Part shown: in pieces, positions 1 to 64,000 of the stretch
Layout: each line of letters begins with the position of its first letter
Position numbering within the stretch: the stretch's first letter is position 1
Assembly: GCA_034003325.1 (NCBI GenBank)
Contig: JAVEYW010000004.1
Location: 1 to 64,000 of the forward strand
Length of the DNA: 64,000 nt
DNA from: Desulfobacterales bacterium
GTDB taxonomy: Bacteria > Desulfobacterota > Desulfobacteria > Desulfobacterales > JAFDDL01
Direction of reading: 5' to 3'
Position numbers and translations under genes: made by a program
The notes under the pieces: generated by a model
Seen by the model: the letters and a program-made list of their open reading frames with translations, nothing else
Told to the model about the DNA's origin: nothing
The model's database searches: none

Positions 1-442
1 GCTTTACATCGGAGCCGACCAGTTCCTTGGCATCGTCGCTCAACTCATATCGTTCCCGGCTGCCGTCCTCGTTTTCAAAATCATAAAACGCCGTACCTCT
101 CGCAAACGCGCCGAAATGTTTACTCTTGAGCTCAAGGTCGGAAATAATCTTGAACATGTTATTGAAAATGCCCTTGTCATAGTTCAGATTGCCGTCATCA
201 GCGTTGGGGTTGACATTGGTGCCGCCGGCCGTATTCGCAATGATGGATTCATCCTGATCCTGAACACGATACTGCAGGCTATAGGATAAGGTGGTGTCAA
301 AGCTGGCGGTAAAATCTTCACTCTGATACAACTGCAGCGCACTGACCTGCGCGGGCTGGAAACAACAGCAAAGCATACCGGCGACAACAACAAGCAAGCG
401 CAAGCGTTTTTTACAACTTGTCCCAAAGATAATAAAATTCAT
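1..442 (-). CDS. DUF1302 outer-membrane protein, N-terminal part
   Basis: An open frame starts at the ATG at 442 behind an AAAGGAAAA-type ribosome site and runs off the left edge, so only about 147 residues are visible. The protein begins with a basic, hydrophobic signal peptide followed by a beta-strand-rich segment with the elements TLSYSLQYRVQ and DDGNLNYDKG, which are typical of the start of the DUF1302 family of outer-membrane barrel proteins. The paralogue at 14639-16195 is full length. The gene lies downstream of bssCAB in the same direction, 313 bp after bssB. DUF1302 proteins commonly travel with DUF1329 proteins in bacteria that use hydrophobic substrates; a role in taking up the hydrocarbon is inference. 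Confidence 0.8.
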   Translation of the reverse strand, partial: MNFIIFGTSCKKRLRLLVVVAGMLCCCFQPAQVSALQLYQSEDFTASFDTTLSYSLQYRVQDQDESIIANTAGGTNVNPNADDGNLNYDKGIFNNMFKIISDLELKSKHFGAFARGTAFYDFENEDGSRERYELSDDAKELVGSDVK

Positions 443-755
443 ACTGTTTTCCTTTTCTTTGTCTCTGTACCTTCGTTAACGTCAATCATCGTGGATTATC
501 TGCAAGCGAAATGAAGAACATTCTGCTATTCCGTTAAATAGGCCGGTACTTTCATCGGCATAAATTGGGCTACGGATACAGCAGCTTAAAGTTCATCGTA
601 CAAAGGGAACAGGAAGAAGGCAATCGGCGGCGGGGGGCCGGATTTTTCCTTCTCGTAACGTGATAATCGAAACATCTGCCCCTCATTATTATACGGTGGA
701 TTTAACCTCATCCCAAACGAATATTCATTCTTTTGCAGGTAAGGATGAGCAGTAT
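443..755. other. intergenic region, no gene seen
   Basis: This 313-bp stretch separates bssB from the partial DUF1302 gene. I see no convincing coding frame, no -24/-12 promoter and no clear terminator hairpin. The DUF1302 gene may be read through from bss or have a promoter I cannot recognise. Confidence 0.5.
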
Positions 756-983
756 CTAAATATTATCCCTGAAACTCAGCGTTCCTTTTTCAAACCGGTC
801 GCATGTATATTCATAAACATTGGGAATCAATCTCAACCAGACCGCTCCGGATTTGGCTCTATTGGCGGTACATCGGCCCTGTATCGGGTTGGTTACATCA
901 GCAGTACTCCAACGGCACTCTCTACAGGGCTTTTTCGTTCCAACTTCATGTCTCATGGTGATAGGTGATTTCGGAAATTCCAT
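756..983 (-). CDS. bssB: benzylsuccinate synthase-type beta subunit (small Fe-S protein)
   Basis: A 75-aa protein with a CxxC motif (CRECRW), a third cysteine in GRCTANR, a fourth in YTCDRF and the ending LSFRDNI. The four cysteines and the terminal LSFRD match the beta subunit of benzylsuccinate synthase, a small high-potential-like [4Fe-4S] protein that packs on the catalytic alpha subunit and is needed for radical formation. The ATG at 983 is chosen because GGAGG lies 9 nt before it; the upstream TTG at 989 would leave only 3 nt. It follows bssA by 124 bp rather than being tightly coupled as is usual. With bssC and bssA it gives the order C-A-B. Confidence 0.88.
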   Translation of the reverse strand: MEFPKSPITMRHEVGTKKPCRECRWSTADVTNPIQGRCTANRAKSGAVWLRLIPNVYEYTCDRFEKGTLSFRDNI

Positions 984-1048
984 GTGCAAATACCTCCACT
1001 AATGTTGCCCGTCACCGGTTTTTCCCCCATCTTTGCTCAATGGAGGAA

Positions 1049-1064
1049 AACACCAAGCGGTGTT
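1049..1064 (-). terminator. intercistronic hairpin between bssA and bssB
   Basis: AACACC and GGTGTT form a 6-bp stem with a 4-nt loop, and on the minus strand the stem is followed by TTTCC. It lies in the 124-bp gap after the bssA stop. It could attenuate or process the message so that bssB is made in a different amount; the stem is short and the T run is poor, so a true terminator is uncertain. Confidence 0.3.
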
Positions 1065-1107
1065 AAAGGGGACGCGCCGCTTAAAAGCGCACCCCCATTG
1101 GGCCGTT

Positions 1108-3687
1108 TTATTTTTCCGCCAATTCAACATCCAAATCATCAAATTGCGCCGCGCCAAACTTCTGATCGGTTCGGGCGATAATCGTGTTCTGACCATAGGT
1201 CGATACATCCACGAACCGCGCGCTGTAACCCGCCACCCTTACCAAAAGGTCTTCATGCTTCTCAGGCTCCACCTGCGCCGCTTTCATCTCCTCGGTGCTC
1301 ACGCAGTTAAACTGCACATGGTCGATTTTCATATCATGCCAGGTCTTCATATACGCGTGCCAGATATCAAACCCGTGCTTGCTGCGCATCAGCGGCAGAT
1401 TCAACCGCTGGTTCAACAGGTTGAACTTGAACTTCGAGGAATCAATCTTGCCAATAGATCTTAGCACCGCTGTCGGCCCCAGTTTATCTGTTCCCGCCAT
1501 TGGAGACACCCCGCCGTCATCCAAGGCCTCGCCGCCAAACCGGCCGTCCGGTGTCGGGCCTGTGATCGAGCCCGTAATCATATACATGGCCACATGCTGG
1601 GTTCCTACCAGCGGATGCGTCCCGGAGAAAGTGACGATGCGTTTAAATTTACCCGCCATAATATCTTCAAAAACCGCTTTCACTATGGAATCCGCATAAT
1701 CATCGTCATTGCCCCATTTGGGCGCATTGACGAAATCCAGCCGCATTTTTTCATAGCCCTCCCAATTCGCATGAAGGGCCTGAATCAACTGATCCATCGT
1801 GTATTTCTTGTCATCATAAATCAGCTTTTTAATGGCGATCAGAGAGTTACTCGCCGTAATACTGGCATGTGTCTGCATCCACGGATTCGGCAATTCCGTG
1901 ATACTCACCGCGTCAATCCCGCGCTCCACGCACCCGTCATCCAGACTTGAAAGGAAAGGCAGCTGAAGATATTTCGTCTGAAGCTTCCGGGTGATATCTT
2001 TGGCACGCCAGAGGAGATCGTGCACATAATCATTTTGAATTCTAAATGCTTCCCACAGTTCTTCAAATGTCTTGAAAGTCCTTGGGTCGCCGGTTTTCGG
2101 CCCCATCTGCATGTTGGCATAAGACCAGTCAAATCCGTCGGCCATCGTGATCTCAAACACTTTTATCGTAAATGACCCACCCCCCCCCTCGGTTCTTACT
2201 TTCTGGGCTTTTCTCCGGCCGCAGTGCCCCGGAGACATGCATAGTACCAGCGCCCAGTCCCTTGCTTCCTCCGGAGTCGCTCCAAAATCATTCACCAATT
2301 GATTGATGCTCAACTCATCGTTCTTGATTGATGGATACCCCAAACCATCCCTGATACATTCGAACACCAGTCTTTTTGTTTTTTCCCGTCCCTGCTTGCT
2401 CCACCTGAAACCGATGGAGGGCTCGGTGGTCCGGATGTTTTTGGCAGCCTCCAAGATGGCATCGGTCATGTCGTTGCAGCCGTCCGATCCATCCGCGTTT
2501 GTACCGCCAACCGTCAAGATGAAAAGATCGTTTGATCCAGCAAAGGCCGCCCGGTACTGGCGGTTTTTGCCACATCCGTGCTCGGAAATTTTCAGTCGCT
2601 CACATTCCACCAGTTCTACGACCTCTGCATGGTTCATGGGCTGGGCCGATTTCTCGATCACACTCTTCTGATAATACGGCCAGAGCACCTTGTCTTCCTT
2701 GTGCGCGTATCCGGAGGCGTAACACTCGATGGAATGGCAGACGAGATAGGTGAACCACTTGGCCTGCATCGCGTCCCGAAGCCCTCTGGCCGGTTTCGCC
2801 GGTACATGCTGGCAAATATCCGCGATCATCAGCAGCTCTTCCTTGCGCTTGGCATCCGTCTCAAAGTTCTCCGCCACGATCTTGCACAACCGGCCATGAC
2901 GCTGCGCCCAGTTGATCACCGCCTTGTCCACCGTGATCATCGCTTCCCAGTTGTCGATCTTATCGGTCAGCGGCAACCGCTCCGGACCGTTCCAGTCGGG
3001 AGCCGCCATCTCGGTCATCGCCCGCTGAATATTCTCCTCGCACATCGCGATGCGCTTCAACAATCCGTCTTCGTTCACCGTCTCGTACGGCGGCACCGTG
3101 CTGTTATACGCGTTGGCAAAGGTCGGCGCCTCCATCGTCGAAAACTGATACATCCGCTCCAGCTCTTCTTTCGTAAAATACCGCTCCCCATGCTGCGTCA
3201 GGCTGTATTTCGACCAATAATCCACAATCGCCATCGCCTCTTCTTTTTCCTCGGGGCAGTAGGGGCTGTTCACAAAATCCACAATATTCAAATGCGAGGT
3301 CTCCGGGAACAAGGGCACCTTCTCCGGATGCTCCGCATTAAAGCCCACGATCAACTCATCTTCCTGAAGCAATACCGTGCATTTATTCAATACGTTCGCG
3401 ATCGCGTCCGCACGCCGCAGCACATACTCCTTGCCCGCTGACGCCTCAAACCCCTGCGTGAAATAACGCATCCGCTCAATGCCCGCCTTCAGGTTCGGGT
3501 TTACAAACTCGCCCGCGGCCGTGTGTTTGAGCCGACATCTGGCCTTTAACCGCCTGGTCCGCTCCGTGCTCGGACGCGCCAGCGTGCTCGTCAACCGGTC
3601 GTCCGGCACCTGAAGCTCTTCCGGGTTCTCCAAGGGAAATTCGATTGTCCGTCCTTTATACTCTACGGGGTCGGCTACTCTTGTCAT
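1108..3687 (-). CDS. bssA: benzylsuccinate synthase-type alpha subunit (glycyl radical enzyme)
   Basis: This 859-aa protein is the catalytic subunit of a fumarate-adding X-succinate synthase. It adds the methyl or methylene carbon of a hydrocarbon to fumarate. The thiyl cysteine is C483 in VLCMSPGHCGRRK, the fumarate-binding arginine would be R498 in KVRTEGG, and the radical glycine is G820 in RVAGYSARF, 39 residues from the end. The blocks STERTRRLKARC, DWSYANMQMGPKTG, TGPTPDGRFGGEA and YGQNTIIAR are characteristic of the BssA/NmsA/HbsA branch rather than of pyruvate formate-lyase. The start is preceded by GGAGGTAAGGT. Nearby bbs-like and benzoyl-CoA reductase genes favour an aromatic substrate such as toluene, but xylene, cresol or methylnaphthalene are possible. 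The bssD-type activating enzyme is not adjacent. Confidence 0.92.
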   Translation of the reverse strand: MTRVADPVEYKGRTIEFPLENPEELQVPDDRLTSTLARPSTERTRRLKARCRLKHTAAGEFVNPNLKAGIERMRYFTQGFEASAGKEYVLRRADAIANVLNKCTVLLQEDELIVGFNAEHPEKVPLFPETSHLNIVDFVNSPYCPEEKEEAMAIVDYWSKYSLTQHGERYFTKEELERMYQFSTMEAPTFANAYNSTVPPYETVNEDGLLKRIAMCEENIQRAMTEMAAPDWNGPERLPLTDKIDNWEAMITVDKAVINWAQRHGRLCKIVAENFETDAKRKEELLMIADICQHVPAKPARGLRDAMQAKWFTYLVCHSIECYASGYAHKEDKVLWPYYQKSVIEKSAQPMNHAEVVELVECERLKISEHGCGKNRQYRAAFAGSNDLFILTVGGTNADGSDGCNDMTDAILEAAKNIRTTEPSIGFRWSKQGREKTKRLVFECIRDGLGYPSIKNDELSINQLVNDFGATPEEARDWALVLCMSPGHCGRRKAQKVRTEGGGGSFTIKVFEITMADGFDWSYANMQMGPKTGDPRTFKTFEELWEAFRIQNDYVHDLLWRAKDITRKLQTKYLQLPFLSSLDDGCVERGIDAVSITELPNPWMQTHASITASNSLIAIKKLIYDDKKYTMDQLIQALHANWEGYEKMRLDFVNAPKWGNDDDYADSIVKAVFEDIMAGKFKRIVTFSGTHPLVGTQHVAMYMITGSITGPTPDGRFGGEALDDGGVSPMAGTDKLGPTAVLRSIGKIDSSKFKFNLLNQRLNLPLMRSKHGFDIWHAYMKTWHDMKIDHVQFNCVSTEEMKAAQVEPEKHEDLLVRVAGYSARFVDVSTYGQNTIIARTDQKFGAAQFDDLDVELAEK

Positions 3688-3717
3688 ACCTTACCTCCTG
3701 TTGCCCCCTGACCGGGG

Positions 3718-3891
3718 TTAGTTCTTGCTGAAGTTCCGGCACACCTCATCCCCCTCAAACACGGGCTTGGACTGCCAAAATTTGCCTTTTTCGTCCTTGT
3801 GCTCCGTTACACAGTCCCCTTTGCCTGGTTCATAGTCCTCGGCATCCTTAGGAACGCTAAAAAAAAACGCGCACTCCAAACATTTTCCCAT
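3718..3891 (-). CDS. bssC: benzylsuccinate synthase-type gamma subunit (small Fe-S protein)
   Basis: A 57-aa protein that starts MGKCLECAFFFSVPKDAEDY and carries four cysteines (C4, C7, C27, C51) that would bind a [4Fe-4S] cluster. The segments PKDAEDYEPGKGDCV and KGKFWQSKPVF match the gamma subunit BssC, which covers the cysteine region of the alpha subunit. The ATG at 3891 follows AAGGAAGGAG at good spacing. It is the first gene of the operon, 30 bp before bssA, and lies about 400 nt downstream of the predicted sigma-54 start site. A decayed second copy lies at 16238-16381. Confidence 0.9.
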   Translation of the reverse strand: MGKCLECAFFFSVPKDAEDYEPGKGDCVTEHKDEKGKFWQSKPVFEGDEVCRNFSKN

Positions 3892-4302
3892 TATTGTCTC
3901 CTTCCTTGTCGTATGTTGAGTACCGTGTTAGACAAAAGGCCTATCCCACTAATCAAAGTACCATTCAGGGGTGAATTACTTCTGCTGAAAATTTTCTTAA
4001 ACGTGATGCCATACTGGCGATGCTGATAGACTGCAGGCAGTCCTTCCTCTACGTAACAGGAATGCCATTCGTTAAATTTGCTATCGGCTGACTAATGCAA
4101 GATATCTAATACCAATCAATGCTTTTTGGATTGACTCAAACTGCCATCATCCGACTCGTTTTAAGAAGGATCAAATTGGTGACGCCACTCTGCGGTTACG
4201 TCACACCGCAAGGGGTGGGCAAATATCCCAGGAAATAAACGATTAAAAAGCATTTGATTTTTTATTAAATTATAATTTATAAATTGAATTCATAATCTTA
4301 AA

Positions 4303-4318
4303 TGCAATATACCTGCCA
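4303..4318 (-). promoter_or_regulatory. sigma-54 (-24/-12) promoter of the bss operon
   Basis: The minus strand reads TGGCAG-GTATA-TTGCA, with GG and GC at the exact -24/-12 spacing. The start site would be near 4291, giving a leader of about 400 nt before bssC. No competing sigma-70 promoter is obvious. Two sigma-54 activators are encoded in the window. Confidence 0.75.
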
Positions 4319-4379
4319 AAATCTATATCATTTTGTTTTTATTTAATTTATCTTAAATACAGGTATTCTAACGACTTAG

Positions 4380-4433
4380 ATCCACAACAATTTGGGGATT
4401 TCCCCCAAAATTTTTTTGGCACCCCCAATATTG
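4380..4433 (-). promoter_or_regulatory. putative activator-binding box upstream of bss
   Basis: The plus strand carries ATCCACAA, then TTTGGGG-ATTTC-CCCCAAA (an inverted repeat at 4391-4409), then ACCCCCAATATTG. The box begins 62 bp upstream of the -24 element. The same ATCCACAA...CCCCCCAAT arrangement is found 61 bp upstream of the bzd promoter and in the duplicate at 16870, as expected for a shared enhancer-binding site. Confidence 0.55.
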
Positions 4434-4688
4434 ATAAACCTAAAAACCTGCCATCACTTAAACTGATCTTTGACAGTATTTCCCCATTTTCATGTTTTTA
4501 AGTAAGATAACTTGCTGATATTATTATAAGCGATGTTTTCTGAACCCAAAACGGTAGTGCCAACAACCTATACAGGGCAATCGCAAATGTTTTTTAACAG
4601 TTAAGTATTCTTAACAAGTAGCCATTTTCCCAAGCAGCTTTGAGTCTTTTGGATTTTATGCTGCCTTTGAACGATTTTTCCTGTTTGA

Positions 4689-4805
4689 TCAGCTGTCAAA
4701 ACCTTTGCAGTAGCGTTCGGCTTTGTGACGAAAGACCAAACTATGGAATTGTCCGCGATGAAATAAAGCAACCAATTGACTAAAAAGACTCGCATGTCGT
4801 ACCAT
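4689..4805 (-). pseudogene. IS4-type transposase, N-terminal remnant
   Basis: From the ATG at 4805, with an intact GGAGG ribosome site, a short frame encodes MVRHASLFSQLVALFHRGQF and then KAERYCKGF before a stop. This matches the first residues of IS4-family transposases with a DUF4372 N-terminus (MVRH...FSQL...KGF). The rest of the protein is missing on this strand. It lies back to back with a C-terminal remnant on the other strand. Confidence 0.6.
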
Positions 4806-4839
4806 CGTGCTGCCTCCTTGTTTTTTGGCTAACGGTTTT

Positions 4840-5139
4840 GCTTGGCAGTTAAACCTGAGGGTGAAGACCTTCGTCGGGACTACCGAAAACGCCCTGTACA
4901 TTCAGATTTGGACAGCATCAATCGCCATGCTGCTGATCAAGCTCCTTCAGTTCAAATCCAAGTTCAACTGGTCGTTGTCAAACCTGGTGGCATTTTTATG
5001 CTGGAATCTCCTTACCTATCGGGACTTAGGGGAATGGATCGATAATCCCTTTGATGTCCTTCCCATAACGCCCAGGCCTGTCCATGATACGCTTCCTTTT
5101 AAAGGACTTGGACAGCACATGTTAAAACCGACAACCTGA
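4840..5139 (+). pseudogene. IS4-type transposase, C-terminal remnant
   Basis: The plus-strand frame contains LRVKTFVGTTENALYIQIWT, then FNWSLSNLVAF and TYRDLGEWIDNPF, which are the closing motifs of IS4-family transposases. There is no catalytic core and no start. The N-terminal scrap points the opposite way, so this is a rearranged insertion-sequence relic. The 970-bp interval 4463-5432 holds nothing else that I can recognise; TTTTGGACA occurs twice near 5209 and 5252 and may come from an insertion-sequence end. Confidence 0.65.
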
Positions 5140-5432
5140 TTTCTAAAATGCGCAGCAAGTGGCCATAACCTGCTGAAATTTATTTTAGCGGAAACCGTTT
5201 TTTAACTTATTTTGGACAGCAGTGTTACGCCAGTTTGATACCGTTTTTGGACAAGAGTGTAGTGAAAATTAATTTTCAGACTGTCAACGATCAGTTAAAA
5301 CACAAGAAACCGAATGGTTATACCAAAAAGAAGCTTTCTCGGCATAAATTAACTGATTAAGGAAACAGCATTGATATTAGTATCTTTTTCAACGCGACTT
5401 AGAATAATCGGATAAAATTTATCTTCCAGCGG

Positions 5433-7832
5433 TTAATTTACTGCACGCACGTCAAGCGGCTGTTCCCGTTTTCCGGTAAAAAGCCCCCGAAAACTTTCCA
5501 TCAGACCGGTCAATGCCGGCAATAAAAGGATGGCGCCGACCATGTTCACGATGAACATAAACGTGAGCAAAAGTCCCATATCCGCCTGAAACTTGATCGG
5601 CGAAAAGGCCCAGGTGGCGACACCGATGGCCAGCATCAATCCGATCAAAATGACAGGTTTGCCGGTCTCTCTCATGGCATGGCCATAGGCCACAAAGAGG
5701 GGCATTCCCGCTTGAAGATACTGCCGCATTTTAGCGTAAATATAGACGCCGTAGTCCACCCCGACGCCGACACCCAGCGAAATCACCGGAAGGGTTGCGA
5801 CCTTGACGCCAATTCCCATCCGCACCATAACCAACTGGCAGAGCGCGGAGGTCAGCATCAACGGAATAATGATGGCAATCACGGCCCCCACCCTTCGGAA
5901 GGTCAGCGCCACCAGCCCGATCGTGGTGAGATAGACCAAAAACAGCATCGTATACTGGGCTTTGCCAATGACGATATTGGTCGCCGCCTCAATCCCGGAC
6001 CCTCCAGCGGCCATTAAAAATTTTGAAATCTCGGTGTTGTTCTTGGCGGCAAAGTCTTCAACCAGGTCCACCACGGCTTGAAGGGTTTCCGCCTTATGAT
6101 CTTTTAAGTAAATCACGACCGGTGAGAGGGTGCCTTCCCGATTGCTGGCGCTGGTGGGAACCTTGATGGCGGATGCGTTGAGCGTCTGCTGATTGCGCGG
6201 CAATCCTCTCCACTTGAGGTTTCCCTCATTATATCCAATCAGAAGTGCTTTCACGGCATCCACGACGGAACTGGTCGATTGTACCCCCGGAAGCTGATCG
6301 AGCCGCCACTGAAGATCTTCCATTGCGACTAAGTTTCCGTAATCACTGTTTTTTTCCGGCGGCGTGGTGACCATGAGAACAAAAATGTCCGAGCTCGCGG
6401 AGTAATTCTGCACCATGAACAGGTTATCCAAATTGTACCGGGAGTTGGGCCTGAGCTCGGGCGCACCGGGATCAAGATCCCCGATCTTCAAATCCTTGCT
6501 GCCGATAATCCCGAAGGCGAAAAGCCCGGCCGCCACCAATACCGCAACCTTGGAGACCGTTGGCCGGGTCATTTTGGCAAAGGTAGCCCAAATGCTATTT
6601 TGCTTCTCATCCGCGGCGGGAGGAGTGTGTCCGGCAGGCGCTTTTCGAACGCCCGCATACGACATCAGAATCGGCAACATCGTCAGGTTAGTGATGATCA
6701 GAATAATGACACCGATACTGGCGCCTGCCGCCAGTTGCTGAATCGCCGGAATTTGAATGACCGCCAGCACGGCGAACCCGAAGCCGTCGGTAATCAAGGC
6801 CGTGAGCCCCGGTATATAGACTTGGCGAAAGGCCCGTTTGACGACCAGAAGCTTGTCCACCCCATGCGCCGCTTCCCTGTGCATGGCCGAAATCACCTGC
6901 ACGCCGTGGCTGACACCAATGGCAAATACCAGAAAAGGAACTAGCATGGAGTAGGGGTTCAGCCCCAGTTGCAATACACTTAACATCCCCATCTGCCACA
7001 CCGCCGCAGTAACAGAACAGAAGATCAGAAGTAGCGTGCTCCGGATACACCGGGTATAGCCAAGCAAAATGATCAGGGTGATCAATACCGCCAAACCGAA
7101 AAACAAGACGATCTTGCCGGTGGCGTCCAGCATATCCCCCATTACCTTGGCAAAGCCGACGATGTGTATCTTGATGGTGTCGCTTTGATATTTATCCCGG
7201 ACCAGCGTTTCCAGTTTGCCTGAAAACTCCTTGTAGCTTAACGGCTTTCCCGTATCGGGGTTTATTTCCATCAGGGGCACATTGACAACGGCGGATTTAA
7301 GATCATTTGCCACCAGCCTTCCGACGATTCTGGCCTTGAGGACATTGGCCTTCAGCAACTCAATTCTTGCCGGTGAGCCGTCATAGGTATCCGGAATCAC
7401 GGCACCGCCCTCAAACCCCTGCTCGGTCACCTCAATCCATCGGGTATTAGGCGTCCAGAGGGATTCAATGGCGGAACGCTCCACACCGGGAATAAAAAAT
7501 ATTTCATCCGTAACCTTGCGCAGAACATCCAGAAACTCGCGCGTATAAATATCGCCTTGCGTGGTCTCCACCGCAATCCTAACGGTATTTCCGAATCCCT
7601 TCAAGTCCTCCTTGTGGGCAAAATAATTGACAATATAGGGATGTTTGGTTGGAATCATCTTTTCAAAATTGGCATCCAGATGAAGGCCTGTCGCCTTGTA
7701 TCCAAAAAAACAGGTCGCCAATATGAAAACTACCAACAATGCCATACGATTTTTAAAAACGATCGTTTCCAACAAGGATGCTTCTTCATCCGTCGGTTTC
7801 AAAATCGCTTTTGCGTTGTCTTTTGCCACCAT
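5433..7832 (-). CDS. RND/MMPL-family exporter-like membrane protein
   Basis: A 799-aa protein with the two-fold layout of small RND/MMPL transporters: one membrane helix near residues 30-50, a large soluble loop, a bundle of helices near 230-420, a second soluble loop and a second bundle near 620-790. The motifs GVSHGVQVISAMHR and GVGVGVDYGVYIYAKMRQ are the conserved segments of this COG1033-like family. It follows the BNR-repeat gene directly, the TAA of one being next to the ATG of the other, so the two are co-translated. Such transporters often sit with DUF1302, DUF1329 and BNR-repeat genes, and a role in moving hydrophobic molecules is likely but unproven. Confidence 0.85.
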   Translation of the reverse strand: MVAKDNAKAILKPTDEEASLLETIVFKNRMALLVVFILATCFFGYKATGLHLDANFEKMIPTKHPYIVNYFAHKEDLKGFGNTVRIAVETTQGDIYTREFLDVLRKVTDEIFFIPGVERSAIESLWTPNTRWIEVTEQGFEGGAVIPDTYDGSPARIELLKANVLKARIVGRLVANDLKSAVVNVPLMEINPDTGKPLSYKEFSGKLETLVRDKYQSDTIKIHIVGFAKVMGDMLDATGKIVLFFGLAVLITLIILLGYTRCIRSTLLLIFCSVTAAVWQMGMLSVLQLGLNPYSMLVPFLVFAIGVSHGVQVISAMHREAAHGVDKLLVVKRAFRQVYIPGLTALITDGFGFAVLAVIQIPAIQQLAAGASIGVIILIITNLTMLPILMSYAGVRKAPAGHTPPAADEKQNSIWATFAKMTRPTVSKVAVLVAAGLFAFGIIGSKDLKIGDLDPGAPELRPNSRYNLDNLFMVQNYSASSDIFVLMVTTPPEKNSDYGNLVAMEDLQWRLDQLPGVQSTSSVVDAVKALLIGYNEGNLKWRGLPRNQQTLNASAIKVPTSASNREGTLSPVVIYLKDHKAETLQAVVDLVEDFAAKNNTEISKFLMAAGGSGIEAATNIVIGKAQYTMLFLVYLTTIGLVALTFRRVGAVIAIIIPLMLTSALCQLVMVRMGIGVKVATLPVISLGVGVGVDYGVYIYAKMRQYLQAGMPLFVAYGHAMRETGKPVILIGLMLAIGVATWAFSPIKFQADMGLLLTFMFIVNMVGAILLLPALTGLMESFRGLFTGKREQPLDVRAVN

Positions 7833-9005
7833 TTATTTGTCCCCTTGCTGATTATCGGCTATAGGTAAGCGTTGAGGCCCCCTCATTCCCACCATCACCA
7901 CATTGCCATCCATTGCATCGGCCACGCCGATCCATCCGCCTCCGGATTTTTGCTGCGTAAACGTGGCGGTTTTCCCGGATCCGGTTAAAATCTCACCGGT
8001 ATAGGAAACCATGATGAGTGTCCCGTCCGAACAGACCGCGGCGCCGCCAATGGTGCCGCCGGTTTTTGTTTGAATATGCCGCCAGTTTCCGCCTAAATCC
8101 GTGGAGTGAACCACATTACCGCCAAGCCCGTAGGCCAGCACATAAGGGTCATTGGGATACGCCACGATGCCGAAGAAGGTGCCTTCATAGGGGCATGACA
8201 GCTTTTCAAAATGCTCTCCCCCGTCCAACGAACGAAAGATGTTTCCAAATTCACCCGCGATAAAAAGGGATCCATTCGCCCCTGGAGTAATGGCGTTTAA
8301 ATGATTTCGATCCGGATTGTCTATTCTATCCCAGCAGGCCGTCCACGTGTTGCCCCCGTCCACCGTGCGGCAAAATTGCCCATAAGCGCCGACGACCATT
8401 CCTTCCTTATCATTTTTAAACCAGACATCCATCAGCGGCTCGCAACAAATCTTTTTATCAAGGGACCGTTGAAAATCTTCAAGCGTATAACGAAGTGCTT
8501 CCAATTCGGTGTTTAATGCCGCTTGACTTTCCGGAACGGCAGCGGCCAACGCCGCTTCTTTTTCCGCCACCAGCGCCTTCGCCAGGGTCAAGCTGGCCTT
8601 GATAATCGCCATGCCTTCCAGTTGTACCGTCCAATTCAAGCCGCCGTCATTCGAGTGCAGCACCAGCCCGTCATGGCCGACGGCCCATCCGTTTTGCGCG
8701 GAAGGAAAATACACGGCGGTTAATGTCAGACTTGTCAGCACCTCAGCCTGCTGCCAATTAACGCCCTTGTCATCGGAATACACAATATGACCGCGTTCTC
8801 CCACGGCCACGATGCGGGTACCGGTATTGACCACGTCCGTGAGCATTGATGAAACGGACTTGCCGGTTTTCATGGCCGGCCGATGTAATAAATCCGTCAC
8901 TGCAAAAAGCTGTCCGGAACCCAGAAGAGCGAATACGAATACTGCCGTAAAAAGCAGCCAACGGCGGTTAACAGGCCTTATGGTAAATGGAGTAGACTGG
9001 GTCAT
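7833..9005 (-). CDS. secreted BNR/YCF48-like repeat protein
   Basis: A 390-aa protein with an N-terminal hydrophobic signal (WLLFTAVFVFALLGSGQLFA) and repeated beta-propeller blades of the type GERGHIVYSDDKGVNW, GHDGLVLHSNDGGLNW and GAYGQFCRTVDGGNTW, as in the YCF48/BNR superfamily. A charged helical insert lies near residues 140-180. It would act outside the inner membrane, probably as partner of the co-translated RND/MMPL transporter. This pair is a recurrent neighbour of DUF1302/DUF1329 genes in proteobacteria; its biochemical role is not known. The ATG at 9005 has AGAGGG upstream. Confidence 0.82.
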   Translation of the reverse strand: MTQSTPFTIRPVNRRWLLFTAVFVFALLGSGQLFAVTDLLHRPAMKTGKSVSSMLTDVVNTGTRIVAVGERGHIVYSDDKGVNWQQAEVLTSLTLTAVYFPSAQNGWAVGHDGLVLHSNDGGLNWTVQLEGMAIIKASLTLAKALVAEKEAALAAAVPESQAALNTELEALRYTLEDFQRSLDKKICCEPLMDVWFKNDKEGMVVGAYGQFCRTVDGGNTWTACWDRIDNPDRNHLNAITPGANGSLFIAGEFGNIFRSLDGGEHFEKLSCPYEGTFFGIVAYPNDPYVLAYGLGGNVVHSTDLGGNWRHIQTKTGGTIGGAAVCSDGTLIMVSYTGEILTGSGKTATFTQQKSGGGWIGVADAMDGNVVMVGMRGPQRLPIADNQQGDK

Positions 9006-9048
9006 AGCACCCTCTTTTAAATTTTTCGAATAATGTTATCCGTCTCAA

Positions 9049-9101
9049 TAAAAAAACAGTAGCGCTCTCTCGCGAAAGCTTAACAGCTTTCACGAGAGAG
9101 C
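9049..9101 (-). terminator. strong rho-independent terminator after the DUF1329 relic
   Basis: A 17-bp stem (9064-9080 with 9085-9101, one mismatch, loop TAAC) is followed on the minus strand by a run of seven T at 9050-9056. It would end transcripts coming through the broken DUF1329 gene and isolate the BNR-RND pair downstream. Confidence 0.85.
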
Positions 9102-9111
9102 CGCTTTAACA

Positions 9112-9593
9112 TTACTGCCCCATTCTTCGAATTTGATCGGGCAGAAAGTAGGATTCATCTTCCCGCTGATCGGAAATAGGCATATTATCATAATCTGAAT
9201 AATCATAATTGACGGAAGAGATACCACTGGGAAGATCAAAATGCAGATTCATAAAAATCTGAACTCCGGGAACCTCATACGCGTGAGCAGATACACACAT
9301 ATCGGAGCGCCAGAGCGCGCCACGAGCATCGTACACATCCTGGGTAACAATCCCCCAAAAGTCCTCATCGTATTGCAAAACCCGCTTAGCGTAACTTTGC
9401 CGGGCGCCCGGTTTTACGGTTGCTTCCACCAGGCATATCCGGTGAAGCTCAAAACGAAGATATTCCGGAGCAATGTGCCCCTTTTTGTACTTCGTGGTCG
9501 GCTCCACTTTGGCCATTGACTTGTAGGAGTTGTAGGGAATGATCATCTCTTTTGTCCCCCGAATTTTCAGTCGTATCGTTTCAGAGAGCCATT
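9112..9593 (-). pseudogene. DUF1329 gene, 5'-truncated relic
   Basis: The frame from 9546 to 9112 encodes the last 144 residues of a DUF1329 protein, including PTTKYKKGHI, LHRICLVEA and YFLPDQIRRMG, closely similar to the end of the intact gene at 13161-14531. Upstream of 9546 homology continues as GSLKRYD, but a single-base deletion turns the following TGG into a stop and shifts the frame. Homology ends near 9593, 15 bp from the MFS gene, so the first two thirds were lost by a deletion or rearrangement. It still has a strong terminator. Confidence 0.85.
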
Positions 9594-9607
9594 AGGGAAT
9601 TAAGGGG

Positions 9608-10858
9608 CTATTCCGCTGTCTGATCGAGCTTCTTCCCCGATCTAAGCGCGTATGTTCCGATCAGGGCAATGCTGGCCAGGATCACCAGCCCGAGAATGAA
9701 CAGGATGCGAAATCCAGTCCAGTCAATCAGGTATCCCCAGATAGTTGCGCCGAAAGCCGCCATGAGAGCTGAAAACATTGAAATGCGCGAGTAGATTTGG
9801 CTGTACTCGCGAACACCGAAAATGGACCGGGCCATCAGCGGCACCTGAACCACTGCGCACGCATAGAATGGGCCGAACAGGAATCCGGCGACCAGAACGA
9901 TTGCAACAGACGTGGGCGCTACCCAGAGAAGCACCAAACCAGCCGCACCACAAATCAGAGCCGTCCACATGCCACCAGCGATACTCTTGTCGGCGATGGT
10001 ACCCAGGCCGACTTTACCCAGGGCCTGCCCGGCCATCGCAGCCGAAGCCAGCAAGCCGGCAAGCCCGACAACCGTTGCGGCTAGCGGCAGAGAACTCGCA
10101 TAGGAGGGCAGAAACTGATAGATAACGGAGTTAAATCCCACCAGCCCGGCAAAGGCCGCCGTCGCGAAAAACGGGCCGGACTTGAACGCCTTGGACGCTG
10201 AGACCCCCATCACGACGGGTGCGGCCGTCAAGTGGTCTTGACCGTTGTCACCGTAGGGAAGCAGCCCCTTGTCCTTAGGGAAGCTTCGAATCGCAAAGAG
10301 GGTGAACGGAAGGGCAATGGCAACGGCTAAAATTCCAAACACCCGATACCCCATCTGCCACCCATGGGTGGTGATAAGATAATCCCCGAGCGGATTGAAA
10401 AGCACCCCGCCGACGCCGGTAAACGCCATGCAAAGGCCGACAAAAAAGCCGACCCGCTGCTTGAACCATCGATTGATCAGTGTCGGCACGGCAAGGTAGA
10501 GTAAGATGGATTCCCCAAAACCGATGAAAGCGCCCGCAATGTAGAATTGCCACACGGCATTGAAAAATCCCATGGCAAAGAGCCCGCCGCCGACAAGGAG
10601 CACGGCCGTGGATAAAACGGCTCTCGCATCCCTTGCCGCCATGATTTTGCCCGCAAACGACAGGGCAAAAAACATCGTAAAACACAAGACCGTCATGTAA
10701 ACGGCAAAGGTCCCCTTGCCGACGCCCAACGCCGTACTGACAGGGGTGTAAAAAATGCCGGCACAGCTGAACGCCAGCGCCGAGGGACCCATACACAACG
10801 CTATTCCGGTGGCTACTACGAGGTAGTGATTGATATTGGACTGCTTGTTGATTCCCAC
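9608..10858 (-). CDS. major facilitator superfamily transporter
   Basis: A 416-aa protein with about twelve membrane helices, a central hydrophilic loop near residues 190-215 and MFS signatures such as FNPLGDYLI and a second-half repeat around GLGTIADK. It resembles the oxalate/formate and monocarboxylate antiporter group. The start is taken as the GTG at 10858, which has GGGGGAGG 5 nt upstream; a longer frame to 10996 lacks a ribosome site and begins with a charged, unlikely extension. Placed among aromatic degradation genes it may import or export an aromatic acid, but the substrate is not visible in the sequence. Its 3' end abuts the truncated DUF1329 relic. Confidence 0.8.
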   Translation of the reverse strand: MGINKQSNINHYLVVATGIALCMGPSALAFSCAGIFYTPVSTALGVGKGTFAVYMTVLCFTMFFALSFAGKIMAARDARAVLSTAVLLVGGGLFAMGFFNAVWQFYIAGAFIGFGESILLYLAVPTLINRWFKQRVGFFVGLCMAFTGVGGVLFNPLGDYLITTHGWQMGYRVFGILAVAIALPFTLFAIRSFPKDKGLLPYGDNGQDHLTAAPVVMGVSASKAFKSGPFFATAAFAGLVGFNSVIYQFLPSYASSLPLAATVVGLAGLLASAAMAGQALGKVGLGTIADKSIAGGMWTALICGAAGLVLLWVAPTSVAIVLVAGFLFGPFYACAVVQVPLMARSIFGVREYSQIYSRISMFSALMAAFGATIWGYLIDWTGFRILFILGLVILASIALIGTYALRSGKKLDQTAE

Positions 10859-11155
10859 TGACACCTCCCCCAATCCTGTTAAGCGTTTAACCCTGTTACA
10901 AGGCGGCCTTTTGAAAAAAGCTTTCAGGTTATAAATACACTGCCGATTGACCCATCCCCACGTCCCTGTTAACAAAACGTTCGCGCAGCAGCGCATACCC
11001 TTGAAGAAAATTGATGTAGGAGAAAAACAATATTGGTACCACGTAGGTATGGTCCAAAAGGCTGCTCACCGTTATCTTTACGTCTATCAATACGTCGAGT
11101 TGTTGCTGAAGCATCGAAACATAAGGAGGAAGCTGCAAGCTGATATAATAAGTTT
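10859..11155. other. intergenic region, no gene seen
   Basis: About 300 bp between the CoA ligase and the MFS gene. No convincing coding frame or sigma-54 promoter is seen. The ribosome site of the MFS gene is at its left edge. Confidence 0.4.
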
Positions 11156-12709
11156 TCACATCCCACTTTGCGCTTCACGCAGCAATTTCTTAATGACCTT
11201 CCCGCTGGGCGATGTCGGAAAATGAGCCACAAACTCAAACAGCTTCGGTATTTTGTAACCACCAATCAAGTCCCGGCAATGGGATTTAAGCTCATCCGGT
11301 GTTACAGTTTCCCCTTCCTTTAAGATAACCAGTGCCTTTACTACTTCCCCCCACTTTTCGTGCGGCACACCGATAACCGCTACCTGTTGAACAGCCGGAT
11401 GTTTCTGCAGGGCTTGCTCAACTTCAATTGAGTAGACATTTTCACCTCCTGATATAATCATGTCCTTAGTCCGGTCAACAATGTAATAATAACCCTCATG
11501 ATCGCAATATCCAACATCTCCGGTTTTATACCACCCATCTTTTAACACCTCTGCGGTCAACTCCGGCTTACTATAATATTTTTTAAATACTAAAGGGGTT
11601 CGCAACCAAAATTCGCCGGGTTGACAAAATCCAACTTCTTTTCCATTGAAATCCATCACCTTAATTTTTACAAAAGGCAACGGCCGACCACAGGATTTCA
11701 GCTTCGCTTCATTTTTTAAATCATGCTCTTCTGGCCGCAATAACGTTATCCCTCCACCACTTTCCGTTGTACCGTATAATTGCATAAAATCGCACTTCAT
11801 CTCGTTAAGCGCCCTTTGTAGCAATTTTAAACCAATGGGTGCCCCAGCATAGATAATCGTTTTCAAAGATGAAAAGTCTGCCGGTTCATTAATAGAGGCA
11901 TCCAATAGGAGTTCAATCATTATCGGCACCAGGACAAGCACGGACACATGGTCCCGAACGATTGCTCTTCTCATCCTGTCTGCTCGCACCTCAGGAATTA
12001 TGGACAGCTTCGTACCGTTGTATAATGCACTGATGGCAAACATAAGCCCCAACATATGAAAGTTCGGCGCTATAAATAGCATGACGTCTTCGATCGAATA
12101 GTTCACTGTTGGCTCCAGGTCTAGCAAGAGGAACCAATAATCTATCCCTCTAAAAGACAGTTCTACCCCCTTTGGTTTGCCAGTAGTGCCGGACGTATAC
12201 AGCTGAATTGCGGTATCCTCACTATTTATATCAACCATTGGCCTATTATTTTCTGAAAATTCAAGCCATTTTTCAATCCCATTTAGTTGGCCTCCCCCAG
12301 TATTGAAATAAACCACATCAAATTGATACACGGATAATGCTTTGATTTTAGAAATTATTTCTATATATTCGAACTCGGCAAAAACAATGGGTGCACCCGC
12401 ATCTTGTATAATAACAGATAGTTCAGCAGGAGAAAGCCGCCAGTTCAAAGGCGCAAACGTTCGTCCTGCCTTTATTGAACCAAATAAAACGTAGAAGTAG
12501 AATTCGGAGTTCTTACCGATAAAACCGATTCTCGAATGCCTGGGTATCTTTTTTTCTATCAAGGCATTTGCAATGCGATTACTTTCCCGTTCCAATTCGT
12601 TATATGTTACCGTTCGATCCTCTAACAAAAAAACGTCGTTATCCCCTCTATGTTTTGCGTGATAGCTGGGCACATCCGCCAGGGTCTTAATTTCAGGATA
12701 AATCCACAT
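11156..12709 (-). CDS. AMP-forming acyl-CoA synthetase
   Basis: A 517-aa adenylate-forming enzyme. The P-loop-like motif is YTSGTTGKPKG, the A5 motif is YGTTESGG, the A7/A8 region is YKTGDVGYCDHEGYYYIVDR followed by KDMIISGGENVYSIEVE, and the A10 lysine lies in PSGKVIKK. It makes an acyl-CoA from a carboxylic acid, ATP and CoA. The acid is unknown; fatty, alkyl-succinic or aromatic acids are all possible. It is clearly more divergent from, and by eye more AT-rich than, the ligases at 20495 and 44626, which hints at a different origin. A TGGAGG ribosome site precedes the ATG. Confidence 0.88.
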   Translation of the reverse strand: MWIYPEIKTLADVPSYHAKHRGDNDVFLLEDRTVTYNELERESNRIANALIEKKIPRHSRIGFIGKNSEFYFYVLFGSIKAGRTFAPLNWRLSPAELSVIIQDAGAPIVFAEFEYIEIISKIKALSVYQFDVVYFNTGGGQLNGIEKWLEFSENNRPMVDINSEDTAIQLYTSGTTGKPKGVELSFRGIDYWFLLLDLEPTVNYSIEDVMLFIAPNFHMLGLMFAISALYNGTKLSIIPEVRADRMRRAIVRDHVSVLVLVPIMIELLLDASINEPADFSSLKTIIYAGAPIGLKLLQRALNEMKCDFMQLYGTTESGGGITLLRPEEHDLKNEAKLKSCGRPLPFVKIKVMDFNGKEVGFCQPGEFWLRTPLVFKKYYSKPELTAEVLKDGWYKTGDVGYCDHEGYYYIVDRTKDMIISGGENVYSIEVEQALQKHPAVQQVAVIGVPHEKWGEVVKALVILKEGETVTPDELKSHCRDLIGGYKIPKLFEFVAHFPTSPSGKVIKKLLREAQSGM

Positions 12710-13103
12710 AAAAGAATACCTCCATACATATTCAATTAAGATATGCTTATTACCTTAATTGTGCAGTAAAAAATATGAAAAAGACACTGTCATTAATGCC
12801 AAGATTTTGGGCACCACTTTTGCTCTCTCAAAGTGCATGCCTTTGACTACTGAAAATATGCTAAGCTCGATTTTTTCTACTGCGTTGAGACCCGTGCCAG
12901 TATTTGCAGTATCGGCCAGTATCAATGTAATGGAATTTTTTTGTTTTCAACCCAGAAACATTCGCCAGCATCATTGATACAAAACCCTGCCAAACAGTCA
13001 GCAAAAAGACAACCAGTATCACCGCTGTATAAAAAAACAATCGACTGAGGCTAAAGAATGCTACCGGTAATTGCCTAAAAAAGCATACCATTTGCCTGAA
13101 TAA
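12710..13103. other. intergenic region, no gene seen
   Basis: About 390 bp between DUF1329 and the CoA ligase. An 88-codon frame here is leucine- and phenylalanine-rich without homology that I recognise and without a good ribosome site, so I do not call it. The ligase probably has its own promoter here, but no confident box is visible. Confidence 0.4.
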
Positions 13104-13150
13104 AAAAAACTGATAGCCCTTCAGCAAAAGCAGCGCTTCCGCAGAAGGGC
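13104..13150 (-). terminator. terminator after the DUF1302-DUF1329 genes
   Basis: GCCCTTC at 13144-13150 (read on the minus strand) pairs with GAAGGGC at 13116-13122, with an inner GC-rich loop, and is followed on the minus strand by a run of eight T. It lies just after the DUF1329 stop and separates that pair from the CoA ligase. Confidence 0.75.
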
Positions 13151-13160
13151 ATATTTTAAT

Positions 13161-14531
13161 TTAATTACCAAACCGCCTTATCTGATCCGGTAAAAAATAA
13201 TCTTCTGGTTTTCTATCGTTGTAAACAGGCAATCTTTTATGATCTGAGGGGTCAAAATTAACGGAAAGATGGCCAGTTAGCAGATCAGAGTGTAAATTCT
13301 GAAAATAAACCACTCCTGGGAGATCATAAGCATTGGTGGTAACTCCCATGTTTGTTCGCCAGAGCTTTAGTTGACCATCGTAACTATCCGCGAGAATGAG
13401 CACCCAGCTATCTTCATCAATCATAAAGACTCGTTTGGCATAACTATGCCGATGACCGCTTTTCAAGTTACCTTCCACCACCCAAACCCTGTGAATCTCC
13501 CATCGAAGATAGTCGGGATTTATATGGCCTTTTTTATATTTGGTGGTTGGCGAAACCCGATCTAACGCTTTATAACAGTTGTAAGGAATGAGCATCTCTT
13601 TTTTACCCACGATTTTCCAGTCGTATCTCTCCAAGGAACCATTGAACAGCCATGCTTCATCAAAGGTAACTGTACCACTGAAGGAGGGGTTCGGGGTATC
13701 AAAGGCTATTGTAGGCGCCATTCTCACTCTGCGTTGGCCGGTCAAATACTGCCAAGCTCGCCGCCCTGAATTGGCCATATCGACCGGATCACGCACTAAC
13801 TGAATTTCCCCTTTTCGTCTTGACGGTTGTAAATATTGATTAAAAAACAAGAAAAAATCTCCTTCGAAGGTTTCTAAACTACCGTCCTTGTAATAGTATG
13901 GGTACTGATCTTGCAGTATTGAACCACTGGATATAAGCACCTTACTATCTGGAGTTACAAGATATGCGGTATACTCTTGCGACCTTGATTCTCCCTGCCA
14001 TCTTAAAATATGATTCCAGACAATTTCCGCGCCGGTTTTTGGAATTGGAAACGGGATGCCGCCATATGCACCCTGCACATTAAGTCCTCCATCAGCCAGA
14101 TCTGCCCGGGTGGCATTTTTCAGCGTGTTCTCATAAATCCACTCGGGCATGGCGTGGGATCTTCGGGTCGGATAGACATCCAGCCTGAAGGTGTCAGAAT
14201 ATTTTTGAAGAAGTGCCTGAGTTCCCGAAGATAGATTATCTGCATGGTTTTGCATGTTCCCGGCGTTGATACTGAAAAGTATTTTATCGCTCTCATACGG
14301 ATTCACATACCGGCTGCCAGGTCCCTGGTAACCAGCCGGCGGGGTGGTCATTCCGCCATCCCACGCAGGTATTGTTCCGGCTTCATTGCCGGCTCGCTCC
14401 GCGCCGAACGGTGTTAGGGTGGTTTTCAGCTTAGCAGCTTCTTCCGCGGTCACCTTGGCCATCGCAAGCGTTGCGGTCGCCATTATTACGCCGATGAAAA
14501 AACAAAAAACAAGCAGTATTCTTTTATTCAT
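13161..14531 (-). CDS. DUF1329 periplasmic/outer-membrane-associated protein
   Basis: A 456-aa protein with a clear signal peptide (hydrophobic residues 5-23, cleavage after LAMA) and the DUF1329 hallmarks: LTPFGAERAGN, IPAWDGG, PTTKYKKGHINPDYLRWE and the ending YFLPDQIRRFG. The start at 14531 is chosen for the ACGGAGG ribosome site and the signal peptide; a longer frame to 14582 is not needed. The family resembles LolB-like folds in structure predictions and is regularly found with DUF1302 outer-membrane proteins. It follows the DUF1302 gene by 107 bp and shares its duplicated bss-type promoter. A role in periplasmic handling of the hydrocarbon or its products is inference. Confidence 0.87.
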   Translation of the reverse strand: MNKRILLVFCFFIGVIMATATLAMAKVTAEEAAKLKTTLTPFGAERAGNEAGTIPAWDGGMTTPPAGYQGPGSRYVNPYESDKILFSINAGNMQNHADNLSSGTQALLQKYSDTFRLDVYPTRRSHAMPEWIYENTLKNATRADLADGGLNVQGAYGGIPFPIPKTGAEIVWNHILRWQGESRSQEYTAYLVTPDSKVLISSGSILQDQYPYYYKDGSLETFEGDFFLFFNQYLQPSRRKGEIQLVRDPVDMANSGRRAWQYLTGQRRVRMAPTIAFDTPNPSFSGTVTFDEAWLFNGSLERYDWKIVGKKEMLIPYNCYKALDRVSPTTKYKKGHINPDYLRWEIHRVWVVEGNLKSGHRHSYAKRVFMIDEDSWVLILADSYDGQLKLWRTNMGVTTNAYDLPGVVYFQNLHSDLLTGHLSVNFDPSDHKRLPVYNDRKPEDYFLPDQIRRFGN

Positions 14532-14638
14532 TTTTACCTCCGTAAAAATTATGGAAAAACAGTTAGTGCCAAACGGCTTCACTTAATCCGTATTCTCCGG
14601 GCTGATAGCTGCAAGCTCGTAGCAGTTCGCATGAACGA

Positions 14639-16195
14639 TCAGAATGTATATTTTACATAGGCAGCAACATAATCTCTGTCCGCTTTGGCATAATCTTCGG
14701 CATCGCCCAAAAATTCCGTGTAACTGACGCCGAATTTCAAATCCAAATCGAACGTGAAATCAAATCCGACGGCGATCTCGTTTTGATCTTCCGTCCAGGT
14801 TCCGGTCAGAGCTGACATACCATTGACCTTATGCTTCCATGTAACCGGCACTTCCATGTCATAACCGGGGAAAATATTGTTAAATTTAAAAGTGAATTTA
14901 AGAAGATAGCCGCATGCGTCGGTATCAATAGTGGCCGCTAGGTTTTCCGCGTCCATGACCGAATTGTATCCGCCTTCCAACAGTACCAGCGTCTGATCGA
15001 TAAATAAAAAAGGACCGTAAGATTGATAGACGTTCAGAAGATACTGAACCACATCAAATTCCTTGAACTTCCCGCCTACTACCGAAAGCGGAAGATCTTG
15101 TCGATAGGCTATTTCTCCGCCAATGTTGGTTTCACCAATCAATGTGCCGAAGCTGGCGCCGATAAGTTTAACATCCTCGGCATATGCGAGGCGATAGGTG
15201 CCATCGGACGGATTTGCTCTGAACATCGGAAATTTCTCGTGATAATTGATATAGCACAAGTTCATTTCGGTATAGTTAAGCGCTCTGGCAAGATAACGAA
15301 GATTAACACCCCATTGGCCGCTATCGTCCGGCTCATCATCATGTACGCGTGTGTACAGAACCTGACCCGGGCCTCTCAAAAAATAATGTCCCCCCTTGTC
15401 CAATAAGTCCGACGTGCTGAAAAATGAACCGGCCGCGTCAAGAACATTCTTTTTATATTCCCATTGGTAATAGGCGGCCACGCTAAAATCTTCAATGACA
15501 TCCATTTGCATCATGGCTTGCCCGGAGGGCAAATAAACGTCTTTAAGCTCAAAACCCGGCACGTTAACTTGTGTCGCGTCGGCATAACTCATTGCGTTGC
15601 CGATTGAACCAAAGGTCGCAAGTGCCTCGCCCCAGGTAACCACTTGTTTACCGACGCGAACCATTAGATTCCGATCTGCGAACCGAAAGTCGCCGGAGAC
15701 GTATAGATCGCGAAGGTTAACCCCTCTTCCATGAATTTCCCGGGTATCATCATCAAACTCATCATGCTTAGAGGTTCTGCCGCCGACGAAATTATTATTG
15801 GTCAATGGAGAATCGTTATCATTATCTTGCGTGTACGCCTGATCGTAAAACCCGTACACGGCTGTGTAAAAAAGAAAATTTTTAAGGGTATAGGCTACCT
15901 CGGTGGATATCGAGGCTCTATTGGATGTGAGTGTTCCCTCATCAAAGTTGCGATTCCCGTCATCGCCGTTAATATTTCTAAGATTGAACGAATCCGGTTC
16001 CGTCGCGCGGTAGGATATTCCATAATTCAAAGTGGTTTTAATATTAAGTTTGGAATCCTCCGACATTTCAACTTCAAATGCTTTGGACAATGTCGGCAAC
16101 ATGCCGGTAAGCACAAGGCTGCACATCCCCACCATAACGAATTTGATTCCCCTCCTCCAAACCTGTGCCAACACCGATTTCTTTTTTTTCACCAT
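14639..16195 (-). CDS. DUF1302 outer-membrane beta-barrel protein
   Basis: A 518-aa protein with a signal peptide (basic residues 1-18, hydrophobic stretch ending near SKAF) and a C-terminal barrel signature ending in YVKYTF. The segments LNYGISYRATEPD, RVGKQVVTWGEA and the repeated acidic/aromatic strands are typical of DUF1302. The ATG at 16195 is preferred because GAGGAG lies 7 nt upstream, whereas the ATG at 16213 has none. It is the first complete gene behind the duplicated bss promoter and is separated from it by the relic of bssC. It may form a channel for a hydrophobic substrate, by analogy with other porins near hydrocarbon genes; this is inference. Confidence 0.87.
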   Translation of the reverse strand: MVKKKKSVLAQVWRRGIKFVMVGMCSLVLTGMLPTLSKAFEVEMSEDSKLNIKTTLNYGISYRATEPDSFNLRNINGDDGNRNFDEGTLTSNRASISTEVAYTLKNFLFYTAVYGFYDQAYTQDNDNDSPLTNNNFVGGRTSKHDEFDDDTREIHGRGVNLRDLYVSGDFRFADRNLMVRVGKQVVTWGEALATFGSIGNAMSYADATQVNVPGFELKDVYLPSGQAMMQMDVIEDFSVAAYYQWEYKKNVLDAAGSFFSTSDLLDKGGHYFLRGPGQVLYTRVHDDEPDDSGQWGVNLRYLARALNYTEMNLCYINYHEKFPMFRANPSDGTYRLAYAEDVKLIGASFGTLIGETNIGGEIAYRQDLPLSVVGGKFKEFDVVQYLLNVYQSYGPFLFIDQTLVLLEGGYNSVMDAENLAATIDTDACGYLLKFTFKFNNIFPGYDMEVPVTWKHKVNGMSALTGTWTEDQNEIAVGFDFTFDLDLKFGVSYTEFLGDAEDYAKADRDYVAAYVKYTF

Positions 16196-16237
16196 GCTCT
16201 TTCTCCTCTTCATGTTATGGGTTGATAAATTGTTCTA

Positions 16238-16381
16238 TATTCTCCTTAAACACACGGGCCTTGATAATCGCAACTTGCCTTTTCATGTTTACGCTCAGTT
16301 CCTCCCTCCTTACCCGGCTTATAATCGTCGGCACCCTGAAGAGCGCTGAAGCAATTACGCACACTCCACACATCTTCCCAT
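16238..16381 (-). pseudogene. decayed copy of bssC
   Basis: From the ATG at 16381 the frame reads MGRCVECA and then a stop. In another frame the sequence resumes as GADDYKPGK, matching DAEDYEPGK of the intact gene, and then breaks down. The upstream ribosome region is still very like that of bssC. This is a gamma-subunit gene inactivated by at least a stop and a frameshift, while its promoter remains almost perfect. Confidence 0.82.
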
Positions 16382-16792
16382 TATTGTCTACTTCCTTGTT
16401 TTATGTTGAGTCCCATATTATACAAAAGGCCTATCCCACTAATCAAAGTACCATTCAGGGGTGAATTACTTCTGCTGAAAATTTTCTTAAACGTGATGCC
16501 ATACTGGCGATGCTGATAGACTGCAGGCAGTCCTTCCTCTACGTAACAGGAATGCCATTCGTTAAATTTGCTATCGGCTGACTAATGCAAGATATCTAAT
16601 ACCAATCAATGCTTTTTGGATTGACTCAAACTGCCATCATCCGACTCGTTTTAAGAAGGATCAAATTGGTGACGCCACTCTGCGGTTACGTCACACCGCA
16701 AGGGGTGGGCAAATATCCCAGGAAATAAACGATTAAAAAGCATTTGATTTTTTATTAAATTATAATTTATAAATTGAATTCATAATCTTAAA

Positions 16793-16808
16793 TGCAATAT
16801 ACCTGCCA
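16793..16808 (-). promoter_or_regulatory. sigma-54 promoter, duplicated copy driving DUF1302-DUF1329
   Basis: Identical to the bss promoter: TGGCAG-GTATA-TTGCA on the minus strand. The transcript would run through the bssC relic into DUF1302 and DUF1329. Confidence 0.72.
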
Positions 16809-16869
16809 AAATCTATATCATTTTGTTTTTATTTAATTTATCTTAAATACAGGTATTCTAACGACTTAG

Positions 16870-16923
16870 ATCCACAACAATTTGGGGATTTCCCCCCAAT
16901 ATTTTTGGCACCCCCCAATATTA
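16870..16923 (-). promoter_or_regulatory. putative activator-binding box, duplicated copy
   Basis: Same position and layout as the box at 4380-4433. Here the C-run half-site is clearer and occurs twice in direct order, CCCCCCAATATT at 16892 and again near 16911, preceded by ATCCACAA and TTTGGGG. Confidence 0.55.
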
Positions 16924-17009
16924 ATAAACCTAAAAACCTGCCATCACTTAAATGGCGCAACACCTTCCGAGATTTCAGATTTTGAGGTTATTACGAAAGG
17001 ACGTATCAG

Positions 17010-17105
17010 ATGGAGATCAAGGAAATTACGCTAATGGCGAACAATGTGAATTATAATTGGGGAGAAAAAAGTGACCTGATATTATCTTTGCCTATGTTCG
17101 GTTAA
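17010..17105 (+). CDS. 31-codon open frame of unknown function
   Basis: A short frame encoding MEIKEITLMANNVNYNWGEK and 11 further residues, with AAAGGA 9 nt before the ATG. It lies 58 bp to the right of the duplication boundary and converges on the MoeA-like gene with a 4-bp gap. I do not recognise it; it may be the start of a gene cut by the rearrangement, a small protein or chance. Confidence 0.25.
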   Translation: MEIKEITLMANNVNYNWGEKSDLILSLPMFG

Positions 17106-17109
17106 ACCG

Positions 17110-18141
17110 CTACACCCCCTTACCAAAAGGGCAGTGCGGATAGGTGCAGGTATCGCAGTCATGGCAAAGCCCGCCGTGACCCAATGCAGCCAGTTGCATT
17201 TTTCCGATTTTCTCTCCCGCCAGTATTCGCGGCAATATCAGATCCAGCACCGTGATGCGATGATGCAGCCCGCATGCCGGCATGCCCAGTACCGGTACGT
17301 TTCCGATGTAGGCAACTAAAAACATGGCGCCGGGCAACGCCGCCGCGCCGTAGTAAATTTCATCGGATCCGGCCTTTCGAATCCCGGCACGCGTGACATC
17401 GTCCGGATCAACGCTCATGCCGCCGCTGGTTAGAATCAATTCACATCCGGCCTTGATGTGATCTTGAATGACGTCTGCAATAATCTCCACGTTGTCCGGC
17501 GCAAGGGCCGAAGCAATAACGTCCGACCCAAGGGCATGAATTTTTTGGGTAAGAATGACCTCATACCGGTCTTCAATAAGACCGGTAGATACTTCATTGC
17601 CGGTAATCACAAGTCCGGCCTTGAGATGACGCAGCGGTTTGACCGAAATCGTCGCGCCGTTCTGCCTGGCGATGGCTGCGGCGCGTTCAATGGCGGCTCG
17701 TGTCATGACCAGTGGAATAGCGCGTGTGGCGGCAACCTGGTCCCCTTTTTTGACGAGTGAATGGGTATGTCGTGTAGCGCACATCACTTCATCGACCATA
17801 TTAAAGGCGATCAACGCTGTGGTATCCACAAACAAAAGACCGTCTCTACCCGCCAAGAGTTTTATCTTCCCCTCATGCGGTTGCTCGTCATAAACAATGC
17901 CGTCTCCGGCCAAGGCTTCCGCGAGGATGACGGCAGCCTGATCTTCGTGAATGTCGCCTTCTTTTATCTCAAGCTCATACAGATGGTTTTTCCCAAGTCG
18001 CTGTAACCGGCAGATATCCTCATCGCAAACCATATGCCCCTTTTTAAAAGCGGCGCCTTTGAATTCGCCGGGGCGAATTTCGGTAATGTCGTGCGCAAGT
18101 ACGGTGCCCACGGCATCTTTTAATGGGATCTTCTTATGCAT
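17110..18141 (-). CDS. MoeA-like molybdopterin-binding protein
   Basis: A 343-aa protein with an N-terminal MoeA-type segment (IPLKDAVGTVLAHDITEI) and a MoCF-type molybdopterin-binding domain near residues 170-300 (GLVITGNEVSTGLIEDRYE, then ELILTSGGMSVDPDD). It ends in a cysteine cluster, CHDCDTCTYPHCPFG, which looks metal-binding. The protein is shorter than MoeA (about 400 aa). MoeA inserts molybdenum or tungsten into molybdopterin; variants like this one in anaerobes are usually annotated only as molybdopterin-binding. It is the last gene of a run that starts with two molybdopterin oxidoreductases, so it probably serves them. Confidence 0.85.
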   Translation of the reverse strand: MHKKIPLKDAVGTVLAHDITEIRPGEFKGAAFKKGHMVCDEDICRLQRLGKNHLYELEIKEGDIHEDQAAVILAEALAGDGIVYDEQPHEGKIKLLAGRDGLLFVDTTALIAFNMVDEVMCATRHTHSLVKKGDQVAATRAIPLVMTRAAIERAAAIARQNGATISVKPLRHLKAGLVITGNEVSTGLIEDRYEVILTQKIHALGSDVIASALAPDNVEIIADVIQDHIKAGCELILTSGGMSVDPDDVTRAGIRKAGSDEIYYGAAALPGAMFLVAYIGNVPVLGMPACGLHHRITVLDLILPRILAGEKIGKMQLAALGHGGLCHDCDTCTYPHCPFGKGV

Positions 18142-18203
18142 AATATCTCTTTGATGGGCTGTATTTCATCTCTTTCGTCCAGGCACATGGTTGCGGCAAA
18201 TGG

Positions 18204-18854
18204 TTACGCCACGGTTTTCCCGGGGATCCAGTTCATATCGGGCCAGCTTACTTCATGTGAATTTTTGAAATAGGATTGTCCCGCGCAAATTTTGCATAAA
18301 ATGTTTCCATCCTTTTGCACTTCGCGGTGATCCCTCACCATCTGCCCGCATTGACTGCAGATTACCTTTCGCCGGGTTGGACCTGGAAAATCGTATTCAC
18401 TCAGCATGACCTCTACTTCATGAACCCGGAACAGAACACTATCCGGCATTCGCTTGTAAGCTTCGATCTGCTGATCGGGATATTTTAAAATATCCGGTGC
18501 ATAAATCGGCACCAGGTCCCGGGATTCTTCCGTGGATACGATTCGGAACGCCTTTCGGGTTTCAAGGTTTAAAAAAGTAGCGGCCATAATGCCGAAATCC
18601 ATATGCTTCAAGGATCGACGGCCGAGCTTGACACCGGTGGTATGCGCCACGGCATCTCCCGTGCAGCGATCCATCTCTACATAGATAATCAGTTTTTTGA
18701 TCTGGTCGTGACGTTTCGGGTCATCCAGCCCGATCAGCCGGCAGCCAAGAACAGCCATGCGCACTCCAACGACCTGTCCCGGGCACAAATGCCCGTGTGC
18801 CTCAACTGACGAAGCCAATAATTTATGAAAGGGTTCCAACGTATTTCCACACAC
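18204..18854 (-). CDS. FmdE-family protein with zinc ribbon
   Basis: A 216-aa protein with the FmdE core near residues 15-150 (HGHLCPGQVVGVRMA, DRCTGDAV) and a C-terminal zinc ribbon of two CxxC pairs (CSQCGQ, CKICAG). FmdE was named as subunit E of formylmethanofuran dehydrogenase, a molybdenum/tungsten enzyme; in bacteria the family occurs beside molybdopterin enzymes and its function is unsettled. The start is uncertain: the frame opens with GTG at 18854 without a strong ribosome site. Gaps of 54 and 62 bp link it to bbsD and the MoeA-like gene, fitting one operon. Confidence 0.82.
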   Translation of the reverse strand: MCGNTLEPFHKLLASSVEAHGHLCPGQVVGVRMAVLGCRLIGLDDPKRHDQIKKLIIYVEMDRCTGDAVAHTTGVKLGRRSLKHMDFGIMAATFLNLETRKAFRIVSTEESRDLVPIYAPDILKYPDQQIEAYKRMPDSVLFRVHEVEVMLSEYDFPGPTRRKVICSQCGQMVRDHREVQKDGNILCKICAGQSYFKNSHEVSWPDMNWIPGKTVA

Positions 18855-18908
18855 CGCTTGGCAAGTTATATCAATTCTGAAAACGTATGGTATTGAACAG
18901 GTATACTA

Positions 18909-19655
18909 TCATCCGGCATACAGGCTTCTGCCGCCGCACACATAAAACACCTGCCCCGTGACAAAACTGGCTTTATCATCGGCAAAAAACATCACTGCAT
19001 TGGCGATATCATCCGGTTCCCCAAAGGTGCCGGTCGGCTGCTTTTTTAACAAGCCGGCAATCTGTTCCGGAGATGCATGGTCCCACATGGGGGTATAGAT
19101 CAATCCCGGTGCAATGCAGTTGACCGTAATATTTTTTCGTCCCAGTTCAAGGGCAAGGGTCCGCGTCAACCCGACCATACCGGCCTTGGCTGAAGAGTAT
19201 GCGACCTGCCCCGCTCCGCCTAGCCAGGCTCGGGAAGCAATATTGATGATCCGGCCGTGTTGTTTATCTACCATATGGCCGTGAACTGCTTGGCTGCACA
19301 GAAACGCGCCTTTTAAATTCACCTTGACTACCAGATCCCAGTTTTCTTCCTGGACCTTCCGCAACGGCGCAAGAATCTCCATCCCTGCATTATTGACCAG
19401 GATATCGATCTTGCCAAAGGCGTCGACCGCCGCCCTCGCCATGGCCTCTACCTGCGCCTTATTGGAAATGTCCGCCACCTGCCCGATTACGTCAAACCCG
19501 GCTGCCTTGAACTCCTTCACCGTCTCTTCAACTTTTTCGACCACCACGTCATTGATAACCACCTTAACGCCTTTTTCCGCCATTCGTTGGGCGGTCTGTT
19601 TTCCCATACCACTTGCAGATCCGGTGATGAGTGCGACCCTATTTTCAATGCCCAT
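18909..19655 (-). CDS. bbsD: short-chain dehydrogenase, active subunit of a BbsCD-type enzyme
   Basis: A 248-aa classical short-chain dehydrogenase with the cofactor motif TGSASGMGK (residues 11-19), NNAG at 88-91 and the catalytic S141, Y153 and K157 (AYSSAK). The start at 19655 follows GGAGG with 8-nt spacing. Immediately upstream lies a second SDR that lacks the tyrosine and lysine. That pairing is the signature of BbsCD, the heterotetrameric dehydrogenase of anaerobic toluene degradation, which oxidises the hydroxy group of the phenylitaconyl-CoA hydration product to benzoylsuccinyl-CoA. Size and gene order fit. A generic beta-hydroxyacyl-CoA dehydrogenase is the alternative. Confidence 0.82.
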   Translation of the reverse strand: MGIENRVALITGSASGMGKQTAQRMAEKGVKVVINDVVVEKVEETVKEFKAAGFDVIGQVADISNKAQVEAMARAAVDAFGKIDILVNNAGMEILAPLRKVQEENWDLVVKVNLKGAFLCSQAVHGHMVDKQHGRIINIASRAWLGGAGQVAYSSAKAGMVGLTRTLALELGRKNITVNCIAPGLIYTPMWDHASPEQIAGLLKKQPTGTFGEPDDIANAVMFFADDKASFVTGQVFYVCGGRSLYAG

Positions 19656-19700
19656 TTTATATTCCTCCATTATTATCGGATAGTTTTGATTTACGATGCA

Positions 19701-20465
19701 TCATATCGACATAGAAAAATGGATGCATTTTCCGCCGCAAACAAAGAGTGTCTGCCCCGTAATGTATTTGGCGGATCGCGATGCAATAAACTCAACAGCG
19801 TTATCAACATCCTCGGGCTTGCCGAGCCGCGCCATCGGAATGCTGCCCTTCAGCTTGGCCGTTTCCTCTTCGGATAAGCCGGCATCCGCCATATCGCCAA
19901 CGCCGATAGAGTTTACCGTGATATTGTCGATGGCGGTTTCAAGCGCCAACGCACGGGTAAAACCGTAAATTGCCGCATTCGCGGCGGAAAGACTCGCCAC
20001 TTTCGGCCATCCAAGATAGTATAGGCTGCCAATATTAATAATTCGCCCATATTTCTTTTCCCGCATGACCGATACGGCTTCGCGGCAGAAAAGAAACAAC
20101 GGGTCCGTGCCGGATGTTACCGTCTTATTCCAGTCGGCCTGGGTCAGATCGGTCGTTTTCTTGCCCTGTAGTACATTGGCCTTTACCGCAATATTGTTCA
20201 CCAGCACATCGAGTTTTCCATAAGTGTCAACAGCTTTCTTCACCGCCGCCTTCACCTCACCCTCATTGGATGGATTCACAACACATCCGATCGCTTCTCC
20301 TTTGGCCTCTTTGATCTGCGCGACGGTTTGGTCCACCGAATTCTTATCACTGCCGACAACCACCACTTTTGCGCCTTTTTTCCCGAAGCTCAAACCAATG
20401 CTTTTCCCAACTTCGTCGGAGACTCCGTTTATAAGCACCACTTCATTTGATGTGTTTTGCATCAT
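19701..20465 (-). CDS. bbsC: short-chain dehydrogenase-like pseudoenzyme, BbsC type
   Basis: A 254-aa SDR-fold protein whose catalytic positions are degenerate: where the partner has Y153 and K157 this protein has L159 and N163 (ASLSAAN), and the glycine-rich cofactor motif is altered to NGVSDEVGK. S147 is retained. In BbsCD from toluene degraders the BbsC subunit is also an inactive pseudoenzyme that stabilises the active BbsD, so these losses are expected rather than decay. The gene lies 45 bp upstream of bbsD. Two ATG codons stand in tandem; AAGGAG precedes them. Cellular role: structural partner in the cytoplasmic heterotetramer. Confidence 0.8.
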   Translation of the reverse strand: MMQNTSNEVVLINGVSDEVGKSIGLSFGKKGAKVVVVGSDKNSVDQTVAQIKEAKGEAIGCVVNPSNEGEVKAAVKKAVDTYGKLDVLVNNIAVKANVLQGKKTTDLTQADWNKTVTSGTDPLFLFCREAVSVMREKKYGRIINIGSLYYLGWPKVASLSAANAAIYGFTRALALETAIDNITVNSIGVGDMADAGLSEEETAKLKGSIPMARLGKPEDVDNAVEFIASRSAKYITGQTLFVCGGKCIHFSMSI

Positions 20466-20494
20466 TACGCTCCTTCAATGATCGAAAAAAGATT

Positions 20495-22045
20495 TTAATA
20501 TATCCCAATTTCCAAACGTTTCAATTCCCCCTTTTTCACTTTTCCCCAAGCCGTCATCGGTAGAGAATCAACAAATTGAACATGCCTTGGAAACTTATAT
20601 CGTGCCACCTTTCCCTTTAGAAATTCCAGCACCTCTTCTTTGGTCAACGTTTCATTTTCCCTGCAAACAATAAAGGCCTTTCCAGTCTCCCCCCATCTCT
20701 CATCCGGCACGCCGATGATGGCGACATGCGCTATTTTGGAATGATCCGCCAATATACGCTCCACTTCGGCCGGATAAACATTCTCGGCGCCGCTTCGGTA
20801 CATGTCTTTTGCCCTGTCGGCAATGTATAGAAAACCGCTCTCATCCATATACCCAAGATCCCCTGTGAAGATCTTGCCGTTCACGATGGTGGCGGCGGTT
20901 TCTTCCGGCATGTTCCAGTAGCCGGTCATCACGTTGGGACCGCTCCCAACGATATGGCCGATTTCCCCCGCGGGCAATCGATCGCCCTTTTCATCTTCCA
21001 CCCACATGTCCGAAAAGAAATTGGGCAACCCGCAAGCACCCATCTTGGGGAAAACAAATTCTTTCGGCATCAGCGTCATCGCGGAATTTTCCGTCAGCCC
21101 GAAACCCATTTGTAAATACAGCCCTTTTTCAGCAAGCTTTTCGAACAACGTGACCGGCGTCCTTTCCCCGCCGCCGAGCACCACCCGCACACTGCTGAGG
21201 TCCACCCGGTCCAGCACACCGGTTTCCAGAACAAAGCGAAACATGGTCGTTAGACCAAAAACAATGGTTGCGCGGTAAGTCTCAATGTCCTTTCCAAATC
21301 GCTCGGCATCGAATTTTTTACGCATCAGCAGTGTAACGCCCCGGCACAATCCCGTTGTCGCCGCACCCGCGAGCCCCGCCGAATGGCAAAGGGGCGCCTG
21401 GGATAAAAACACATCGTCCTCTCGCATGTCGGAGAAAAAAATATACTGAAAGCTCTTGAAATAGGTTTGGCCGTGTGAAATGACGGCGCCTTTGGGGTCA
21501 CCGGTGACTCCGGAAGTATACAGAATCAGAAGGGGATCATCCAAATCAATCGGTGCATCCGGCACAGGTTCCGTCTTTGGATACCCGCTGATAACGTCGT
21601 GATAATCCATCGCCCATTCGGGAGGGGTATCAAAATTCGATCCGAAAGATCGCAGCCAGACGAACTTATCCGAGTCAACCGCGACAGAAGATCGAATGGG
21701 CGCTACCTCTTCTTGCGTCTCATCATGAAATAGGAGCATTCTGCTGTCACAGCTATTGATCTGATAGGCCAATTCCCCTGAAACCATCCGGAAATTCAAT
21801 GGGACTAAAATGAGCCCCAGTTTTGCTGCGGCAAAGTAGCACGCCAAAAATTCAGGACAGTTAAATAGGTTCACGGCAATGCGATCCCCTTTTCTTAACC
21901 CTTTATCCTGGAAAAAATGTGATAGCTGATTAACCTCATCGTTCAGCGCCCGGTATGAAACGGGTTCATCTTCAAATATGACGGCTGTTTTTTGGGGCGC
22001 CAGCATTGCCCGTTTGCTCATTATTTTTCCAACGCTCCACTGCAT
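20495..22045 (-). CDS. AMP-forming acyl/aryl-CoA synthetase, copy 1
   Basis: A 516-aa adenylate-forming ligase with YTSGVTGDPKGA (A3), GFGLTENSAM (A5), TGDLGYMDESGF (A7), DRAKDMYRSGAENVYPAEVE (A8) and the A10 lysine near WGKVKKGE. It lies between the molybdopterin oxidoreductases and bbsCD with gaps of 13 and 29 bp, so it is co-transcribed with them. It could make the CoA ester of the substrate or of an intermediate; known toluene degraders use the CoA-transferase BbsEF for benzylsuccinate, and no bbsEF is in this window, so a ligase could replace it. A near twin lies at 44626-46176 and a 728-bp internal tract is identical in both. Confidence 0.88.
   Translation of the reverse strand: MQWSVGKIMSKRAMLAPQKTAVIFEDEPVSYRALNDEVNQLSHFFQDKGLRKGDRIAVNLFNCPEFLACYFAAAKLGLILVPLNFRMVSGELAYQINSCDSRMLLFHDETQEEVAPIRSSVAVDSDKFVWLRSFGSNFDTPPEWAMDYHDVISGYPKTEPVPDAPIDLDDPLLILYTSGVTGDPKGAVISHGQTYFKSFQYIFFSDMREDDVFLSQAPLCHSAGLAGAATTGLCRGVTLLMRKKFDAERFGKDIETYRATIVFGLTTMFRFVLETGVLDRVDLSSVRVVLGGGERTPVTLFEKLAEKGLYLQMGFGLTENSAMTLMPKEFVFPKMGACGLPNFFSDMWVEDEKGDRLPAGEIGHIVGSGPNVMTGYWNMPEETAATIVNGKIFTGDLGYMDESGFLYIADRAKDMYRSGAENVYPAEVERILADHSKIAHVAIIGVPDERWGETGKAFIVCRENETLTKEEVLEFLKGKVARYKFPRHVQFVDSLPMTAWGKVKKGELKRLEIGIY
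20757..21484. repeat. 728-bp tract identical to 44888-45615
   Basis: Base-by-base comparison by eye shows no difference over this tract, at a constant offset of 24,131 bp, while the flanking parts of the two ligase genes differ at many positions. This pattern indicates gene conversion between the two copies. Confidence 0.92.
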
Positions 22046-22058
22046 AACCTCATGTCCT

Positions 22059-24155
22059 CTATTTTTTTCGGATTCGGCAAAGCAATGCCCGCATTGATGG
22101 GAAGCCGGTTATGGGGTCAGCCGGGCTGTTATCCGTCAGCAAATTTACATTGGCGCTCCACCCATGCGTTATCGCGATAACACCCGGGAGAATGTCGTCA
22201 GCGACAGCGGCGGCTATCTCAATCTTGCCTCTTTTGTTCTCAACGACCATCATATCGCCATCGCCAATTCCGTACTCAGCAGCCGTATCGGGATGGATTT
22301 CCGCAACAGCCCCTTTCGCCGCGTTTCGCAGCTTATCGATGTTTCTATAGGCTGAGCCGTGAACCGGTGCAGCTCTGGCGCCGGTTGTCAGGATGATCGG
22401 ATATTCCCTGAACAGTTCGGGGGTGGAGATGGGACTTTCCGGCGGTTCTTTGTATGTGGGCAAGGGATCATGCCCTAGTTCCGCCAGTGTTTCTGAATAA
22501 ATTTCCACTTTTTTGGATGGTGTGTAAAAATACCCGCGGCCTTCATGGTCTTTGTATTTCTTTTTACCCAGAGGCATGCCTTCAGGGGGGCCTTCCGCCA
22601 TTTTACCAATGGAAAGCCCACTGGGCTCGAACATATAGTCTATCACCTCATCCGTATTCTTCCATGGAAAATATTCCTCAAAACCCATCCTTTTCGCCAG
22701 TTCCAGATAGAATTTCATGGCAGACCAGCATTCCCCTACCTGCAGTACTTTCTTTCTCAACATCGCCCACGGAAGGCCAAACAGCACGTTATAAAAATCA
22801 AAGATGTCCTGGCGTTCAAACCCGGTGGCACCGGGAAGAACAATGTCCGCAAGCCGCGTCGTGTCGGTCTCAAACATTTCCATCACCACCAAAAAATCCA
22901 GTTTCTCGAAGGCCTGACGAACCTTCGCGGAGTTCGGCCAACTCAGCAACGGATTGGATGATGAGACGATCGCCGCTTTGATCGGATAGGGTTCTCCGGC
23001 CAGTATGGCGTCCGGAACCAGCATGGTTTGCCCTTCACCTTCGCCCAGCAGTCTTCCCCATACGCTATGGAAAAGCGGGTAGATATCACATCCCAAAGGC
23101 TTTTCATTCAACATTTCTTCCAGTCTGATCGGACTCCTGCGGACGCCCGATAACACAATATCGCCGCCGGGAACGCCAAAATTCCCTGTAATCGCCTGCA
23201 AAATCGAAATGGCACGATGGTTCTGAACCGCATTCCCCGATTCTTCGATGGCGTTATGAGGCGAAAGAATGGTTGCGGGTTTGATAGAGGCATACATCCG
23301 CGCAAGATCTTTGATTTGATTGGCCGGTATCCAGGTAATCTTCTCCGCCCATTCCGGTGTAAAGGAGTCCACATGCAGTTTCAGTTTATCGAATCCGTAG
23401 GTCCATTTCTCGACAAACGCCTTATCGTAAAGGCCTTCGGTTATGATAACGTGCATGAAGGCCAGCAACAAAGCGCCATCCGTCCCCGGCCGAATCATGA
23501 CATGAATATCCGCTTTTTTGGCCGTTTGGGTCCGCCTCGGGTCAATGACGACCACTTTGGCGCCTTTTTTTTGCGCTTCAAGAATCTGCCGCCCGACGGT
23601 TTGCTCGGACTGGTGGGGATTATGCGCCCAAACAAAGATACATTTGCTCTCATCCAGATCCTGAACCGCATAATTTCCAAATGTCAAAATGCTTCCGACC
23701 AACCGGCTTCGCCAACACATGGCGTCCACGGAAAATACGCTGGGTGTTCCGAAGGCGTCGCAGAATCTTCGAATGAAGCTGATCGTGGAGGTACCCTCAA
23801 CCAATACGGGATAACCAAAGATCACGGCCAGGGATTTCGCGCCGAACTGTTCCTTGATCGGCCTCAGTCTGGCTGCAATGGTATCCAATGCCTCATCCCA
23901 ACTGATTCTCTCCCATGATCCGTTCACTTTTTTCATCGGATATTTAATTCTGTCCGGATGATGGACCCATTTATCGGCATTACCGGCCCTGGCGCAAACG
24001 ACCCCTTTACTGTTGGGATGACTCTTGAGACCCGTTACTTTATCTATCCTGCCGTCTTTAAGCGTGACATTGACACCGCAGCCCTGATGACACATCGGAC
24101 AGACGGTGGTCACCACATCATCGTTCTGCGCTGTAGCAACTGCGTCTCCTGCCAT
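22059..24155 (-). CDS. molybdopterin oxidoreductase, DMSO-reductase family (paralogue 2)
   Basis: A 698-aa single-chain enzyme with an N-terminal [4Fe-4S] motif C19-x2-C22-x3-C26-x27-C54, the segment RIKYPMKKVNGSWERISWDE, and C147 in DAMCWRSR at the place of the metal ligand. There is no twin-arginine signal, so it is cytoplasmic. The ATG at 24155 has GGGGGAG upstream; a longer frame would start with a hydrophobic leader lacking one. It resembles the thiosulfate/polysulfide-reductase and acetylene-hydratase-like branch, but no electron-transfer subunits accompany it. The gene is 65 bp behind a paralogue of the same length and 13 bp before a CoA ligase. The substrate is unknown. Confidence 0.85.
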   Translation of the reverse strand: MAGDAVATAQNDDVVTTVCPMCHQGCGVNVTLKDGRIDKVTGLKSHPNSKGVVCARAGNADKWVHHPDRIKYPMKKVNGSWERISWDEALDTIAARLRPIKEQFGAKSLAVIFGYPVLVEGTSTISFIRRFCDAFGTPSVFSVDAMCWRSRLVGSILTFGNYAVQDLDESKCIFVWAHNPHQSEQTVGRQILEAQKKGAKVVVIDPRRTQTAKKADIHVMIRPGTDGALLLAFMHVIITEGLYDKAFVEKWTYGFDKLKLHVDSFTPEWAEKITWIPANQIKDLARMYASIKPATILSPHNAIEESGNAVQNHRAISILQAITGNFGVPGGDIVLSGVRRSPIRLEEMLNEKPLGCDIYPLFHSVWGRLLGEGEGQTMLVPDAILAGEPYPIKAAIVSSSNPLLSWPNSAKVRQAFEKLDFLVVMEMFETDTTRLADIVLPGATGFERQDIFDFYNVLFGLPWAMLRKKVLQVGECWSAMKFYLELAKRMGFEEYFPWKNTDEVIDYMFEPSGLSIGKMAEGPPEGMPLGKKKYKDHEGRGYFYTPSKKVEIYSETLAELGHDPLPTYKEPPESPISTPELFREYPIILTTGARAAPVHGSAYRNIDKLRNAAKGAVAEIHPDTAAEYGIGDGDMMVVENKRGKIEIAAAVADDILPGVIAITHGWSANVNLLTDNSPADPITGFPSMRALLCRIRKK

Positions 24156-24220
24156 AACTCCCCCTATGATATTAGAAATTAAAGTTATAAAAATCAGACC
24201 TTTATCTGGTAGAAAAGTGA

Positions 24221-26323
24221 TTACGATAATGGACTTATCCGGCAAAGTAACGCCCGTATGGACGGGTAGCCCACAACTGGATCAACTGGTTCATTATCGG
24301 TGAGTAAATTAACGTTCGACTGTGGCCAACCATGCGTTATACTGACCACGCCGGGAAGAATATCCTCTGTAACATCGGCCTTGATTTCTATTTTGCCTCT
24401 TTTGGTCTCCACCTGCACCATAGCCCCATCTGTTATTCCATACTTATGTGCCGTCTCCGGATGTATTTCGGCTATCGGACCTTTGGTAAGATTTTGCAAT
24501 TTTGATACATTCCGATACATGGAGTGAAGTACCGGTCTGAGCCTGGCACCGGTGGTCAGAATGATGGGGAATTCCCCATACAGTTGCGGTGTGGAAAAAG
24601 GGCTTTCGGGTGGTTCTGTAAAGGTGGGCAAGGGATCATGGCCCAATTCCTCAAGCGTGTTGGAGTATATTTCAACCTTCCCCGAGGGTGTGGGAAAGCG
24701 CCCTTTGGTTTCATGCACCTTGAACAGTTTTTTGCCAAAGGGCATTCCTTCAGGCCATTCTTCCATGAGTTTTTTGATGGTTAACCCTGTCGGCTTGAAC
24801 ATATAATCGAATACCTCATCCGTGTCTTTCCACGGAAAATGGTCTTGGTAGCCCATCTTTTTGGCTAATTCCAGGTAAAATTTCATATCAGACCAACATT
24901 CACCAATATCAACGATTTTCCGTTTCAACATGACATAGGGAATACCCGTAAGAACGGAGTAAAAATCATATATCTCGGTCCGTTCAAAACCGCTGGCCGC
25001 CGGTAGAACAATATCAGCCAGCTTGGCTGTATCGGACATAAACAGGTCCATCACCACCAGAAAATCGAGGTTTTTAAAGGCCTGGCGAACCTTTTGGGAA
25101 TTAGGCCAAGTCATCAGCGGATTAGAGCCGGAAACAATGACGGTTTTTATCGGATAGGGATCTCCTTTTAAAATAGCATCGGGTACCAGCATGGTCTGCC
25201 CCTCGCCCTCGCCCAGCAGTCTACCCCAAAAACCGTGAAAAAGCGGATATCGGTCCATCCCCAGCGGCTTTTCTTTTAACATTGCTTCGAGCCTGATGGG
25301 GCTTCGTGGGGACCCGGAAAAGGTCACGTCACCTCCCGGAACACCAAAATTGCCGGTTATAGCTTGCAGAATGGAGATCGCTCGATGATTCTGGGTCGCA
25401 TTGCCCGACTCTTCAATCGTGTTGTTGGGCGATATGATTACGGCCGGTTTTTCGGAACTATATACTCGCGCCAATTCTCTGATCGTTGTTGCCGGAATCC
25501 AGGTAACTTTTTCAGCCCACTCCGGCGTATACTGTTTCACATGCGCTTCCAGTTTGTCGAAACCATGAGTCCACTTCGAGACAAAGTCCTCGTCATAACG
25601 TTTTTCCGAGACGATGATATGAAGCATGGCGAGGAGCAGCGCACCATCTGCGCCCGGCCTCATTTTGATATGCATATCCGCCTTCTTGGCCGTTTGAGTT
25701 GTTCTTGGATCAATGACGATCAATTTGGCGCCTTTTTTCTGCGCTCTAGAAATTTGCGCCATAACTGGCCAGGCGGAATTGTGGGGATTGTTTCCCAATA
25801 CAATGATGCATTTTGACTCCTCGACATCCGGCATAGGATATTTCCCAAAGGTCAAAAGTGTCCCCACCAAACGGGCACGCCAACACATGGCGTCCACCGA
25901 AAACACACTTGGTGTACCGAAGGCATCACAAAACCGCCGGATGAAACTAATGGTACCGGTACCCTGCGTCAAAACAACCATGCCAAAGCAAATAGCCAAA
26001 GAACTGGCGCCATATTTTTCCTTGGTCAGCTTAAGTTTATCCACGATGGTCTCCAATGCCTCATCCCAGCTGATTCTTTCCCATCCCCCATTCCGCTTTC
26101 TCATTGGATATTTAATTCGATCCGGATGATAAATGAACTCCCGGGCACGCGTCGGCCTAGGGCATATCCCCCCCCTGTTTAGCGGATGGCTTTCTATCCC
26201 GACGACATTTTCGATCTCGCCGTTTTTAACGGTTACCTTTACCCCGCATCCCAGTTGACACATACCACAGGCTGTTATTACCGTTTCTGTGTTTTCATTT
26301 TGAGAAACATTTTTTGTTTCCAT
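24221..26323 (-). CDS. molybdopterin oxidoreductase, DMSO-reductase family (paralogue 1)
   Basis: A 700-aa enzyme that aligns along its whole length with the downstream gene: C19, C22, C26 and C54 for the [4Fe-4S] cluster, FCDAFGTPSVFSVDAMCWRA with C147 as likely Mo/W ligand, and the C-terminal cofactor-binding domain ending VNLLTDNEPVDPVVGYPSIR. No export signal is visible. The ATG follows GGAGGTAGGG. It is the first gene of a seven-gene minus-strand run ending with FmdE-like and MoeA-like genes. Possible roles are hydroxylation or hydration of an aromatic intermediate, or a redox step tied to ring degradation; none is shown by the sequence. Confidence 0.85.
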   Translation of the reverse strand: METKNVSQNENTETVITACGMCQLGCGVKVTVKNGEIENVVGIESHPLNRGGICPRPTRAREFIYHPDRIKYPMRKRNGGWERISWDEALETIVDKLKLTKEKYGASSLAICFGMVVLTQGTGTISFIRRFCDAFGTPSVFSVDAMCWRARLVGTLLTFGKYPMPDVEESKCIIVLGNNPHNSAWPVMAQISRAQKKGAKLIVIDPRTTQTAKKADMHIKMRPGADGALLLAMLHIIVSEKRYDEDFVSKWTHGFDKLEAHVKQYTPEWAEKVTWIPATTIRELARVYSSEKPAVIISPNNTIEESGNATQNHRAISILQAITGNFGVPGGDVTFSGSPRSPIRLEAMLKEKPLGMDRYPLFHGFWGRLLGEGEGQTMLVPDAILKGDPYPIKTVIVSGSNPLMTWPNSQKVRQAFKNLDFLVVMDLFMSDTAKLADIVLPAASGFERTEIYDFYSVLTGIPYVMLKRKIVDIGECWSDMKFYLELAKKMGYQDHFPWKDTDEVFDYMFKPTGLTIKKLMEEWPEGMPFGKKLFKVHETKGRFPTPSGKVEIYSNTLEELGHDPLPTFTEPPESPFSTPQLYGEFPIILTTGARLRPVLHSMYRNVSKLQNLTKGPIAEIHPETAHKYGITDGAMVQVETKRGKIEIKADVTEDILPGVVSITHGWPQSNVNLLTDNEPVDPVVGYPSIRALLCRISPLS

Positions 26324-26816
26324 AACCCTACCTCCAACCTTTTCTCCGGCTCAGCCAAGGGGAATGTTGTACTATTCGCGGTTCGATATGTTTTTCTCGC
26401 TCCTTCTTTAGGGCTGCGGAAAAAATAATATATTCCAAGTTCCATCCCCTGCCGACGTCGTATTTGCCCCTTTTTCAATAGAAAAGTCCCCAAAATAGAT
26501 CTTCTATTTCCGCACTTTTTTCGATTTCAGATCGGACAACTCCACCCTAACTATATGCGTACTTTGGGGTATTTTATTTTTTCCGAAAGCCTTTAATCCC
26601 TCGACGTAATTCCTTTATATCCCGATGTATTAACCTGGCAATTTAATACCTGAGCATAGAAAAGCATTTTTTAGGCTAAAGCATCTAAGCACAGGCATCT
26701 TTGGAAAGATTGTTATATTTTCTGTTTTGTAATTGGTTGCCGGGTTAATATTAAACTTTTCTTCGATCTACCATAAAACCTACTTATTCATCCCCCTTAA
26801 CCGCCGCACAATCCAC
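26324..26816. other. intergenic region before the molybdopterin operon
   Basis: A 493-bp AT-rich gap between bbsB and the first molybdopterin gene. It contains an inverted repeat, AAATAGA-TCT-TCTATTT, at 26493-26509, about 170 bp before the start codon, which could be an operator. I find no -24/-12 promoter and none of the bss/bzd boxes. The gap implies that the molybdopterin operon has its own promoter. Confidence 0.45.
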
Positions 26817-27986
26817 TTACCAGGCACTTACCAACATGTGCATGGTGCATGCCGCGTGCTCGGTTCCGGAAAGCCCGCCTCCGGTTACATGCGTCATGGC
26901 TACCTTGGGGATCGGCTCCACCTGATAACCATCGCACTGTCCTCTCATCTGCTTCACGCTCGCCGCAATCTGCGCAGCCCCGGTGGCACCGATCGGATGG
27001 CCATACGCCAAAAGCCCCCCGCGCGGGCTGACAACGCATTGCCCGCCATAGGTGGATTGCCCCTCCCGGAGAAACTTCAACGATTCTCCTTTTCCGCATA
27101 ACTGCATGACTTCATAGTACAGTACCTCAGCGATGGTAAACGCGTCATGCAACTCAACGATTTGAACCTCTTTGGGGCCGACACCCGATTCTTCATATAA
27201 TTTCTCTACGGTCATTTCTATGATATCATCGCCCGTAATGTCCCTGGGGCGGTTGTGATAAGGGCCTGAACACAACACGGCGCCGGCGACCTTTACCGGT
27301 TTTTCGATACCCAATTTTTTTGCCATCTCCTTTGAGCAAACCACGACGGCGCCGGCACCATCGGAAATCGCGCAGCACTGATGCAGTGTCAACGGCGAAG
27401 CAATCTTTCGGGAGTTAAGCACCTCCTCAACCGTAATATCACCTTTGAACAAAGCGTACGGGTTATTCTTTGCATGCTTTCTATTTTTAACCGTAACCAT
27501 CGCAAGATCTTCGGGGGTGCCGCCTGTCTCATACATCCATCGCTGCGCTCTTAAGGCGTACTTTCCGGTCATAACCGCGCCATGCCTTCCCTCGATATCC
27601 GAAGGATGCACGGCAAAAGCGAATCCGGATTCTCTGTGAAGGGTGTGATTTTCAGTCCCGACGGCAAGTGAAATATCGCTCAGACCGGTCGCCACATCTT
27701 TTACAGCGCAATAAACCGCCATGGCACCGGCAGAGCAAGCGCTTTCAACATTGATAATGGGCAAATGGCCACACAATCCTAAATCTTTAAGAACGGTCTG
27801 CCCGGTGACGAGCCCATTGGTCGCATTACCGACATAAGCACTCTGAATCACACCGGGCCGGTCAATATGGGATGATTTTATCGCCTCAAGCGCGGCAATC
27901 CGTCCTAATTCGTCATAATCTTCTTTATGAAACCCAAAAGTGGTTTCCCCGACACCGGCAATATAAACTTCTCTGTCCAACCTCAT
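26817..27986 (-). CDS. bbsB: thiolase of the SCP-x type, benzoylsuccinyl-CoA thiolase subunit
   Basis: A 389-aa thiolase with the nucleophile C84 in [15 protein letters not shown] near residue 287, the [11 protein letters not shown] motif and [12 protein letters not shown] near the C-terminus. It lies 25 bp downstream of a DUF35 zinc-ribbon protein. This pair is the composition of BbsAB, which cleaves benzoylsuccinyl-CoA to benzoyl-CoA and succinyl-CoA, the last step before central aromatic metabolism. The presence of BbsCD-like proteins in the next operon and a benzoyl-CoA reductase directly upstream supports that reading; a different acyl-CoA thiolase of the same family cannot be excluded. 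Confidence 0.82.
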
Positions 27987-28011
27987 ATGCGGCTCTCCTT
28001 ATTTTTGCCTT

Positions 28012-28461
28012 TTAATTCGAAATCTTTTTGAATTTATAACTTGTTATCGGCAATCCATCGTTGTTCGCACCGATAACCCCGGTCGTCACTTCCACCGTTT
28101 CACCACATCTGAATGTTTCCACTTCACCCTCAAGCTGAGCAAAAATTCTCACATTCTCCGGGAGATCAATATATCCAAAAATATAAGGTGTCTTAACACG
28201 CGGTGAGCCGACATAAATATCCGTAAAACTATATAATATACCTTTTCGGCTCAGTGGTGTCATCTCGTATTCCTTCCCCCAGCAATTCGGGCAAGTATCC
28301 AGTTTGGGAAAATCCAATTGGCCGCATTTTTGACAGCGGTATCCTTTCAGATAGGGCGGAGAGCCATCCGTTGGCACTTCCAGTAAATCCTCTCGGAAAA
28401 AAATAATATCCGGTTCTTTTTCTTTTTTTTTCTTTTTTAATGTTTCCTCTTTCGCTGACAT
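28012..28461 (-). CDS. bbsA: DUF35 zinc-ribbon/OB-fold protein, BbsA type
   Basis: A 149-aa protein with a lysine-rich N-terminus, a rubredoxin-like zinc ribbon (CQKCGQ then CPNCWG, spacing 10) near residues 43-60 and an OB-fold domain ending near residue 145. DUF35 proteins partner with SCP-x type thiolases; in toluene degraders BbsA is the zinc-ribbon subunit of benzoylsuccinyl-CoA thiolase. It starts 201 bp after bzdQ and just before the thiolase gene, so the pair may be read from the bzd promoter. AAAGGAAA lies upstream of the ATG. Confidence 0.82.
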   Translation of the reverse strand: MSAKEETLKKKKKEKEPDIIFFREDLLEVPTDGSPPYLKGYRCQKCGQLDFPKLDTCPNCWGKEYEMTPLSRKGILYSFTDIYVGSPRVKTPYIFGYIDLPENVRIFAQLEGEVETFRCGETVEVTTGVIGANNDGLPITSYKFKKISN

Positions 28462-28662
28462 GGATATTTCCTTTCATGCTATTCATTGATTTATCCGGCT
28501 GCCAATTCACAGATCGCATGCCAATGTCACTTCTTTTTCACCGCCTACGCAAAGCCGTTACCAAGGGCAATGGGCGGTTTGCCACATCGTTATAACAGGC
28601 AGCAGGGTGTCGGTTCGCCTTAAACAGAATGACGGCCAAACCATCGGCAGGAAGCGGTGATT

Positions 28663-29553
28663 TTATTTTTTATTTTTTTCGTACAGAACCTTGGCAAAAA
28701 GAGCGGCTCCCAGAGCACCGGCGATTTGATAATCGACCTTCGTCTTTAAGGCTTTCACGCCGATTTCCCGTTCGATTCTCTCCACAACGCCTCTGTTTTT
28801 TGCAATGCCGCCCGTGATGACAAAGTCCTCTTCAACACCCATCTCTTTAATCTGCGCGCTTACGCGACTGGCCATGGCGCCCGTGTATGCCGCCAAAATC
28901 TCATTGATGGGAATTTTATTATACAGCATGCCCATCACTTCCGTTTTGGCAAACAGCACGCAAATATTGGAAATTGGCGGCGGCTCTTTATCCACCTGCA
29001 AAGACAGCTCACCAATATCCTGAATGGGAACACGCAACAGGTCCGCGATTACCTCCATCCCCCTTCCGGTTCCCGCGGCGCACTTTTCGTTCATCGAAAA
29101 ATTGAGCACCTTGCCCCGGTCATCACACTTGATGACTTTCAAGTCCTGTCCGCCCATGTCCAGCACCGTGCGCACCGTCGGCCCATACATAAAATTGGCA
29201 CCGCGCGCATGGCAAGCGATCTCGGTCACGGCCTTGTCGGCAAAGGGAACCTTGGCCCGGCCGTAGCCCGTGCCGACCGTAAAATGAATTTTCTCAAGCG
29301 TGAGTCCGGTCCCTTCCATGGCCCAATTGATCGCATTGATCGCACTTTGGGGGCTGTTGTGGCCGGTGCGCATACTAGCGGTCGCATAAAGCTCTCCATC
29401 CAATAAAATCACCGCTTGCGAGCTCACCGAGCCGACATCAACGCCGGCACTGATGACCTTGGCATCTCTCCAGTCTTTATCCTCAGCCTTCCAGTTGTAT
29501 TCGTCCCATCTCCAAAATTCTTTTTTTTCTTCTTTTTTTGCCGCATTTTCCAT
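28663..29553 (-). CDS. bzdQ: benzoyl-CoA reductase (class I) ATPase subunit, BzdQ/BcrD type
   Basis: A 296-aa BadF/BadG/BcrA/BcrD-type ATPase with the phosphate-binding loop SAGVDVGSVSSQAV, the second motif DMGGQD, and cluster cysteines C158 (NEKCAAGTGRG) and C198 (SNICVLFAKTEV) that would bind one [4Fe-4S] cluster between two subunits. It couples ATP hydrolysis to low-potential electron transfer into the ring-reducing subunits. The ATG at 29553 is preferred over 29619 because GGGAG precedes it. It is the fourth gene of the order N-O-P-Q known from the Azoarcus bzd cluster. The gap to bzdP is 99 bp and includes a piece of the dispersed repeat. Confidence 0.87.
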   Translation of the reverse strand: MENAAKKEEKKEFWRWDEYNWKAEDKDWRDAKVISAGVDVGSVSSQAVILLDGELYATASMRTGHNSPQSAINAINWAMEGTGLTLEKIHFTVGTGYGRAKVPFADKAVTEIACHARGANFMYGPTVRTVLDMGGQDLKVIKCDDRGKVLNFSMNEKCAAGTGRGMEVIADLLRVPIQDIGELSLQVDKEPPPISNICVLFAKTEVMGMLYNKIPINEILAAYTGAMASRVSAQIKEMGVEEDFVITGGIAKNRGVVERIEREIGVKALKTKVDYQIAGALGAALFAKVLYEKNKK

Positions 29554-29652
29554 GTGTTTTATCTCCCTTAACCCGGCTTTGCCGGAAGCTGTTAGCTGTG
29601 AGTTCATCGCTTCAGCCATGCTGATCCAATCTGTTAGAGTGACCGCCTTCTA

Positions 29653-30432
29653 TTATGCTTTTTGAAGCGTATCCACGGCCAACAGCGCGGCCCCATAGGC
29701 GGCTATATATTCCGGATTTTCCATGCGGACAAAGTCCATTCCCAATTCTTTTTTCAAGGAATCCAGCATCCCTTCGTTGTACGCCACCCCGCCCGTAACG
29801 GTCACGGGCGCCTCGACTCTCACGCGCCTTGCCATCGATGAAATCCGGCCGGCCATGGCATCATGAACCGCTCGGCAAATATCATTTCGGGCCGTCTCCT
29901 CATGAATCAGCGATACCACTTCCGATTCCGCGAAAATAACGCATTGCGCATTGATGGGAATCGATTTGGTGGACTGCAAGGAGGCCGTCACGAAGTCTTC
30001 CAATGAAACCTCCATCGCCCGGGCCATGGCCTCCACAAAAGACCCGGCGCCGGCCGCGCATTTTTCGTTTACCGCAAAATCAACGACCTTGCCGGTGCCA
30101 TCGCATTTGATGGCCATCGCGTCATTGGCGCCGATATCGATAATCGTGATAATCGAAGGGTCAATTGCATGCACACCGCGGGCGATGCTGGTCACCAGCG
30201 TCGTATCCTTGGCGGCGAAAACCGCACTTTTGGCGCCGGCGCCGGTCGCCAGAATATAATCGATTTCCTTTTCCTTGAAACCGTTCGTTTTCAACGTATC
30301 CTCAAAGGCATCCCGGATGGATTTTTCCCGGTCCATTTCCATCAGGCCGCTGCCCTTAGCGACAATCTGATTATCTTTCAACGCAACGACTTTAACTTTT
30401 TTGGCCCCGACATCTACTCCGACTGTTATCAT
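29653..30432 (-). CDS. bzdP: benzoyl-CoA reductase (class I) ATPase subunit, BzdP/BcrA type
   Basis: A 259-aa protein of the same ATPase family as BzdQ, with VGVDVGAKKVKVVAL at the start, DIGANDAM as the second nucleotide motif, C125 in NEKCAAGAGSF and C164 in AQCVIFAESEV for the shared [4Fe-4S] cluster, and GGVAYNEGM near residue 214. With BzdQ it forms the ATP-driven electron-activation module. The protein is short like BzdP rather than long like the BcrA subunit of Thauera, which supports Bzd-type naming. A 114-bp dispersed repeat lies between it and bzdO. Confidence 0.86.
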   Translation of the reverse strand: MITVGVDVGAKKVKVVALKDNQIVAKGSGLMEMDREKSIRDAFEDTLKTNGFKEKEIDYILATGAGAKSAVFAAKDTTLVTSIARGVHAIDPSIITIIDIGANDAMAIKCDGTGKVVDFAVNEKCAAGAGSFVEAMARAMEVSLEDFVTASLQSTKSIPINAQCVIFAESEVVSLIHEETARNDICRAVHDAMAGRISSMARRVRVEAPVTVTGGVAYNEGMLDSLKKELGMDFVRMENPEYIAAYGAALLAVDTLQKA

Positions 30433-30543
30433 TTTTCTTATCCCTTTCGTTATGATCTCGTAAGTTATTCTCCGGGCGCGGGAGAACCCGCCGCACGTTC
30501 TGTCTTAAATCTTCGGGATTCATTCGTTACAAGACCACCCCTT

Positions 30544-30657
30544 TAGGCCCTTTACCAGAAACATGCACGCCTTTGCGTGTATGCTCGCCGAAGGTGAAAG
30601 ATGGCTTTTATGCATCCCAGCATCCCAGCATTCCAGTATCCGGCTTTGCCGGATTAG
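30544..30657 (-). repeat. dispersed intergenic repeat, copy 1
   Basis: A copy of the family described at 62593-62824, in inverted orientation. It contains the hairpin CCGGCTTTGCCGG at one end, the hairpin ACGCCTTTGCGT in the middle part and TAGGCCCTTTACC at the other end. It interrupts the bzd operon between bzdO and bzdP. Confidence 0.85.
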
Positions 30658-30674
30658 ATTTAGATGGTGTGATA

Positions 30675-32018
30675 TTACTTCAAGCCCAAGGTCTCCATGA
30701 AGGTGTCGATCCGCTTCATTGTTTCGGTTTCGTCGAATTCGCGCTCATCCCCCATATTTCCTTCATAGGTCATCACCGGTACCCCCTGGCTCACCAAGGC
30801 CAGTCTATGTTCAGCCACATTCAGCGATAATCCCTCGCAGCCACGATTATAATGGATCATAACGCCGTCGCAGTGCCATTGATCATACATCTGTTTCATG
30901 ACATAGGCCTTTAATCTATGATCCTGCATGTTTTGACTCCAGAACTGCGTCATTAAATACCTTACCAGGATCTCCAGGCACTGGTCACGGTCTTTGATCT
31001 CTATGCCCATCTCCCTTGGCGTCTGCCGTTTTCGCATGATGCCGTCTTCTCCGATATCCCACGAAAACATCAATCCCATACTATAAAAGGAACCGATGCA
31101 GATGCAGCCATATCTTTCAAGATATCTGAAAATCTTGAGGAAGCCCCATGGCGGTTGTATATCATCCATGACACGGGACCTTTCGGTGGCCAGCATGCCG
31201 ATACCACGGTCCACCCGGTCCTGAACTTCATCGCGGAGTTCCCGGTAAAAATCGGCGTGAGCCCTCGAGGCCTTGTCCAGGGTTGAGAGCGAATATAGGG
31301 TAAACATGCTCTTGGCATCGAGCGGCGCTGGAATTGCTTGATTGAGTATACATATTTCAGGCCATATGGTAAGGATATCAAAATAGTTTTCCGCTGCCTC
31401 AAACAGCAGTTCATCCTGAAAAGGGCGTTTCAATATTTTTTCTAGTTTTTCAATCTGCTCATGAATCTGATCGACGATATACCGTATGCCGTTTTCAGGG
31501 GGATCGTAATAAAAATGACCGGTCTCTTCATTTTTCTTCCAGCAAGGGCCTATGGATAGATCCGTAACCAGAACAGGTTTGTCTTTTCCCTCTATTCTGG
31601 ACACTTCCTGATACCATTTCCCGTGGCTGCAGCACATATGAAACTGCCAGTAAAAATCCGGTTCCGGGAACGACCCGCCAAATGCATATTGGTTTAACAG
31701 TTTGGATCCAAGATAATTCCGCATGTAGGCACAAAGATCCCTGGGATACCCCGCCGCTTCCGCAGCCGCATGACACTTGGAAGCAAAGGGTTTATCAAAA
31801 GCGACACTGGCCCCATAGGGCTCGCCCGTCAACGGATAGACTTTCTTTCCAAATCCGGCCGGAACCGGATCCAGCCCGTGAGCGCCGCCGGACCATAAGA
31901 TGCCGCCGTTTTCGCGGGCGGTTGCAGCATTTCGATAGTATTGGTCCCGCAGTTCTTTTGCTTTATTCCAGCACTTAATGGGCTCTGTCGGATATTTTAT
32001 TTCCAGATCCAATTGCAT
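30675..32018 (-). CDS. bzdO: benzoyl-CoA reductase (class I) ring-reducing subunit, BzdO/BcrB type
   Basis: A 447-aa protein of the 2-hydroxyglutaryl-CoA dehydratase D-component family. The cysteine-bearing segments WQFHMCCSHGKWYQ, LSIGPCW and HYNRGCEGLS are candidates for [4Fe-4S] ligation and substrate-site residues. The start at 32018 follows GGAGG with 8-nt spacing; the ATG at 32033 has no ribosome site. The length equals that of BzdO. Together with BzdN it forms the module that reduces the aromatic ring of benzoyl-CoA to a cyclic diene using electrons energised by BzdPQ. A reductase for a substituted benzoyl-CoA is possible. Confidence 0.87.
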   Translation of the reverse strand: MQLDLEIKYPTEPIKCWNKAKELRDQYYRNAATARENGGILWSGGAHGLDPVPAGFGKKVYPLTGEPYGASVAFDKPFASKCHAAAEAAGYPRDLCAYMRNYLGSKLLNQYAFGGSFPEPDFYWQFHMCCSHGKWYQEVSRIEGKDKPVLVTDLSIGPCWKKNEETGHFYYDPPENGIRYIVDQIHEQIEKLEKILKRPFQDELLFEAAENYFDILTIWPEICILNQAIPAPLDAKSMFTLYSLSTLDKASRAHADFYRELRDEVQDRVDRGIGMLATERSRVMDDIQPPWGFLKIFRYLERYGCICIGSFYSMGLMFSWDIGEDGIMRKRQTPREMGIEIKDRDQCLEILVRYLMTQFWSQNMQDHRLKAYVMKQMYDQWHCDGVMIHYNRGCEGLSLNVAEHRLALVSQGVPVMTYEGNMGDEREFDETETMKRIDTFMETLGLK

Positions 32019-32065
32019 GTTTTTATCCTCCATTTTGGCATATCAATTCCAATGATAATTTAATT

Positions 32066-33193
32066 CTAAAAAAGATCTTCCCCGGCCAAGGTTTCCAAGA
32101 AAGCGTCCACCCGGATGCGCATCGGTCCCAAGGGAACTGTTACATCAAACTCAAGACAGAGGGTGGGGATATTGTTTTGCGCAAACATATCCAACAATGC
32201 CACCTTGTCCGTTTCATGCGGATCACAGAATTTCTGTTGTACAATAATGGCACCGTCCACATGGTAGTCTTTTGTGAATTCGAGAATTCTGTCAAAACGC
32301 TTTCTTAATGGCCAGTCCTTACTCGGGCACGGGGTTCGGGCGATATACCTGTCGGCAATCGCCTTTAGAAGATCGGAACCCGGGGGCACTTCATCCCAGA
32401 AATATCTGCTTCCTGTGCAATGATCATCAATGACAATCGTCGATCCGACGCTTTCAACCATATTCATAAATTTAAAATCGTCGTTTTCGCTTCCCAAAAC
32501 CATCAGCCTTTTTCCAGTATTTCTCTGCTGAAGCCGGTCGTATAGCTCCCTTTCAAGGAGTTCAGAGACAATTTGATTGTGCGCCTCCTTGTCCATCAAC
32601 TGGCTGGCAACGACCATGTACATGGATTCCGTCCCGGTCATTGGCGGGCATTCCGCTTTTCTCAGGTTATACACCGCTTTCATCAATTTTCTGTTTCCGT
32701 TCACAATTTCAACCCCCCGGGTCAAATCATCTTCCGTAATCTCTTTACCTACCCACGCCTGAACGGCGTCTTTGAACTTGATCACTTCTTCTTTATAAAA
32801 TTTAGCCGCGCTTTTGCTCTGAACCGCGTTGGGCATGGGGATCAGATAACTGAATTCGGTGGGCCTGTGTTCCCGCCAACTGCTGAAAGTCTGCCGTATA
32901 TGAAGGCAGGATTGGGCAATCACAATGCCATCCAAATAATCATATTTTCCTTTGAGTCCCTGTGCCAAAACATCCCGGCAGAAAGGGCAGTACATGGCGA
33001 ATAGGTGCGGCTCTGTTACGCTTTGAGGCGTGTGGTCTCCCAACAGTCTCACGGGAAGGACATTGGCGGCATATAATACTTCCTCCGGTACATAGGTGCA
33101 TAAATACCCCATCACCTTTCCACCAGTTCTCTCTTTCCACTTCCTGGCATATTCATGCCGATTCTCATAAACCTGCTGAAATTCCTCAATCAT
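32066..33193 (-). CDS. bzdN: benzoyl-CoA reductase (class I) ring-reducing subunit, BzdN/BcrC type
   Basis: A 375-aa partner of BzdO in the same dehydratase-like family. The conserved segments are VLPVRLLGDHTP, FAMYCPFCRDVLAQG, AQSCLHIRQTF and IVQQKFCDPHETDK, which carry the likely cluster cysteines, and a C-terminal LEFDVTVPLGPMRIRVDAF. It is the first gene of bzdNOPQ. GGAGG precedes the ATG, and a sigma-54 promoter lies 86 bp upstream. The operon is divergent from the large sigma-54 activator. The class I enzyme needs ATP, which is unusual for strict anaerobes, where the ATP-independent Bam enzyme is more common. Confidence 0.88.
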   Translation of the reverse strand: MIEEFQQVYENRHEYARKWKERTGGKVMGYLCTYVPEEVLYAANVLPVRLLGDHTPQSVTEPHLFAMYCPFCRDVLAQGLKGKYDYLDGIVIAQSCLHIRQTFSSWREHRPTEFSYLIPMPNAVQSKSAAKFYKEEVIKFKDAVQAWVGKEITEDDLTRGVEIVNGNRKLMKAVYNLRKAECPPMTGTESMYMVVASQLMDKEAHNQIVSELLERELYDRLQQRNTGKRLMVLGSENDDFKFMNMVESVGSTIVIDDHCTGSRYFWDEVPPGSDLLKAIADRYIARTPCPSKDWPLRKRFDRILEFTKDYHVDGAIIVQQKFCDPHETDKVALLDMFAQNNIPTLCLEFDVTVPLGPMRIRVDAFLETLAGEDLF

Positions 33194-33278
33194 CAGACAC
33201 CTCCATAAACCTTTGGAAATAAAACGTTCGATCCGCCATTAAACGGTAGTTACGATGGTTACGATAACAACGAATAGA

Positions 33279-33294
33279 AGCAAATACCCTGCCA
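33279..33294 (-). promoter_or_regulatory. sigma-54 (-24/-12) promoter of bzdNOPQ
   Basis: The minus strand reads TGGCAG-GGTAT-TTGCT, with correct GG and GC spacing. It closely resembles the bss promoter, sharing TTTGGCAGG before the spacer. The leader to bzdN would be about 75 nt. Confidence 0.75.
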
Positions 33295-33354
33295 AATTTT
33301 TAACATGCTGTTATAATGCAAAAAAATATTCTTAGCGCCATCTGCTCAGGACAA

Positions 33355-33389
33355 ATCCACAATATTTTGTGTTTACCCCCCAATTATTG
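33355..33389. promoter_or_regulatory. putative activator-binding box between bzd and its activator
   Basis: The plus strand shows ATCCACAA, an inverted repeat CACAA-TATT-TTGTG (33358-33371), then ACCCCCCAATTATTG. It begins 61 bp upstream of the -24 element, matching the 62 bp of the bss box. Lying between divergent genes, it could also control the activator gene. Confidence 0.55.
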
Positions 33390-33503
33390 TGTTTTCAAAT
33401 TTTAAAGCTCATGTTAAAAAGGCAAAAGCGCGCATGACTCGGTACAACCAACTCTCGCCATGCCGGATTCGGTTTTTATTATTTTTTGCCGGGGGAAATT
33501 AAA

Positions 33504-36500
33504 ATGGATACGAAAGCGTTTGCTATTCTCTTAAGCGGGTTAGATCAACAAAGCCTGTATTCCCTGCAAGTAGCGGCTCTTTTAGGGGATACCTTTTCAT
33601 TGGATCATGTGTTGGAACTCACCAACATCAAACCCTCAAAGCTCTTAGTGCTCCTTGATGAAATGCTCAAACTGGGTGTTATGGGGGAAAAATTGGAGTT
33701 GGGAAAAGGCAACTATTGTTTCATCACCCCAAACGCCATCAAACCCATCTTAAAATCCATGACGGACGAACAAAAAATATCCTGCCAATCCGGCATTATC
33801 GATTATCTGGAACGAAACCTGCCCGACGATGAAAACAAACCAATCATTCTATCGGAACGTTACCTCCGTTTCAGGGGGCGCAAACAAGACCCCCATTATA
33901 TGAAAAAAGCAGCGGACCATTTAATTGCCGGTCATAAAACGGCTGAGGCGCTTATACTGTATGACAAAATCATCACCGGTCTTTTGGGGAAAGACAGGAA
34001 CACACTGGAGGACATGTTATTAATTGAATCCGTTATGTCCTATGCCCCCATTGCGGTCAATCTTCACCCGGCTGAAAAGATTTTCCCGCTTATAGAAAAA
34101 TCAATTTTAATCGCTGAAGCACGAAAAAACATCAGAGCAAGGGCGATGCTGGAATTGTGCCTCGGCCATCTCCATCAATCTCAAGGCAACAGCCTAAACG
34201 CATCACCTCATTATGATGAGGGTTGGCGCTTGGCACAAGGGACAGGGGACCAGGATTTAATCAGAACGGCATCCAAATTTTTTGCCTTATCGTTGTTCTG
34301 GCAAGGGAAACTGGAAGAGGCCATCCACATGTACGAAATTACACTTGGAAACGTGGAGCAGATTTCACCTGACCTGCGGGATCTCTGGGCCAATCTTATG
34401 CTGGCGCATTGTTACGGCAAAACGGGCCGCGTTGCGCGTGGCGTGGGCCTGGCCGAAGCCATCAGAGAGCGGGCGGCAGCTAAAAATCATCTTAAAACAC
34501 AGGGCTACGCCCATGCCGTGATTGCCGCGATATTATTGGAGGCGCGCCAAATTGAAGACGCCGAACCGCATATCCGCAAAGCATTGTCCATAGGAGAAAC
34601 GACCGGCAGTGATCTGATACTCCGGATGGCCAAAGCATGCAGAGCGTATGAATACTTTTCTAAAGGGAATCTACCAGAAGCCAAAAGAGAGCTGGTTTCG
34701 GCAATTCATCTTGCGATGAAATTGGGCCAGCATCACCACCCGTCCTCATTAATTATTGAGATTTTATGGTCTCTTCATAGAGCCGACCTTGATATCGAGG
34801 AATATTCTTTTATCTCTGAATTAAATCGATTGCTCCATTGGCCGGATATTACCATGAGAGGAGTGGCATTAAGATATCAGGCAATCGTAAAGCAGATGTC
34901 CGGAGCATCCGTTGAAGAGATTGAACCGCTGCTGAACGAAAGTCATGACCTTCTCAAAAAAGCCGGTGCCCGCATCGAACTGGCGAAAACACAAATCGAA
35001 CTGGCCAGATGGTTTGTTGAAAAGGGGGATATCCTCAGCGCAAAAAAGGCCGCCAATATCGCCTATCGCTCGCTGACGGAAATCGATATGGATTGGTTCC
35101 CTTCAGGGTTATTGTTCCTGGTTCAAGAACAGCCGAAGGAGATGCGCCTGTCTTATGGCATTTCAAAACTGGCCGCTGCCACTGATTCCCTGCCGGACTA
35201 TAATGCCTATTTGGGAAAAGTGGTGACCATTCTAACCGATATGTTCGGGGCAGAACGTTCGGTTATTTTGTTAAACGATGGTGAAGGTTCGAATGTCGTA
35301 TTGAAAATTGCCGCCGCTCGTAATTTTATCCCGGAAGAGCTTGACTATTTCAATAAAAACCCATTGCCAAAGTTTATAAGCACCGTTTTGAAACGTGAAC
35401 GCCCCTTAATCATTTCCAACCTTAAAACAAACTCGAAATTTTTCAACCTGTTCCAGGATACGACACCCATAAAGTCGCTCGCGCTCTTGCCTTTGGTGTT
35501 GAACGAAAGCGTTTTCGGTCTGATTTATACGGATAACCGCCTCCTCAAAGGCGTCTTCCAGAAAAAAGACCTGGTGTTGATGACCGCAATCGCCACCCAA
35601 ATAACACTTGCCCTGAAAAGCGTGTCTCTTGCCAAGGAATTGCAGCACATAAAAGATAAGGGCCGGGAAAATTCTTTTTTTGAAAAACAAACCTTAACGC
35701 ACAAGGACTTCCCCAGACTGATTGGCGCCAGCAAAGCGATTACAGACGTGTTGAATAAAGTCAGAAAGGTTGCGGACACAGATGCCACCGTGCTTATTCA
35801 CGGCGAAACCGGCGTCGGGAAAGAATTAATCGCTCAATCCATCCATCATCTGAGCAGACGGGCGGACGGGCCTTTTATCGCCGTCAACATTTGCGCTCTC
35901 AATGAAAACCTCCTACAAAGCGAGTTGTTCGGCTACGAAAAAGGCGCTTTTACCGGGGCGGAACGGTCAAAGGCGGGACGATTTGAGATGGCCGACGGGG
36001 GCACGATTTTATTGGACGAAATCGGCGATCTCTCCATGGAATCCCAGGTTCAACTCCTCAGGGTTCTGGAACAAGGTGAGTTTGAACGCGTGGGAGGCAC
36101 CCGGACCGTCCGCTCCGATTTTCGCCTGATCGTGGCGACCAATCGAAATTTGCAGGATATGGTCGCCAGGGGGAATTTTCGTTCCGACCTGTTCTACCGT
36201 ATCAGCACCTTTCCCATTCATATTCTTCCATTACGGGAAAGGAAGGAAGACATTCCAGGCCTTGTACACCATTTTCTAAAGAAATACTCCGAGCAGCACC
36301 GGAAAAAAATCAAAAGCATACCGGACACCGAGATGAAAAAGCTTCTCGACTACTCCTGGCCCGGAAATATCAGAGAGCTTGAACACTACACCGAACGAGC
36401 GGTGATACTTTCAGCAAATGAGCGCCTCACCATTACCGATTTTGCCGAGACCCGGCCCGTTTCGCATGAAAAAGAGGCCCCGGCCCAAACCGAATTGCGG

Positions 36501-36662
36501 TCCCTTGAGGAAATCGAACGAAACCACATCACAAGCGTTTTGGATCATTGCAGGGGCAGAATCCGGGGGGAACAAGGGGCCGCCAAAATCTTGGGGATGA
36601 AGCCCTCTACCCTCGAATACCGTATTAAAAAATTGGCGATAAAAAATAAAAACGGTCGCTGA
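33504..36662 (+). CDS. sigma-54-dependent activator with large helical N-terminus and GAF domain
   Basis: A 1052-aa regulator. Residues about 1-540 are helical and repeat-like (TPR or MalT-type), about 565-705 form a GAF-like sensor, about 740-975 are the AAA+ domain with GETGVGKE (near 766), GAFTGA (near 813) and LLDEIGDL, and about 1005-1050 are a Fis-type helix-turn-helix. The intact GAFTGA loop shows that it can contact sigma-54. The ATG at 33504 follows GGGGGAA. It is divergent from bzdNOPQ, whose promoter is of the sigma-54 type. I infer that it activates bzd, and through the shared box also bss and the duplicated promoter. The ligand is unknown; no receiver domain is present. Confidence 0.85.
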   Translation: MDTKAFAILLSGLDQQSLYSLQVAALLGDTFSLDHVLELTNIKPSKLLVLLDEMLKLGVMGEKLELGKGNYCFITPNAIKPILKSMTDEQKISCQSGIIDYLERNLPDDENKPIILSERYLRFRGRKQDPHYMKKAADHLIAGHKTAEALILYDKIITGLLGKDRNTLEDMLLIESVMSYAPIAVNLHPAEKIFPLIEKSILIAEARKNIRARAMLELCLGHLHQSQGNSLNASPHYDEGWRLAQGTGDQDLIRTASKFFALSLFWQGKLEEAIHMYEITLGNVEQISPDLRDLWANLMLAHCYGKTGRVARGVGLAEAIRERAAAKNHLKTQGYAHAVIAAILLEARQIEDAEPHIRKALSIGETTGSDLILRMAKACRAYEYFSKGNLPEAKRELVSAIHLAMKLGQHHHPSSLIIEILWSLHRADLDIEEYSFISELNRLLHWPDITMRGVALRYQAIVKQMSGASVEEIEPLLNESHDLLKKAGARIELAKTQIELARWFVEKGDILSAKKAANIAYRSLTEIDMDWFPSGLLFLVQEQPKEMRLSYGISKLAAATDSLPDYNAYLGKVVTILTDMFGAERSVILLNDGEGSNVVLKIAAARNFIPEELDYFNKNPLPKFISTVLKRERPLIISNLKTNSKFFNLFQDTTPIKSLALLPLVLNESVFGLIYTDNRLLKGVFQKKDLVLMTAIATQITLALKSVSLAKELQHIKDKGRENSFFEKQTLTHKDFPRLIGASKAITDVLNKVRKVADTDATVLIHGETGVGKELIAQSIHHLSRRADGPFIAVNICALNENLLQSELFGYEKGAFTGAERSKAGRFEMADGGTILLDEIGDLSMESQVQLLRVLEQGEFERVGGTRTVRSDFRLIVATNRNLQDMVARGNFRSDLFYRISTFPIHILPLRERKEDIPGLVHHFLKKYSEQHRKKIKSIPDTEMKKLLDYSWPGNIRELEHYTERAVILSANERLTITDFAETRPVSHEKEAPAQTELRSLEEIERNHITSVLDHCRGRIRGEQGAAKILGMKPSTLEYRIKKLAIKNKNGR

Positions 36663-36698
36663 CAAGATCACCTATTTCAATTCTTACCAACAGCCCTG

Positions 36699-38021
36699 TT
36701 ATCTTCTCCCAACCGCTCTTTCCAATTCACTTAAGGATATCATGCACCCGTAAAGCGCGTGATAGTAGTTGGTGTCCGCCTGGGTCAGAAATGCCCGGGC
36801 GTCCAGCACTTCAGTAGAGTTTACCACCTGCTGATCGTACTGGAGTTTCGTGATCCGCCAGTTTTCTTCGGCCTGTTCCAGGGCTTGTTCCGCGGTTTGA
36901 ATGTTGTTGCGGGAGACGTCAAGATCCAGATAGGCTTTTTGAATTTCGAGCCGGACCCCGTCTTCGACTTCGAGGATTCGTTCCGCCAGCGCGTTTTTTG
37001 CGTGCAGCCCCCCGGACACCCGGAACCGGGTTTTTCCCCATTCGAAAAAGGTCCATTTTGCATAAAACGCAATGGCGGCATTATGCGGGTTACTGAAATC
37101 ATTGTTCGATTCCGCCCAATCCTCGCCGTTTTGTTCAACCATGCCGACCAGGGAGATCTGGGGATAGTAATCGCTTCTGGCCAATGTCACGGCGGATGCC
37201 TGGTTCTCCAACCCCAGCCGCAGCGCTTTGAGCAGGGGCCTGTTTTTCAGGCCCTCTTTAACCAAGGCATCCATGTTAAAATTGAAAACGGGGCCGATCT
37301 TGCGTTCTGCAAGCGTTCGTTCAGTATTCATGTCGGTTGCCATGAGAAGATTCAGACGGGATATCGCCAGGATTACGTCCGCTTTTGCCTTTTCCTGCTG
37401 CTGGAGGGCATTGGCCAGGGCCACCTGAGATTTTAGCAGATCGTTGTGCGGAATGATGCCCTGGTCGTAGTATTTTTTGGCATCCTCGGTGTGCCCGCGC
37501 AGGGCGCTTACCTGCTCTTCCGTGACATTGCGTATCTTTTCAGCCAGCAGCGCATTTAAAAAGGCCGCCTTTACCTGTTGAACGAGATCGATCAGGGTCT
37601 GCTCCCGTTCACAGGTTTCAATTTCCACATTGTTTTTGGCGATTCTATATTGGGACGATAGTGCAAATCCGGTGAAAACCGGCTGAACAAGTGAAACATC
37701 CCAATGGTTCAGCCGGTCATGGGCCGTCTGTATTTGCGCGCCGCCGATGAGAACATAGGGGGCGTTACGCATCCGCGTATAGCGGTAATTGGCTTCGGCC
37801 TTGGCAAAAAAGTCGGAGATCGCACTTTTTTTGTATTCTATCGAGCGGTTCCGCTGTTCTGTGGCATCCTTGATTCGGGAATTATGTTCAACTGCCGTTT
37901 CGACAGCTTTCTGAAGCGTGAGGGCCGGAAAGGGTATGATAGCTGATTTTTGCGCTTCCGCACCGGCGCTTGTTGATATTGCCAGAATAACGGCGATACC
38001 GGTTACCAAAATCTTGTTCAT
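36699..38021 (-). CDS. TolC-family outer-membrane efflux protein
   Basis: A 440-aa protein with a signal peptide (ILVTGIAVILAISTSAGAEA) and the two long coiled-coil repeats of outer-membrane efflux channels, each with the LxxAVxxAxxxN-like start (LQKAVETAVEHNSRI). The ATG at 38021 overlaps the stop codon of the RND gene and has AGGAG upstream; a longer frame is unlikely. It is the last gene of the order small protein, adaptor, RND pump, channel. The machine would export toxic compounds across both membranes, plausibly aromatic solvents or intermediates. Confidence 0.88.
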   Translation of the reverse strand: MNKILVTGIAVILAISTSAGAEAQKSAIIPFPALTLQKAVETAVEHNSRIKDATEQRNRSIEYKKSAISDFFAKAEANYRYTRMRNAPYVLIGGAQIQTAHDRLNHWDVSLVQPVFTGFALSSQYRIAKNNVEIETCEREQTLIDLVQQVKAAFLNALLAEKIRNVTEEQVSALRGHTEDAKKYYDQGIIPHNDLLKSQVALANALQQQEKAKADVILAISRLNLLMATDMNTERTLAERKIGPVFNFNMDALVKEGLKNRPLLKALRLGLENQASAVTLARSDYYPQISLVGMVEQNGEDWAESNNDFSNPHNAAIAFYAKWTFFEWGKTRFRVSGGLHAKNALAERILEVEDGVRLEIQKAYLDLDVSRNNIQTAEQALEQAEENWRITKLQYDQQVVNSTEVLDARAFLTQADTNYYHALYGCMISLSELERAVGRR

Positions 38022-41000
38022 GCGATATTCTCCTGTCTGAAAAAGAGGGAATAGAGCACCGGCACCACCAGGAGCGTCAGCAAGGTCGCAAAGGCGAGGC
38101 CACACATGATGGTGACCGCCATGGAGCCGAACATGGCATCGCTCACCAGAGGAATCATCCCAAGGATTGTCGTCATGGAGGCCATCATCACCGGGCGCAT
38201 GCGACTGGTGCAGGAATCCATGATGGCCCGGTCCGGCGCTTTACCCGCCTTGATTTCCACAGTGATCTGGTCGATGAGCACCACCGCGTTTTTGATGAGC
38301 ATGCCGATGAGGCTGTAAACTCCGAGCATGGACAGAAAACCGAAGGGCATTCTGAATACCAGCAGCCCGAGCGCAATCCCCACAATGGACAGGGGGACGG
38401 TGAGAATGATGATCAAGGGTTTTCGAACGGAGTTAAAGAGGAATACCAGGATTAGGCTCATGCCGATAAGGGTTGCCGGCAGAAACTTCTGAAGGCCTGC
38501 GATATCCCTTCGTGACAACTCATCTTCCCCCTCCCAGCTCAGGGAGTAGGCCGGCGGTAGCGGGATCGCCTCGATGGCCGGCCGCAGGCGTTTTAAAAGG
38601 GTGTCCGCGGTGACGCCCCGGACCGGATCACATTGCGCGCGGATTACCCGCCGCCGATCGTATCGCCAGATGATTGGATCCTCCCAAATGACCGTCTGCC
38701 GGTTAATTACCTGGCAAAGGGGGGTGCTGGCGGGCTTATTCCCCCAGACCGGAAGAGTTTCCAGGCTCGTCGATTGGATCGGGTCGAAACGGACTTTTAC
38801 GGGGATCAGATCGTCCTTTTCCCGATACAGCCCCACAGTCAGCCCTTCTTCCAACCCCAGGAGGGTGTCGGCCAAGTGGCGCCGTTCCACCCCGGCGGCC
38901 CGGGCCTTTTGCTGGGCAAACACCGTTTCCAAGACCGGAACCCGTTCCCGCCAGTCATCGCAAATGTTCCTGGCGCGGGGATCTTTTCGCATAATCGCCT
39001 TGGCCTGTTCGGCCAGGTGACGCAACACTTTGGGGTCCGGTCCGAAAAAGCGGACCTCCACCTTGTAATCGGCCGTGGGGCCGGTGATGTGTTTCCACAT
39101 ATGGGGCTCGCCGTCCGGCAGATGTTCCATGAACCAGCTTTCCAGGTGTTCGATGAGGACGTCTATGTTGTTGTAATCATGAACATTGACCACCATCTGT
39201 CCGAAACAGGCTGCCGGCGGGGGCGGGGTGAGGGGGGCGGTAAAGCGGGGCGCCCCCTGGCCGATACAGGCCGCATATTCCTTGACCTCGGGCAGGGAAC
39301 CCAGATGGGCTTCCAAAATCGCAAGGTCGTCCGCCATCGCCTGAATCCGGGTGCCTTCGGGACGGCGATAGTCGATAAAAAACTGGGCTCTGTCCGATTC
39401 GGCGAAGAACCATTGGGGGACTCGCTGAAAACCGAAGCCGCCGGCGGCCAGTAACCCGGCCATAATCAGCAGGGTCAGGGTCCGGTGCGTCAAAGCCGTG
39501 CTCAAAATCCGCTGATAAAGGCGGTAGGAAAGCCCGGAGTGCGGGGCTTTTGAGCCCTTTGTCGGCGATACCTTGAGAAAATAATAGCAGAAGACCGGCG
39601 TCTGGCTCATGGACAAAACCCAACTGATCATGAGCGCGATGCTCACCACGAGGAACAGGCTGGCGCAGTATTCCCCCGCATTGACGGGCGCCACGAAGAT
39701 GGGCAGGAACGCAAGACACGCAATGACCGTGGCCCCCAACAGCGGCCATGCGGTCATCCGGGGGGGCTGAGCGATGGCATTCCAGCGCAGTTCCCCCTGT
39801 TGCAGTCGGGTCAAGGTGGCGTCGGTCACCACAATGGCGTTGTCCACGATCATGCCCATTACGAGGATGAGCGCCGCAAGGGAGATGCGCTGCAGTTCGA
39901 TACACCAGATCTGCATGACCAAGAGCGTCCCCAAAATCGAGAGGATCAGATTCCCGGCAATGATCAGACCGCTGCGAAATCCCATGGAGATCAGAAGCAC
40001 CGCGATCACGATGCCCACGGATTCCAGAAGATTGGTCATGAATTGTTTGATGGCGCCCTTGACGAGCCGCGACTGGTAGTACACCCCCTCCAGAGCGATG
40101 CCGACGGGAAGATCCGCCATCAGTTCATCGATTCGGGCCTGAATGGCATCTCCCATGGTGACGACATTGGCCCCTGAGGCCGCCGCAATGGCGATGCCGA
40201 TGGCCGGCCGGCCGTTGAACCGCATCATGGGCTCGGGCGGTTCCACATAGCCCCGGGAGATGTCGGCCAGATCTTTTAGTAATATCTGGCTGCCCGTCCG
40301 GTCCTGGATGAGCAGTCCGGCAATGTCGGCCGGCCCGCCAAAGGCACCGGTGGTTTGAATGCGCAGGCGTTTGGCATCGATCTCCATGGAACCGGCGTTC
40401 ACTAGTTCATTTTGCGGGTTGAGCACGTTGATGATTTGTTCCGGTGCGATACCGAGGCCCGCGCATTTAGCACGGGAAATTTGAATGGTGATTTGCTCGG
40501 TTCGGTTGCCGAACAGTTCGATGCGCTTGACATCCGGCACCAGCATCAATTCCCGTTTGATGAAATCGGCGTAATCCTGCAACTGCGCGGTGGTAAAACC
40601 CTCGCCCGTCAAAGCCAGAAAAATACCGTAAACATCGCTGTAATCATCGTAGACCTGTGACGGCCCGGCCCCGGGCGGAAGCCGGCACCTTTGGACATTG
40701 CGGCGGAGCATGTCCCACAACTGCTGAATCGCATCGGCACGATTATGCTCGTACATGTCCACATAGACCATGGACACGCCGGCCCGGGAAAAGGAGCGGA
40801 TATGCTCCACCTCGTCGGTGTTCTGGACCGCCGTTTCGACCACGCGGGTAACCTGCTGCTCCACCTCATGGGGAGACGCACCGGGGTAGGGTGTGACGAT
40901 CAGGGCGGTCTTGATGGTAAACGCGGGATCTTCCATTTTTCCCAATCGAAGGTAGGCATGCAGGCCGCTGATCAAAATCGCCGCCATAACGACCATCACA

Positions 41001-41038
41001 GTGGTCCGGTTGTTCAATGAAAAGTCGGATATATTCAT
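38018..41038 (-). CDS. RND efflux pump, inner-membrane component
   Basis: A 1006-aa resistance-nodulation-division permease with the usual twelve helices, a first helix at residues 13-30, porter domains near 35-330 and 560-860, and the conserved ILVMGMIVDNAIVVTDA segment in helix 4 with the acidic proton-relay residues. Its closest type by eye is the short AcrB-like HAE1 group. The motif YPGASPHEVEQQVT near residue 50 is typical. AAGGTAATA precedes the ATG. It is co-transcribed with the adaptor gene (96-bp gap) and translationally coupled to the TolC gene. Confidence 0.9.
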   Translation of the reverse strand: MNISDFSLNNRTTVMVVMAAILISGLHAYLRLGKMEDPAFTIKTALIVTPYPGASPHEVEQQVTRVVETAVQNTDEVEHIRSFSRAGVSMVYVDMYEHNRADAIQQLWDMLRRNVQRCRLPPGAGPSQVYDDYSDVYGIFLALTGEGFTTAQLQDYADFIKRELMLVPDVKRIELFGNRTEQITIQISRAKCAGLGIAPEQIINVLNPQNELVNAGSMEIDAKRLRIQTTGAFGGPADIAGLLIQDRTGSQILLKDLADISRGYVEPPEPMMRFNGRPAIGIAIAAASGANVVTMGDAIQARIDELMADLPVGIALEGVYYQSRLVKGAIKQFMTNLLESVGIVIAVLLISMGFRSGLIIAGNLILSILGTLLVMQIWCIELQRISLAALILVMGMIVDNAIVVTDATLTRLQQGELRWNAIAQPPRMTAWPLLGATVIACLAFLPIFVAPVNAGEYCASLFLVVSIALMISWVLSMSQTPVFCYYFLKVSPTKGSKAPHSGLSYRLYQRILSTALTHRTLTLLIMAGLLAAGGFGFQRVPQWFFAESDRAQFFIDYRRPEGTRIQAMADDLAILEAHLGSLPEVKEYAACIGQGAPRFTAPLTPPPPAACFGQMVVNVHDYNNIDVLIEHLESWFMEHLPDGEPHMWKHITGPTADYKVEVRFFGPDPKVLRHLAEQAKAIMRKDPRARNICDDWRERVPVLETVFAQQKARAAGVERRHLADTLLGLEEGLTVGLYREKDDLIPVKVRFDPIQSTSLETLPVWGNKPASTPLCQVINRQTVIWEDPIIWRYDRRRVIRAQCDPVRGVTADTLLKRLRPAIEAIPLPPAYSLSWEGEDELSRRDIAGLQKFLPATLIGMSLILVFLFNSVRKPLIIILTVPLSIVGIALGLLVFRMPFGFLSMLGVYSLIGMLIKNAVVLIDQITVEIKAGKAPDRAIMDSCTSRMRPVMMASMTTILGMIPLVSDAMFGSMAVTIMCGLAFATLLTLLVVPVLYSLFFRQENIA

Positions 41039-41134
41039 TATTACCTTGCTTTCAGTCGAGAGTCGCGGGTTGCGTGTGCCATAGCGATGTCAAAAGCATC
41101 CGGCGGCCCATCCAAGGCCGAGGATTCCCTGATG

Positions 41135-42331
41135 TCAGGGTTCCGCTCCCACGTTACTTAAACCGGGAGGCTGAAGCAGGCGAACACGCTGGTGGTTGGT
41201 CAGGTAATGAACCCCCGCGGACACCACCCACTGGCCGGCTTTCAGATCCCCGGTGATGGATAGGCCGTGGTCCGTCACGCCGGTGACGGTCACGGGGTGA
41301 TGTTGTACCGCCTGCTTCTCATTATCCAGAAGCCAGACAAAGCTTTGGTGATCCGAATCATTGGCAACAGCCGTCACCGGCACCATAAAGCATCTTGCGT
41401 CATTATCATTGCAGGCGATGGTAATGGTCACTTCAGCGGCCATGCCGGGCCGCACCTGCGGAACGGTACGCGCTTTTCCCGGTTCCAGAACCAGGGTCAT
41501 GGGGTAAGTCCGGGTGGTGGCGTTCGGCTGCTTACCAACCTCCTTTAAGCAAGCGGTAAATGAGGCGCCGGGAAGGGCGTCAAACCGGCAGGAAAAGGAA
41601 CGGAATTGATTCACTATAGGCAGAAAATTTTCGGGAAGGGCGACACCGACTTCAATGGCGGACAGATCGACCATCGAAACTACCGGTTGGCCGGCAGCGA
41701 CGGTCTCATAATTTTCCACGTACTTGTGATGAATATACCCGTCATAGGGTGCCGAAAGCGCGGTGTCGCTCAGGGCATTGCGGGCGGTTTCCACTCTTCG
41801 GGTATCCTCGGCGACCTGGGCTTGAGCCGTTTCATAGGCCGCCTTTACCCGATCATAGGTGGCTTTGGCAGATGCCTTTTCCCTGACGAGCTTGGCGTAT
41901 CGCTCAAACTGAAGGGTCGCTTCCTCCAGGCAGGCCCGGGAGGCGGCCAGCCGTGCTTGCGTGGTGTGCAGTTGCACCTCGAAATCCCGGGAATCAATCC
42001 GGGCGATGATGGTTCCTTTGGCCACATGGCGGCCGGTTTCGGCCGCCAGTGTCACCAGGGGGCCTCCCACTCTGAAGGACAAATCCGTGTCACGCAGGGC
42101 TTGGGCGGCGCCGGGAAAGGTTCGGTGCGACACCCCCGCGGCGGACACCAACTGAACGGCTTGGACCGGCCTGGGCCGTTCCCGGGGCGTAGCCGCCCCT
42201 GCGCTGTCCGCGCGGTCACAGCCTACGGTGAACGCGAGTATCAGGCAGATCAAGCCCCCTATGCCGAGTGAAGCGGCGAGGGTGCTGATTCCCCGGTGAT
42301 AAGCCGATGTATTACCCATTTTCGATTGCAT
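41135..42331 (-). CDS. RND efflux periplasmic adaptor (membrane fusion protein)
   Basis: A 398-aa lipoprotein-like adaptor: a hydrophobic segment ending in LAFTVGCD (lipobox) and the HlyD/AcrA layout of barrel-sandwich (VGGPLVTLAAETGRHVAKG, ALSAPYDGYIHHKYVE), helical hairpin and beta-barrel domains. The ATG at 42331 follows GGAGG at 6 nt and lies 2 nt after the stop of the small upstream gene, so a longer frame starting at 42496 is rejected. It links the RND pump to the TolC channel. Confidence 0.88.
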   Translation of the reverse strand: MQSKMGNTSAYHRGISTLAASLGIGGLICLILAFTVGCDRADSAGAATPRERPRPVQAVQLVSAAGVSHRTFPGAAQALRDTDLSFRVGGPLVTLAAETGRHVAKGTIIARIDSRDFEVQLHTTQARLAASRACLEEATLQFERYAKLVREKASAKATYDRVKAAYETAQAQVAEDTRRVETARNALSDTALSAPYDGYIHHKYVENYETVAAGQPVVSMVDLSAIEVGVALPENFLPIVNQFRSFSCRFDALPGASFTACLKEVGKQPNATTRTYPMTLVLEPGKARTVPQVRPGMAAEVTITIACNDNDARCFMVPVTAVANDSDHQSFVWLLDNEKQAVQHHPVTVTGVTDHGLSITGDLKAGQWVVSAGVHYLTNHQRVRLLQPPGLSNVGAEP

Positions 42332-42333
42332 GA

Positions 42334-42651
42334 TCATCCTCCTTGCGCCACCGGCGTTTGGGTACGGCTTTGAACCGATACCCATACCGCATGGTGGGTA
42401 CGGCCCAGGGGGCGAAATGATTCCGCCAGCGAAGCGGCCGGAATTGACTTGTCGACAGTGGCGCATCCCGCTGACCGTTGAACCAGAACCAGCCAATCGT
42501 TGGGGATGACGGGATTTTGAAACAGTTCGAAGTGGACCGGTGGTGTTTTACCAACGCTCTGTAATAAAATGATCTTTTCCAGGGTGCTTTCTACGAGTGG
42601 GCCGTCCTTGCTGTTGTGGAGTCGAAGACTGATTAATTCTATTGCCTGCAT
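42334..42651 (-). CDS. small protein of unknown function, first gene of the efflux operon
   Basis: A 105-aa soluble protein starting MQAIELISLRLHNSKDGPLV, with two cysteine-free beta/alpha-like halves and no signal peptide. AAGGAG precedes the ATG. The ordered stop-start junction with the adaptor gene (2 nt) shows it is translated in the operon. I do not recognise the family; the size and pattern (RLHNS...ELFQNP...DWLVLVQR) vaguely recall ferredoxin-like dimeric stress or monooxygenase-type folds, which is speculation. Confidence 0.6.
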   Translation of the reverse strand: MQAIELISLRLHNSKDGPLVESTLEKIILLQSVGKTPPVHFELFQNPVIPNDWLVLVQRSAGCATVDKSIPAASLAESFRPLGRTHHAVWVSVQSRTQTPVAQGG

Positions 42652-42720
42652 GGCCTCTCCTTGTCTTGCAATGATTCAGGGGGATTTCCCGATGAATCTG
42701 TTTTCCCTGACATCACTCTG

Positions 42721-42736
42721 AGCCAGAAATGTGCCA
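42721..42736 (-). promoter_or_regulatory. possible sigma-54 promoter of the efflux operon
   Basis: The minus strand reads TGGCAC-ATTTC-TGGCT. The -24 half is perfect; the -12 half keeps the essential GC at correct spacing but has TGGC instead of TTGC. It lies 70 bp before the small first gene and beside a divergent sigma-54 activator. Confidence 0.5.
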
Positions 42737-42810
42737 TAATTTATTTATTTGTTATAACAGTTAGATATGTTTTTGTGTTGGCATTAAATATCATATATGG
42801 TAGTTAAAAG

Positions 42811-42824
42811 TATCTTATTAGATA
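42811..42824. promoter_or_regulatory. inverted repeat in the efflux/activator intergenic region
   Basis: TATCT-TATT-AGATA lies about 75 bp upstream of the possible -24 element, a typical distance for an enhancer site. CATATATGGT (42792) and GCATATGGTG (42843) flank it as a further imperfect pair. Confidence 0.35.
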
Positions 42825-42866
42825 TTTTAATAAAATAGTGTCGCATATGGTGTTTTGAGGGGTTCA

Positions 42867-44477
42867 ATGAATCAGGATGACATGAGATTTTTTCACCAGG
42901 CCACCCGACTGATCTGCGGCAGCCTGGATATCGACACGGTCGTGGAGCGGTGTTTTGGGTATTTAAAGGATTTTTTCCCCATCAACACGTTGATGATGAG
43001 CCTTTACAAACCCGAGAGCGGGACTGTGAACGTCATCGCAATGGTGACGAACGGCCAAGTCCGCCGGCACGAGGCACCTATTGTTCTCAGCCGGGCTTCC
43101 CGCCGGGAAATCGACATGATCCACAAGCAGATACCCGACACGGATGCCCGGCAAAGCGGGGCGATGTCGCCCATGTCATCATTTGGCGGCAGGGTAGTGA
43201 TACACGAAGACTCCCGCAACCATATCAACGCCCGGGAGGTGACGTCCGCTCTGGGTTTCGGGGCCGTATCGGACATGGTGCTTTACCTCAAGATGGAGGG
43301 GGAAATACTCGGGGTTGTGGGGGGCATCGCCGACGGACGCCATCGCATAACGCCGGCCCATGCCCGGCGTTTCGCCCTGCTTCATGATCCCTTTGCCATT
43401 GCCATGTCCAACGCCCTCAAACACCGGGAAGTGCTTCGCCTCAAGGAATTGCTCACGGACGACAACCGTTATCTGCGCGAAGAACTCCATCGCATTTCAG
43501 GGGAGGATATCATCGGCGAGAATTTCGGTCTTCGCGACGTCATGGAGATGGTCGGCCAGGTGGCCCCTCTGGACAGTCATGTCCTTTTGCTGGGGGAAAC
43601 CGGCGTGGGCAAGGAAGTCATCGCCAACGCGATCCATTATGCATCGCCCCGGCGAAACGGCCCGCTCATCAAGGTAAATTGCGGAGCGATTCCGGAGATG
43701 CTTCTGGACAGCGAGTTGTTTGGTCATGAGAAGGGGGCCTTCACCGGCGCGGTGGCACTGAAACGCGGGCGGTTTGAACGGGCCAACGCGGGCACCCTTT
43801 TTTTGGACGAGATCGGGGAACTGCCCCAAGCCGCCCAGGTGCGGCTGTTACGGGTTATTCAGTTCCGGGAAGTAGAGCGGGTGGGGGGTATCGGCACGGT
43901 GCCTGTGGATGTCCGGATCATCGCCGCCACCCATCGCAACCTGGCGGAATGGGTCAAAAAGGGGGATTTCCGGGAAGATCTCTGGTTTCGGCTCAATGTA
44001 TTTCCCATTACCATTCCGCCGCTTCGGCATCGAAAGGCCGATATTCCGGCGCTCCTGCACCATTTTATCGAACGCAAGGCTCGGGAAATGAAGCTGCGGT
44101 ATCTGCCGGTGCCGGCGCCCGGCGTGGCCGAAAGATTGCAACAATACAACTGGCCGGGAAATGTCCGGGAATTGGAAAATGCCGTGGAACGGGAACTCAT
44201 CCGGCATCAGGCCCGGGGAGCGGGACATCCCCTGGCGTTCAAGGATGTTCCCGGGAATCCCGCCGCAACGCCGTCTTTGCCGCCGACGCCGGTGACCGGC
44301 AATTCCCTTCTGCTAGCGGATATGGAACGCACCCATATTCAGCGGATCCTGGAAATGGTGAATGGAAAGATCCAGGGGGCCGACGGTGCGGCCGCCCGTC
44401 TGGGCCTACATCCCAGTACGCTTCGAAATCGCATGCGCAGGCTTGGGGTCGCCTTTGGCCGGGAGGTGATGAATTGA
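42867..44477 (+). CDS. sigma-54-dependent activator with GAF domain
   Basis: A 536-aa regulator of the NtrC/FhlA type: GAF-like sensor about residues 10-180, AAA+ domain about 215-440 with GETGVGKE (near 243), GAFTGA (near 290) and LFLDEIGEL, and a Fis-type helix-turn-helix at about 485-530. The ATG at 42867 follows GAGGGG. There is no receiver domain, so it probably senses a small molecule. It is divergent from the RND efflux operon, and a possible sigma-54 promoter with an inverted repeat lies between, so control of efflux in response to an aromatic compound is the likely role. Confidence 0.85.
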   Translation: MNQDDMRFFHQATRLICGSLDIDTVVERCFGYLKDFFPINTLMMSLYKPESGTVNVIAMVTNGQVRRHEAPIVLSRASRREIDMIHKQIPDTDARQSGAMSPMSSFGGRVVIHEDSRNHINAREVTSALGFGAVSDMVLYLKMEGEILGVVGGIADGRHRITPAHARRFALLHDPFAIAMSNALKHREVLRLKELLTDDNRYLREELHRISGEDIIGENFGLRDVMEMVGQVAPLDSHVLLLGETGVGKEVIANAIHYASPRRNGPLIKVNCGAIPEMLLDSELFGHEKGAFTGAVALKRGRFERANAGTLFLDEIGELPQAAQVRLLRVIQFREVERVGGIGTVPVDVRIIAATHRNLAEWVKKGDFREDLWFRLNVFPITIPPLRHRKADIPALLHHFIERKAREMKLRYLPVPAPGVAERLQQYNWPGNVRELENAVERELIRHQARGAGHPLAFKDVPGNPAATPSLPPTPVTGNSLLLADMERTHIQRILEMVNGKIQGADGAAARLGLHPSTLRNRMRRLGVAFGREVMN

Positions 44478-44588
44478 AAATAGCCGCCATTGTATCTTCA
44501 ATTTAAGGGCGCGCGCAGTGTCGCGCAAAAGCTGCCCACTCACCATCGGCGAGATGACCCGGGGCATGGAAAAATCGTCATAGCCGGT

Positions 44589-44622
44589 GTTCGATCGTCG
44601 TGAATGTTCGATCGTCGTGAAT
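44589..44622. repeat. 17-bp perfect tandem repeat
   Basis: GTTCGATCGTCGTGAAT occurs twice in direct succession, just before the 3' end of the second CoA ligase. Its function is not clear; it may mark a replication slip or a junction. Confidence 0.8.
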
Positions 44623-44625
44623 GGA

Positions 44626-46176
44626 CTAATTACTTTTATCCCGGTAATATTTCAGTTCCCCCTTTTTCACTTTTCCCCACGCCGTCATCGGCAGGGAATC
44701 AATAAATTCAACATGCATCGGGAACTTATATCGTGCCACCTTTCCCTTGAGAAATTCCAGCACCTCTTCTTTGGTCAACGTTTCATTTTCCCTGCAAACG
44801 ATAAAAGCCTTTCCAGTCTCCCCCCATCTGTCATCCGGCACGCCGATGATGGCGACATGCTCTATTTTGGAATGATCCGCCAATACTCGCTCCACTTCGG
44901 CCGGATAAACATTCTCGGCGCCGCTTCGGTACATGTCTTTTGCCCTGTCGGCAATGTATAGAAAACCGCTCTCATCCATATACCCAAGATCCCCTGTGAA
45001 GATCTTGCCGTTCACGATGGTGGCGGCGGTTTCTTCCGGCATGTTCCAGTAGCCGGTCATCACGTTGGGACCGCTCCCAACGATATGGCCGATTTCCCCC
45101 GCGGGCAATCGATCGCCCTTTTCATCTTCCACCCACATGTCCGAAAAGAAATTGGGCAACCCGCAAGCACCCATCTTGGGGAAAACAAATTCTTTCGGCA
45201 TCAGCGTCATCGCGGAATTTTCCGTCAGCCCGAAACCCATTTGTAAATACAGCCCTTTTTCAGCAAGCTTTTCGAACAACGTGACCGGCGTCCTTTCCCC
45301 GCCGCCGAGCACCACCCGCACACTGCTGAGGTCCACCCGGTCCAGCACACCGGTTTCCAGAACAAAGCGAAACATGGTCGTTAGACCAAAAACAATGGTT
45401 GCGCGGTAAGTCTCAATGTCCTTTCCAAATCGCTCGGCATCGAATTTTTTACGCATCAGCAGTGTAACGCCCCGGCACAATCCCGTTGTCGCCGCACCCG
45501 CGAGCCCCGCCGAATGGCAAAGGGGCGCCTGGGATAAAAACACATCGTCCTCTCGCATGTCGGAGAAAAAAATATACTGAAAGCTCTTGAAATAGGTTTG
45601 GCCGTGTGAAATGACCGCGCCTTTCGAGGCGCCGGTAACCCCTGAAGTATACAGGATAAGAAGGGGATCATCCAAATCAATCGGTGCATCCGGCGTGGGT
45701 TCTGTCTTTGGATACCCGCTGATCGCTTTGTGATAATCCATCGCCCAGTCGGGGGGACCATCGAAATTCGTTCCAAAAGATCGCAGCCACATAAACTTAT
45801 CTGCCTCGACTGAAACAGAAGATCGGATCAGCGCCACTTCATTCTGCGTCTCATCATGAAATATGAGAAGCCGGGCCCCGCAGCTGTTAATCTGATAGGC
45901 CAGCTCTCTGGAAACCATTCTGAAATTCAGAGGAACGAAAATTAGGCCCAGTTTTGCGGCGGCAAAATAGCACGCCAGAACCTCCGGGCAATTAAAAAGA
46001 TTCACGGCAATGCGATCCCCTTTTTTCAGCCCCTTGTCTTTCAAAAAGTGAGCGACTTGGTTCACCTCATCGTTCAGCGCACGGTATGAAATGCCTTCAT
46101 CTTCAAATATGACGGCTGGTTTTTCGGGCGTCAGCGATGCCCGTTTGCTCATTATTTTTCCAACACTCCAGTGCAT
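44626..46176 (-). CDS. AMP-forming acyl/aryl-CoA synthetase, copy 2
   Basis: A 516-aa ligase, nearly the twin of the gene at 20495-22045, with the same A3 (YTSGVTGASKGA), A5, A7, A8 and A10 motifs. Residues about 188-430 are encoded by DNA identical to copy 1, while the N-terminal third and the extreme C-terminus differ, for example SLTPEKPAVIFEDEGIS here against MLAPQKTAVIFEDEPVS. The N-terminal part helps shape the acyl pocket, so the two could differ in substrate. It is convergent with the second sigma-54 activator and divergent from a TPR gene, without other catabolic genes next to it. Confidence 0.88.
   Translation of the reverse strand: MHWSVGKIMSKRASLTPEKPAVIFEDEGISYRALNDEVNQVAHFLKDKGLKKGDRIAVNLFNCPEVLACYFAAAKLGLIFVPLNFRMVSRELAYQINSCGARLLIFHDETQNEVALIRSSVSVEADKFMWLRSFGTNFDGPPDWAMDYHKAISGYPKTEPTPDAPIDLDDPLLILYTSGVTGASKGAVISHGQTYFKSFQYIFFSDMREDDVFLSQAPLCHSAGLAGAATTGLCRGVTLLMRKKFDAERFGKDIETYRATIVFGLTTMFRFVLETGVLDRVDLSSVRVVLGGGERTPVTLFEKLAEKGLYLQMGFGLTENSAMTLMPKEFVFPKMGACGLPNFFSDMWVEDEKGDRLPAGEIGHIVGSGPNVMTGYWNMPEETAATIVNGKIFTGDLGYMDESGFLYIADRAKDMYRSGAENVYPAEVERVLADHSKIEHVAIIGVPDDRWGETGKAFIVCRENETLTKEEVLEFLKGKVARYKFPMHVEFIDSLPMTAWGKVKKGELKYYRDKSN
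44888..45615. repeat. 728-bp tract identical to 20757-21484
   Basis: Partner of the conversion tract in ligase copy 1. The ends are sharp: differences begin within one base outside each boundary. Confidence 0.92.
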
Positions 46177-46389
46177 AACTTCAAACCCTCTGCTATATTT
46201 TTCTCCATCGCAACCAATAGGCCAAAAAATAATATTTCCCCATTATATGCAGATATGCTAAACGCTGTAAAAAAACAACCATTCGCAACCTGCTTCGGCC
46301 TTTTTCGGGCAGAAGCGCAATTGAGTTGATAGGCTGAGCCGGCATTGAATATCATCAAGGTTGGCACCGCTTCATTTTAAAGGGGGAAT

Positions 46390-46932
46390 ATGCGTTGGAT
46401 CATGGGTTTCATGTTATTTTTGGTCGCAGTACCCTGTTGGGCCGGCGGGCAGGATCAATTCAGAGAGGCTGAAGACTTATGGCAGAAATCAGAAAAAGAA
46501 AAAGCCGTGACAAGTTATCTGGCCGCCATTAAATCCGGCGAGCTTTCCGAGCCGCAGCGTATCATGGCCCACTATAACGTCGCGATCTTCTATTTTTTGG
46601 CTGAAGATGCCAAAAAGGCCATCGAAAACACTGACAAGATTTTAATATCACAGCCCAATCATGTCGGCGCACTTAGCCTGCGCGCCAATTGCTATGATCG
46701 GCTTAAAGATGATGCGCACGCCCTTGCCGATTGGGACAAGCTCCTTGAGATAGATCCCAATGATGCCTTGGTATACAATGACCGCAGCTATTTTTATCTG
46801 GATAGAGGGGATCTTAATAAAGCCATTTCAGAAATGGAAACCTATATCAAAATGCAACCCGACAGCCCGGAGCAGTTACAACAGCTTGATAAACTCAAGG
46901 CGAAACGATCGCAACAGTCTAAGGCGTTATAG
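46390..46932 (+). CDS. secreted tetratricopeptide-repeat protein
   Basis: A 180-aa protein with a signal peptide (WIMGFMLFLVAVPCWAGG) and about three TPR motifs (AHYNVAIFYFLAEDAKKAIE, ALSLRANCYDRLKDDAHAL, ALVYNDRSYFYLDRGDLNKA). AAAGGGGG precedes the ATG. TPR proteins of this kind are periplasmic scaffolds; no partner is evident. The stop codon lies at the edge of a dispersed repeat copy. Confidence 0.75.
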   Translation: MRWIMGFMLFLVAVPCWAGGQDQFREAEDLWQKSEKEKAVTSYLAAIKSGELSEPQRIMAHYNVAIFYFLAEDAKKAIENTDKILISQPNHVGALSLRANCYDRLKDDAHALADWDKLLEIDPNDALVYNDRSYFYLDRGDLNKAISEMETYIKMQPDSPEQLQQLDKLKAKRSQQSKAL

Positions 46933-47037
46933 GCCCTTTACCTGAAAACATGCACGCCTTTGCGTGTATATTCGCCGAAAGTGAGAGATGACTTTTATGC
47001 ATCCCAGCATTCCAGCATCCGGCTTTGCCGGATTAGG
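46930..47037 (-). repeat. dispersed intergenic repeat, copy 2
   Basis: Inverted orientation relative to the copies at 62593-62824. It starts at the TAG stop of the TPR gene with TAGGCCCTTTACC and ends with the hairpin CCGGCTTTGCCGG. Confidence 0.85.
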
Positions 47038-47112
47038 TTAAAGCGGATGCCTCCCATAAGAAAGTCGCCCGAATAAGGATAATCCCGATTCGTGACAAAA
47101 GGAACGCTGCGT

Positions 47113-50100
47113 TTAATGCCTGAAAACGCTTTTTTCCGTCGGGACGGGAACCGGCGTTCGATTCGACTCGCGGCGGCTGCCTTGAGCCGCATAGGTCAAA
47201 TAGGGGATAATGGCCTCGTTTTTGTTGCCGCCGCTGCCGTCATAGGTGATTGAAACGACGGGCACTCCCGTAAGACGTTCTATTTTTCCGGCCATGGCCT
47301 CGGTGATCAGGCCGGGGCAGCAAAAAGACGGGCTGGCATGAACAAACAGGGCGATATCCGGATATTGCTTCAGCAAATAATGAACCTTCAGAATGTTGTC
47401 CATCGTCTCGCCGGTGTGCTCGATGCGCATGTTGTAACGGGATAAAATTTCCTCGGCCGATTCATCGTAAACGGGTTCCGGTTCGTTCAAAATCCGTTCA
47501 AAATACAGGTAATAAATTTTTTCCTTTCGCCTTAAGGAGGCCATCCATACCGATGAGGCAAAGGCATCCCAGAAATGCCCTTCAATAAACCATTTCCGGT
47601 AATAAAGCTTTGAAATCATTTTAAGGTATTCGCTGTATGGCAGGGTGATCACCTCCCCGCCGTGCGCCTCGATAAAATGAATCAGGTTCTGGTTGATAAC
47701 GGGATTGTCCCTGACATATAAATCCCCGAAAATCGCTACTTTCGGCCTTTGATTCGATGCCGCCGAGTGCGTGGTGCCGATTTTTTCAAACCGGGACACA
47801 AGGTTCGAAATCACCGCTTCTTTTGAGTCGTCTTTAAGAAAGGCCTCGGTCAGAAGGGACACGGCGTCCGCGATAACCCGGTCGGTTTCGCCCACCGTTG
47901 TTTCAAAGGGTCTGATGTTACATCCCATTTTTCGAATGTACCCACCGAACATGTAGGCAAAATAATTATTCATGGGCAAAAAAAGCGCGATGTCGATCAT
48001 CGACAATCGGCCGACACACACCTCGGCCCGCTCCATACCGTGGCCGTAGCTATTTAGAAGTGTTTTAATATGATGCGGATATAATCTTAAATTGCATGCA
48101 ATCTGACCCACGGGCAACCAAAGCATGGTCCGGCCGGGATCCAAATCGTGGGTTTCAATATAATCCGCAAAATTCTGGGCGATGATGTTCAGGGGAAGGC
48201 ATTGTCCTGTATTATGCTTCAAACTGTTACGAATGGTTGATGCACTTTCTTCCAGACAGCGGGCGTCCAATCCGGCGCGCCTGAGGTTTGCCGCGATCAA
48301 TGGGCAGCTCAGCGGATCCCAGTTGGGTATCAGCAGGGTTTTGTCGTGACTGTCTTTTACATCACGCAAATCCGGTGCCGGCAGGGCCGTTTGGCAGGCG
48401 TTGCTTCCATGCAGCGCATGGTGATGATGAAACGACCGGCACGCGGCTTCAATCCGGGTTTCATAGCCGACCCTCGAATCGTGCTCGTCCAGTTGCAAAA
48501 TGAGGTAGGGTTTTCGATGCGCGCTCATTATCTCTTTAAAATAGTCGATCACAAACGCATCCGGAGAACACCCGAAGGCCGTTACCAGCACGGGGTAAGC
48601 GCCCGGTGTCTTTGCCGTCACTTCGGCGGCGGCCAGAATTTCAGCGGCATAGTGCCAGTGAATTTCCTGAAGCAAGGGGGCGATTGATGTTACATCCGCG
48701 TCGGTAACCGAGAGCATATCCTGGTAAACGGCCTTGACGCCCAGCGCGGCAAAAAGATCGGGAATGCCCTTATTCATGGTCTTGGAAAGAACCATGTACG
48801 GCCGGCCCAGCAATACGGCATGCCATTCCTCCTGCGCCGCACCCGCCATCGATTGATAGGCCGCTTTTAATTCGGACCGGCATGCCGCCATGAACGCCCT
48901 TGCCTTCTCATAAGCGGCCGAAACTTCCAAAAAGCTGATGGACCGATTTGAAACCGCTTTAAGCATGCGGTAAAGCTCAGCCTTCGTAAAAAAGCTGCTG
49001 TACAGATAGTGTACCATGGGGGTGAGCAGGCGCTTTCCGTCGGTAGCCGTGCCGCAAGAAGCGGCCAACGCGGTTGAAAATTGGGTGTAATAGCAATATT
49101 GCCGGCGCAGTCCCTTCTGCTCGGCTTTCTGCTCTAAATAGACGGGCATAAACACGTAATCCGCCTTTTTCAGCAGCCAGTCGACATGACCATGCATGGC
49201 GGTCATGGGCGCGCAGAATTCCGCGCCCGCCAGTCGCTTTCCATCCCGAAGCCCGGTGGCCAATGGTTCACTGGTCAGGGTGCGAATGTTAAGGGAGTGA
49301 AAAAAATGTTCCCAAAGCGGCATATCCGCTACCAGGTGAAGGACGGCCGGAATCCCGATGGTAATCCCCTCTTTCGCCTTCGGTTGTGAGGGAAGGGAAA
49401 AGGTCTTTTTCCGGTCTTTAAGCAAATCGTATCCGGAACGGTTGTTGCTCACATAGTTGCCGGTATCGTAGTCCCTGCCGCATAAAAATCCGTACGCCAC
49501 CGTCGCGCCGTCCACTTGCGCCACGGTGATTTTACAGTGATTGGTGCAGTACTCACACACCTCCGAACGAACGGGAATATCGAGTTCGCTCAACTGCAGC
49601 CCCTTGAATCCGCTTTGGGTCACGGGTTGCGCCGAGAGCATCAGCGCGACCCCCATCGCCCCGGTAAGATGGCAATAGCGGGAAACGCGAATGGGTTTTT
49701 CAAGGCGTTGCTCGAATGCGGCCACCAGCGCCCGGTTTTTCGCAGTAGCACCCTGAAAAACAATATTCTTGCCGATCCGGCGCTCGACGGCGACCTTGGT
49801 CAGATAGTTATCCCGAACCGAGTGCAGCGTGGCGGCCAGCAACTCGTTGACGGCATATCCTTCAGCCAAATATTGATTGATGTCCCTTTCCATGAAAACC
49901 GTACATCGATCACTGGCAAGCGGGGCCGCGACGTTCTCCGCGGCCGCCGAAAAATCGGCCAGGGGGCACCCGAGCCGTTTGGCCTGCTCTTCGATAAAAC
50001 TGCCCGTGCCCGCAGCGCACACATTATTCATTGCGGAAAAGGTGACCTGACCGTTTTCCAGAAGGGTGAATTTTGCGTCCTGCCCGCCGATTTCGATCAG

Positions 50101-51387
50101 GGTGTCCACGTTCGCATCCAGTTCAACAGCAGCCAACGCATGCGCGGTGATTTCATCCACAACGAGATCCGCGCCGATGAGCTTGCCGATAAATTTTCTA
50201 CCCGCGCCGGTTGTCCCGGCAGCAAGTAGGTTAAAGGATGCCCCCGATGAGGCCGCCATATGCCGAATCGCGGCAAACAGGGCCTGGGTCGCCCGAATCG
50301 GCGCGCCGGCGGTTCGCGTGTAAAACCCGGTCAGCACGGTCTTATGTTTGTCCATGAGCACGGCTTTGGTGCTCGTGGAACCGATATCGATGCCCAGATA
50401 AACCCCCTCGCCGACCGGGGGGCGAGAATACCGATCCACCGCCACTGTCAGCCGGGATCCGTCTTTTTCATGCACATATTCATAGGCATCCTTGCTGAAA
50501 AAATCCGGATACGATGACAAGAATAGTTTCAGGGGACGATAGGCGTATACGCGCCTTGTTTGAGAGGGGAGAAACAACTCATCCACGGCGTGCAACCGCA
50601 TCGGCTCGGCCGCATCCTTTTCGCTCAGCAGGTTCAGGGCTGCGCCAAAAGCACCGTAAAACAGCGTATCGGCAGTAATCACCTCTTTTCGGGTAATGGC
50701 CTTGATGTGGTTGACCACGGCTTCATTGAGGCTGACTCCGCCCGTAAACAGAATGGGGTCCGGCGTGTCTTCATGAATCTCCAACGTATCGACGATGTTT
50801 TTGGCGAGACCACGACAAAGCCCGTCACAGATGGCGGGCAGCGAAAACCCCATCTGCTGCGCATGCGCCAGATCGGTTTTGGCAAACACCGCGCATCGCG
50901 TGGCGATTCCGGGAACAGGGCCTTTATTCGAAAGCGCCATGCGGCTGAGCGCCTCTGTATTCGAAAGGACCAACCGTTCGGCCTGCTGATCCAGAAAGCT
51001 GCCGGTTCCCGCCGCGCAACCGGTATTGGTCATCAATTTCCGGTAACGGCCGTCCGCATCAAAAAGAAGAATGCCGAACTTTTCCCCGCCCACAAAAAGA
51101 ATCGAGCCGAAATGGAGGTAAAAATGGCGCGCGGCGCTGATCATCGATACCCGGTTATCCACCGTTCGGGTGCAGCGAATGATATCCGGCGTGGAGGAGG
51201 TGACGGCAATGCCGCAAACGCTCGATAGATCACGGCCGGCGAGGATTTTATCTCTTATCGTGCCCTTAACATCGCCGTGATGGGGTGCATACGCCCTGTA
51301 AACAATGTCCTTCTCGGGGGTTATTTCAACAAGGCAGACCGACACCGAACCGATATCGACACCAAGTAGCCCGCGGGTGGATGACAT
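47113..51387 (-). CDS. large acyl-CoA dehydratase activase fusion (two ATPase domains plus DUF2229-like part)
   Basis: A 1424-aa protein. Residues about 5-280 and about 325-600 are two BadF/HgdC-type ATPase domains, each with a phosphate loop (GVDIGSVSVCLVE; YLGIDIGSTSTKAVLMD), a CAAGTGSF cluster motif and a second cysteine (RCAVFAK; RCTVFMERD). The rest is a DUF2229/HgdB-like part with several cysteines (CEYCTNHCKITV, GCSPDAF, FCCPG). Such single-chain proteins occur in many anaerobes; the architecture suggests an ATP-driven electron donor fused to its Fe-S acceptor, but the reaction is unknown. The ATG at 51387 follows GGGAGG. The gene stands alone, so a link to benzoyl-CoA reduction is only inferred from family. 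Confidence 0.85.
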   Translation of the reverse strand: MSSTRGLLGVDIGSVSVCLVEITPEKDIVYRAYAPHHGDVKGTIRDKILAGRDLSSVCGIAVTSSTPDIIRCTRTVDNRVSMISAARHFYLHFGSILFVGGEKFGILLFDADGRYRKLMTNTGCAAGTGSFLDQQAERLVLSNTEALSRMALSNKGPVPGIATRCAVFAKTDLAHAQQMGFSLPAICDGLCRGLAKNIVDTLEIHEDTPDPILFTGGVSLNEAVVNHIKAITRKEVITADTLFYGAFGAALNLLSEKDAAEPMRLHAVDELFLPSQTRRVYAYRPLKLFLSSYPDFFSKDAYEYVHEKDGSRLTVAVDRYSRPPVGEGVYLGIDIGSTSTKAVLMDKHKTVLTGFYTRTAGAPIRATQALFAAIRHMAASSGASFNLLAAGTTGAGRKFIGKLIGADLVVDEITAHALAAVELDANVDTLIEIGGQDAKFTLLENGQVTFSAMNNVCAAGTGSFIEEQAKRLGCPLADFSAAAENVAAPLASDRCTVFMERDINQYLAEGYAVNELLAATLHSVRDNYLTKVAVERRIGKNIVFQGATAKNRALVAAFEQRLEKPIRVSRYCHLTGAMGVALMLSAQPVTQSGFKGLQLSELDIPVRSEVCEYCTNHCKITVAQVDGATVAYGFLCGRDYDTGNYVSNNRSGYDLLKDRKKTFSLPSQPKAKEGITIGIPAVLHLVADMPLWEHFFHSLNIRTLTSEPLATGLRDGKRLAGAEFCAPMTAMHGHVDWLLKKADYVFMPVYLEQKAEQKGLRRQYCYYTQFSTALAASCGTATDGKRLLTPMVHYLYSSFFTKAELYRMLKAVSNRSISFLEVSAAYEKARAFMAACRSELKAAYQSMAGAAQEEWHAVLLGRPYMVLSKTMNKGIPDLFAALGVKAVYQDMLSVTDADVTSIAPLLQEIHWHYAAEILAAAEVTAKTPGAYPVLVTAFGCSPDAFVIDYFKEIMSAHRKPYLILQLDEHDSRVGYETRIEAACRSFHHHHALHGSNACQTALPAPDLRDVKDSHDKTLLIPNWDPLSCPLIAANLRRAGLDARCLEESASTIRNSLKHNTGQCLPLNIIAQNFADYIETHDLDPGRTMLWLPVGQIACNLRLYPHHIKTLLNSYGHGMERAEVCVGRLSMIDIALFLPMNNYFAYMFGGYIRKMGCNIRPFETTVGETDRVIADAVSLLTEAFLKDDSKEAVISNLVSRFEKIGTTHSAASNQRPKVAIFGDLYVRDNPVINQNLIHFIEAHGGEVITLPYSEYLKMISKLYYRKWFIEGHFWDAFASSVWMASLRRKEKIYYLYFERILNEPEPVYDESAEEILSRYNMRIEHTGETMDNILKVHYLLKQYPDIALFVHASPSFCCPGLITEAMAGKIERLTGVPVVSITYDGSGGNKNEAIIPYLTYAAQGSRRESNRTPVPVPTEKSVFRH

Positions 51388-51565
51388 GGCAACCTCCCTG
51401 TTATGATCACGGCATTTTTGAGAGAACGATAACATAACGGATAATCGAATCGCCGCTTTTTACAATTTATCCGCTTAGGGGCGAGTATGCAATCTCAAAG
51501 ATTTTTTTGGAGGAGGGTACTGCTCAGGCCATATGGTTATGTGTTTCAGAAGACCGTTAGTTTGA

Positions 51566-51650
51566 CATAAAAAGCTAATAATGATACATCAAGTTAGGCT
51601 AAAATAAATCCAACACCATTAGCTGATAAATGTACAGCATAAAAAGCTAA
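51566..51650. promoter_or_regulatory. 13-bp direct repeats upstream of the Fic gene
   Basis: CATAAAAAGCTAA occurs at 51566-51578 and 51638-51650, with the related TTAGCTGAT between. The second copy ends 16 bp before the start codon and touches the ribosome site. Repeats in this place fit autoregulation by the N-terminal winged-helix domain of the Fic protein. Confidence 0.45.
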
Positions 51651-51666
51651 CAGGAGAACATGCGAG

Positions 51667-53193
51667 ATGGCCGATCCACATAAAAAACTGGCGGAATCCC
51701 TTGAAATCCTGCGTGCGTTGCAAGAGCTCGGTATCGTCGCCATACGTTCGCGCGATATTACCCGAACGCACCGTGAACGCCTGATTAAAAACGGTTTTCT
51801 GCAAGAGGTGATGAAGGGGTGGTATATTCCGGTCCACCCGGACGAGGTCGGGGGTGACAGCACGGCGTGGTATGCATCGTACTGGCGCTTCTGCGCGGGC
51901 TATCTTAAGGAGCGTTTCGGCAAAAACTGGGGCCTCTCTCCCGAGCAGTCGCTGTTGTTGCACGTGGGGAATATGACGGTCCCGCGACAATTGCTTGTAC
52001 GCTCTCCGAAAGCGCGCAACAAGATCACATCATTGCCGCATGGCACGTCCCTGCTCGATGTGCGCGCGGCCCTGCCCGAAGCCGGGCAGGTTGTAGAGAG
52101 GGATGGCCTGCGTCTGTTCTCCGTACCCGCCGCGCTAGTAGGCTGCGGACCCGGATTTTTCCTTCAAAACGCAACGGACGTTCGTGCGGCGCTGGTGATG
52201 GCGCGCGATGCATCCGATCTGCTGGGATTGCTTCTCGAAGGCGGGCGAACTACCATCGCCGGCCGTTTGGCGGGTGCATTCCGAAACATCGGGCGTGACC
52301 GCATTGCCGACGAAATTATAAAAACGATGCGAGCAGCGGGCTTCGATATACGTGAAAAAAATCCTTTCGAGGACTCGGTAGACTCGATTCCGCTGGGCCG
52401 CGAACGGTCGCCGCACGTAAACCGCATCCGCCTGTTGTGGCGGCGGATGCGGGAACCCATCCTGAGACAATTTCCGGCCGCCCCGGGCCGGCCTTCCAAC
52501 ATTGCCGCCTATCTCGAGGAAGCCGATGATAAATACGTCACGGATGCTTATCACTCGCTGTCCATTGAAGGGTACCGGGTCAGCCCCGAACTGATCGAAC
52601 GGGTCCGAAGCGGAGAGTGGAATCCGGACGAAAACAAGGATGACCGCGAACACCGGAATGCATGGACTGCGCGCGGATACTGGCAGGCATATCGGGCGGT
52701 TCGGAAAAGCGTACGCAATGTCCTGGAAGGTGAAAACCCCGGTACGGTCTGCGAAAATGACCACCGGGATTGGTATCGCGAGATGCTCGGACCAAGCGTG
52801 ACGGCCGGTCTCTTACGGGCCTCCGACCTCGCCGGTTACCGGAACGATCAGGTATTCATTCGCGGATCGATGCATGTGCCGCCGCGGTGCGAAGCGGTTC
52901 GGGATTGCATGCCGGCGTTCTTTGATTTGCTGCGGGAAGAACCGGAGCCATCAGTGCGTGTCGTATTGGGGCATTTCGTGTTTGTCTATATCCATCCCTA
53001 CATGGACGGCAACGGCCGTATTGGAAGATTCCTGATGAACGTCATGCTTGCCGCGGGCGGATACCCCTGGACAGTAATTCCGGTGGAGAAACGAAACGAC
53101 TATATGGATGCGCTGGAAAGCGGCAGCGTAAAACAAGATATCGCTCCATTCGCGGCTTTTCTCGGGCGCCTCCTACCCTCTTACCGAAGATAG
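51667..53193 (+). CDS. AbiEi-like DNA-binding domain fused to a Fic domain
   Basis: A 508-aa protein. The N-terminal part (about residues 10-60) resembles the AbiEi antitoxin winged helix (ITRTHRERLIKNGFLQEVMKGWYIP). A Fic domain occupies about 290-480, with the catalytic loop HPYMDGNGRIGR (H near 442) and an upstream inhibitory helix motif SLSIEG near residue 297. Fic enzymes transfer AMP or related groups to protein hydroxyls, and the inhibitory glutamate keeps them quiet until released. AGGAG lies before the ATG. It is flanked by a repeat copy and a broken nucleotidyltransferase gene, suggesting an accessory toxin or defence locus. The AMP-transferase target is unknown. Confidence 0.85.
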   Translation: MADPHKKLAESLEILRALQELGIVAIRSRDITRTHRERLIKNGFLQEVMKGWYIPVHPDEVGGDSTAWYASYWRFCAGYLKERFGKNWGLSPEQSLLLHVGNMTVPRQLLVRSPKARNKITSLPHGTSLLDVRAALPEAGQVVERDGLRLFSVPAALVGCGPGFFLQNATDVRAALVMARDASDLLGLLLEGGRTTIAGRLAGAFRNIGRDRIADEIIKTMRAAGFDIREKNPFEDSVDSIPLGRERSPHVNRIRLLWRRMREPILRQFPAAPGRPSNIAAYLEEADDKYVTDAYHSLSIEGYRVSPELIERVRSGEWNPDENKDDREHRNAWTARGYWQAYRAVRKSVRNVLEGENPGTVCENDHRDWYREMLGPSVTAGLLRASDLAGYRNDQVFIRGSMHVPPRCEAVRDCMPAFFDLLREEPEPSVRVVLGHFVFVYIHPYMDGNGRIGRFLMNVMLAAGGYPWTVIPVEKRNDYMDALESGSVKQDIAPFAAFLGRLLPSYRR

Positions 53194-53263
53194 CCCGTTG
53201 CAGTTTTCCAATCGTCGTTGTTATAGCAATCGATCGCATGTCGCAGATAGTGTGCAGCGCCAT

Positions 53264-53378
53264 CCCTAAACCGGCAAAGCCGGAAGCTGGGCGGCTGGGC
53301 TGCTGGGATGCTTGGCAGTTAACAACCTTCTCCAATGATACACGATTTTTCGTGCATGTTTCTGATAAAGGGCCTAAT
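53264..53378 (+). repeat. dispersed intergenic repeat, copy 3
   Basis: Begins CCTAAACCGGCAAAGCCGG, contains a GCTGGG-rich middle and ACACGATTTTTCGTG as the second hairpin, and ends TTTCTGATAAAGGGCCTAAT. More diverged than copies 1, 2 and the pair at 62593-62824. The remaining 53194-53534 interval has no gene that I can support. Confidence 0.75.
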
Positions 53379-53486
53379 ACCAAACCCGGCTTGACAATCC
53401 ACCACCGGTGGGCCATGATATCGCATCGTTTTACAACACCAAAGGTTATCAACGGGTCAATGTGGTAATCCTTGGTGATTTAAGCC

Positions 53487-53525
53487 AACCAATCGGTTAA
53501 ACTCGCCAAACCAATAAATTGGTTT
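53487..53525. promoter_or_regulatory. paired inverted repeats before the nucleotidyltransferase fragment
   Basis: AACC-AATC-GGTT (53487-53498) is followed by the perfect inverted repeat AAACCAAT-AA-ATTGGTTT (53508-53525), ending a few bases before the ribosome site. This resembles the operator of a self-regulated toxin-antitoxin operon. Confidence 0.45.
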
Positions 53526-53549
53526 TCTCGAGAGGTGAAGCAACAACAA

Positions 53550-53780
53550 ATGACGCCCATGGCTAGTGGAAAAGATAAACGGTTAGTCCACCGGGAAGTG
53601 AAACGTTATATTTCTCTGTTACGAGAGCAGGATATTACTGTTATTCAGGCCTATCTTTTTGGTTCCTATGCCAACAACAAAGCTGACGAATGGAGCGATA
53701 TCGATGCGGAAAGCGGATTGTATAATCGTAAAATGCAGTCTCATGTGTTGAATGATGAATTTAAAGGTCTGCTGGTATAA
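53550..53780 (+). pseudogene. MNT-type nucleotidyltransferase, C-terminally truncated
   Basis: The frame (it is open from 53535) contains the nucleotidyltransferase signature LFGSYANNKADEWSDID, that is GS followed by SD-x-D, found in MNT antitoxins and related proteins. After DID the sequence turns into SGLYNRKMQSH, unlike the family, and ends at 53780, about 30 codons short of the domain. The last 29 bp overlap the start of the acyltransferase gene. It is probably the remaining half of a toxin-antitoxin gene cut by a rearrangement. Confidence 0.65.
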
Positions 53781-54654
53781 AAAACTCTACCTCGCTCTCT
53801 TTTATGTGTTTGCGCGCACAACGCCCCGATTTTGGCAGCAATGGCAAAACGCGGCGGTCTCCCCTTTGTTTTTTCTGTTTTGGCCACGCATTCGCCGGGC
53901 GCTTGCCCGCAACCTGTCAGTGATCCTCAACCGTCCCGCCGATGACCCCGTGGTAATTCAGACCGCTCGCCGCGCGGTTTCTAATTACGGCCTTTATCTA
54001 ACCGATTATGTGCAGATGAACCGGCTTAAACGGCACCTGTTGCCCGAACAATATGGGGCGCACCACATGATGGCGGCATTAAACGAGGGCAACGGCGCCA
54101 TTTTGATCACCCCTCACCTGGGCAATTGGGAGCTGGGAGGGGTAACCTTTGCCGCACGGGGAAAATCGATCTATGCCCTGACCCTCAAGGATACCGAGGC
54201 AAATGTGCAGGATTTCCGGGATTCGATGCGCGCTTCTCTCGGCATCAAAACCGTTCATATCGACACGGTGGACTCCTGGGGAACCAGCATCAAATTGGCA
54301 ACCCTATTGCGGCAAAATGAAATCATCGCCATGCTCGGGGATCGCTGGGAAGGCGGCAAACAGGTGACGGTGCGGTTTTTCGGTAAAAAGACCCTCTTTC
54401 CTTCCGGTGCCGCGGCCCTGGCCCTGGCTACTGGGGCACCGATCATTCCGGCCTTTACCATTATGAAACCCCGGGGGGATTACCTTGCCTGGATGGAAGC
54501 ACCCATTTGCGTTCGAAGAATACCGAATGTGAGCACGTTAACGCTTCTGACCGAAAAAACGCAGGAACTCGCCGCCGTATTTGAGCGGATTATTGCCCGG
54601 TATCCAGATCAATGGTACCACTTTTTTGATTTTTGGGAAAAATATGGCTGCTAA
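53752..54654 (+). CDS. LpxL/HtrB-family lipid acyltransferase
   Basis: A 300-aa membrane-bound acyltransferase with the catalytic motif TPHLGNWELGG (H near 121, E five residues on) and GDRWEGGKQVTVRFFGKK downstream, as in lauroyl/myristoyl transferases acting on lipid A and in relatives found in aryl-polyene and other lipid clusters. An N-terminal hydrophobic segment lies near residues 10-45. The start is uncertain because the gene begins inside the truncated nucleotidyltransferase frame and the ribosome site is weak. The stop overlaps the radical SAM gene by 11 bp, so the two are coupled. Confidence 0.82.
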   Translation: MMNLKVCWYKKLYLALFYVFARTTPRFWQQWQNAAVSPLFFLFWPRIRRALARNLSVILNRPADDPVVIQTARRAVSNYGLYLTDYVQMNRLKRHLLPEQYGAHHMMAALNEGNGAILITPHLGNWELGGVTFAARGKSIYALTLKDTEANVQDFRDSMRASLGIKTVHIDTVDSWGTSIKLATLLRQNEIIAMLGDRWEGGKQVTVRFFGKKTLFPSGAAALALATGAPIIPAFTIMKPRGDYLAWMEAPICVRRIPNVSTLTLLTEKTQELAAVFERIIARYPDQWYHFFDFWEKYGC

Positions 54655-56110
54655 TCTGCTTCTCATCGATCCGCCGCACAAGGTTTTCGGGGCGCTGCGG
54701 CTCTGGATGCCGTCTCCCGGATTGATGGCATTGGCGGCCTATCTGGAGGAAAAGGGGATTGACGTCGATCTGGTGGACGCTACCACCCTGAGACAGCCCT
54801 GGACAGAGCTCGAAGCCCGGCTGAAGCAAAACCGCTACGAGATCATCGGCATTACCTGCTCGGCCGCAACCTTTCACCATGATGCGATTCATACGGTTCG
54901 ACTGGTCAGGCAAACCCTTCCCGATGCGCTGATTGTGAGCGGCGGCGGGCATTTCACGCTGAATGCCGAGGCCATTTTAAGGGAGGTGCCGGAACTCAAC
55001 GTCATGGTGATGGGCGAGGCCGAGGAGAGCTTTCTTGAACTGTTTCAATGGGCCAAATCCGGTCGATCCGGCCATCCCGATACCATCCGCGGCCTGGCTT
55101 ACAGAAAGGATCAAGGGATTCATTTCACCTCCCCAAGGCCCCTGATCGCCAATCTGGACTCCCTGCCCTTTCCCGCCTACCATAAAATCGATCTATCCAG
55201 CCCGACCTATTCCATGCACGGCATGGGCAAACGCACCATCGGGCTTTCCACCTCCAGAGGCTGCGGGGACCGGTGCGCCTATTGCAGCGAAGCGGTGCTC
55301 TGGCAGTCTTCCTGGCGCGGCCGCAGCGGACCGCTGGTGGTGGAAGAGATGCGCCGGCTTCACCGCGACTACGATAAATCCCTTTTCGTTTTCAATGAAA
55401 ACTCCTTCAACCAAAGCCGACAACGAAATGAAGCGTTCCTGGAAGCGCTCGGAAATTCAGGGCTTAAAGGGGATTTTTGGTTTCAGTCCCGGGTCAAAGA
55501 CATTCTTCGGGACAAGGATCTACTCAAGGAATTTAAACGCCTGGGGTGCTATGAGGTGATGCTGGGGGTTGAAAGCATAACGCCGGAAACGCTTAAAAAT
55601 TATACGAAAAATCAATCCTATGAGCAGATTCGGGAAGCGGCTTCTCTGCTTCGGGAAAACGGCATCATGGTCATGACCAACGTCATGTTCGGCGATATTC
55701 ATGATACCGAGGAATCCTTGAAGCAAATTTACCGGTTCGCCAAGGAGATCGGAGACTTTCTGGTCTTGTGCATCACCACCCCGCTGCCCGGCACCCGCTA
55801 TCACACACAGGCGGTAAAAGACAACCGCATCGAGGAAACTGACTTTTCACGCTACAATTTCATGACGCCGATCATGCCCAATGCGGCTTACACGCGGGCG
55901 CAAATTCTGGCACTTCAAAAAAAATACCTACGATTGTACTACACAAGACCGGTTATCTTTTGGAAAATGCTTTTTTCCGCCAACCCGTTTATTCGCATGG
56001 CGTATCGGCTGATCATGCGCTACGCTTGGTATGAAGCGAGAAACCGGGAGTGGGTACAATCTAATTATGAGCCCGTTCCGGAACGCCTTTTGAGAAAAGA
56101 AAAAATATAA
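54644..56110 (+). CDS. B12-binding radical SAM protein
   Basis: A 488-aa protein with an N-terminal cobalamin-binding fold (LLLIDPPHKVFGALRLWMPS, GIDVDLVDA, VSGGGHFTLNAEA) and a radical SAM domain with C207-x3-C211-x2-C214 in SRGCGDRCAYCSE. The family (BchE/HpnP-like, COG1032) performs methylations, cyclisations and other steps on lipids and cofactors. The ATG at 54644 lies inside the end of the acyltransferase gene. Next to an acyltransferase, a FabD-like and a FabZ-like gene it may modify an acyl chain or lipid; the substrate is unknown. Confidence 0.85.
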   Translation: MAANLLLIDPPHKVFGALRLWMPSPGLMALAAYLEEKGIDVDLVDATTLRQPWTELEARLKQNRYEIIGITCSAATFHHDAIHTVRLVRQTLPDALIVSGGGHFTLNAEAILREVPELNVMVMGEAEESFLELFQWAKSGRSGHPDTIRGLAYRKDQGIHFTSPRPLIANLDSLPFPAYHKIDLSSPTYSMHGMGKRTIGLSTSRGCGDRCAYCSEAVLWQSSWRGRSGPLVVEEMRRLHRDYDKSLFVFNENSFNQSRQRNEAFLEALGNSGLKGDFWFQSRVKDILRDKDLLKEFKRLGCYEVMLGVESITPETLKNYTKNQSYEQIREAASLLRENGIMVMTNVMFGDIHDTEESLKQIYRFAKEIGDFLVLCITTPLPGTRYHTQAVKDNRIEETDFSRYNFMTPIMPNAAYTRAQILALQKKYLRLYYTRPVIFWKMLFSANPFIRMAYRLIMRYAWYEARNREWVQSNYEPVPERLLRKEKI

Positions 56111-56117
56111 GGACAGC

Positions 56118-56942
56118 ATGTTGATAGCAGATAAGACATATCGATGGGCATTGTCCGGATTAAAGGGAGTTCTTGGCGTCGGCATCCCATTGCTCGTTGC
56201 AGGTATTTTCTTTTTTGGCTGCGCGGTTACGCAGCTGCCACCCCCTGAAAAGGATTCCGGTATTCGTTGGGAAGGAAAAACCGCGGCAGAAGTTTTCGCC
56301 GACCTTGATCGGGCGCAGCAACAAATCAGGAACTTCACCGCGGCCTTTGCCATCTCCATGACCCCGCCGCCCAAGGGCCGGCCGTCATCTCTTCAGGGGG
56401 TGCTGTTTTTTCAAAAAACCCCGGCCGGCCCGATGGTTCGAATTCAGGGCACGGGGCCTTTCGGTCGAACGGTATTTGACATGGTGCGGCGTTCCGACCA
56501 AATTGAAATCTATATTCCTGCAAAAAAAACGCTATATCGCGGGCCGGTGCCGACGCATACCGGCGACCCCTGGGGAAATCTCTTTGCTGGCATGTTCACG
56601 GATTTTTCAAAAACAGTCCTTAAAAGCGATTCTCCGCTTCGAATTGACGCCGACACGGTTCGTCTGAACCTTGTAAACGGATTTTTGATACTGGACAAAC
56701 ACACCGGGCTTCTGAAAAGCCACCACCAAAAGGACCAAATCGTCACTTATGATGCGTTTGTTCATCAGGACGCGCTGCCGAGCATTCCCGGCCATATTCA
56801 TTTGGAGAAAACGGACGACTCCCTTCGGGTGGAGTGCCGATTGGATCAGATTCAAGTCAATACCGACCTGGGCAATGCCTTTGACTTATCCCGTTACATC
56901 CCGAATTCCGTTCGGAATATCAGTGAGTTGAACCGGAACTGA
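56118..56942 (+). CDS. outer-membrane lipoprotein, LolB/DUF4292-like
   Basis: A 274-aa protein with a signal segment ending in a lipobox (GIFFFGC, cysteine near residue 35), followed by an all-beta domain resembling the LolA/LolB or DUF4292 fold (AFAISMTPPPKGRPSSLQGV, VRIQGTGPFGRTVFDM, IEIYIPAKKTLYRG). It lies 7 bp after the radical SAM gene and 3 bp before the FabD-like gene. Proteins of this fold carry or insert lipids at the outer membrane, so it may export the product of the cluster; this is inference. Confidence 0.72.
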   Translation: MLIADKTYRWALSGLKGVLGVGIPLLVAGIFFFGCAVTQLPPPEKDSGIRWEGKTAAEVFADLDRAQQQIRNFTAAFAISMTPPPKGRPSSLQGVLFFQKTPAGPMVRIQGTGPFGRTVFDMVRRSDQIEIYIPAKKTLYRGPVPTHTGDPWGNLFAGMFTDFSKTVLKSDSPLRIDADTVRLNLVNGFLILDKHTGLLKSHHQKDQIVTYDAFVHQDALPSIPGHIHLEKTDDSLRVECRLDQIQVNTDLGNAFDLSRYIPNSVRNISELNRN

Positions 56943-56945
56943 CGT

Positions 56946-57896
56946 ATGGGCGATCTCTCAAAAAAACCGACAAGTGCTCTCTTTCTCTTTCCCGGGCAAG
57001 GCGCTCAGCATGTGGGTATGGGAAAAGAGCTGTACGGGGCCTTCGCTGCGGCTCGCGACATTTATGATCAGGCGGATTCACTGCTCGGTTTTCCCTTGAG
57101 CAGGCTTTGCTTTAAGGGACCGGAGGCCGAATTATTCCAAGATATCAATGCGCAACTGGCCGTATACACAACCAGTTGCGCGATCGCGGACGTACTGCGT
57201 GCGGCACATATTTTGCCATCCATCGTTACCGGCTACAGCTCGGGATTCTATGCAGCGGCCTATGCGGCCGGCAGCTTTGATTTTAAAACCGGGCTTAAGA
57301 TTGTCCGCAGCGCCGGGGAAAATCTACTTGAAGAAGGCGGCAAAACAGACGGCGCCATGGCAGCCATTTTCGGCCTGAGCCGGGAAAAGGTGGCGGAAAT
57401 ATGCCGGCAAACGGGAAACGTCGTCATCGCCATCGCAAACACAGCCCATCAGATAGTGATTTCCGGTCTGCGATCGGCCATCGCTTCGGTCATCGAAACA
57501 TGCCGGGCAAAGGATGCCCTGGATGCCTATTTTCTGCCGGCCCAAACAGCCTATCACTCCCCGTTTGTCGCGGATAGTTGCGAGCGATTTTTAAATGAAA
57601 TTCCGGATGATTTTTTTCGTGCCGCCACCGTGCCGATTTTTTCCTATTCATTTTTGCGAAAAGTGCAAGCGCCGCTTGACATAAAAACCTGCATGGCCCG
57701 GCAGCTCAGTCAATCCGTGCTTTGGGTGGATCTGATCAAGACCTTGCGAGACAACGGCCCGGGCCACTGGATTGAAGTCGGTCCTGGAACCATGCTGTCC
57801 AGATCCGTGCGATGGACCGATCGAGCCATCGATATCCTCCACACCGCCAGAGTGAAAGATATTGTGTCCGTTATTGAAAGGATGGCAAATAATTGA
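56946..57896 (+). CDS. FabD-like acyl carrier protein malonyltransferase
   Basis: A 316-aa acyltransferase with LFPGQGAQHVGMGKEL at the N-terminus, the active-site serine in GYSSG near residue 97 and the histidine in AYHSPFV near 200. These are the FabD/polyketide acyltransferase motifs; FabD usually has GHSLG, so the changed nucleophile elbow suggests a specialised rather than housekeeping enzyme. It transfers malonyl or another acyl group to an acyl carrier protein. The stop overlaps the start of the FabZ-like gene. Confidence 0.83.
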   Translation: MGDLSKKPTSALFLFPGQGAQHVGMGKELYGAFAAARDIYDQADSLLGFPLSRLCFKGPEAELFQDINAQLAVYTTSCAIADVLRAAHILPSIVTGYSSGFYAAAYAAGSFDFKTGLKIVRSAGENLLEEGGKTDGAMAAIFGLSREKVAEICRQTGNVVIAIANTAHQIVISGLRSAIASVIETCRAKDALDAYFLPAQTAYHSPFVADSCERFLNEIPDDFFRAATVPIFSYSFLRKVQAPLDIKTCMARQLSQSVLWVDLIKTLRDNGPGHWIEVGPGTMLSRSVRWTDRAIDILHTARVKDIVSVIERMANN

Positions 57897-58357
57897 ACAC
57901 GTCGGAAACCAGCCTGTCAGATATTCTGCGATTACTCCCCCACCGGGATCCGTTTCTGTTTGTGGACAAAATCTTATCGGTGGAAGACAACCGCCGCGTG
58001 ATTGCGGAAAAGCACCTTGATCCGGACAGCGGCTTTTTTGCCGGTCATTTTCCGGGGCATCCGGTCATGCCGGGGGTACTGATTTCCGAAGCCCTGGCCC
58101 AGACCGGCGGCATTTTAATCGGCATTCGCTTGCAGGCGGAAAAAGGGGTTGAAGGCCTTGCGGGAAAAGGCGTCTTTCTGGCGAGTGTCCATATGAAATA
58201 TTATCAACCGGCCTTGCCGGGCCAGACGATTCGTCTCGAAGCGGAACTGAAAAAAGAATTCGCCGGCATGTATTTATTCGATGTGGCGGCATTTGAGTCG
58301 GACAAATGTATCGCCAAGGGCTCGATATCCCTGGCGAAAGGAGAGCTTCCCGCCTAA
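57893..58357 (+). CDS. FabZ-like 3-hydroxyacyl-ACP dehydratase
   Basis: A 154-aa hot-dog-fold dehydratase with LLPHRDPFLFVDKI and the catalytic signature AGHFPGHPVMPGVL; the catalytic glutamate is in ISEALAQ. It removes water from beta-hydroxyacyl chains. The likely start is the TTG at 57893, overlapping the FabD-like stop by 4 bp. No ketosynthase or carrier protein is nearby, so the cluster must borrow these from elsewhere or supply only part of a pathway. Confidence 0.85.
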   Translation: MNTSETSLSDILRLLPHRDPFLFVDKILSVEDNRRVIAEKHLDPDSGFFAGHFPGHPVMPGVLISEALAQTGGILIGIRLQAEKGVEGLAGKGVFLASVHMKYYQPALPGQTIRLEAELKKEFAGMYLFDVAAFESDKCIAKGSISLAKGELPA

Positions 58358-58475
58358 TCCGGCTTCGCCGGATGCCATAAGCTTGAAAGCCGGGAAGCCT
58401 GAAGGAAAAACGCAAGTATCAACTATATACAAGTAGATACAAGCATGTATGCTACCGCATGTGTATTTCTGATAA
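58353..58475 (+). repeat. degenerate copy of the dispersed repeat
   Basis: It begins CCTAATCCGGCTTCGCCGGA, has a diverged middle and contains GTATTTCTGATAACG near 58462, matching the end of the repeat family only loosely. It overlaps the stop codon of the FabZ-like gene. Confidence 0.5.
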
Positions 58476-58501
58476 CGCTTTTAACGAAAGGACCGAATGG
58501 A

Positions 58502-59542
58502 TCAAGCCTTCGCCCCTCCCCACAAATTCGGATAAAACCGGTTGATAAAGGGCTTAATCAGTTGAACCCGAAGGCCGATCCTTTTCAACACCTGCTCTGC
58601 GACGGTCACCACGAGCAGTATCGGCAGCATTTGAGTGGCGCGCAGGATGACAAAATAACCGCAGTTTAAATTCCGGATGGATGCAAAATTGTTTTTGATC
58701 CATCGTGAGAGAAACACATATTCCAGAAAATAAAAAACGGTCGCCGGAAAAATCGTCATCATGGTAAACACCTGAAACCGGCCGTTAATAAACTTATGGC
58801 TGCCTATTCTGTCTCTGATACCCCCTTTTGTATAGGTGTAGGGCCGATTGGCGCACACCCCTTCGATCAGCCACTTAACCCACAAATAGGAGATGATATA
58901 AGCGGTAATGTCATCCACGTCGATCACGGGTCTGAAGTGACTGACATTGTTCTCGTATATCGCCCGAATGGGAACCTGTCGAATGAGGGTGCCGGTGTCC
59001 CCCGCCTTAATCAAAATTTCGGTTTCCGTGGTATATCTTTCCGCGGTCAGGGTCAGTTTTTTTATCAAACCCAGCGGATACAGCCTGTACCCGCATTGGG
59101 TATCTTCTATATATTGGTTGGCGGCCAGGGATACAAAAAACCGGGCGATATGCATGGAATTATATCGGCCCCCAGGGATTTTATTTTTCTCCATCATTCT
59201 GGAGCCCAGAATCAGATCCTCCGGGTGTGCCTGATGGGCGTTTAAAAATAACGGAATAGCCTTCGGATCATGCTGACCATCTGCATCCAGGCTGATTGCA
59301 GCATCAAAGCCTTTCTCGATTGCCAAATGAAAGAGTTGCTTTAAGGCATGGCCTTTACCTTGATTTTTATTTATGGTAATGACCGTCGCGCCGGCCTTCA
59401 AGGCTATTCGGCCGGTATCATCGACAGACCCGTCGTCTGCCACCAAAACACAGGAAACGTGTTTCAACGCACCCCGAACCACCTGACCGACGGTGGCGGC
59501 GGCGTTATATGCGGGAATTATGACACAGATATTGGATTGCAT
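58502..59542 (-). CDS. family 2 glycosyltransferase with C-terminal membrane region
   Basis: A 346-aa protein with the GT2 fold: VIIPAYNAAATVG, ADDGSVDDT, SLDADGQHDP (the DxD-type site) and DTQCGYRLYPL. Hydrophobic segments near residues 260-320 would anchor it in the membrane. It resembles dolichol-phosphate-mannose-type transferases. It converges on the lipid-type cluster and could glycosylate its product, as glycosyltransferases do in aryl-polyene clusters, but the opposite strand makes this link weak. Confidence 0.83.
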   Translation of the reverse strand: MQSNICVIIPAYNAAATVGQVVRGALKHVSCVLVADDGSVDDTGRIALKAGATVITINKNQGKGHALKQLFHLAIEKGFDAAISLDADGQHDPKAIPLFLNAHQAHPEDLILGSRMMEKNKIPGGRYNSMHIARFFVSLAANQYIEDTQCGYRLYPLGLIKKLTLTAERYTTETEILIKAGDTGTLIRQVPIRAIYENNVSHFRPVIDVDDITAYIISYLWVKWLIEGVCANRPYTYTKGGIRDRIGSHKFINGRFQVFTMMTIFPATVFYFLEYVFLSRWIKNNFASIRNLNCGYFVILRATQMLPILLVVTVAEQVLKRIGLRVQLIKPFINRFYPNLWGGAKA

Positions 59543-59745
59543 TCGTCATCAGGCTGAGCTTACCAACGCCCAAACGATTCGGGTCGGCGCAGCGCCCAAT
59601 TTCCCTATTATTTATTTAAGTTACAATAGCTTAACAACGATCAATTCGACTCTTCACTATCCGAGAAGCGTCATCTTGTCAACAGAATTAGATGTCAGCG
59701 AATCTAAAGATAATTGAAATATCAATAGGTTGAAAAGGATACCCC

Positions 59746-60570
59746 ATGATTAAGTTGGTCATCGACCCGACCCGATGCGCAAAGGAAAACTTCTGTATCG
59801 ACGAATGCCCCAGGCAAATTATTCGATTAAACAACGAGACCGGTCTTCCGGAAATCAAACCCGGGCACATGAAATATTGCATTCTCTGCGGTCACTGCAT
59901 CGCGGTGTGCCCCCATTCCGCGCTTGAGCACACGCAGATTCCCAAGGATGCGTGCCCACCCGTTGATGCCGCACTTGCAATTAACAAGGCACAGATGATT
60001 CAGTTTTTTCGCGTTAGACGTTCGGCCAGGGTCTTTAAGGATACACCAGTTGAAAAAGAGAAAATTCAGGCGCTCATCGACATCGCCAAATATGCCCCTA
60101 CGGCCAATAATTCCCAGATGTTGGAATGGATCGTGCTGACGGATAAAGAACAAGTCACCGGACTGGCGGCGACTACCATCGAGTGGATGCGCAGTCTCAT
60201 TCAAATAGGCCCGCAAGCGATCTATTCGCCCTATGTCGTCCCACTGGTGGCCGCCTGGGACAAAGGCTATGACCGGGTGTTGAAAAATGCGCCGGTATTG
60301 ATCTTTGCCACGGCGCCCGCGGAAGCCTTTTACGGCATGACCGATTCAACCATTGCTCTGTCGCACCTCGAATTGGCGGCGCCGAGTGTGGGATTGAGTA
60401 CCTGTTGGGCAGGCTTGCTGCATCGGGCGATGGTTCAATACGAACCCCTGAGGGCCTATGTGGGACTATCAGCGGATTATCCCCATTTTTATCCGATGAT
60501 GCTCGGTTACTCGAAACATCAGTATCACCGGCTACCGGAACGAAAACCGCCGACCATTCATTGGCGATAA
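59746..60570 (+). CDS. ferredoxin-nitroreductase fusion
   Basis: A 274-aa protein with two ferredoxin cysteine motifs near residues 11-65 (CAKENFCIDECP and CILCGHCIAVCP) followed by a nitroreductase domain (RRSARVFKDTPVEKEKI, YAPTANNSQ) that binds FMN. Such fusions are common in anaerobes; they pass electrons from ferredoxin to a flavin, and the substrates are mostly unknown. AAAAGGA precedes the ATG. Confidence 0.85.
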   Translation: MIKLVIDPTRCAKENFCIDECPRQIIRLNNETGLPEIKPGHMKYCILCGHCIAVCPHSALEHTQIPKDACPPVDAALAINKAQMIQFFRVRRSARVFKDTPVEKEKIQALIDIAKYAPTANNSQMLEWIVLTDKEQVTGLAATTIEWMRSLIQIGPQAIYSPYVVPLVAAWDKGYDRVLKNAPVLIFATAPAEAFYGMTDSTIALSHLELAAPSVGLSTCWAGLLHRAMVQYEPLRAYVGLSADYPHFYPMMLGYSKHQYHRLPERKPPTIHWR

Positions 60571-60745
60571 ATGAATCACAAGGCCTTTGCGAATGTAAAC
60601 AAAGGTAAAACGTCCATTGATCAGTTTGCCACGAATAAATTACGGTTGACAACCCGCTATCGAATCTTTTAAAAGAGCGGACAAGGTTTGCTGAACCTCG
60701 CGCCTTGCTGATGCAACCGAGCTGGAAAGTTACAAATGTAATCGG

Positions 60746-60771
60746 GGAGCATAGCCGTTTGTGTATGCTCC
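60746..60771 (+). promoter_or_regulatory. hairpin in the leader of the NlpC/P60 gene
   Basis: GGAGCATA and TATGCTCC form an 8-bp perfect stem with a 10-nt loop, 45 bp before the start codon, followed by GGGTTGTATTTTCC. It could be a weak terminator or a leader element. Confidence 0.4.
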
Positions 60772-60816
60772 GGGTTGTATTTTCCATAACACAGTTAATA
60801 AACAAGCAGAGCCCGA

Positions 60817-62013
60817 ATGCACCACATACGCTATTGCAACCGTTTTATTCGATTATTCATTATCTTATGGGTCGCAGTGCCTCTAATCAACGTAACCCCT
60901 TGTTATGCAATAGAAAAAAAACAAGCCAAATTCAAAAAAAGCGCCTCTTATAAAGCAAGAGTTCAAAAAAAAGCAAAGGTTCCAAAAAATTATTGGGCCG
61001 GATTGGACCCGACGGAGATACCTGAAGCCGATACGGTATTTAAATATCTCGGCATCCCTTATATCAGAGGCGGCACCGGCAAAAAAGGGTTTGATTGTTC
61101 CGGGTTAACCCAACGGCTTTATTCTGAAATTTTTGGTCTTGCCCTGCCGCATAACTCCTATCAGCAAAGCAAGCTGAATATCTTGGAAGAGGTTCCATTA
61201 GAGGAGGACGAGTTCGAACCGAATGATCTGTTATTTTTCGCCTATAAATCGAAACGGATCAATCATGTGGGCATTTATCTTGCCGACGGCAAGTTTTTGC
61301 ATGCCTCACCGAAGGGCGGCGTCAAAATCTCCAACATGCAGGATCCGTTCTGGCAACGCACACTGGTGGCCTCTCGCAGAGTCAAGGATACCGTGCTTGC
61401 AAAGGCTGCTGGAACTATGGCGCCAAAAGCGATAGACGGATCGGATGTGTTTGAAGACCATGAAATTTCAGTTGGATATGCCGCCGCCCTGGATGAAAAC
61501 CTCTTCGTCAATCTCGAAACATTTTATTCGGGCCGGTTCACGACACAACATGTGGCGTCTGCGGAACCGTTTGACTTTTATCGCAAGGGTCCCACCCAAC
61601 AGGCGGCCATGGGTCATGAATTCTGGCAGGGGATCAGAATTTCTGCCGATATTCATCCCGCGCAGTGGTTGCGCATCACGCCTTCTCTCGGCATGCTGGA
61701 CGGGCCTTCGATGGCCGATGACATCAACAGGAACTGGCAGGTCTACGGGCTTGAAGCGGCTCTTTCACCGCTGGCGTACAACTGGTCGCTTACCCTTTCC
61801 GTGCGGTCGCTGCTGAACGAGAGCTATTACGCCGCCTACGAAAATGCGCCGGACACAAATATGGGGCTTTATTTCAACTATCGGGTGTCCGACACAATGG
61901 GCCTTTCCGTTATGGGTAATTGGGAAGGCGCTTATCTTATGCGGGAAACCGGAGCGGACGATCTGCTTCGAGACGTTCGGGACGTATCGGTTAACCTGAA
62001 TTTTTCCTTTTAG
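60817..62013 (+). CDS. NlpC/P60 peptidase fused to an outer-membrane beta-barrel-like domain
   Basis: A 398-aa exported protein. After a signal peptide (FIILWVAVPLINVTPCYA) and a lysine-rich linker, residues about 70-190 form an NlpC/P60 domain with catalytic C94 in FDCSGLTQ, H near 150 in NHVGIYLADG and the third site residue in FLHASPKG. Residues about 210-398 are alternating strand-like segments ending in VSVNLNFSF, a typical C-terminal phenylalanine barrel ending. NlpC/P60 enzymes cut peptidoglycan peptides. A peptidase tethered to a barrel is unusual. The start has only a weak ribosome site. Confidence 0.75.
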   Translation: MHHIRYCNRFIRLFIILWVAVPLINVTPCYAIEKKQAKFKKSASYKARVQKKAKVPKNYWAGLDPTEIPEADTVFKYLGIPYIRGGTGKKGFDCSGLTQRLYSEIFGLALPHNSYQQSKLNILEEVPLEEDEFEPNDLLFFAYKSKRINHVGIYLADGKFLHASPKGGVKISNMQDPFWQRTLVASRRVKDTVLAKAAGTMAPKAIDGSDVFEDHEISVGYAAALDENLFVNLETFYSGRFTTQHVASAEPFDFYRKGPTQQAAMGHEFWQGIRISADIHPAQWLRITPSLGMLDGPSMADDINRNWQVYGLEAALSPLAYNWSLTLSVRSLLNESYYAAYENAPDTNMGLYFNYRVSDTMGLSVMGNWEGAYLMRETGADDLLRDVRDVSVNLNFSF

Positions 62014-62039
62014 TCTGATTCGACCAAATCACTTTCAGA

Positions 62040-62573
62040 TTACAGATCCTCTTGAAGGCGCTGCATCCAGCCGGGGACGGTCGGGTTTTCCGCATCATGG
62101 TAGCTGCCCACATAGGGTTTGATGTCAATCACCGGGCTGCCATCCACGGCATCCAGCCCTTTTACCCGAAGCACATTTCCTTCCCGTTCGATCAGCGACA
62201 CGACCGAAATCAACACCGGGTTCGGCCTGGCCGGGCTGCGGGTGGCAAAAACACCTTGTTTGGGAATATCCTTTCTCCCCATGGGATGAACCTGTCGCAC
62301 CATGCGCTTTTCCGGCGTCAGAAGGTGAGGCCAGAATAGCACCAGAATATGAGAAAACCCCTCAATTCCGTCTAAAATACCATTCAGGCCGGAATCAATT
62401 ACGATCTCCGAAACCGTGGTTTTAACCTCCTTTCGAAATGCCCGAATACTTATTTTTCGCGCTTCCGGATCAAGGTCCTCTTCCGCTGCCGAAGGCATCG
62501 GTATTTTGATTCGGCTTCGAACAAAACCAACGGGTGAAAGCGTCATTCTGATGTCTTCTTTCGGGTGGCGCAT
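62040..62573 (-). CDS. trmO: TrmO-family tRNA methyltransferase
   Basis: A 177-aa protein of the UPF0066/TsaA-like family, with SPVGFVRS near the start, DGIEGFSHILVLFWPH and the signature FATRSPARPNPVLISV. TrmO methylates the N6-threonylcarbamoyladenosine at position 37 of certain tRNAs using S-adenosylmethionine. The ATG at 62573 has AAAGG 9 nt upstream; the one at 62582 is too close to it. The gene is followed by the NlpC/P60 gene on the other strand and preceded by two repeat copies. Confidence 0.82.
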   Translation of the reverse strand: MRHPKEDIRMTLSPVGFVRSRIKIPMPSAAEEDLDPEARKISIRAFRKEVKTTVSEIVIDSGLNGILDGIEGFSHILVLFWPHLLTPEKRMVRQVHPMGRKDIPKQGVFATRSPARPNPVLISVVSLIEREGNVLRVKGLDAVDGSPVIDIKPYVGSYHDAENPTVPGWMQRLQEDL

Positions 62574-62592
62574 GGCCGTCATCCTTTCCTAT

Positions 62593-62824
62593 CCTAACCC
62601 GGCGAGGCCGGATTGCTGGGAAGCTGGGATGCCGGGATGCAAAAAAAAAGGCATTTCCCACCTTCTGTGAGGATACACGCAAAAGCGTGCATGTTTCTGG
62701 TAAAGGGCCTAATCCGGCAAAGCCGGATGCTGGAATGCTGGGATGCTGGGATGCATAAAAGCCATCTTTCACCTTCGGCGAATATACACGCAAAAGCGTG
62801 TATGTTTCTGATAAAGGGCCTAAT
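62593..62824 (+). repeat. two tandem copies of the dispersed intergenic repeat
   Basis: Copy 4 (62593-62712) and copy 5 (62708-62824) share the junction CCTAAT. Each unit of about 115 bp reads CCTAA, hairpin CCGGCAAAGCCGG, short direct repeats of TGGGATGC, then CACCTTCGGCGA, hairpin ACACGCAAAAGCGTGT and TTTCTGATAAAGGGCCTAAT. Copy 5 is the cleanest unit in the window. Confidence 0.9.
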
Positions 62825-62901
62825 AGGTCCCAACGCTGGTTGGATTCCAATCAATGTTATTCATCTCCGGTATAACCTCAAGCATTTTTAAGGCGCCTGG
62901 C

Positions 62902-63969
62902 TCATCGCAGCACCATGGCCTTTTCCGGACATATCTCCTGGCAACAAAAGCAGGTGATGCATCGCGCCTCATCCACTCGGGGCAGATTTTCGCGCATGCT
63001 CAGCGCGGATACTGGGCACTGATCAATGCACGTTCCACAAGCCGTGCACAGGTCCGGGTCCGCATGGGGGCGCACCACGGTTTTACTGCGAAGCAACTGT
63101 TGAAGGCTCGAATTATTCAAAATGGCCTCACCGCTTAACGGTGGCAGCTTGAAATTTGGAATCGGTTGCAATTCACCGATAATGCTGATTTTACTCAGAT
63201 CAATCGCTCCCAGCCCCTCACGCGCAGCCTTGCATAAAAACGGCAGCCGCTCGGGTGCCATCCCCATCATGGTCGCAATAACGGCATCCAGCGCCACTGC
63301 GTTGTCCGAGGCCAATATCCGGCCGATCTGTCTGAGATCCGGCGAGGCGGGCCCGTTGCCCTCCATGCCCACAATGGCATCCACGATAAAAAAATCCGGA
63401 ATCCTGAGCCGGAAAACCTCGACAATCAGGTCGTGAAAACGCGCCGGCGTTCCGGCCAGCTTATGAAGGTTGGCCTTTTGCGCGCCGGGTAACATGCCAT
63501 AGCTGTTTTTGATCGCACCGGTCATCACCGTTAGCCCATGGGTTTTGAATTTTGGCAAACTGATGATAATATCCGCATTCAGCACGGCGGTCGAGACACT
63601 GACCGCTTCCATAAACCGGGAGTCAAACGCCACCTTTCTCGAATCGTTGCCGATATTATGATAATACCCCTTGGCAGCCGCCATCAGGCCCGTTTCTTCA
63701 AAACTGGCTTCATTGGCGCCGTAGCCGACAGCCCCCGGATTATCCCCAACCACGATGGCAGCCGGGTTCATCGTCTCAAGCTTTTCCACAACCGCCCGCA
63801 ACAGCGCCGGATGTGTAACGATGCCCTCCTGTGCCGAAGAGGCCCTGAGCACATTTGGTTTGACCAGCACGGTCTTTTCCGCCACTTTCAGTGGAAAAAG
63901 CGTAAAGGCCCTGTCCACAGCCCGGCGCACATCGTCATAGCTTGCCGTTTCTATCATCACCCGATACAT
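62902..63969 (-). CDS. DUF362 protein with two C-terminal [4Fe-4S] motifs
   Basis: A 355-aa protein with a DUF362 domain over about residues 30-290 (VLVKPNVLRASS, VVGDNPGA, SLPKFKTHGLTVMTGAIKNSYG) and a bacterial ferredoxin-like end with CTACGTCIDQCP and CITCFCCQEICP. Such proteins are common in strict anaerobes; their function is unproven, though an electron-transfer or Fe-S-dependent maturation role is often assumed. AAGGATT lies before the ATG. Confidence 0.83.
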   Translation of the reverse strand: MYRVMIETASYDDVRRAVDRAFTLFPLKVAEKTVLVKPNVLRASSAQEGIVTHPALLRAVVEKLETMNPAAIVVGDNPGAVGYGANEASFEETGLMAAAKGYYHNIGNDSRKVAFDSRFMEAVSVSTAVLNADIIISLPKFKTHGLTVMTGAIKNSYGMLPGAQKANLHKLAGTPARFHDLIVEVFRLRIPDFFIVDAIVGMEGNGPASPDLRQIGRILASDNAVALDAVIATMMGMAPERLPFLCKAAREGLGAIDLSKISIIGELQPIPNFKLPPLSGEAILNNSSLQQLLRSKTVVRPHADPDLCTACGTCIDQCPVSALSMRENLPRVDEARCITCFCCQEICPEKAMVLR

Positions 63970-64000
63970 GGCCCAATCCTTTAATCAATCTCAGTGATTG

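Follow-up and report, generated by a model that had tools for sequence, protein, structure and literature searches.

The window (the whole stretch of 64,000 nucleotides that was analysed) carries two copies, A and B, of one promoter and leader block, arranged as direct repeats 12.5 kb apart. Taken together, we consider it fairly probable that these are sister promoters made alike by gene conversion, that copy B heads efflux genes, and that A, B and the promoter of the bzd operon share an activator. Both copies, the exact tract, the dead bssC, the intact ame genes and three promoters laid out alike were read directly from the sequence. According to the proposed mechanism, A and B would derive from one sigma-54-dependent, enhancer-dependent promoter with a leader of ~400 nt, and copy A would drive bssCAB. 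Copy B would be the remnant of a second bss transcription unit, with bssC dead and bssA and bssB absent, joined just 5' of ameA's native ribosome-binding site. Conversion as the process, the identity of the activator, transcription and the efflux function are the parts of this mechanism that we infer. The features are listed in Table 1.

Table 1. Features of the window discussed in the text
Feature	Position	Strand	Remarks
DUF1302 (ameA-like) gene, 5' part	2..442	(-)	directly behind bssB of A; runs off contig end
bssB	756..983	(-)	75 aa
bssA, benzylsuccinate synthase alpha, glycyl radical enzyme	1108..3687	(-)	phmmer 1204 bits to TutD 4pkc
bssC	3718..3891	(-)	intact, 57 aa; 81% nt to bss2 bssC
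Copy A promoter/leader block	3932..4462	(-)	exact tract 3932-4406; 523/531 to copy B
Sigma-54 -24/-12 element, copy A	4303..4319	(-)	TTGGCAGGTATATTGCA, score 27.5 of 28.5
Upstream boxes, copy A	4380..4428	(-)	TTGGGGGTGCCAA, TTGGGGGAAATCCCCAA, TTGTGGAT; spacing 21 and 69 nt to next element
ameD-like HAE3-family RND pump	5433..7832	(-)	PF03176; TIGR00921 HAE3 E 1e-34, below curated cut-off
ameC-like, YCF48/BNR periplasmic protein	7833..9005	(-)	PF14870; 80% to C12
ameB', C-terminal fragment of second ameB	9112..9546	(-)	deletion joint to MFS, read directly
MFS transporter, first gene of C12-type ame operon	9608..10996	(-)	94% aa to C12 MFS before ameA
AMP-binding acyl-CoA ligase, last gene of C12-type ame operon	11156..12709	(-)	63% aa to C12 ligase after ameD
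ameB-like, DUF1329 periplasmic LolA-like protein	13161..14582	(-)	PF07044 E 6e-127; dN/dS 0.16
ameA-like, DUF1302 outer-membrane protein	14639..16213	(-)	PF06980 E 1.7e-127; 87% aa to C12 paralogue; dN/dS 0.10
bssC relic behind copy B	16240..16381	(-)	codon-9 stop, frame shifts; 71.6% nt to A's bssC
Copy B promoter/leader block	16422..16952	(-)	exact tract 16422-16896; no other genome copy besides A
Sigma-54 -24/-12 element, copy B	16793..16809	(-)	TTGGCAGGTATATTGCA, same as A
Upstream boxes, copy B	16870..16918	(-)	G-rich boxes each with one extra G relative to A
bzdN, bzdO, activase subunit (bzdP position), bzdQ: ATP-dependent benzoyl-CoA reductase	28663..33193	(-)	
Third sigma-54 element	33279..33295	(-)	TTGGCAGGGTATTTGCT; precedes bzdN
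Upstream boxes, bzd promoter	33355..33383	(-)	TTGGGGGG, 21 nt, TTGTGGAT, 68 nt to TGGCAGG
Sigma-54 enhancer-binding protein, TPR-GAF-AAA-Fis HTH	33486..36662	(+)	PF00158 E 6e-69, GAF, HTH_8

The duplicated block and its exact tract

The original prediction of two near-identical 531-bp blocks, each with a sigma-54 promoter and upstream boxes, agreed with our alignment: the -24/-12 site and the boxes were the same in both, and 523 of the 531 bases were identical in the ungapped comparison. All eight mismatches (8/8) were confined to 56 bp at the upstream end, and the remaining 475 bp showed zero differences. With blastn the similarity reached into bssC, to about 3832/16321, with 95.9% identity overall. 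The block occurs only twice in the 4.62-Mb genome and was not found in other members of the order when 194 genomes were searched; a multicopy mobile element was ruled out, given the two genome copies only and none in PLSDB.

When the blocks were aligned with their flanks, as had been proposed, the exact tract was found to be bounded on both sides by homologous sequence that has diverged (52/55 upstream, 33/40 in the leader and 71.6% in bssC), which is the pattern of gene conversion. The tract differed from the non-coding flanks with a Fisher p of 1e-8 and from bssC with a p of 9e-30. The original prediction had left the choice between selection and homogenisation open; conversion fits the 475-bp block far better, and selection alone leaves the 0/475 of the leader unexplained. 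That the functional promoter and leader were kept identical in both places by selection since an old duplication is very improbable, because the exact run is bordered on each side by diverged homologous sequence. With the divergence seen in the bssC relic, 0/475 differences would arise with a probability of about 1e-68, and with 5% divergence of about 1e-11; the second bss operon of the same genome (bss2) has no alignable promoter/leader block. The boxes and the -24/-12 site do recur at the independent bzd promoter, and part of the block is probably selected; however, that promoter has only about 40 bp of it, and selection could not hold a leader of ~400 nt at 0/475. The leader had no match in the Rfam search and no unusual RNA stability (fold z-score, z 0.42), by which a structured RNA was ruled out; a bssD remnant within it was also ruled out, as no significant match was obtained.

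The identity of the 475 bp thus needs either gene conversion or merging by the assembler. The assembly is a short-read one with k=127, whose contig ends share exactly 127 bases, and it may overstate the exact identity of A and B. It is unlikely that real differences were merged or that both joins are wrong, although the exact 127-base overlaps, the fact that contigs C4, C9 and C15 all stop at the same repeated ameA (showing that repeats troubled the assembly) and the dependence of the joins on read pairs, with small differences inside a 475-bp repeat being mergeable, speak for it. Against this, differences were retained at both block ends (within the 56 bp upstream and at 7 of 40 positions downstream), a single contig contains both flanks, each of which is unique, and wrong joins would require a 12.5-kb circle. 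Contigs C7 and C8 were not simply adjacent, since both start with the same 127-mer and represent two branches; the ameA there seems to be split by an inserted element.

We therefore favour recent conversion between these direct repeats, in either direction and in one or more events, which would account for the 475-bp identity. Both processes may hold, with about 40 bp under selection and the whole tract subject to conversion. A concerted evolution of the catabolic regulon, in which direct-repeat sigma-54 promoters 12.5 kb apart were homogenised repeatedly, is a more tentative idea that we regard as doubtful; if true, the efflux operon would stay tied to the hydrocarbon-activation activator while the neighbouring coding relics decay.

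The sigma-54 site and boxes common to A, B and bzd

The -24/-12 element TTGGCAGGTATATTGCA has the GG and GC dinucleotides 10 nt apart in the TGGCAYR-N4-TTGCW context. A third promoter, built like these two and overlooked earlier, was found at 33.3 kb, upstream of the bzd operon; it has the box layout of A and B and is not a duplicate of the block, with which it shares nothing beyond the boxes and the -24/-12 site. The boxes lie where upstream activator sites are expected (about 80-150 bp upstream, common to a regulon), with equal spacing in A, B and bzd. The pattern TGTGGAT-N50..78-TGGCA-N7-TGC had exactly three matches in 4.6 Mb, namely A, B and bzd, and none in the reversed control, and the exact class TTGGCAGG-N4-TTGCW was likewise restricted to these three genome-wide. 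Since only three genome sites fit the pattern, the promoter elements look like those of a real toluene regulon, and the recurrence of the boxes at an independent catabolic promoter argues that they are functional.

The gene of a sigma-54 enhancer-binding protein (33.5-36.7 kb) is divergent from bzd, and its product contains the sigma-54 interaction domain. This TPR-GAF-AAA-Fis protein is most likely the activator that binds the shared boxes at A, B and bzd. Common induction would then join activation (Bss), ring reduction (Bzd) and export or tolerance (Ame), and the cell would probably switch on its attack on toluene together with its self-protection.

Genes behind the two copies

Behind copy A we found bssC, bssA (a glycyl radical enzyme, 71% to D. 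widdelii) and bssB in order, whereas behind copy B there was nothing but a dead bssC, with bssA and bssB absent, showing that B does not head a bss operon. The intact bssC-A-B behind A, and the dead bssC with intact DUF1302 and DUF1329 genes behind B, had been correctly recognised, and the bss promoter copy does stand directly ahead of ameA and ameB with the dead bssC between. A near-identical copy of A's bssA on contig C32 was ruled out, as 42 shared residues use different codons. It had been overlooked that position 1 of the window is a contig end inside a further DUF1302 gene behind bssB; partial copies 95-97% identical to it lie at the ends of C9 and C15.

The pair behind B had been described as uptake-type genes captured by segmental duplication. 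Its nearest characterised relatives are AmeA and AmeB of a hydrophobe efflux system (PMC6394551), and an efflux role suits the captured genes, as ameA and ameB of an AmeABCD-like HAE3-RND set, better than one in uptake; the membrane pump would probably expel oily compounds. The YCF48 (ameC) and HAE3-RND (ameD) genes further downstream of B had escaped notice. DUF1302, DUF1329, YCF48-like and HAE3 RND genes were all present in order, interrupted by the ligase, the MFS gene and the ameB fragment, and the cassette is uninterrupted in contigs C12, C13 and C2. This promoter is absent from the other ame cassettes of the genome. The fragment ameB' was 85% identical (aa) to the ameB of C12 and 56% to the full ameB of the window. 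On C12 the MFS-ameABCD-ligase operon is intact, and it has a sigma-54-like site and a divergent activator of its own. A duplication that merely captured an outer-membrane pair is thus too simple: by sequence, 5.4-16.2 kb is a rearranged, broken tandem duplicate of the whole MFS-ameABCD-ligase operon, with complementary losses.

In the window counterpart of the C12 sigma-54-like site the GC at -12 is lost (TTGCT to TTGTT), suggesting that the native promoter of the cassette has apparently decayed. This decay, the 475-bp identity and the IS remnants that adjoin copy A are all consistent with a recent arrival of the B block as a unit, for instance through recombination at the diverged start of bssC, with another upstream region standing at B before. 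Such pasting differs from conversion of an existing promoter only in the prior sequence at B, and we hold it to be rather unlikely, because the tract is preceded by 56 bp of diverged homologous sequence that includes both G-rich boxes, which suggests an older related promoter at B.

Copy B would head ameA-ameB and perhaps, beyond a terminator-like hairpin, ligase-MFS-ameC-ameD. This hairpin lies 3' of ameB and a conserved hairpin lies between ameB and ameC; with terminator-like hairpins in its path, read-through from B to ligase-MFS-ameCD is uncertain. These hairpins and the dead bssC would also suit a copy B that is a silent relic, a leftover promoter driving nothing useful. There is little chance of this, given that boxes and spacing are intact in B, that the ame genes behind it are under purifying selection (dN/dS 0.10-0.18; for ameA and ameB 0.10 and 0.16 against their closest paralogues) and that site scoring gave no second intact sigma-54 promoter of similar strength ahead of these genes.

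Duplication of a whole ancestral bssCAB-ameABCD operon was not favoured, because the DUF1302 product after A's bssB is only ~34% identical to that of B, too distant for the age of the bssC relic. The ameA that follows bssB of copy A is a different one, so bss and ame probably became associated more than once in this genome. No DUF1302 or DUF1329 gene was found near bss in the relatives' genomes compared. YCF48 and MMPL genes lie behind a bssA-like gene in one uncultured Desulfobacterium.

Comparison with known systems

Duplications by which genes capture a promoter are a known source of regulatory change. To our knowledge, few cases hold donor, recipient, a dead gene between them, a decayed native promoter and a likely shared activator within 37 kb. 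If our reading is right, this would be a directly testable case in which the cell couples detoxification to its attack on a toxic substrate, and in which gene conversion maintains the uniformity of a promoter and not of a gene. It would also point to a toluene regulon of bss, ame and bzd, open to test with one activator and three promoters. The host is an anaerobic hydrocarbon-degrading bacterium.

In Geotalea daltonii bss is under sigma-54 control, with 5' RACE reported (PMC11497800), and as here the promoter has GG/GC at -24/-12 and a gene for a Fis-family sigma-54 activator nearby. In contrast, a single promoter for each operon is described there, whereas the present genome has two copies, one of them ahead of efflux genes, and a third, similarly built promoter in front of bzd. 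AmeABCD of Castellaniella defragrans, for which a role in efflux was reported (PMC6394551), is likewise a cassette of DUF1302, DUF1329 LolA-like, COG4447/YCF48 and HAE3 RND genes tied to a hydrocarbon pathway; here, however, the cassette is multicopy, and the window copy, which stands behind a bss promoter, is a rearranged tandem duplicate with ligase and MFS genes separating ameB from ameC. As for Azoarcus bzdNOPQ, the bzdN, bzdO and bzdQ found here exceed the curated cut-offs of TIGR03190, TIGR03191 and TIGR03192, respectively. In Azoarcus, control of bzd through bzdR and the PN promoter is reported (PMC6678401), whereas the bzd genes here stand behind a sigma-54 site that they have in common with bss. 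Finally, the long exact tract with its abrupt shift to diverged homologous flanks resembles gene conversion between direct repeats as a general process, with the difference that the tract here consists of promoter and leader and contains no coding gene.

Extent of the duplicated promoter block

Copies A and B of the bss promoter and leader were compared at every position, both read on the minus strand, along which all the genes in question run. The two near-identical blocks of the original prediction were recovered, with 523 of the 531 ungapped positions equal; all eight mismatches fell within 56 bases at the upstream end of the block and mostly disappeared as one-base shifts once gaps were introduced (52/55 aligned bases equal). 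Alignment of the blocks together with their flanks, one of the checks originally proposed, gave a tract of 475 bases without any difference and diverged homologous sequence on both sides, the likeness continuing 3' of the tract through the last part of the leader (33/40) and into the bssC relic of B (71.6% to its counterpart in A). No third copy was found in the 4.62-Mb genome and no copy in the plasmid collection, and 194 genomes of the same order gave short matches only, the two best at bssC.

Coordinates of features in the window and in other contigs of the same genome (C, contig; L, stretch of such a contig)
Feature	Location	Strand	Remarks
Copy A	3932-4462	-	exact tract 3932-4406
Copy B	16422-16952	-	exact tract 16422-16896
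bssC behind A	3718-3891	-	intact, 57 aa
bssA behind A	1108-3687	-	1204 bits to TutD, PDB 4pkc
bssB behind A	756-983	-	
ameA-type genes (three)	1-442; L029 9787-10227; L030 8-448		near-identical, each cut at a contig end
ameB' (C-terminal ameB fragment)	9112-9546	-	
ameB-ameC hairpin	9064-9101; L060 8975-9100; L061 8895-9015		window, C12, C13
bzd promoter	33150-33500		
Third bss locus	L046 15273-15738		contig end; bssB after bssA; last 42 BssA residues identical to copy A, codons different
Insertion sequence remnant	4463-5432		abuts copy A; relatives on C12 and C15 and behind the Desulfosarcina widdelii bss operon (78%)
Acyl-CoA ligase gene, twice	20519-22052; 44650-46183		DNA 92% identical; further recent duplication
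Interspersed repeat, ~118 bp	30540-30657; 46930-47037; 62593-62713; 62708-62827	both	81-94% alike
Two adjoining molybdopterin oxidoreductases	22059-26323		~67% protein identity; beside MoCF and FmdE genes
Tripartite HAE1-type RND efflux set	36699-44477		OEP, AcrB-like, HlyD-like; divergent sigma-54 activator
Shared 127-mer	L032 1-127; L059 end		start of C7 and C8; ameA-like gene there appears split by an inserted element

Shared promoter elements, probable conversion and selection

Both copies contain TTGGCAGGTATATTGCA, near the sigma-54 consensus (score 27.5 of 28.5), with two G-rich boxes and TTGTGGAT upstream. A third instance of this layout is at 33.3 kb, where TTGGGGGG is followed after 21 nt by TTGTGGAT and after a further 68 nt by TTGGCAGGGTATTTGCT. 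This site stands in front of bzdN, bzdO, the gene of an activase subunit and bzdQ, which encode an ATP-dependent benzoyl-CoA reductase, and a TPR-GAF-AAA-Fis sigma-54 activator gene lies opposite. Across the whole genome the pattern TGTGGAT-N50..78-TGGCA-N7-TGC was present in exactly three places (A, B and bzd), and its reversed version gave no match. The bzd promoter did not align to the bss block outside the boxes and is not a recent copy of it, so that the elements common to the three sites speak more strongly for function than the duplication of the bss block does. In Geotalea daltonii, bss is reported to be under sigma-54 control, with mapped starts (PMC11497800).

The tract (0 differences in 475 bp) departed from both the non-coding flanks, with 10 differences over 95 aligned bases (Fisher p 1e-8), and bssC, with 44 over 155 (p 9e-30). 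Promoter selection cannot account for a leader of ~400 nt with no difference, because the bzd promoter keeps the boxes only, RNA structure in the leader was not above chance (z 0.42) and Rfam gave no match for it. An exact tract set between homologous but diverged flanks is the trace of conversion, and a freshly inserted copy would not leave it. Selection or conversion had been put forward as alternatives; the two probably act together, conversion over the tract and selection on the boxes. The chief reservation concerns the assembly method: the overlaps between contig ends are exactly 127 bases long, so the assembly looks like a short-read one with k=127, it is broken at other repeats, and small differences inside the 475-bp repeat could have been merged.

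Genes behind the two copies

Directly 3' of the bssB gene of copy A, a DUF1302 gene starts and leaves the contig at position 1; the ends of C9 and C15 cut off the same gene (95-97%), C15 with a bssA fragment upstream. In L030 the ameA-type gene lies behind a bssA fragment, a second dead bss unit of which the ameA has stayed. The second bss operon of the genome (C4:178-181 kb, BssA 82%) is intact. Upstream it has a bssD-like activase gene, and it has a separate activator (49% to that of the window) and a different sigma-54 site.

Reading of the relic and domain matches bore out that the bssC behind copy B is dead, with frame shifts and a stop at codon 9, and that DUF1302 (ameA) and DUF1329 (ameB) genes follow it. 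Farther along the same strand are an acyl-CoA ligase, an MFS transporter, the ameB' fragment, a YCF48-like gene (ameC) and an HAE3-like MMPL/RND gene (ameD). These genes look to be under selection, with dN/dS of 0.10-0.18 wherever computable (synonymous sites of the ligase were saturated). Several ame cassettes occur in the genome, on C2, C12 and C13, with parts on C7/C8 and C18.

Probable origin, control and role of the copy B cassette

The closest cassette, on C12, has the order MFS-ameA-ameB-ameC-ameD-ligase, and the window has ameA-ameB-ligase and then MFS-ameB'-ameC-ameD, which would be the expected product of head-to-tail duplication of a C12-type operon with complementary losses. The first copy would have lost MFS, ameC and ameD, and the second the ligase, ameA and all of ameB but its 3' end. 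This duplication is supported by the identities to C12 (ameA 87%, ameB' 85%, MFS 94%, ameC 80%, ameD 75%) and by the MFS-ameB' joint, which is directly readable in the window. The full ameB (68%) and the ligase (63%) match C12 less well, and their source may therefore be older or another one. Of the proposed capture of an outer-membrane gene pair, it held that a bss promoter copy heads ameA and ameB; simple capture of a pair did not, as the promoter adjoins an entire operon in duplicate, since broken up.

The C12 cassette comes with a divergent activator-like gene, which aligns with that of the window over 974 residues, and with the sigma-54-like site ATGGTACAAATATTGCT. The counterpart of this site before the window MFS gene, GTGGTACCAATATTGTT, has lost the near-invariant -12 GC. 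This loss, of one base, fits an inferred switch in control, by which the bss promoter took the place of the one native to the cassette. A terminator-like hairpin follows ameB in the window. The strong hairpin between ameB and ameC is conserved in the three paralogous cassettes of the window, C12 and C13, in the first two with a T run, suggesting that ameAB would be made in excess of ameCD; this hairpin may determine how much of the outer-membrane and periplasmic components is made relative to the pump. Regulatory rewiring, read with probable efflux, a broken operon duplicate and conversion plus selection, stands as a well-supported hypothesis.

The description of the genes as uptake-type was not upheld. 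In Castellaniella defragrans, the AmeABCD cassette consists of DUF1302, DUF1329, YCF48-like (COG4447) and HAE3 RND genes in that order, and its deletion lowered monoterpene tolerance and raised net dye influx, which its authors read as efflux (PMC6394551). The genes behind copy B comprise the same four types in the same order, so uptake is not the best label, and they probably serve efflux.
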